Source: a virus
Length of the DNA stretch: 24,565 nt
Direction: 5' to 3' (one strand)
IMG/VR virus record: IMGVR_UViG_3300012954_000073
Location: 1 to 24,565 of that record
Below are positions 1 through 24,565 of this stretch, piece after piece; position 1 is the first letter of the stretch; every line of letters starts with the position of its first letter. The position numbers and the translations under genes are program-made. A model generated the notes under the pieces. That model was not told the origin of the DNA. It ran no database searches and saw only the letters and a list, made by a program, of their open reading frames with translations.

Positions 1-652
1 GATTACCAGTTTGAAAATTACTATTAAATTCTATTGTTACACTTTCATTTAATTTTTTATCTATAAGAGTTTGTAAAAATTTTAAAACAGGCTTAACAAC
101 ACTAGGTTCGCCGCCTGTAAAATATACCCTAGACCCAGGTTCTACTGTATCTAATAGTATTTCGAGATCCTGATCATTGTAAGGAGTTGTAAGATTTTTA
201 TTCTTTACCCAATCATATATTTGTTTATAGTGACTCATGTGATCACTTGATCTTTTTACCTCATCGTTTATTAAACTACTGCTTTTAGGATTACACGTAA
301 CACAACCTAAATTACATTTATTACTAAGACGTAAATCAATCAGATCGTACCCAATAGTTTTTAAATGATCTAGTTCTATGTTATCTTTTTTATATTTGCT
401 TTTATAGTTTTCTATTTCTCTAAGACGCTTACTACTGCCATTTGCTTTTTCATTCTTTTCGCAATCCCAACATCCTTTATGGAACTTGTCATTTAAAAAA
501 TCTTGTTCCATTTCTTTCCATAGTTTACTAGTCTTGTACTCTTGTAAAGATCCATGAAAGGAATAAAGCTGGTCATATCTACAACACGGTCTATAACCGC
601 CCGAAGGATCAGTTGCTATTCCATTGTAAATCAATGGACACATCTTATTCAT
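1..652 (-). CDS. Radical SAM protein with N-terminal SPASM/twitch-like cysteines (3' end cut off by window edge)
   Basis: I translated the stretch left of the PP-loop gene by hand on the minus strand. It is open from an ATG at 650-652 to the window edge (about 217 residues), so the C-terminus is missing. Seen: Cys5, Cys23-Cys24 and Cys61-x2-Cys64, then the radical SAM signature Cys113-x3-Cys117-x2-Cys120 and a GGEP motif at about 180-183 (YFTGGEP), the usual SAM-binding loop. The order of cysteines matches three other genes here (2911-4287, 4280-5599, 5596-6996). Known of the family: the CxxxCxxC motif binds a 4Fe-4S cluster that cleaves S-adenosylmethionine to a 5'-deoxyadenosyl radical; SPASM/twitch cysteines bind auxiliary clusters. 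Its substrate is unknown. The start overlaps the upstream stop by 8 bases (ATGAATAA), which suggests translational coupling. A second in-frame ATG lies at 641-643. Family call is firm, exact start less so. Confidence 0.88.
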   Translation of the reverse strand, partial: MNKMCPLIYNGIATDPSGGYRPCCRYDQLYSFHGSLQEYKTSKLWKEMEQDFLNDKFHKGCWDCEKNEKANGSSKRLREIENYKSKYKKDNIELDHLKTIGYDLIDLRLSNKCNLGCVTCNPKSSSLINDEVKRSSDHMSHYKQIYDWVKNKNLTTPYNDQDLEILLDTVEPGSRVYFTGGEPSVVKPVLKFLQTLIDKKLNESVTIEFNSNFQTGN

Positions 653-1304
653 ATCTGCCGAAACCCCAATACCTTTCACAACAAAACCAACATTTATCTT
701 CACAGTGTTTGCTGAAATCGTCAGTAAATGTTTCGCAACTTCTTGTTAATGGAAATAAATCATCAAGCACACCAAAATATTCATACAACTCTTTTACACC
801 CTTTTTATCAATGTTAATTAAAGGTCTAAATATTCTGTTATCTAAAACTGTCTCTCTATATTTTCCAGCACTCCTATCATCAGCTGGGCCAGGTTGAACA
901 ACAAAACTATCTGCAATATCCTGTGGTGGATTTTTTGTAATTCCTACAAAATGACAATCAATTTGTTTATTCTTGTAGCAATTATCTACCACTGTCTTTT
1001 GTACATCAGCATATGATTCAGGATGATAATTGACTCCGGTAAAATGTTTACCAAACTTAATGCCTGGAAATTTTTCTTGCATATAGAATATAACTTTCGT
1101 TGCAAATTGTAATTGAAATGCTTTACCTGCGTGACAAACTGTAATAGGATTAATTTCACAAATTTTTTCATTATCATGAATATATTTACAAAGCATATAC
1201 AAAACTATTGCACTATCTGCTCCTCCACTTAATTTTATTCCTATATTTTTATAATTTTCTGGTAAATCAAAAACTATTTTATCTTGTGTGTTTTCTATTA
1301 TCAT
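645..1304 (-). CDS. PP-loop ATPase (ATP pyrophosphatase family), QueC-like layout
   Basis: This 219-residue protein has the PP-loop signature SGGADS at residues 26-31, close to the N-terminus, as in ATP pyrophosphatases that adenylate a substrate (QueC, TilS, PAPS reductase, asparagine synthase-type enzymes). The C-terminus carries a cysteine group, Cys190, Cys201, Cys205, Cys208 and Cys209, spaced much like the zinc site of QueC (C-x8-C-x2-C-x2-C) but not identical, and the total length is close to QueC. The gene lacks other 7-deazaguanine genes as neighbours (no FolE, QueD or DpdA seen), so I do not call it queC. It sits between two radical SAM genes, overlapping the upstream one by ATGA (1301-1304) and the downstream one by 8 bases. 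A role in activating a carboxyl or carbonyl group for amide or thio transfer on the same substrate as its neighbours is an inference. Confidence 0.8.
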   Translation of the reverse strand: MIIENTQDKIVFDLPENYKNIGIKLSGGADSAIVLYMLCKYIHDNEKICEINPITVCHAGKAFQLQFATKVIFYMQEKFPGIKFGKHFTGVNYHPESYADVQKTVVDNCYKNKQIDCHFVGITKNPPQDIADSFVVQPGPADDRSAGKYRETVLDNRIFRPLINIDKKGVKELYEYFGVLDDLFPLTRSCETFTDDFSKHCEDKCWFCCERYWGFGRYE

Positions 1305-2359
1305 AAATTTTCTCTCACTGTATTTTTTCCGTATCCACTGCTGAATTCAAATTTGTTTCCGCAAGTCCTTCCACAAGTATATATTCGCTTGTACTTATTT
1401 GATTGATCATTCCAGGATCTATCTAAATATGTTGCAAAAAACTCGTGATTCAAAACATTCCAACCGTGTTTACGCATGTCATTAAAGTTTGCTCCATAAA
1501 TTTTATATATGTGATCAAAACTTTTTCTTTGCGGATTACTTGGTCCAAAATATGCAGGCGCTCCCATCCAAGTGCAAGGCCATAATTTCATTTGCATATC
1601 TATAAAAACACTTTTTTCTTGCTTGTATTTGCAAGTAATCGGTGTCTGTTCTATGTATGTTTCAAAGCTATTGTATTTTCTTTTAATTTCATTCATATCT
1701 TTTTGATTATGATTGTCTTTTTTGTCTTTTACTACTGTGCCTTTTTTTGTTTTTATTTGTTTTTGTTGTTGTTCTGCAAATCTACCAGTGTATTTTGCGT
1801 TAAATTGTTTGAAACCCATATCTGTTGCAATTTTTTTAGCTTCTTCTATTTGATGGTAGTTGTGTTCAAACTCGATAAAATACCAACGTGCATTTCCTCC
1901 AGCATCTATAAATGCTTTTGCATTTTCCATTATCTTGTCGAAGTTGCTGTTTACTCTGTACAAGTGGTTTGTATCTGCTAATCCGTCTATGCTAAAGTTT
2001 ACAATGATACGGTCACTCTTTTGTGCAAGGTCACGCCACCATTGTTTGCTCCTGGCGCTTCCGTTCACAGCCATCTTAAACTCTTTGACTCCTTTCTTTA
2101 TGCTGTAATCTATACAATCGTCAAGTGTAGGGCTTGCAAGACTGTCACCAAAATTTCCACAGTGGAATAACTTAACAGTGTCCTTTACAAATGGTTCAAG
2201 TATAATCTTATAGTCATCTAGTGTTGTGTCATCGATAGGCATGTAAGGATTAAGTTCAGTTTGACTACCGTGAAATCTTGCACATTGAGGACAGGCAAGT
2301 TGACACCTGCTAGTATGATCCATTTGTATAGTTTTTATTTGATCAATGTCAAGAAACAT
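1301..2359 (-). CDS. Radical SAM/SPASM-like protein with GNFGD variant motif
   Basis: This 352-residue protein has the radical SAM signature Cys19-x3-Cys23-x2-Cys26 near its N-terminus, a GNFGD motif at 68-72 where most relatives have GGE(P), a conserved SIDGL at 123-127, and C-terminal cysteines (243, 262, 329, 333) consistent with a SPASM-type auxiliary iron-sulfur cluster. Residues about 195-230 are a Lys/Gln/Asn-rich linker. It is clearly a paralogue of the protein at 7005-8072: both share SxDGLxDTNHxYR, FEHNxHQ and KxTGRF or KYTGRF segments and a lysine-rich insert at the same place. SPASM radical SAM enzymes often modify peptides or proteins, but the substrate here cannot be read from sequence. 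Translation is probably coupled: 11-base overlap with the gene upstream (2349-2359) and ATGA overlap with the gene downstream. Confidence 0.88.
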   Translation of the reverse strand: MFLDIDQIKTIQMDHTSRCQLACPQCARFHGSQTELNPYMPIDDTTLDDYKIILEPFVKDTVKLFHCGNFGDSLASPTLDDCIDYSIKKGVKEFKMAVNGSARSKQWWRDLAQKSDRIIVNFSIDGLADTNHLYRVNSNFDKIMENAKAFIDAGGNARWYFIEFEHNYHQIEEAKKIATDMGFKQFNAKYTGRFAEQQQKQIKTKKGTVVKDKKDNHNQKDMNEIKRKYNSFETYIEQTPITCKYKQEKSVFIDMQMKLWPCTWMGAPAYFGPSNPQRKSFDHIYKIYGANFNDMRKHGWNVLNHEFFATYLDRSWNDQSNKYKRIYTCGRTCGNKFEFSSGYGKNTVRENL

Positions 2360-2924
2360 CTATGCTCTCAAATCTTAAATTCCTATAAATTTGTTTTACA
2401 TCGCACGTTGCATTCCATCTATAGGCTCCGAATTTAATAAAAGGTCCTCCGCCGTCAACCAAAATCAAGCCTTTAACTTTTTTTGAATAAGGTTGTTTGT
2501 CAAATGCAAATTGAATAGACACATATTCCTTTTCTACTTGTATTTTGGCTTCAATATGTAGTTTTCCTGTATATGTTCCTACAAATAAGTCTTGATTAGA
2601 AGAGGTATGTATAATTATTTCGCCTCTTATTACTCGTATTGCGACAGGTGGTCTACCGCCTCTACGATTATCATGAATTTGAAATAAATGAAAAAGTTCT
2701 GCATGAATTAGTTCATCACTAATTGTTTCAACATCAGCAGACCAAACGTAATTACCTAGCTCTAGTATATCAGATTTTACTTCTTGTCTTTCCTTAAATT
2801 CATATGATCCTTTTAAAGGAACATCGTCGTCTGGACACAATCCTACATCACCCTTTTTGAGGTTAAATTCAAAATAATCTTTTTCTTGTATCCATCCTTC
2901 AACACCGCAATCAGATTTGAACAT
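2349..2924 (-). CDS. Polysaccharide-lyase-like jelly-roll protein (tentative)
   Basis: This 191-residue protein has no signal peptide or membrane segment. Its pattern of segments resembles heparin-lyase/PL20-type beta-jelly-roll proteins: a QIHDN stretch at 82-86 followed by RPPVAIRV at 91-98, then FIKFGAYRW at 162-170 and IYRNLRF at 179-185, which correspond to the QIH, PPxxL/I, KxGxYR and xDNVR/F-type segments I associate with those families. This is recognition by eye only. The protein is short for a complete lyase domain (the missing part would be N-terminal), so it might only bind glycan. It lies inside the radical SAM operon, overlapping both neighbours (14 bases at 2911-2924, 11 bases at 2349-2359). 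A glycan-related role would fit the glycosyltransferases upstream. Confidence 0.5.
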   Translation of the reverse strand: MFKSDCGVEGWIQEKDYFEFNLKKGDVGLCPDDDVPLKGSYEFKERQEVKSDILELGNYVWSADVETISDELIHAELFHLFQIHDNRRGGRPPVAIRVIRGEIIIHTSSNQDLFVGTYTGKLHIEAKIQVEKEYVSIQFAFDKQPYSKKVKGLILVDGGGPFIKFGAYRWNATCDVKQIYRNLRFESIDVS

Positions 2925-4287
2925 TTTCCGTATCCTTTAGGAGTTCATATAACTCCGGAATAGATTCTTCTATATTATGCCCTCTTATTTTATCTAACCG
3001 TCTAGTTGCTTGCCAAAACATAGGTAATGCTTCACTAAAATCTTTTGCATACATATAATCTACGTATTGGTCTAATAATCCTACTGCATCTCTTCTACTT
3101 GCTTCTTTGCGTTTTTCAGTCCAATCAGTTTTATCAATTATTTCTAATAATCTTGGTTTATAATTTTCATATTTTTGTTTGACATGATCTTTGGCCCATT
3201 TAGGTAACATCCTTATATTATAAAACTTAGGTCCGTGTAACGGATGTGGTGTTATGATAGGGCGCCATTCATCGTCATTTACTCTTGGTATTTTGTTTAA
3301 TAATATCCACTCCATATATTCAGGAAAATGTAACACATTGAATACATTAATTGTAGCGGCAATCCAAACTTTAAAATTGCCTTCGGCTTTACTGACTTTT
3401 AATAAATTTTCATGAATCTTTTCGAACCTACTCGGAGGTCTCATATAATACTGTATATCTCCTACACCATCGACACTTGCTCCAATATTAACTTGTTTAA
3501 AGTGTTTCCATATATCCCAGGCACGTTGTGGAATATTTGTCATGTTGCTATTATATTCAACAATAATATTTTTTGCACAGTCTTGATCAACACATTTTTG
3601 TAGAAACTCATAGTGTCGATCAATCATCAAAGGCTCTCCGCCGACTATGTATAGCTTACGTATTTCTGAAATATTTCTATCCATTTGTACCCAGTAGTGA
3701 TCACTTTCGTGCCAGTTGTACAGATCAGTTTCTGGTTCATATTTTCCCTTGGCGTTTTTAACAAGTTTTACTTTTCCATGACTGTCTTTATAACTATCGC
3801 CCCATAGTTTAACTTGATCTTCATACCACATACTACTATCAGTAGGACCACACATACGGCATTTCAAATTACATAAATTACCAAAGCGTACATCATAGAA
3901 GCTACAGTTAATTTCATCTTCGCGTATAGTTCCGTCTATATCTGTTTTGGATAAAAGATCATCCCAATCAAATTCACCTCTTTCTATCCATATTTTGTTT
4001 TCGTATTCTATACGTGCATTCATTCCAGAATCCACTTCAGTTTGACATCTTACACATTCGGGATGCCATTTACCTTCCATCATGTATTTTCTTATTTCTT
4101 TTGATAATTCACTATTACGAACTTTTTTAAGGTCAGCTGTACGTGCATTATATTCTCGACCATCTTCGTCACGTAATATTCCGCCTGTTGGTCCATGTTG
4201 TGCTTGGCAACATACACGAATGTCACCATTAGCTCTAAGACTTTGACTCATCCAAGGAACAGGACACAATGTTTGAGGTTTATTCAT
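2911..4287 (-). CDS. Radical SAM protein with N-terminal SPASM/twitch-like domain
   Basis: This 458-residue protein starts with a cysteine module: CPVPW (Cys8), Cys26-Cys27, and Cys78-x2-Cys81, the layout usual for a SPASM/twitch auxiliary-cluster domain but placed before the core. The radical SAM core follows with Cys139-x3-Cys143-x2-Cys146 and IVGGEP (GGEP 216-219), then ASVDG near 270-273. The last ~215 residues have no cysteine beyond those of the core region, so no C-terminal auxiliary cluster is evident; the tail ends with an RGHNIEESIPELYELL segment that resembles the tails of its two neighbours. Paralogues: 4280-5599, 5596-6996 and the partial gene at 1-652. It begins inside the stop of the upstream gene (ATGAATAA, 4280-4287) and overlaps the next gene by 14 bases. 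The family is secure; the substrate is unknown. Confidence 0.9.
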   Translation of the reverse strand: MNKPQTLCPVPWMSQSLRANGDIRVCCQAQHGPTGGILRDEDGREYNARTADLKKVRNSELSKEIRKYMMEGKWHPECVRCQTEVDSGMNARIEYENKIWIERGEFDWDDLLSKTDIDGTIREDEINCSFYDVRFGNLCNLKCRMCGPTDSSMWYEDQVKLWGDSYKDSHGKVKLVKNAKGKYEPETDLYNWHESDHYWVQMDRNISEIRKLYIVGGEPLMIDRHYEFLQKCVDQDCAKNIIVEYNSNMTNIPQRAWDIWKHFKQVNIGASVDGVGDIQYYMRPPSRFEKIHENLLKVSKAEGNFKVWIAATINVFNVLHFPEYMEWILLNKIPRVNDDEWRPIITPHPLHGPKFYNIRMLPKWAKDHVKQKYENYKPRLLEIIDKTDWTEKRKEASRRDAVGLLDQYVDYMYAKDFSEALPMFWQATRRLDKIRGHNIEESIPELYELLKDTENVQI

Positions 4288-5599
4288 TTAGATACTCCAG
4301 ATGAGGGAAAGTTTTCCAATAGTCTACACCACGTAAGTCGTTTAGTTTAAGATAGTATTCTTTTGCTTTTTTATTTAAAATATTATCTATTCTAGTATCT
4401 GCAGATAAGGCTTTAATCAATCCTTGTATAGTCTTTGTTTCTCTATTTTTGTGTTTACTATTATTGCATAACCAACTTTGTTCAATAAATTTTTTCAAAT
4501 CTTCTATTTCCTGTTGGCGATATTTTAAAGGCACAAGTTCATGCCGCATCCATTCTTTACCACGTACACTTGTAAATCCTAAATGAAAACGTTCATTATT
4601 AGTCCTAGCACACATATTATCAAAATATTCTAACATTGGCACAAGGCCTACACAGTTTAATGCTTGTAGGCAAGTTTGTGTAACCATTTCCCATCGATCA
4701 TGCAAATTATTTGAATTTTCAATGCTATTAATTACACTATCCCATTTAGTATGGTAACGTATCAATTCATCTTTTTCTTGTCCTGCATCAATACTAAAAC
4801 GTAATAATCCGCCTTTGAAATGATTTAGTAAATCAATTATTTCATCAGTAATTAGGGTAGCATTTGTGCTTATATCTAAGCTAATATTTTTTGCAAAGTC
4901 TGTACGTGCAATTTCCCAAATAAAATCTATACTGTGCCTATCTGCAAAAACTTCTCCGCCTCTAAATTCCATATATAAAACATGCTCAAGATTTGTCATA
5001 ATTTGTTCTCGAAAGAATTTGCTTTGACTGAGATATTCTTCTCCTGAACGCTTGGCAATATCAAGACTACCTTGCATTTGATTAGTCATTTTATTGCCCC
5101 ATTTAGAATATTCTTTGTACATCATACTACTTAAATTAGGAGAACACATCACGCAACTAAGATTACATTTTGTACTAAGCCTAACTTCCCACCATTGAGG
5201 CATGACGTCTACATAACCATTTGCATCATAATATTTTTTTAGCAAAGGTTTCACACGTTCATAAAATCTTTTATTTTTACCTGTGCGTTTACTTCCAAAT
5301 CCGCTATTTTCCATTCTAAAGCAAAAATCACAATTTGATATACGTTCGCCATTTAGCATTTTCATGCGGAAATCACGCATAAATTTACCATTCCATAAAT
5401 CTTCTATTTTATCTTTACTAAGATTATATACGTCTGTATTGCTGGAATAATTTTCATCTGTAATTTCGTCAAGTGTCATTTCTTTTGGAATACCAAAATC
5501 TATACCTTCGATACTACAACATACTCTTGCATCTCCTTTTCCTCTAGTATTAAGTTGCACAAAAGGAACTATGCAAAAGTTTTTCTCTTTTACATTCAT
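4280..5599 (-). CDS. Radical SAM protein with N-terminal SPASM/twitch-like domain
   Basis: I place the start at the ATG at 5597-5599 (439 residues), not at the further upstream in-frame ATG ending at 5647. The chosen start is preceded by AAGGA with 6 bases spacing, overlaps the upstream stop as ATGA (5596-5599), and puts the conserved FCIVPF segment at the N-terminus as in its paralogues. Seen: Cys9, Cys27-Cys28, Cys90-x2-Cys93, then the radical SAM signature Cys145-x3-Cys149-x2-Cys152 and RGGE with GGE at 214-216 (followed by V, not P). The C-terminus has RGVDYWKTFPHLEYL, matching the RG...P.L tail of the two flanking paralogues. Function: auxiliary-cluster radical SAM enzyme of unknown substrate. 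Compared with its sisters it keeps a few scattered cysteines after the core, with no clear cluster pattern. Confidence 0.9.
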   Translation of the reverse strand: MNVKEKNFCIVPFVQLNTRGKGDARVCCSIEGIDFGIPKEMTLDEITDENYSSNTDVYNLSKDKIEDLWNGKFMRDFRMKMLNGERISNCDFCFRMENSGFGSKRTGKNKRFYERVKPLLKKYYDANGYVDVMPQWWEVRLSTKCNLSCVMCSPNLSSMMYKEYSKWGNKMTNQMQGSLDIAKRSGEEYLSQSKFFREQIMTNLEHVLYMEFRGGEVFADRHSIDFIWEIARTDFAKNISLDISTNATLITDEIIDLLNHFKGGLLRFSIDAGQEKDELIRYHTKWDSVINSIENSNNLHDRWEMVTQTCLQALNCVGLVPMLEYFDNMCARTNNERFHLGFTSVRGKEWMRHELVPLKYRQQEIEDLKKFIEQSWLCNNSKHKNRETKTIQGLIKALSADTRIDNILNKKAKEYYLKLNDLRGVDYWKTFPHLEYLNE

Positions 5600-6996
5600 A
5601 CAATATCCTTTAAGATAGGAAATACCTGCGGAAACTTTTCCGTCCAACCACGTTGCTTGTTGATAAGATTTAGATATTCTTTTGTTTCAGGAAGCCTAGC
5701 ACTCCAATCTTCAGAATTCATAAAGTTAATAATACCTTTGTATCGCTTCATACCATAAGGAGCAGCAAGCCATTGCTCCTTAGTAATGCCTGCTTCTTGT
5801 ACACCTGTAAACAGTTGCCAATTTTCTTCTAGCCAAGGATAAAATTCGTTTTCATATTTGTCTGTAACCTGTTGCTTTATATCTTGTGGCAAAACTTTTA
5901 CATTCAATTGTGGAGGCCAATATGCAAAGTGCATGTTAATGCCGCCGGCTCCTAAAGGCCATTTGTTTAATTTTTTAAATCCTTGCTGTACTTTCCATTG
6001 TACAAACTCAGGAATATATGCAACATTTAGTGCCATGATTGTTGTTGCTGTTGTAACTTCAACCTGCGGTGCTGTGTTGTCTAGCATATGGAACACACGC
6101 TCTTGGTGCTCCCAGTTGCTAGGATAGCGTATGTAATTGTTTTGTTCACCATACGCATCAATGCTATAATGAAAACGCACACGTTTAAAATGGCTCCATA
6201 ACTCTGGTAAATCTTTACGCCATTCTACTGCATTTGAATTGTATCTAAGTTCTATACCTTTTGCATGTCCGCGTTTAATACATTCTTCTAATAGTTCGTA
6301 ATGTTCTTCAATGATAAGACTTTCACCACCTGCAAAATACAGCTGATACATGTGCGGAATCTGATCCATAAGATCGTTCCAAAAACGTGGGTTGTTTTTG
6401 TGCCAGTTATAGCTTGCTCCGTCATTACGACCTTTGTTTTTCCATTGACTTGTGTGCTTTAATTTCTCATTTTCTATTTTTGGATAGATCTCTTGCCATT
6501 CTTTGATCCATCCTGTTGAGTCGTGCGGTGAACACATGACACAAGCAAGCTGACACTTTGAACCCATACGCAAATCGATATAACGGATCTTAGGAGGAAT
6601 AGTACCATCTTCCTTGGTTTCGTCAACCAACTGCTGTAGATCATATCTGTTACCCCAATATTCAGTTTCCCAGTTACGTTTACTTAAATGTCCTGCATCT
6701 TCTTCTTTGTAACACTTTAAACAACTAGCAGGTTTTTCACCACGTAACATCATTTTACGAACATTACGCATATAACCACTGTTCCATGCTTCTTCTAAAG
6801 TTGTATGATTAAAGTTAGCAGGTATGCCGTCATCATTTTTAACAACACCAACTTCTCCGCCGCCAATTTTTTTATTTGAATCTGGGTCTTGGACTGAACT
6901 TGCATTTGATGTACAGCAAGTTCTCATTTTACCGTCAGGTCTACTACTTAGGTGTAACCAAGGTAGAGCACAAAATGTAGGGGAAATATCACTCAT
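5596..6996 (-). CDS. Radical SAM protein with N-terminal SPASM/twitch-like domain
   Basis: This 466-residue protein shows the N-terminal module most clearly: FCALPW (Cys9), a DGKMRTCC segment (Cys27-Cys28), a LEEAWNSGYMRNVRKMML stretch and Cys92-x2-Cys95. That is the order seen in classical SPASM domains (PW, pDG, CC, eiWns, lR, CxxC), which are normally C-terminal to the core. The radical SAM signature is Cys148-x3-Cys152-x2-Cys155, and the SAM-binding loop reads AGGES (GGES 223-226). A SIDAYG segment follows. No cysteine is seen in the C-terminal half, and the tail RGWTEKFPQVFPIL matches its paralogues. It is separated from the gene upstream by 8 bases, the only non-overlapping junction in the operon, and overlaps the next gene by ATGA. 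The substrate is unknown. Confidence 0.92.
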   Translation of the reverse strand: MSDISPTFCALPWLHLSSRPDGKMRTCCTSNASSVQDPDSNKKIGGGEVGVVKNDDGIPANFNHTTLEEAWNSGYMRNVRKMMLRGEKPASCLKCYKEEDAGHLSKRNWETEYWGNRYDLQQLVDETKEDGTIPPKIRYIDLRMGSKCQLACVMCSPHDSTGWIKEWQEIYPKIENEKLKHTSQWKNKGRNDGASYNWHKNNPRFWNDLMDQIPHMYQLYFAGGESLIIEEHYELLEECIKRGHAKGIELRYNSNAVEWRKDLPELWSHFKRVRFHYSIDAYGEQNNYIRYPSNWEHQERVFHMLDNTAPQVEVTTATTIMALNVAYIPEFVQWKVQQGFKKLNKWPLGAGGINMHFAYWPPQLNVKVLPQDIKQQVTDKYENEFYPWLEENWQLFTGVQEAGITKEQWLAAPYGMKRYKGIINFMNSEDWSARLPETKEYLNLINKQRGWTEKFPQVFPILKDIV

Positions 6997-7004
6997 ATTA
7001 CTAC

Positions 7005-8072
7005 TTATTTGAACTGTTCAGTGAACAGATCAAACTCGGCGCCACACTTAGTTGCACACACTTTCAGCTTGCCTTCCGAACAACTAGGTTTATTCCAACT
7101 GTTTTGTATTTGATCAAATATACCTGTATCAAAAACTTTTTGTAAACCACGTCGTGCATCTAAAGCACGTTTATCAGGAATAAAGTCCCATATCTGTTCT
7201 ACCTTAGGATCCTTATGCCACCATTTGTACATTCTCCCAGCAGTCCAACAACATGGCAATGCTAATCCTTCTGCTGTAATAAACATACTGTTGTCTTTTT
7301 TAACCTTACATATAACAGGAGTTGCATCATAGTAAGAATCCATTGATCCGTACTTTTTTAGAATTGTTTCTTGTTTGGTAAGAGCTTTGTTTTGATATTT
7401 TACTTTTGGTTTTTTAAGCTCTGCAGAGTCTTTGCCTTTGCGATCCTTGGCTTGATGGCTTTCTTTTTTATTTGTTTTTGCATCTACAAATCTGCCTGTT
7501 TTCTTTTTCATAAACTTTTCAACACCCCATTCATTAGCAAGTGTTTCTGCTTCTTCTACTTGATGTTGATTATGTTCAAAAATTAAAAAGTCCCAACGAG
7601 CTCTGCCACCAGCATTTATAAATGCTCTCATGTTACGTTCTACATTGTCCCAAACCACGTTCTGCCTGTATATGTGGTTAGTATCCCTAAGCCCGTCCAC
7701 ACTAAAAATAACAGCACCCATCCTACCATAAACTTGTGCCAGTTCTGTCCACCACTGTTCATTTTTTGCTCCTCCGTTTGTGTTCATACTCAGCCACATA
7801 TTTGGATTGTGTTCTCTAAAATAACGAAATATTTCTAGTGTGTCTTTTGCTACTATAGGATCGCCTAAGTTGCCACACATATACATTGTTTTTAATTGTT
7901 TAATAAAGTTTGACTCAAAAATCTGTTTACAATCTTCTAAGCTAAGTTCATCTAGATTAATGTGAGGGTTAATGCCTTCACCATTCATGTTACGGTCACA
8001 CATAGGACATGCTGCTTGACAATTTTGCGTGACTTCAAGATGTATTGCTTTTATATCTTTATACTGATACAT
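7005..8072 (-). CDS. Radical SAM/SPASM-like protein with GNLGD variant motif
   Basis: I choose the ATG at 8070-8072 (355 residues) over the in-frame ATG ending at 8135, because the extra 21 residues have no counterpart in the paralogue at 1301-2359, the chosen start is preceded by GGAAAGAAG, and it gives the short overlap typical of this operon (14 bases, 8059-8072). Seen: Cys18-x3-Cys22-x2-Cys25, GNLGD at 67-71 in place of GGE(P), SVDGL at about 124-128, a Lys-rich insert around 198-240, and C-terminal cysteines 255, 274, 275, 331, 339 and 343 consistent with SPASM-type clusters. It is the sister of 1301-2359, with FEHNQHQVEEA and KKTGRF conserved. Like that protein it should generate a radical on an unknown, possibly peptide, substrate. 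Confidence 0.9.
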   Translation of the reverse strand: MYQYKDIKAIHLEVTQNCQAACPMCDRNMNGEGINPHINLDELSLEDCKQIFESNFIKQLKTMYMCGNLGDPIVAKDTLEIFRYFREHNPNMWLSMNTNGGAKNEQWWTELAQVYGRMGAVIFSVDGLRDTNHIYRQNVVWDNVERNMRAFINAGGRARWDFLIFEHNQHQVEEAETLANEWGVEKFMKKKTGRFVDAKTNKKESHQAKDRKGKDSAELKKPKVKYQNKALTKQETILKKYGSMDSYYDATPVICKVKKDNSMFITAEGLALPCCWTAGRMYKWWHKDPKVEQIWDFIPDKRALDARRGLQKVFDTGIFDQIQNSWNKPSCSEGKLKVCATKCGAEFDLFTEQFK

Positions 8073-8991
8073 CTTCTTTCCATTTTGGTATACGTAAATC
8101 TGGCACACAATTACAATGCGGTGTATCACAAACAATATTAGTAATTTTTTTGATTTTTTTATCTTTGATATTTCCTAAAGGATTTTTTTTGGCTGTTCCA
8201 CATTGTGCTCCGTATACTGTGCCGTCATGCCATACTAATAATCTTTTGCTACCTATTTCACATCTCCACCCTCTAAAATCATTAGTTTTATTAGTAATCA
8301 TCTCGTGTGCATGTTCAATAGCTGTCCATTTTCCGTCAATATACAAGTGTGCTGATACAGGTATATCCATTTGAGAGGTCCGTGTTTGGTTCATCTTGAA
8401 ATTTTTCATAAAGTTTAAATCTTTTTTTCTATATTCTATGGAGGAGATTACACTTCTATCAATAATTGGTTTTACAAATACCGATGCATTGACTTTGTTT
8501 TCTTTCAACTTTTCAGCTACTTGTTTTGCATATTTTGTATCTTTGAACATTATAAGCACAGTAAGTTGCACTCTATTTCCTAACAACTTACAAACTTCTA
8601 CAATATGATCAATATCTGCAAATTCCAAATGTAAGCTAATTGTTACCCTATGTATATTATTACAATCCTTTAAAAATTTTTTCCACCAACGAATTGTTCT
8701 GCTACCATTTGTAACAATAGCTGTATACCAACTAGGATGCAATCCATTAAAAAATTCTGTTAGTTTAGGCCATAAAGTAGGTTCGCCGCCAGTTAATGTT
8801 AACATTTTATCATTAGGATTTATATCTGTATGCACAAAATTCCAAAATTCTTTTGCAACATCTACGTCTGGCCATCCGCTCGACCCGTCATTTAAAGTTG
8901 GTGTGCAGTAAGAACATTCGTAGTTACAAACATTACTTAACACCCATTCAGCCGCCAGTGTTTTCGGATAATCATTACTAATACTATACAT
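8059..8991 (-). CDS. Radical SAM protein, shorter type with C-terminal cysteine cluster
   Basis: The ATG at 8989-8991 gives 310 residues; a GTG two codons earlier (8995-8997) is possible but would overlap the AGG ribosome-binding sequence. The radical SAM signature is Cys22-x3-Cys26-x2-Cys29 (SNVCNYECSYC), with TGGEPTL (GGEP 68-71) and TNGSR following, a textbook core. The C-terminal part has Cys244, Cys264, Cys288, Cys293 and Cys295, a pattern able to bind one auxiliary 4Fe-4S cluster. It differs from both other radical SAM groups here: no N-terminal cysteine module and a normal GGEP. The start codon overlaps the stop of the 75-aa gene upstream (8984-8991), and its own stop lies in the next radical SAM gene. 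The substrate is unknown; the upstream small protein is one candidate partner (inference). Confidence 0.88.
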   Translation of the reverse strand: MYSISNDYPKTLAAEWVLSNVCNYECSYCTPTLNDGSSGWPDVDVAKEFWNFVHTDINPNDKMLTLTGGEPTLWPKLTEFFNGLHPSWYTAIVTNGSRTIRWWKKFLKDCNNIHRVTISLHLEFADIDHIVEVCKLLGNRVQLTVLIMFKDTKYAKQVAEKLKENKVNASVFVKPIIDRSVISSIEYRKKDLNFMKNFKMNQTRTSQMDIPVSAHLYIDGKWTAIEHAHEMITNKTNDFRGWRCEIGSKRLLVWHDGTVYGAQCGTAKKNPLGNIKDKKIKKITNIVCDTPHCNCVPDLRIPKWKEDVSV

Positions 8992-9211
8992 TTTCACCTA
9001 CTAATCGTATTTCTTTACCTGGACCTACTTTGCTAGGTAGATCTCCGTATTCATTTATGTACCATTCTATTACTGCACGATACCAATTATGACTATTATG
9101 ATGTGCTTTTTGATTGAATTGCCAAATATTATTGTTTGTAGCTTGCATAGTACTTAATGCCCTAGCACTTTCTTTTTGCAGTTCTCTAAGGGATAAATTA
9201 TTTATATCCAA
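8984..9211 (-). CDS. Small protein of unknown function (75 aa)
   Basis: I do not recognise this protein. The reading frame starts with TTG at 9209-9211; a stop codon lies two codons upstream in frame, so no ATG further out is possible. An internal ATG at 9146-9148 would leave about 54 residues. GAGG lies about 10 bases before the TTG. The N-terminal half (SLRELQKESARALSTMQ) looks helical; the middle is rich in Asn, His and Trp (NNNIWQFNQKAHHNSHNW); the end reads GPGKEIRLVGENV. It has no cysteine and no signal peptide. It overlaps the 910-aa fusion gene by 14 bases and the radical SAM gene at 8059-8991 by 8. Position directly before a radical SAM gene makes it a possible substrate or partner, but nothing in the sequence proves this. 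Confidence 0.6.
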   Translation of the reverse strand: MDINNLSLRELQKESARALSTMQATNNNIWQFNQKAHHNSHNWYRAVIEWYINEYGDLPSKVGPGKEIRLVGENV

Positions 9212-11930
9212 TTCTCATATACCTCGTGTATTTTTCTAGTTCAAGTTTGCCCTCATACAATAAATTATTCATAGGACTCATATCTGCAAATTCATCTAAA
9301 TTATGGACACAATTTACATGTTCCTTTACATCAAAAAAGTTATTGCTTTGCAAAATTAATAATTTTCCTTTTGGTATTTTATCATACCACTCGGAAAAAT
9401 TATCTATATGTTCACAACTTGTATTAATAATTGTATCTGGACTATCTTTTAATTGCTCCTCATCACCGTTGCTCTTAATTGTAATATATTTGTTTACATT
9501 ATAGTTGATTTCTTTAATATCTTTAGTGCTTGCCTTAAACTTCCAATTATCTAAAACTAAATCTTTATTGAATATCTCAGCAATTTTCCAAACACTAGAG
9601 TCTATATCAAAACTTCTAAATGAATCAAAAGGTATATTTGCTTCTACAATTAAAGGAACAATAGTAGCATACCAACCTGCACAGAGATATACATTTCCTA
9701 GTTTAACTTTTGTGTCAGCTAATTTATCAACCAACCATTTTTTACTAGCTATTTGTCCTCTACTTAAACAATCTAAATCAAATTCATCTTCAGACAATGT
9801 TTTTAATGGCTTGACTAAAGAACTTGAAGTGTATTTTTCAAGAACTCTCCAAAGAGCATGCCTATCATTTGCAAGTATTTTAAATTCATCAGCTATGTCT
9901 GGTAGCAAACGAGCAATGCTATATAAATTTTCTTCTATAATAGCTTTACGTAATTCCTCATCAACTTCTAATAATCTAAAAATACTGTGTATATTTTCTT
10001 CTACCACAGCTTTACGCAGTTCTTCGTCTGCATTTGTAATTCTAAAAATACTATGAATATTTTTTTCCAAAACTGCCTTACGTAAATCTTCATCTGCATC
10101 TGCAAGTCGAAAAACACTATGCAAATTTTTTTCAATCACTGCTTTACGCAAATCTTCATTGTTTGCTAGTTTGAATATACTAGATAAATCATTACTATTG
10201 TACATTCTCCGTAAATTTTCTATTTTGTCTCCGTACAGTAATTCAAACCTGTCTAATATATCAACTATAAATGTGTCAAGATCGGTTTGTGTTTTTGCCG
10301 GAGCAGCAAATGTTTTTTGTTTAGCTGAGTCGGTAAATGTTTCTTGATTGTTAAACTTTTCTTCTAACCAATCAAAATCATTTATTAACCGAAGATCAGT
10401 CCCCCTAGAAAGGCCAAACTCCATACCAGCGGAAGCACCCGCCAGAGCATAGTTCCCATATAATCTATCGTGTCCCACGGTTGTCCAAGTTTTGAGTCTT
10501 GCATTTGTTTCGTCCTCCTTTTGTCGATCAATTACTTTGCTTGCTAGTTTTGCACATTCTCTAAATGCACTTTTCCATGTTTCAAATGGTCCTGTATTGA
10601 ATTTAGTGATACAACTAAGTTGTTTCATTACTTTGAAATTTCTGCTTATACTTGTGTTTACATCTACTTTATTTTTATCTACCTGTTTTGTAAGTTCAAC
10701 AGGCAATAGTTTTACTCCACCGTATCCATATTCTAAATCATTAATAGGATTAATACTTCTCCAAACATGCACTGCGTCTAAATCAGTGTCAGGCACTACA
10801 TAATCAAAATTAAATCCATCTACTATTTCAGCATCACCGTCAACTACCCACATCATTTCTGTATCACAAATCTCAGCAGCCGCAATGTGTGCATTGGCTA
10901 TTCCTTTCACGCCATGGATACGTTTTGCCTTTGGAAATCTTTCTAATAATTTTTTATAGTTTTGATTGCTATTTTGTTCTCCATATGAAATCATTACTAT
11001 GTCATAAGATCCTGCTTCGGTCTTGGCTATTGAATTGTGTACAGGACGTACAGGACTTTTATAAATTTGTTTGAAAAACTTACTTTGTCCTTCACTAAAC
11101 GGTTCTGGATCAATCGGTGCATCTAATTTAGATTTAAGTTCCAATCCTAACTCATAAGCATAATTTATAGCATCTTTTTCAGATATATTTTTCTTTTCAC
11201 TCCACAACGTGTTTAGATATTCAAAGTCTCTAACATTTATATGATCCCAGTCAGTACACATTGTTTTGTAGTAACCTTCTCTGGCTCCATAAATTGCAAA
11301 TAAACCGTTAGGAACATCAGTGCCGACCATACACCATACATATAATCTATTCAAATTTTTCCAGTGTATTTCTTTCATCTCTTTGATGGAAGGCTTCTCT
11401 CCCTCAAGAAGACACATTTTAACACCTTCTCTGAATCCAGCTCTCCATGCTTGATGGGGAGTGTAGTTGTTTTCTACAACACTCATACAATCATTTAGCT
11501 GAACATAATCAAGATCCCAACAAAAATCTACTTGTGCTTTTATATTATCTTTATCAGCGTTTTCATGTGTTTTCATGTCAAGGACTGCTTGCCTATCCCA
11601 ACATTTTATTCCTCCGTTTCCGTACATTAATCCATTGATTGTATTGTATCCTGCCCAACTAATTACTTTCCTCGTAAGATCTGTACCTGCAACGAACTCT
11701 ACACTTTGATTTATAAATTCAGGATTGACAAGATTGTCACCATCTACAGTAATAAACCTCTGTGTTTCTGATAATTCTGCACATGCTTTATGAGCTGCAT
11801 CAGATCCTTCTATACCATGTATACGTTTTGCCCAAGGCACCTTGGTTAAGAGATCAGCATAATTTTTTTCAGCATTAGGTTCGTCATAGCTTAGATAAAT
11901 GACATCACAATCTGGTACACTTATTTTCAT
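9198..11930 (-). CDS. Multidomain protein: two glycosyltransferase-like domains, 22-aa repeats, methyltransferase-like C-terminus
   Basis: This 910-residue protein has at least three parts. Residues 1-230 and about 308-520 are copies of one domain: SYDEPNAEKNY/SYGEQNSNQNY, AKRIHGIEG/AKRIHGVKG, VDGDN/VDGDA (DGD at 63-65 and 364-366), YGNGGIK/YGYGGVK. The DxD-type motif after a hydrophobic strand suggests a GT-A glycosyltransferase fold, possibly degenerate in one copy. Residues about 570-680 are near-perfect 22-residue repeats. Residues about 725-910 look like a class I methyltransferase domain: GNVYLCAGWYATIVPLI (motif I-like), SFDID about 25 residues later, and a DTIINTSCEH segment. It begins with the ATGA overlap at 11927-11930. 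Role: probably adds and methylates sugars on a target surface or molecule made by this operon (inference). Domain calls are by eye; the glycosyltransferase assignment is more secure than the methyltransferase one. Confidence 0.75.
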   Translation of the reverse strand: MKISVPDCDVIYLSYDEPNAEKNYADLLTKVPWAKRIHGIEGSDAAHKACAELSETQRFITVDGDNLVNPEFINQSVEFVAGTDLTRKVISWAGYNTINGLMYGNGGIKCWDRQAVLDMKTHENADKDNIKAQVDFCWDLDYVQLNDCMSVVENNYTPHQAWRAGFREGVKMCLLEGEKPSIKEMKEIHWKNLNRLYVWCMVGTDVPNGLFAIYGAREGYYKTMCTDWDHINVRDFEYLNTLWSEKKNISEKDAINYAYELGLELKSKLDAPIDPEPFSEGQSKFFKQIYKSPVRPVHNSIAKTEAGSYDIVMISYGEQNSNQNYKKLLERFPKAKRIHGVKGIANAHIAAAEICDTEMMWVVDGDAEIVDGFNFDYVVPDTDLDAVHVWRSINPINDLEYGYGGVKLLPVELTKQVDKNKVDVNTSISRNFKVMKQLSCITKFNTGPFETWKSAFRECAKLASKVIDRQKEDETNARLKTWTTVGHDRLYGNYALAGASAGMEFGLSRGTDLRLINDFDWLEEKFNNQETFTDSAKQKTFAAPAKTQTDLDTFIVDILDRFELLYGDKIENLRRMYNSNDLSSIFKLANNEDLRKAVIEKNLHSVFRLADADEDLRKAVLEKNIHSIFRITNADEELRKAVVEENIHSIFRLLEVDEELRKAIIEENLYSIARLLPDIADEFKILANDRHALWRVLEKYTSSSLVKPLKTLSEDEFDLDCLSRGQIASKKWLVDKLADTKVKLGNVYLCAGWYATIVPLIVEANIPFDSFRSFDIDSSVWKIAEIFNKDLVLDNWKFKASTKDIKEINYNVNKYITIKSNGDEEQLKDSPDTIINTSCEHIDNFSEWYDKIPKGKLLILQSNNFFDVKEHVNCVHNLDEFADMSPMNNLLYEGKLELEKYTRYMRIGYK
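9893..10157 (-). repeat. Tandem 66-bp (22-aa) coding repeats in the multidomain gene
   Basis: Within the 910-aa protein, residues from about 592 on repeat with an exact period of 22: units begin at E592, E614, E636 and E658 and share LRKAVxEKNxHSIFRL. A weaker unit (LRRMYNSNDLSSIFKL, from about 573) precedes them and the last unit degenerates. The DNA shows the matching 66-base period but has diverged, so this is not a recent expansion. The repeats look alpha-helical and may act as a spacer or binding surface between the glycosyltransferase-like and methyltransferase-like parts. Confidence 0.9.
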
Positions 11931-12481
11931 ATCATTTCCACATGTATAAATTCACTGTTTCTTGAAGCAGTAAAAATATCACATTTTTTATCACAATTGA
12001 ATTCTATTTTAAATTTTTCATTATTAAAAAATTTTTCAAACTCAACTTTAAATTGTCCAATATAAACTCTATTATCATTTTTTTCTGTCAGATAAAATAG
12101 TTTTTCTGTACCAAAGTATCCATCGTTGCTCATATAAAATTGTTTAGTATCATCGTCTGTATTTGCATAACCATACCATAATCCCTTATCTTGTATTAAA
12201 TGAAACAAATTTTTATCTTTTGATATGACATCTGTAGTTTTTATGGGAAAAATATTAGGATTATTAAAATCTTCGTCAGTATGTTTTACAACTTTAATTA
12301 ATTTATATTTGTTCGGGCTACTTAAATCAGGCACTACTTTCCATTCTGTCAGATTCTCTTCTCCGTCAATAAATTTTTTAGCAAGTATTTTTTCAACCTC
12401 GATACTAAGAACATTTGTAGATGGGGTATTAGTAATACCAGAAATAGTTCCAGTTTTTTCGTCAAATTCTACAAACTGCAT
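11927..12481 (-). CDS. Protein of unknown function (184 aa)
   Basis: I do not recognise a family. The protein has no signal peptide, membrane segment or cysteine motif (only two cysteines, close together near residues 167 and 171). Its sequence is rich in alternating hydrophobic and polar residues, suggesting a mostly beta structure, with segments such as LTEWKVVPDLSSPNKYKLIK and GKFKVEF-like strands near the end. The start ATG at 12479-12481 overlaps the upstream glycosyltransferase gene by 13 bases, with GAAGG about 9 bases before it, and the stop overlaps the fusion gene by ATGA. It lies between glycosyltransferase-like genes, so an accessory or binding role in the same process is plausible, no more. 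Confidence 0.7.
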   Translation of the reverse strand: MQFVEFDEKTGTISGITNTPSTNVLSIEVEKILAKKFIDGEENLTEWKVVPDLSSPNKYKLIKVVKHTDEDFNNPNIFPIKTTDVISKDKNLFHLIQDKGLWYGYANTDDDTKQFYMSNDGYFGTEKLFYLTEKNDNRVYIGQFKVEFEKFFNNEKFKIEFNCDKKCDIFTASRNSEFIHVEMI

Positions 12482-13299
12482 TTTTCTAAACCTTCAATAA
12501 CTTTTTTTGTTAAAAATTCACTTTCAACATAGTGAAATATATTATTTTGAATAAAATTATCTACAAATAAATCACCATTATTATTTACAGACCAATTTAC
12601 TTTATCAGTCCATTTATTGGGTACATGTTGCCAATTTTGTAAATTAGGCTTCATATGAACAAAGTTAATAAAAGAATTAGCATCTGTAACTTGTTTTTCT
12701 ATGCCTAATATTTTACATGCAATGGCTGAACTTACATCAACACTGTAAAAATTTTGTGTTTTATTAGGAATGTATATTTTATAAAAATCCTGCCAATTTT
12801 CTGTAATTAATTTTAATAAATTAAAATATTTTTGCGAAAATAATGACTTGTTAAAATACCAAAAACCATTGTATAAATTAGGTAAATTATTTGCAACAAA
12901 AGTTTTTCTATGCCAAGTACTTGTAAGCTCTTCTCCTCTATATGTAAAAACTTTACTTGTAAAGAACAAATCATAATTTTTTAAATAATCCCACCAATGT
13001 GTAATATCACGCATTACTAACATATCAACATCCATTACAATAGTTTTTTTGTATGGCGATAAGTCATATATTTTATATCTATTTTGAAATTTAATTTCGT
13101 GTCCTTGTGCTAAGTCCTCATTGATAGGAATAATTTTATCAAACAATATTTTATATTTGTTAGGCACTTTATCATTTGTAATCAAACTGATTGAAGTATT
13201 TTTGTTGAATTTTGTGATACTTAGTGCTAACATACATGCTTGTTGAATGTAATCAGTGCTACTGTTATTCTGAGCTACAAAACAAAACCCCTTACTCAT
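12469..13299 (-). CDS. Glycosyltransferase, GT8-like
   Basis: This 276-residue protein begins FCFVAQNNSSTDYIQQA, followed by a Rossmann-like half and YDLSPYKKTIVMDVDMLV with the DVD motif at 90-92. A DxD after a hydrophobic strand, preceded by a YxLSPYK segment, is characteristic of GT-A enzymes such as GT8, where it binds the metal and nucleotide sugar. Further on, NGFWYFNKSLF and a late FVHMKP segment (HxKP-like, as in GT8 proteins) support the call. It lacks a signal peptide and would act in the host cytoplasm. It is a tandem paralogue of 13296-14123, whose stop overlaps its start as ATGA (13296-13299), with AGGA 7 bases before the ATG. Donor and acceptor are unknown. Confidence 0.82.
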   Translation of the reverse strand: MSKGFCFVAQNNSSTDYIQQACMLALSITKFNKNTSISLITNDKVPNKYKILFDKIIPINEDLAQGHEIKFQNRYKIYDLSPYKKTIVMDVDMLVMRDITHWWDYLKNYDLFFTSKVFTYRGEELTSTWHRKTFVANNLPNLYNGFWYFNKSLFSQKYFNLLKLITENWQDFYKIYIPNKTQNFYSVDVSSAIACKILGIEKQVTDANSFINFVHMKPNLQNWQHVPNKWTDKVNWSVNNNGDLFVDNFIQNNIFHYVESEFLTKKVIEGLEKCSL

Positions 13300-14123
13300 G
13301 ACAAAATCCTATCTATGTTTGTAGATAAATCAAACTTATTCATAATATGAATATTTACATCTTCCAAAGAACATACTGTATCACTATTCATAATATTTGT
13401 TGTGTTAAGCAAAAAATTATACTTTTCATTATCAATACTAAGTAAGCGATCTTTATCAGTACTAAAAAATAATTTTGTTGGTAATTCCTGTTGTGGATTG
13501 CCTAATAAATTTAAAGCAATAGCAAATGCAAAATCATTTCTAAAATTTTTTCCTACCATCTGATATTGGATCCTATAAAAATTCCAATTATCTCTAATAT
13601 GTTTTATAAGTTCAAACAGTATTTTTGAGAATTTGTTTTTACTAAAATAAAACACAGTAGCCCAATACATATCAATAGTAGTTTCACTAATTCTTTGTAA
13701 AGTAGAATCATTCCTTTGCGGATTACAATCTATAATATCTTTGTTTATTTTAAATTGATTGTCATCAAAGCATTTTAGTAAATTAGAATTACCTACTAAA
13801 AAGTCTGTATCTAACACAAGTGTATTATCAAATGGACTTATATCATATGCTTCGCATCTAGTAAAATTATTCCAAGGAAGTTTTTCAGTTGTGTACCCGT
13901 TCGAAAATAATCTTTGTTGATTACTTTTATAATCATTATCAATTATAACATCAAACAGATGTTGATAATCAAAAAAGTGCTTTTCTAAATAATTTTTAGA
14001 ATTAGTTGCTATTGCAACAGATAAATTTAAATGTTTTTTAATTTTTATTGCACAGTAAATTGCTTGTTTTACGTAATCAATTTTATGATTGTTATGTGCA
14101 AATAATAATACACCGTTATTCAT
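13296..14123 (-). CDS. Glycosyltransferase-like protein, paralogue of the next gene
   Basis: This 275-residue protein resembles 12469-13299 along its length: VLLFAHNNHKIDYVKQA at the N-terminus, CEAYDISPFDNTLVLDTDFLV with DTD at 105-107, a VFYFSKNKFSKILFELIKHI segment, and a late NIHIMNKF segment in place of the sister's FVHMKP. The DTD keeps the DxD form, so it may be active, but the C-terminal HxKP-type motif is weaker. It has no signal peptide. Translation starts at ATG 14121-14123, overlapping the upstream stop by 8 bases (ATGAATAA). Two adjacent diverged copies suggest two different transfer steps or acceptors (inference). Confidence 0.75.
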   Translation of the reverse strand: MNNGVLLFAHNNHKIDYVKQAIYCAIKIKKHLNLSVAIATNSKNYLEKHFFDYQHLFDVIIDNDYKSNQQRLFSNGYTTEKLPWNNFTRCEAYDISPFDNTLVLDTDFLVGNSNLLKCFDDNQFKINKDIIDCNPQRNDSTLQRISETTIDMYWATVFYFSKNKFSKILFELIKHIRDNWNFYRIQYQMVGKNFRNDFAFAIALNLLGNPQQELPTKLFFSTDKDRLLSIDNEKYNFLLNTTNIMNSDTVCSLEDVNIHIMNKFDLSTNIDRILS

Positions 14124-14451
14124 TTAAGAATTTCTCTACAGATCTTTTTGTTTTGATCTGATTATACTGATCTAGATAATTTTGCTTTGCAGTAGTATAT
14201 TGATCTATAATTTTATTAGTGAAATCTTCAGTATCCACTTCAATAGGTAGAGAATTATCATCTATTATAATTTCTGTATCGTATTTTAAAGTTTTGCAAT
14301 ATGAGATTAAACTTGTAGTAATTGTAAATTTCCCACCATTATAGAAAAACACACATTTTTCGTAAAACTTTTCATTCAACAATCTTTTTTGATTATTGAG
14401 TGTTGTCATGTATTGAGAAAAATCTAGTGCTTGCTGTAGTCTTTTATCCAT
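14116..14451 (-). CDS. Small protein of unknown function heading the operon (111 aa)
   Basis: I choose the ATG at 14449-14451 rather than the one at 14461-14463, because GGGAG (14457-14461) sits 5 bases before it and the upstream ATG would lie inside that ribosome-binding site. The protein is soluble, rich in Lys, Gln, Asn and Tyr, with helical N- and C-terminal stretches (RLQQALDFSQYMTTLNNQKR; QYTTAKQNYLDQYNQ) around a short beta-rich middle (KCVFFYNGGKFTIT). It has two cysteines and no recognisable motif. It is the first gene after the sigma70-type promoter and overlaps the glycosyltransferase gene by 8 bases. The helical ends may form a coiled coil. Function unknown. Confidence 0.72.
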   Translation of the reverse strand: MDKRLQQALDFSQYMTTLNNQKRLLNEKFYEKCVFFYNGGKFTITTSLISYCKTLKYDTEIIIDDNSLPIEVDTEDFTNKIIDQYTTAKQNYLDQYNQIKTKRSVEKFLNE

Positions 14452-14456
14452 AATAA

Positions 14457-14461
14457 CTCCC
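14457..14461 (-). promoter_or_regulatory. Ribosome-binding site deciding the start of the first operon gene
   Basis: On the minus strand GGGAG is followed by TTATT and the ATG at 14449-14451. The 5-base spacing is good and favours this ATG over the one 12 bases earlier, which overlaps the site itself. Confidence 0.7.
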
Positions 14462-14474
14462 ATAGTATGTATAG

Positions 14475-14503
14475 AGTATATAGGATTTTTAGGATTTTGT
14501 CAA
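14475..14503 (-). promoter_or_regulatory. Near-consensus sigma70-type promoter
   Basis: On the minus strand a perfect -35 box TTGACA (14498-14503) is followed after exactly 17 bases by TATACT (14475-14480), one mismatch from the TATAAT consensus. Initiation about 7 bases further on would fall near 14468, leaving a leader of about 17 bases before the ATG at 14451. It lies in the only gap between the structural block and the radical SAM/glycosyltransferase operon, and points into the operon. This suggests recognition by the host housekeeping sigma factor, therefore expression before or independent of late genes. Confidence 0.82.
14481..14498 (-). repeat. Perfect 9-base tandem repeat in the promoter spacer
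   Basis: On the minus strand AAAATCCTA occurs twice back to back, exactly between the -35 and -10 boxes (the first A is also the last base of TTGACA). It could be an operator site or simple slippage; the sequence cannot distinguish these. Confidence 0.75.
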
Positions 14504-14511
14504 GAAATTTA

Positions 14512-15471
14512 TTAAGAACCAGCAGTCAATAATGTGTTATTTGAACCGCTTGGAGCAGTAACTTCAACATTAGTTCCAGTAGCTCTGAATCTCTGTACAG
14601 TGCTTGTGATTGTACCTGTTACTGATTCGTCTATACCCGGACCAGGCAAAAATCCAGGTTGTTGGTCTCCTGAATCTGCGTCTATAAGTCTAATTCTTAC
14701 TTGTAATGTAGTAGAACCTGAGTTACGTCTACCTTGGATAATAAGGTTATTTTCTGCATATACACCACCACCGCCCACTGCATCAGTTACTAAAGTTTTG
14801 TAGCTTGTAGTCATATCATACCAGCCTGTTGCATTTGTTGATGCTGAACCTGTTACTGTAGTTGTAGTGTGATTGATTTTTACTGTGCCCATACCACTTA
14901 ACAAATTACGCCATGATGTTGTTTTACTTCCTGATCCACCTGTTTGTGATAAACTTATTCTAATATCACTTCCAGAATTAAAGAAAAATCTAGCGTTGTT
15001 AGCAGTACCAAAATCTATTGTAAAGACATGTTGTATTTCATTGCTCCAATTTGTAGTTCTACTTGAGCTTGCAGATGAAATATTTTCTAATGAACCTTGT
15101 CCACTGTCAAGTAAAAATTTATTTGTGGTAATAAGTGTTACCGCGGCATCATAATCATTATAGCCTTCTGTTGTTTGTGTAAGTGATCCTACACTTGTCC
15201 CACTTGCATCAGCTCCAATAACTTGTCCAACAGCAATATTTCCTATATTTGCTCCTGAACCTGATTGGTGTGTGTTTGCTTTGTTAATATCAGTTCTTAA
15301 ATTGTCCATTTGTGCTGCGGTTACTGTGTTTCCTGTTGAAACTTGAGCACTTGTCAATGTTTGGCCATATCCAGAATTTCCAGATCCTGTTCCCATGATA
15401 TTATTTGTACGGCTTTGCAGATCGTTGTATTGTGCTGCTGTAATTGTATCACCGCTGTTAACTGTTGCCAT
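14512..15471 (-). CDS. Tail-fibre-like virion structural protein (319 aa)
   Basis: This 319-residue protein is rich in Ser, Thr, Gly and Asn with hardly any charged helices, as in phage fibre or adhesin proteins. Two similar segments near the N-terminus, GDTITAAQYNDLQSRTNNI (7-25) and GNTVTAAQMDNLRTDINKA (47-65), suggest a duplicated attachment or folding module. The rest looks beta-rich, ending in TSTVQRFRATGTNVEVTAPS. There is no cysteine and no signal peptide. It is the last gene of the structural block. A ribosome-binding sequence AAGGA lies 7 bases before the ATG, and the 29-base gap upstream holds a late-promoter-like octamer. I call it structural from composition and position; no specific fibre family is recognised. 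Confidence 0.7.
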   Translation of the reverse strand: MATVNSGDTITAAQYNDLQSRTNNIMGTGSGNSGYGQTLTSAQVSTGNTVTAAQMDNLRTDINKANTHQSGSGANIGNIAVGQVIGADASGTSVGSLTQTTEGYNDYDAAVTLITTNKFLLDSGQGSLENISSASSSRTTNWSNEIQHVFTIDFGTANNARFFFNSGSDIRISLSQTGGSGSKTTSWRNLLSGMGTVKINHTTTTVTGSASTNATGWYDMTTSYKTLVTDAVGGGGVYAENNLIIQGRRNSGSTTLQVRIRLIDADSGDQQPGFLPGPGIDESVTGTITSTVQRFRATGTNVEVTAPSGSNNTLLTAGS

Positions 15472-15497
15472 CTTTAATCCTTATATACAAACTTACT

Positions 15498-15505
15498 TAT
15501 TTAAA
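15498..15505 (-). promoter_or_regulatory. Late-promoter-like octamer (TTTAAATA)
   Basis: On the minus strand TTTAAATA lies 26 bases before the ATG of the 319-aa gene and overlaps the upstream stop. It differs by one base from the T4 late promoter TATAAATA and does not fit NATAAATA exactly, so it is the weakest of the three such sites here. Confidence 0.35.
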
Positions 15506-17009
15506 CCGCAACTTCTATCAATCTGATTCCGGCTTCATCGTCATTTACAAGACTTTTTCCAACTACACACCAAGCACTAGGAGTTGCACTATCGGGACGT
15601 AAAGCTGTAGCTGTTCCTGCAATAGGACCTGTGACTAATATATCACCTTTTTTCACCGGACCTTCTACTTTGCAAGGTACTCTACCTTTAAGTGCAATGG
15701 CTACACCTTCTATTCCGTCATTCATTAAATGTGCAGGTTCAGTTGAAACTACGCCTGCAAGTCTTGAATCACAGAATACAGTACATTCTGTAACTTCTTC
15801 TTCACCGCCAAATACTAACACAGTACCTGGCTCATAATCTTTATCAGCTGTATATTTTTCAGCTAAGTCAGCGTATTGTGCTTGTGTTGCAATACCATGA
15901 AATACTGAAGCATATATATCACCTGAACTGTTTCTAGCGGCAATAGTATTTGCAGTTGAACTTGTACTTGCAGCTCTTGCTGTCCCACCAACATCTAAAG
16001 TTTGTGAACTTGTTGCTGAACCGCTAAATGTTGTTGCATAAACTGTGCCAAACCCAGCAGTAGGACTACCAATGTTAGTAGTGTTTAATCCTGAATAACT
16101 TACTAAATTATCAAAACCTGGTAACAATGCGCCTGATTCAATTCTAAGTGGCATCTTTTGTGATGCCGATCCGTCTTGTACTTGAATGAATATTTGTTGC
16201 CCTTGCTCATTTGCAATCAAGCCTTTATCATCATCAACTATCTTTACAACTATATCATTTGAATCACCTACTGTAAATCCAAAATCACTAAAATTAACTA
16301 AACTTGAAAAATTTGCTGTACCTGTTTGAACAAAGTTAGATGCACTTACACCACCTAATTTATCTGCATTAGAAGCAGTACCAAAAAATCTATGTGCAGT
16401 TGACGTTACACCGCCTGTTGCATTAATAGTATTTTTAAGTGTAACACCTTTTCGTATTACATCAAATCCTGGGTAACTTGTTGCATCTTCAGATCCTATT
16501 GTAAATTCTATTCCACTTACAACATGAATTACTTCGTCATTAATTACTGAAACAATTACTGCTCTATTAGTTCCTACGCTATCTCTGATTGTTCTACTTT
16601 GGAATTGGGTAACGCTGTCGCCAGCACCTTGTGGTCCTACTAAGATAAAACTTGTACCGTTATAGGCGTATAACTGTTCGTTATTAGTATCCCACCAAAA
16701 ATCACCTTCTGCTAATCCTGCAGGACTAGTAGCACTTATTTCTGCACCTCCTGTAGTCCTCCATTTAGTGCCATCATAAAATTTTAATTTACTGTTTGAA
16801 CTATCAAACCACAACTGTCCACTTATTGGTTTAGGTGGTTGGTTAGCTCCTGCAAAATTTTCTAGCAAAAATACAAAATTTTCGTTTTGTATTTCACCAT
16901 AACCTGCATAATTTTTGCCAACAAGTTTAATGTCTGTAGTTTGATCAATAGTGCCGTCCTCAACTACAGTTAATTGACTTGTATCAAATCTGTTTATAGT
17001 ATACGCCAT
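15501..17009 (-). CDS. Tail-fibre-like protein with shared N-terminal module and DLAEKY-type C-terminal domain
   Basis: Residues 1-130 of this 502-residue protein carry a module found also in the next two proteins upstream: INRxD..., DIKLVGKNYAGYGE, NENFVFLLENFA, GQLWFDSSNSKLKFYDGTKW and a second WWDTNNEQLYAYNGT segment, ending LVGP. The module probably attaches the protein to a common base. The middle is beta-rich and resembles fibre shafts. Residues 379-502 (starting YADLAEKYTADKDYEPGTV) form a separate domain with GVVSTEPAHLMN and ALKGRVPCKVEGPVKKGD, a type common at the ends of tail proteins in marine phages; it resembles the C-terminal self-processing or chaperone-type domains of other phage tail proteins, but I cannot say it is proteolytic. 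A GGGG ribosome-binding sequence precedes the ATG. Confidence 0.82.
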   Translation of the reverse strand: MAYTINRFDTSQLTVVEDGTIDQTTDIKLVGKNYAGYGEIQNENFVFLLENFAGANQPPKPISGQLWFDSSNSKLKFYDGTKWRTTGGAEISATSPAGLAEGDFWWDTNNEQLYAYNGTSFILVGPQGAGDSVTQFQSRTIRDSVGTNRAVIVSVINDEVIHVVSGIEFTIGSEDATSYPGFDVIRKGVTLKNTINATGGVTSTAHRFFGTASNADKLGGVSASNFVQTGTANFSSLVNFSDFGFTVGDSNDIVVKIVDDDKGLIANEQGQQIFIQVQDGSASQKMPLRIESGALLPGFDNLVSYSGLNTTNIGSPTAGFGTVYATTFSGSATSSQTLDVGGTARAASTSSTANTIAARNSSGDIYASVFHGIATQAQYADLAEKYTADKDYEPGTVLVFGGEEEVTECTVFCDSRLAGVVSTEPAHLMNDGIEGVAIALKGRVPCKVEGPVKKGDILVTGPIAGTATALRPDSATPSAWCVVGKSLVNDDEAGIRLIEVAV

Positions 17010-17030
17010 TTATTACCCCTATTATAAGTT

Positions 17031-17038
17031 TATTTATC
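17031..17038 (-). promoter_or_regulatory. Late-promoter-like octamer (GATAAATA)
   Basis: On the minus strand GATAAATA lies 21 bases before the ATG of the 502-aa fibre gene, in a 36-base gap. It matches exactly the NATAAATA form reported for late promoters of T4-like cyanophages and differs from T4 TATAAATA by one base. Confidence 0.6.
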
Positions 17039-17045
17039 GCAATTC

Positions 17046-18980
17046 CTAAGTAACTGACACTAGTATTCTAGTTCCAGTTGAGTATGTCCAAGTACCCGCT
17101 ACGTTAGTAAATTCGTAAATATACCTTGTTGCAGTCAAACTAACAGTACCACTAGCAGTATTGCTTGCGGTTATGTCTTGTATAACACTTTCTGAACCAG
17201 TATCTGCGGCATCTCTCACAGATACAGTTGATTTTTCTAAAACACCTGTGCTATCTGGTGATGTGCTTACTGTGATTCCAATTCCAGATACAGTACTATT
17301 ACTATATGAAGTTGCTAAAATCTTTGCTACTGTCCCGTTTTCTGTAGCACTTGCATTTCTTAACAGTTGTAAAATATTTCTTATACTGTCTACAGGTCCA
17401 TCTCCGGTAAGTATATCATTAGGATCACTTAATCCTGTTACGTCTATAGGAACAATTAACGAACTTGCAGATATTTGTGTATCAACATACGCTTTATTAG
17501 CTACATCATTACCATCTGTAGGAAGTGCTACATCTATAATTTTATTATTGCTGAAACTTGTATCACCTGAAGCGTCAACTGTTAATCCTGATCCGCCAAC
17601 ACGACTTATAGTTTGACCATCTAGTTTTACATTATCAACTGTTAATTCTGCTAAAGTTCCGAAACTTGTCAAACCTGGCGCACTTGTAATTGAGCTTGCC
17701 AATGCCGTTTTAGTTAAAACAATGGCTCCTCCAATTTTATATCCTAGTGCGTCATTTTCTAAATCGATATTTTGATTACTAGTCCAAGATTCAGTAGCTT
17801 GCTTCCATGTAAAATCTTTTGAACCATCACTGCTTCTTAAAATGATTCCGCCATCGTCTATTGCACTATCATTTCCTTCTGTGCTATCATCAAGTAAACC
17901 TAGTTCAATATTTTTATCTTCCACTCGTAAAGTTGAAGCATTAATAAAAGTTGAATCACCTGCGACAGTCAAACTTCCTTGTACTTTTACATCACCGTTT
18001 ACATCTAAAGTAGCTGAAGGATTTGTAGTAAAAATTCCTGCTCTTTGTTCTGATGCATCAACATAAAAAGCATTTAAGAAACTACTTCCTGTTCTAACAC
18101 GTACAGCAAGGTCAGCATTACTTTGCTGTGTTTCTAAAATTGTAGTTGTACCTGATACCTTCAATATACCAAATTCAGTATCACCAACACCAACACTTAA
18201 ACCTGCAGCATTTTTAATTCTTATACTACCTGTTGTAGCACCGTTTGCATCTGTAGGTAAAAAGTTTTCTGCTGATCTTTGATTTCCTGAATCATCTATT
18301 AATTTTTTAGCACTTGTCGCAGTGCCTCTCCACCAAAAACCTGTAGTAGCAGTTTCTTGACTAGAATCAGCAATGTTGAAACCTTTATATAATTTTTGTC
18401 TTTTAGGAGTAAATGTATCATCTGGATCTTCACTAAGTCCTGGAATAGAATATTGTGTTGGAATAATAAATGTTTCAGGTGAATATATACCTACTAATGT
18501 TCCACCTAAGAACAACTTTAATATTGTCCTTTGAACATCAGTGGTATCTAATTGACTTGCAGTTTCAAATCCTGTCTTGCCTTGTCCTGCATCATATGTT
18601 GGTCCTACTAATACTAAATCTGTGCCATCGAACAAGTATAATTTGTTGTTTAAATTATCAATCCAAATATCACCAGTAGTTAGGTTGCTAGGCTGATTAC
18701 TGCTAACAATTGAGCCTGATGCTGCTCTAAAATTTGTGCCGTCATATACTTTAAGTCTTGTATCTTGTTTATCAAACCAAATTTGTCCTACCATAGGATT
18801 TGCAGGTTGAGATGTACTTGCAAAATTTTCTAATAACTTAATAAAATTTTCATTAAAATATTCTCCAAATCCTTTGTAATTTTTTCCGATAAGAGTTATA
18901 TCAGTAGTGGTATTATCAATAATACCATCTGTAAGATCAATTAATAACTCGCCGTCTGTTCTATTGATTCTATAACTCAT
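17046..18980 (-). CDS. Tail-fibre-like protein with shared N-terminal module
   Basis: This 644-residue protein opens with the same module as its neighbours: INRTDGELLIDL, DITLIGKNYKGFGE, NENFIKLLENFA, GQIWFDKQDTRLKVYDGTNF and IWIDNLNNKLYLFDGT. The central part has repeated-strand segments typical of T4-type long fibres: ATLDVNGDVKVQGSLTVAG, KNIELGLLDDS, GIILRSSDGSKDFTWK, and later NDVANKAYVDTQI, a signature seen in many fibre proteins. The C-terminal ~150 residues are Ser/Thr-rich. It has no cysteine of note, no signal peptide, and no lytic motif. It overlaps the upstream gene by one base (TAATG at 18980). Its role is most likely host recognition or fibre shaft; it has no collar domain. Confidence 0.82.
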   Translation of the reverse strand: MSYRINRTDGELLIDLTDGIIDNTTTDITLIGKNYKGFGEYFNENFIKLLENFASTSQPANPMVGQIWFDKQDTRLKVYDGTNFRAASGSIVSSNQPSNLTTGDIWIDNLNNKLYLFDGTDLVLVGPTYDAGQGKTGFETASQLDTTDVQRTILKLFLGGTLVGIYSPETFIIPTQYSIPGLSEDPDDTFTPKRQKLYKGFNIADSSQETATTGFWWRGTATSAKKLIDDSGNQRSAENFLPTDANGATTGSIRIKNAAGLSVGVGDTEFGILKVSGTTTILETQQSNADLAVRVRTGSSFLNAFYVDASEQRAGIFTTNPSATLDVNGDVKVQGSLTVAGDSTFINASTLRVEDKNIELGLLDDSTEGNDSAIDDGGIILRSSDGSKDFTWKQATESWTSNQNIDLENDALGYKIGGAIVLTKTALASSITSAPGLTSFGTLAELTVDNVKLDGQTISRVGGSGLTVDASGDTSFSNNKIIDVALPTDGNDVANKAYVDTQISASSLIVPIDVTGLSDPNDILTGDGPVDSIRNILQLLRNASATENGTVAKILATSYSNSTVSGIGITVSTSPDSTGVLEKSTVSVRDAADTGSESVIQDITASNTASGTVSLTATRYIYEFTNVAGTWTYSTGTRILVSVT

Positions 18981-20995
18981 TAACTTGTCCCTGCGTATAT
19001 AATATAATTAAGTGTCATGTATGGATTCATTACATTCATTGCAGTGCCTAATGTATCAGTTGTCAAAATACCACCACTATCAGGTAATGCTTGTCCTGCT
19101 CCGGTTGCATCTGGTGCATCATAGATAATAGCTTCATTATCGTTAGGAGTGCCTGATACGTCACGTATGACATAATATTGGTCACCGCTGTCACCACGTA
19201 AATCGTGTTTGTGTTCAGGTAAATTTTCAACTTGAATACTTACATCTTCACTACCGTTTTTAGCTCCGATAACGTCTGCGGCAATGTCTGTGACAACGTT
19301 AGCTGCACTGTCGCCCATATTGTCAGCACCTAATGGAAATCTTCCTCTTAAATCTGGTAATGCAAAAAATCCTTCTGTAGGATTAGCTTTGTATGTTGTT
19401 CCTATAACTGCATATAATTGTGTGTAAGCTGCTCTTGCAATTTCAGAACCATCACAAAGTAACCATCCCGACGGTGCCGCTGCGCCAGCAAATGGAGAAA
19501 TTAATCCTATAGGAGTTATCGGTACAGCATTTAATAAATTCTGCACAGAAATTTTCTTTAATCCTGTATCTCCTGAAATTCTATTTACAAGTAATTCATC
19601 ATCTCCAAAACTTGCAGACAATGCTGTCTTTCCTGCAACAATTTGGTTGCTTATTGATGTAGAAAATGTTTTTAAAGAACCACCAGTTTGTCCGTCAAAT
19701 ATAATATCTTCCGCTGCAACATCACCTGTAAGCCTAAAAGTTGTTGCAGAAGTTAACTTATCTGCAGAGCCTGCTCTACCACTTACAGTACCACTCACAT
19801 TTCCTGTTAAATTTCCTACAAATGTTGTAGCATACATATTTGCATACTTAGATGTTGATGAACCTATATTTCTTAAATTATTTTGTTCTGGTTCGATATT
19901 TCTTGTAGTAACAGTACCAGTTACTTCTACATTACCACCAACATTTAAATTTTGTGCTACACCTAATCCACCTGCTGTTCTAATAGCACCTGTGCTAAAA
20001 CTAGTGCTATTTGTTGTACTTGTATTTCTTATAGTTCCGCTTGCTAAAATATTTCCTGTTACATCTAATGCTTCATCAGGTGCAATATTGTTTACACCTA
20101 ATCTTAAATTACTGTCAATTCTAAAAGCAGTTTTAAGTGTGCCGTCATTTTTTACTTTAAAGTCCATACTTGAACCAGCAATATTATGTTGGAATACACC
20201 TGCGTTGCCTACTACACCAATATTCATTTCAGCGTTTATACCATAATTAATACCGCCATTGTTTTGAACGTTTAATGGAAAAGCTGTTGTACTTGTAGTA
20301 TCACTTCTTAAAAAATTTCCTGCGTTTACAGTGTTGCCTGCAACAATTAAATTTTCTGCTTTTTCAGCAGTACCAATGTATTTAGGAGCTCCGTCTCCTG
20401 TAATATTATTCACACTTAAATTTAAACCAGGTACAATAGTTGAAAATCCTGGAATCTTAATCTTAGGTGTAAATGTTTGTGACGCAATGATTGCTACAGG
20501 TTGAGCAGATATATCAATTTGTAAAACATTATAACTTGCATCATCTGTACCTGTAATTACTTTTGGTGATGCTCCTGTAATTAATCCATCACTAAATTCT
20601 GGTCCTACAAGCACCCATCCTGAACCTGTGTACAAATATAATTGTAAATTATCTGTATCTACCCAAAGATCTCCTGTAAGACTCTGTGCCGCTTGTGGTT
20701 CAGTAGTTGCTTTTTTAAGATTTCCTGATGGTACCCAGTTTGTCCCGTCATAAACTTTTAATTGTTCTACGCCAGGAGTTGAGTCATACCATAGTTGTCC
20801 TTCTACTGGTGTGCCTGGTTCAGTTGCACTAGCAAAATTTTCTAACAAATGTAAAAAATTTTCTGCAATAGCACTACCATACGCAGTAGTATTTCTTCCT
20901 GGCAACTTAAGAGATGTTTCTTGATTAATTGTATTATCTACAATAGTAATAGTACCCTTGTTAGCTTGATCTGTATATGGTATAGTATACGACAT
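18980..20995 (-). CDS. Tail-fibre protein with C-terminal tail-collar domain
   Basis: This 671-residue protein begins with the shared module (SLKLPGRNTTAYG, ENFLHLLENFA, GQLWYDSTP, QLKVYDGTNW, WVDTDNLQLYLYTGSGW), continues with shaft-like strands (LGVNNIAPDEALDVTGNILA, FVGNLTGNVSGTVSGRA), and ends with a phage tail-collar domain from about 494: GLISPFAGAAAPSGWLLCDG, ALPDLRGRFPLG, LPEHKHD and the terminal PYMTLNYIIYAG. This arrangement is that of short tail fibre and MdpB-like collar proteins; in T4 gp12, HxH-type residues bind metal in the receptor-binding tip, and an HKH is present here. It likely binds the host surface. A GAGGA site lies about 7-9 bases before the ATG, 3 bases after the upstream stop. 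Confidence 0.9.
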   Translation of the reverse strand: MSYTIPYTDQANKGTITIVDNTINQETSLKLPGRNTTAYGSAIAENFLHLLENFASATEPGTPVEGQLWYDSTPGVEQLKVYDGTNWVPSGNLKKATTEPQAAQSLTGDLWVDTDNLQLYLYTGSGWVLVGPEFSDGLITGASPKVITGTDDASYNVLQIDISAQPVAIIASQTFTPKIKIPGFSTIVPGLNLSVNNITGDGAPKYIGTAEKAENLIVAGNTVNAGNFLRSDTTSTTAFPLNVQNNGGINYGINAEMNIGVVGNAGVFQHNIAGSSMDFKVKNDGTLKTAFRIDSNLRLGVNNIAPDEALDVTGNILASGTIRNTSTTNSTSFSTGAIRTAGGLGVAQNLNVGGNVEVTGTVTTRNIEPEQNNLRNIGSSTSKYANMYATTFVGNLTGNVSGTVSGRAGSADKLTSATTFRLTGDVAAEDIIFDGQTGGSLKTFSTSISNQIVAGKTALSASFGDDELLVNRISGDTGLKKISVQNLLNAVPITPIGLISPFAGAAAPSGWLLCDGSEIARAAYTQLYAVIGTTYKANPTEGFFALPDLRGRFPLGADNMGDSAANVVTDIAADVIGAKNGSEDVSIQVENLPEHKHDLRGDSGDQYYVIRDVSGTPNDNEAIIYDAPDATGAGQALPDSGGILTTDTLGTAMNVMNPYMTLNYIIYAGTS

Positions 20996-20998
20996 TTA

Positions 20999-21613
20999 TT
21001 ATTCCTCAGCTAAGCCAGAAAGACTTTGAATTCTTACAGTGTAATCAATTTGCACAAGTCTGTTTAATGACTTTTGCACAGGATGGAAAATAACATGCGT
21101 CAAAAGATCTCCTGTACCGTTTGGATTCCAACCTTTTAATCCTAGTTCATCAAATACATATAAACTATCAGCACTTGATGCTGTATCAAAAGCATCTTGT
21201 CCACTAGGTTCACCATAATCTAATAAACAAGTTACTAAAACATCTGTATAGTTTGTACCACTTACATGTCTAATATCAATTTTGTTTCTTACAGGATCTA
21301 TATTATTGATGCTTCTATCATCAACAACTTTAGTATAAGTTTGATTATATAAACTTGCATTTGTTCCTGTAGAATTAGGAGTTAGATATGTAATAATACC
21401 TGTTGGGTCAACGTTTGTTCCTCCATTTCCAAAGCTCATTTCGTATATCCAGCCTTGTCCTTGGTTTGCAACACTTCTTGCTAACGCTACACTCATATTC
21501 TCATAATGAATCGCATTGCGTTTGTTTACAAACACTTGTTGATTCTCAGGATCAAATATCTTTATATGTCCTTCTATAAGAATACCGCTTTTATCTTTTA
21601 ATACATCTGTCAT
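20999..21613 (-). CDS. Virion structural-type protein of T4-like marine phages (204 aa)
   Basis: This 204-residue protein has no cysteine motif, signal peptide or membrane segment and looks beta-rich: GILIEGHIKIFDPENQQVFV at the start, then VALARSVANQGQGWIYEMSFGNGG, a TDVLVTCLLDYGEPSG stretch, YVFDELGLKGW and a conserved-looking HVIFHPVQKSLNRLVQIDYT near the end. I recognise the general style of small structural proteins found next to fibre genes in T4-like marine phages but cannot assign a T4 counterpart. It stands between the large structural gene and the collar fibre gene. A late-promoter-like GATAAATA precedes it by 17 bases, and GTAGGATAG before the ATG provides the ribosome-binding site. 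Confidence 0.65.
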   Translation of the reverse strand: MTDVLKDKSGILIEGHIKIFDPENQQVFVNKRNAIHYENMSVALARSVANQGQGWIYEMSFGNGGTNVDPTGIITYLTPNSTGTNASLYNQTYTKVVDDRSINNIDPVRNKIDIRHVSGTNYTDVLVTCLLDYGEPSGQDAFDTASSADSLYVFDELGLKGWNPNGTGDLLTHVIFHPVQKSLNRLVQIDYTVRIQSLSGLAEE

Positions 21614-21630
21614 TTTCTATCCTACATTGT

Positions 21631-21638
21631 TATTTATC
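21631..21638 (-). promoter_or_regulatory. Late-promoter-like octamer (GATAAATA)
   Basis: On the minus strand GATAAATA overlaps the stop codon of the large structural gene and lies 17 bases before the ATG of the 204-aa gene. It is identical to the octamer at 17031-17038 and matches NATAAATA. Confidence 0.55.
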
Positions 21639-24565
21639 TTGGTAAGTCTACCTCCGTAGATCGCAAGAATCTTGCTACGTCAGTTTCACTACTACTAAGG
21701 GTCTTTCCTGTATCGTTCCAAGTCAATCCTACACGTCTAACCACTATTACTTTGGTATTTACAGCTGGTTCTTGCTGTAAAACAAGTTCTGTTCTATCTC
21801 TTATTGAAAACTCAGCTGGCAAAGTAACATCACCTTCTGGCGAATCTTGAGATATTTTTTCATCTGTTGTTCCAAAATCTGTTCTATTTTGACTATTTAA
21901 TTCATATGACTGTAAAGTTGTTTTTCTTAAGCGTCTACCTGCGACAAAAACTTCAAAAAATTCTGTTGGATCTATTGATCTTCCTGTTGATGCTGTGTAT
22001 TGTTCGGCTAGTGTTGTAGGATCAAAATCTAAACTAAATCCACTGCTATCTCCAGTAGCTGTAAACACTGTTGTCAAAGTATTATCTTTATATGGCATAC
22101 TAAATGTAGATGATTGATTGTAAATTTCAGTGCCTTCTGTGTATATTTCCTTTACACCTGTACCTAAAGTACCTCTACGTAATTGTTTCAAAACAGATCC
22201 GTCTTTCTTAAAGTATTCTATACGTTCACCTTCAATAAACACAACTCCTGGTACACCTGCTGTTGAATTTGGACTAGGTAAAGTATCAGCATTTTCTAAA
22301 ACAATTTCTTTGTCGTACCAATGTAAATCTTTGACAAGTTTGATATTTTGTCTGCCGTCTATAGATTTGTAATGAGTTCTATTTAAAATATCCTTAAATT
22401 GTCTCCATCCAAATTTATTTCTTAGTAGACTATTGCTAAAGTGAATAGTTTCAATATTGTCATTTTCTTCTAAGCCACCTATAACTTTTATAGTAGATTT
22501 ACTGTCAGTAACATAATAATCAACTGACGGATCTAACAACACTCCATTTTTTACTACCCAAACATATTGATCATCAATTGCAGGTGTATTCAACGGCACA
22601 ACTCCGTTTCTTAAACTTCTTAGTTCATACCAATCAGGTGTACTAGCATCTGGAGTAATTACACTTTCTAGTTCAACAATTTTAATCACATCACTTGCAT
22701 CAGTGGTAATTCCTAATTCAGCTAACTCCAACACATTCGTAGTTTCAGTAACTGTTAATGTTTGAATAATTGCATTAGGATTTGTAACAGTTCTGCCTGT
22801 GCCAAAATTAGGGTCATCAATTCTTACACTGTTTTGGAAGATAGCATACTTTCTTTCAGGTTCTAACGCTATAGTCAAATTAATCGACGCTGTGCTTCCA
22901 TCAACTTGGTACTGTTGAGCTCCAAATTCTGCTCCAGGCGATAATTCAGTGCGTTCTACAATATCAAAACTTTGTCTATCAATACCTTGACTGTCATGAT
23001 TACTAAATTGGTAAACTTCAATTGTATCTCCTGTAGCATATTCTGGTCCTATGTGCAACACTCCAGGTGTTTTAATGAAATCGCCATTGCTATCAAAATA
23101 TCCAAACTTGTAGTCACCTCCCGATTGTGTACTGTCGTCATAACCTGTGATGTACACTTTTAAAATATCACCTTCTATACCTTTGCCATCATTTAGTATA
23201 ATTGCACTACCACTTTGCTGATCAACAGGTAATAAAGGATCAAATGCATCAGCAGAGCTAAATGTATAATCTTGAATAAATGTTAATTCTGTATTGTTTA
23301 AAAATACTCTAACTTGTTGATTACCAACACTGCCTAGTGGAACTTGGTATAATCTAAATTTATATTCTCTTTCGGATGTTACTTTGAAAGTTTCACTATA
23401 GCCTGCTTTTAAAATTGTGTTGTTTAATTTTACAATAGTAAACCACTCATGTGGTTCTTGAGTAAATGGAGTTTGTGTAAGAGTAAACGTTGTAGTACTT
23501 CCGTCATGTACAAATGTATCTTTGACTACACTACTAAAGTTTTGTATACTGCCTTCAAAGATTGCAAATCTTATTATTGCGTCCAAAGCAGGCGGTTGTG
23601 CAAAACTTATTACCACATTGCCTGGAGTGATATATCCTGCATCACTTTTTATAAGAACATGTTCTACAGATTTTCCATTTACAGTAATTAAACTTGTCAT
23701 GTTTTCAGTAAATCTAATATTTGTTAAAAAGTCTACAGTTGAACCATCTCCTATAAATTCGTCTATATCTAAAATATTAGATCCGCTGTACTCTAATGTA
23801 ACTAAACTTACTTTTGAGTTGTCTGCAGGAGCAGCAACAAATGTTATAGTTTTGTTAGTGTAATCAATTGTGTAATCAGTAGTAAGATTTTGTATTGTTC
23901 CATTTATTTTTACAAACAGTGCAGATTCAGTAACTGGTCTTGTTCCAATTTCAAAAGTTTTATTAACACCATCACCTCTATAGTTTCTGCTAATTATTTG
24001 GCTTGATCCTGCTGTAGGTCTTTCATAAACTTTTATATCAACAGTATCTTGCACCCATCCAGGAACTAGTTCATCTGGACCTTTTGAGTTTGTTGGTGTT
24101 GTAAAGCTGTCACCGTCAACATTTATATCTTCAGGATTAAGTCCTCTCGCATTGCTGTATGCTAAATCACCACCAGTAAGTACTGTATCATAGTTTATAT
24201 CAGTTGGTAAAAAGCTACCGTCACTTGTAGTTTTTCTGATTACAATTATATCATCAGCACTAGTGGCTATTCCTAATTCGTCTAAGAAAATAGTTGTTTG
24301 AACACCATCTCCTGTTATGCTACGCATAATAGCATTTGGATTAGCAAATTGTGTACTATCATCTGTCCAATCAGGATCATCTAATCTCACGCCGTTTCTA
24401 TATACGTTATAAAGTATTCCTTCCTCTAATGGTTTAGACAATGTCAATGACACTGTACTTCCATCTAATTCAAATTTTTCATCTTCAAAAGTTATATCAT
24501 AAGTATCATATGATCCAGTAAACCAAGGAGCGGCATCCCAACCATTTGGTCCTCCAAAGTCAAAA
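21634..24565 (-). CDS. Large virion structural protein, 5' end beyond the window
   Basis: The frame is open to the right edge, giving at least 976 residues; the N-terminus is not in the window. A GTG at 24451-24453 could be read as a start, but the 37 codons before it continue a repeat unit that occurs again later in the protein, so the gene extends further. The protein is built of beta-rich modules: VDGSTxSxxLTxxLE...NxVRxDDP...NPNAIxxxLT...ELGIxTxAxDVIxI occurs twice (see separate entry), and other units (GDGVNKTFEI, GDGSTVDFLT, HDGSTTTFTL) repeat a DGxTxxF strand. A NKFGWRQFKDILNRTHYKSI segment in the middle is a type I associate with structural proteins of T4-like cyanophages. Likely a baseplate or fibre-connector component. 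It has no lytic motif. Confidence 0.85.
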   Translation of the reverse strand, partial: FDFGGPNGWDAAPWFTGSYDTYDITFEDEKFELDGSTVSLTLSKPLEEGILYNVYRNGVRLDDPDWTDDSTQFANPNAIMRSITGDGVQTTIFLDELGIATSADDIIVIRKTTSDGSFLPTDINYDTVLTGGDLAYSNARGLNPEDINVDGDSFTTPTNSKGPDELVPGWVQDTVDIKVYERPTAGSSQIISRNYRGDGVNKTFEIGTRPVTESALFVKINGTIQNLTTDYTIDYTNKTITFVAAPADNSKVSLVTLEYSGSNILDIDEFIGDGSTVDFLTNIRFTENMTSLITVNGKSVEHVLIKSDAGYITPGNVVISFAQPPALDAIIRFAIFEGSIQNFSSVVKDTFVHDGSTTTFTLTQTPFTQEPHEWFTIVKLNNTILKAGYSETFKVTSEREYKFRLYQVPLGSVGNQQVRVFLNNTELTFIQDYTFSSADAFDPLLPVDQQSGSAIILNDGKGIEGDILKVYITGYDDSTQSGGDYKFGYFDSNGDFIKTPGVLHIGPEYATGDTIEVYQFSNHDSQGIDRQSFDIVERTELSPGAEFGAQQYQVDGSTASINLTIALEPERKYAIFQNSVRIDDPNFGTGRTVTNPNAIIQTLTVTETTNVLELAELGITTDASDVIKIVELESVITPDASTPDWYELRSLRNGVVPLNTPAIDDQYVWVVKNGVLLDPSVDYYVTDSKSTIKVIGGLEENDNIETIHFSNSLLRNKFGWRQFKDILNRTHYKSIDGRQNIKLVKDLHWYDKEIVLENADTLPSPNSTAGVPGVVFIEGERIEYFKKDGSVLKQLRRGTLGTGVKEIYTEGTEIYNQSSTFSMPYKDNTLTTVFTATGDSSGFSLDFDPTTLAEQYTASTGRSIDPTEFFEVFVAGRRLRKTTLQSYELNSQNRTDFGTTDEKISQDSPEGDVTLPAEFSIRDRTELVLQQEPAVNTKVIVVRRVGLTWNDTGKTLSSSETDVARFLRSTEVDLPR
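22653..24483 (-). repeat. Two diverged copies of an ~87-aa module in the large structural protein
   Basis: Copy 1 lies at about 24225-24483 and copy 2 at about 22653-22914 (both minus strand). Shared landmarks are LDGSTVSLTL/VDGSTASINL, NGVRLDDP/NSVRIDDP, NPNAIMRSIT/NPNAIIQTLT, DELGIATSADDIIVI/AELGITTDASDVIKI. Identity is at protein level only. The first copy begins upstream of the apparent GTG start, which is why the gene must continue past the window. Confidence 0.85.

Follow-up and report, generated by a model that had tools for sequence, protein, structure and literature searches.

The window analysed here is a stretch of 24,565 nucleotides from a virus, and every gene described below lies on its minus strand. 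Seven open reading frames with a CxxxCxxC core are found at the coordinates given in an earlier note on this DNA, and since Pfam Radical_SAM hits all seven (E from 1.5e-4 to 1.9e-9; the curated cut-off is passed by o05, o06, o08 and o09), the seven cores on one strand reported there are borne out. The gene at 1-652 is clipped by the window edge, so the count is six complete radical SAM genes and one fragment. Eight window proteins carry CxxxCxxC, against a mean of 0.06 and a maximum of 2 in 2000 shuffles; in the eighth, the PP-loop ATPase o02, the cysteines belong to a QueC-like metal motif at the C-terminus rather than to a radical SAM core. The genes, described before as mostly overlapping, do overlap by 4-14 bases throughout 645-14123, with an 8-base gap at 6997-7004 as the sole exception. 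Upstream of the radical SAM genes come the gene for a protein of 75 aa, one for a tandem GT-A/methyltransferase protein, the conserved o13 and o14, and then the tail-fibre genes.

The division of the radical SAM proteins into three architectures also stands. The first, with an N-terminal twitch/SPASM region, comprises o01 (1-652), o05 (2911-4287), o06 (4280-5599) and o07 (5596-6996). The matching NCBIfam model is NF033640 (N_Twi_rSAM, curated cut-off 170 bits), which is named by domain make-up only and whose description gives no substrate. Membership is reached by o05 (362 bits), o06 (275 bits, with SPASM at 24.6 bits, also over cut-off) and o07 (422 bits), and o01 resembles a fragment of a member (151 bits, profile positions 2-215), with CxxxCxxC at residue 113 of a 217-aa reading and N-terminal cysteines at 5, 23, 24, 61 and 64. 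Relatives of o07 are 67-85% identical, and across 23 sequences of its family C9, C27, C28, C92, C95, C148, C152 and C155, in the N-terminal and core regions, are invariant. The second architecture carries SPASM-type cysteines at the C-terminus and CGNxGD in place of GGE. It includes o03 (1301-2359; CGNFGD), a member of a variable family (Radical_SAM E 2.8e-5; phrog_21308 E 1.7e-19) with a homologue in the cultured phage Mosig (E 3e-33), and o08 (7005-8072; Radical_SAM E 1.9e-9), whose relatives, 66-82% identical, are encoded on 350 viral stretches and which serves as the core marker. The third is the short form o09 (8059-8991; Radical_SAM E 6e-9), with GGEP and C-terminal cysteines and likewise of a variable family; against the viperin, QueE and MoaA models it scores below cut-off, and at 42.3 bits against the 180-bit cut-off of NF038283 a role as a prokaryotic viperin in defence is rejected. 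In the NCBIfam profile search o03, o08 and o09 fall under the NF033640 cut-off, and PDB sequence-profile searches with o07, o08 and o14 return nothing at E <= 0.01 or 0.1.

The PP-loop ATPase o02 (645-1304) is distantly QueC-like, with SGGxDS and four C-terminal cysteines invariant across 21 relatives. Roles of o02 and o09 as QueC and QueE in 7-deazaguanine synthesis are rejected because their scores are below cut-off (QueC 19.2 against 22 bits; QueE 34-35 against 206-260 bits) and because in several contigs folE stands apart from these genes, next to a QueE-like gene. The accessory protein o04 (2349-2924; cluster of 10) has no family match in profile searches. The 75-aa protein o10, here called s75 (8984-9211), has 24 invariant positions, scattered along most of its length in 29 sequences; it immediately follows c4 or o11 in 110 of 132 cases, and its PDB sequence profile hits only designed proteins and antibody chains, over short stretches.

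The core protein o11 (9198-11930) is predicted to contain two GT-A domains (residues ~1-530), a helical linker and a class I methyltransferase fold (~700-910), according to AlphaFold models (mean pLDDT 85.5 and 87.8) and structure matches. These parts correspond to families c1 (GT-A) and c4 (methyltransferase), which are distinct genes in most relatives. The top PDB match of c1 is chondroitin polymerase K4CP (E 1.2e-6), which, like heparosan synthase 2, also at the top together with other GT-A enzymes, is a bifunctional polymerase of polysaccharides; the fold match carries just 9-12% identity, and DxD-type aspartates (D65, D364, D366) are conserved. Compared with the PDB as predicted structures, the second domain gives GT-A matches at Z 9-12 and the c4 domain reaches Z ~16 to NodS and other methyltransferases. 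Next comes o12 (11927-12481), without a family match, which occupies the slot held in relatives by families c22 or c23. It is followed by o13 (12469-13299), a GT8/glycogenin-like glycosyltransferase (profile against glycogenin, E 2.1e-7), and by o14 (13296-14123), a putative glycosyltransferase so named from a conserved D-T-D motif at 105-107 and without a PDB match, which adjoins o13 in 55/55 members. The small conserved protein o15 (14116-14463) heads the operon and stands ahead of o14 in 50/50.

Beyond the operon head, o16-o19 (14512-20995) encode the tail fibre and tail collar of a T4-like phage (o19 has a Collar domain, E 7e-20; virion and tail PHROGs), and the virion-associated genes o20-o21 (20999-24564) link the window to jumbo T4-like phages: o20 is 53-56% identical to proteins of phages Phosso and Atu_ph07, o21 hits a virion structural PHROG, and gp23 is present in 12 of 24 related contigs. 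The operon is a variable gene island adjoining tail fibres in a T4-like genome, its gene content shuffled between loci. Glycosyltransferases, as in a host-recognition glycan island, are represented by o13 (glycogenin-like) and o11 (tandem GT-A fold). The exact T4-late-like motif ATAAATA lies upstream of 50 of 67 tail-cluster members (21/24 and 29/43) where ~0.4% are expected; enrichment is confined to this exact form upstream of tail genes across loci, and in the window alone TATAAATA with one mismatch allowed is not enriched (89 found, 97 expected). As most operon genes are without a late promoter of their own, their late timing rests on assumed read-through.

Related loci from 137 viral contigs separate a fixed part of this operon from a changing one. 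In 42 loci with 9 kb either side of o08, the GT-A family c1, the methyltransferase family c4 and either o07 or R14 accompany o08 in every case (42/42), and s75 is present in 36. The two N-twitch enzymes, o07 and R14, are alternatives, found together in only 3/137 contigs. The earlier note had allowed that the genes might rarely co-occur, and the constancy of the core speaks otherwise. Around this core the other radical SAM and tailoring genes vary by locus, and a 10-kb stretch can hold as many as 10 radical SAM genes. The accessory pool of the 137 contigs includes UDP-glucose/GDP-mannose dehydrogenase (34), SDR (28), nitroreductase (21), arginine-deiminase/amidinotransferase-like (20), DegT aminotransferase (19) and carbamoyltransferase (18) genes, and a cytidylyltransferase-like protein; nucleotide-sugar genes occur in part of the contigs and not in the window. 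The multi-enzyme phage operon proposed in the earlier note, in which a PP-loop ATPase and a methyltransferase-like domain accompany glycosyltransferases, is upheld by profiles, structure prediction and neighbourhoods, but the multistep pathway does not survive as a fixed set, being a conserved core ringed by interchangeable enzymes. Values of pN are 0.12-0.18 for s75, o08 and o07/R14 against 0.40-0.54 for glycosyltransferase and shell genes, figures that express relative protein conservation only, as pN/pS is near synonymous saturation and shell clusters mix paralogues. The three o08 hits in prokaryotic genomes are all on contigs with the same core module inside MAGs, and are probably mis-binned phage; among the genomes surveyed, strong N-twitch matches are confined to viral contigs and 1 of 190 alphaproteobacterial genomes, a MAG whose contig bears the phage module.

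From the observed gene content, co-occurrence, folds and tail-fibre synteny, we tentatively read the operon, at a little short of an even chance, as an island that builds and tailors a glycan and is located among the host-recognition genes of a T4-like marine myophage, probably a jumbo phage. A sugar is inferred as the substrate because glycosyltransferase content and nucleotide-sugar genes point to it; in the earlier note no substrate was evident, and this still holds, the glycan being a pointer from gene content. Comparable regions have been interpreted as surface-glycan or sugar-metabolite islands (PMC7029224, PMC7824862). Sugar transfer would be carried out by the tandem GT-A domains together with the putative transferases o13 (GT8-like) and o14 (from its motif), and the methyltransferase-fold domain would methylate the product or an intermediate. 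An invariant radical modification may be made by o08 and o07 or R14 with s75, possibly an adaptor or carrier. The exchangeable shell genes, for radical SAM and PP-loop proteins, oxygenases and transferases, would add lineage-specific sugar modifications, plausibly epimerisation, dehydrogenation or deoxygenation, amide formation, carbamoylation and amidination, so that surface structure would differ from phage to phage. The product would most likely be placed on tail fibres or virions made concurrently, or alternatively on the surface of the infected cell.

Peptides are substrates of radical SAM/SPASM enzymes no less often than sugars. It is possible, though unlikely, that those of the operon work on a ribosomal product, crosslinking or epimerising residues of s75 (as scaffold or precursor) or of the neighbouring tail-fibre proteins to give a hardened virion or an altered adhesin. 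This would suit the fact that conservation in the module is highest in s75, o08 and o07/R14, which lie near one another, but the conservation of s75 covers most of the protein and leaves no hypervariable core, and a GT-A protein is always part of the marine core. As a RiPP precursor s75, the sole small core protein in a survey of ORFs of at least 55 aa, looks improbable: its 87 distinct aligned sequences show no variable core. Every match of a window protein to peptide-maturase models in the NCBIfam profile search is far under cut-off.

The same question arises in Sinorhizobium phage Phosso and Agrobacterium phage Atu_ph07, where a radical SAM/SPASM operon directly follows homologous tail genes (o20-like and o17/18-like). 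Among the products of this operon, which takes up the equivalent slot, is a protein of 296-306 aa, AUZ94952.1 in Atu_ph07, with C-terminal CHxSCHASCHxSRSRR, and for two of Phosso's four radical SAM proteins the best-scoring models are peptide maturases, with no score reaching its cut-off. A peptide-like target in this slot counts against a glycan. However, the Phosso and Atu_ph07 radical SAM genes have no close homologues among the marine ones, no GT-A protein or s75 is seen in their operon, and the CH repeat is found neither in the window nor in 158 marine loci. In a wider form, radical SAM chemistry would be standard in adhesin biogenesis of large T4-like phages, and operons in the tail-fibre slot would modify a virion-linked ribosomal product post-translationally, the conserved scaffold being s75 in the marine phages and the target in Phosso and Atu_ph07 being the CHxSCHASCHxSRSRR protein; we consider this rather improbable.

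If the product is a glycan, it might instead convert the host surface (LPS/O-chain) and block superinfection, as proposed for pelagimyophage host-recognition clusters. The GT8-like transferase and the UDP-sugar dehydrogenase and DegT genes agree with this, as does the reading of those authors (PMC7029224), yet it seems distinctly unlikely, because the tail-fibre location and inferred late expression fit virion assembly better than early exclusion. Carbamoyltransferases, amidinotransferase-like proteins, PLP enzymes, nitroreductases and 2OG oxygenases recall antibiotic tailoring sets, and a secondary metabolite has been proposed for a cluster of jumbo cyanophage S-SSM6a (PMC7824862). A small diffusible product made during infection, such as a modified amino acid or aminosugar, is nevertheless quite doubtful here, as close tail-fibre synteny would be unexpected for it and profile searches of the window match no carrier-protein, NRPS/PKS or exporter family.

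Phage DNA modification does employ radical SAM, PLP and GT enzymes and folE occurs in 13/19 contigs, but hypermodification of phage DNA bases by the radical SAM and GT enzymes of the operon is highly improbable, given that folE lies tens of kb from the island, in several contigs beside a QueE-like gene, that o02 and o09 miss the QueC and QueE cut-offs, and that searches of the possibly incomplete contigs with PF00303, PF12851 and PF01227 find no thymidylate-synthase/hydroxymethylase-type gene in 18/24, three of them >200 kb (PF00303 in 6/24, 5 over cut-off), and Tet/JBP in 0/19, the latter search having no positive control.

Among the reactions catalysed by radical SAM enzymes are some of the most difficult in biology. 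Large marine phages keep up to a dozen such enzymes by their tail-fibre genes, most likely for an unusual surface coating. A fixed core with shuffled enzymes at host-recognition genes would constitute a natural diversification system for surface chemistry and a source of new enzyme reactions, and might account for the way marine phages vary what is displayed to, or placed on, their hosts. The question is directly testable, since related islands exist in the cultured phages Mosig, Phosso and Atu_ph07.

Among these, the SAR11 (Pelagibacter) phage Mosig EXVC030M, whose host is HTCC1062, has the same kind of island in its host-recognition region, between the tail fibres and VrlC, with homologues of the o03-type radical SAM protein, o09, the c4 methyltransferase (E 8e-18), a carbamoyltransferase (E 5e-51), a nitroreductase and a desaturase. 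Its similarity to o08 is 24% identity over half the length only; tblastn of phage records finds no relative of s75 or o11, and o07 only in two Vibrio phages (21%). The S-SSM6a cluster, which contains carbamoyltransferases, a methylase, 2OG oxygenases and cupins, has been interpreted as serving polysaccharide decoration or metabolite synthesis (Iyer 2021, PMC7824862); it is halogenase-based, and the word "radical" is absent from the main text of that paper. The density of radical SAM genes, called unusual for a phage in the earlier note, has precedents. The marine T4-like environmental genome TARA_ERS488813_N000010 has 12 (Nishimura 2017, PMC5332604), counted as Fe-S protein content in the passage concerned, where no operon, core or function is given, and the parallel with the present locus is drawn from the gene count. 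Pelagimyophages have a host recognition cluster, a variable island beside the tail fibres that contains radical SAM cassettes as well as glycosyltransferases (Zaragoza-Solas 2020, PMC7029224); the marine loci of the present analysis differ in their fixed core and in carrying far more radical SAM genes. The crowding of radical SAM genes is therefore already published, and it is the conserved core with sugar transferases, together with the cultured relatives, that makes the island testable.

The minus strand of the 24,565-base viral window holds all genes considered here, transcribed in the order tail genes (o21 to o16), o15, o14 (with a DTD motif), o13 (a transferase that is GT8/glycogenin-like by sequence), o12, o11 (910 aa), s75 (o10, 75 aa) and a radical SAM series: o09, o08, o07, o06, o05, (o04), o03, (PP-loop o02) and o01. 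From o15 on, adjacent genes overlap by 4-14 bases, with the one exception of an 8-base gap, and therefore probably form one transcriptional unit. The seven radical SAM genes counted here in an earlier note are borne out, Pfam supporting all seven assignments in a profile search of the window, and three full-length proteins pass the NCBIfam cut-off for N_Twi_rSAM. CxxxCxxC occurs in eight window proteins, against a mean of 0.06 after shuffling; chance is excluded as an explanation. The eighth protein is the PP-loop protein o02 (window:645-1304), which combines SGGxDS with a C-terminal, distantly QueC-like cysteine motif and is a candidate amide-forming enzyme of the island. Both o03 (window:1301-2359) and o08 (window:7005-8072) carry CGNxGD at the usual GGE position of radical SAM enzymes. 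This motif is invariant across the o08 family, and its extra cysteine may bear on the mechanism.

IMG/VR scans returned 101 stretches with o07 relatives and 350 with o08 relatives, and 158 loci from 137 contigs were kept (merged by contig name, near-identical populations being counted separately). After ORF clustering, their order is tail fibres, o15, o14, o13, a family at the o12 slot (c22/c23), a GT-A gene (c1), a methyltransferase gene (c4), s75, o08, o07 or the N-twitch radical SAM family R14, and a shuffled series. Neighbourhood comparison confirms that the genes co-occur: among the 42 loci that extend 9 kb or more on both sides of o08, c1, c4 and o07-or-R14 are each present in 42, the last count arising partly by selection because o07 itself fetched some loci; the counts for s75, o13 and tail genes are 36, 23 and 18. 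Since o07 and R14 occur together in only 3 of the 137 contigs, they look like alternatives. Each locus (up to about 21 kb) contains 2-12 radical SAM genes, with a maximum of 10 within 10 kb; in whole contigs the N_Twi model matches 5-21 times (E <= 0.001), partial matches of other radical SAM families included.

Around this core lies a shell, which across the 137 contigs includes PP-loop proteins (36), UDP-glucose/GDP-mannose dehydrogenases (34), SDR (28), PLP decarboxylase-like proteins (24), nitroreductases (21), deiminase/amidinotransferase-like proteins (20), DegT aminotransferases (19) and carbamoyltransferases (18), together with 2OG oxygenases, a cytidylyltransferase and a fatty-acid desaturase; the PLP, SGNH and most 2OG names come from sequence inspection rather than profile support. 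Differences at amino-acid-changing sites are 0.12-0.18 for s75, o08, o07 and R14 versus 0.40-0.54 for the clusters of o13, PP-loop and shell radical SAM proteins, in a comparison with nearly saturated synonymous sites and with paralogues mixed in the shell clusters. The similarity of o08 and c4 follows that of the major capsid protein (r 0.84 and 0.82, nine contigs), which suggests that the core has mostly been passed down together with the phage.

T4-type gp23 is present in 12 of the 24 long contigs, and five of the 24 exceed 200 kb. The proteins closest to the window's o20 (53-56%) belong to Sinorhizobium phage Phosso (469 kb) and Agrobacterium phage Atu_ph07 (490 kb). At E <= 1e-40, a single one of the 190 alphaproteobacterial genomes scanned has the N_Twi family; it is a MAG in which the contig concerned carries this core module. 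The o08 scan of prokaryotic genomes yielded three loci only, and because all three carry the module, these contigs are probably mis-binned phage; their MAGs are labelled Rickettsiales, Gammaproteobacteria and Neisseriaceae (L167, L168, L169). Away from the island, folE (GTP cyclohydrolase I) adjoins a QueE-like gene in several related contigs (G003:C1:207485-208869, G024:C1:13234-13898 and others), possibly a separate 7-deazaguanine pathway.

The predicted structure of o11 (mean pLDDT 85.5; 87.8 for a model of the first 530 residues) shows two GT-A-like domains. Its top Foldseek match is the chondroitin polymerase K4CP (E 1.2e-6), followed by heparosan synthase 2, the peptide S-glycosyltransferase SunS and others. 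Residues 304-446 align on GT-A folds with Z 9-12 (VIA-align), but nucleotidyltransferases with a related fold reach similar scores, so the fold by itself does not define the reaction. The conserved D65, D364 and D366 occupy GT-A DxD positions. The C-terminal domain has a class I methyltransferase fold (Z about 16 against the N-methyltransferase NodS and many others). For s75 there was no informative structural match, nor any match among the phage sequences searched.

A surface-chemistry island is the best reading of this fixed glycosyltransferase/methyltransferase/radical SAM core, which lies next to tail fibres and is accompanied by exchangeable tailoring enzymes. The transferases would assemble a sugar structure, and the shell enzymes would modify it in a lineage-specific way; action on sugars or aminocyclitols is established for radical SAM twitch/SPASM enzymes such as BtrN and NeoN. 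The T4 late-promoter core, ATAAATA, occurs as an exact match 50 bases or less upstream of tail genes in 21/24 and 29/43 cases (about 0.4% expected), and core island genes are mostly without one. In the window, GATAAATA matches this core on the minus strand at 17031-17038 and 21631-21638, immediately ahead of o17 and o20. If transcription reads through from the late tail promoters, the island would be expressed during virion assembly, which slightly favours virion decoration over host-surface conversion early in infection.

Phosso and Atu_ph07 carry a different radical SAM/SPASM operon, including a cupin, in the slot after homologous tail genes. It encodes a 296-306 aa protein (L170:24324-25244 in Phosso, L171:25062-25952 in Atu_ph07) ending in CHTSCHASCHSSRSRR or CHSSCHASCHNSRSRR, a repeated C-H-x-S tail that resembles the peptide target of a radical SAM enzyme. 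This resemblance is the strongest reason to consider protein modification, with the radical SAM enzymes acting on a ribosomal product; the tail occurs only in these two phages in the collection searched, and we regard this explanation as rather unlikely.

Among cultured phages, Pelagibacter phage Mosig EXVC030M has relatives of the surface-chemistry island genes in the stretch that separates its tail fibres from VrlC. They include a radical SAM gene of the o03 type (E 3e-33), a methyltransferase of the c4 type (E 8e-18), a carbamoyltransferase (E 5e-51) and a gene resembling o09; nitroreductases and a desaturase are present too, as is, by annotation, a sugar aminotransferase. Its o03-type enzyme (L172:14968-15934) is apparently split into two annotated genes, one for the core (211 aa) and one for the C-terminal cysteine domain (112 aa). 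None of the open-access papers searched was found to describe the conserved core, s75, the alternation between o07 and R14, the tandem GT-A/methyltransferase protein or the corresponding slot in cultured rhizobial jumbo phages. The multistep pathway proposed in the earlier note is supported as far as a multi-enzyme module with transferase and methyltransferase folds, whereas the radical SAM density it called unusual is already known from published marine phages. Nishimura and colleagues counted 12 radical SAM genes in one marine T4-like genome (PMC5332604). Zaragoza-Solas and colleagues described pelagimyophages with radical SAM cassettes and GT8 enzymes and with glycosyltransferases in their host-recognition cluster, and proposed modification of the O-chain (PMC7029224). 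For a cyanophage cluster, Iyer and colleagues suggested either polysaccharide decoration or a secondary metabolite (PMC7824862). Among phage islands of known type, the chemistry of this one is unusually radical-rich.
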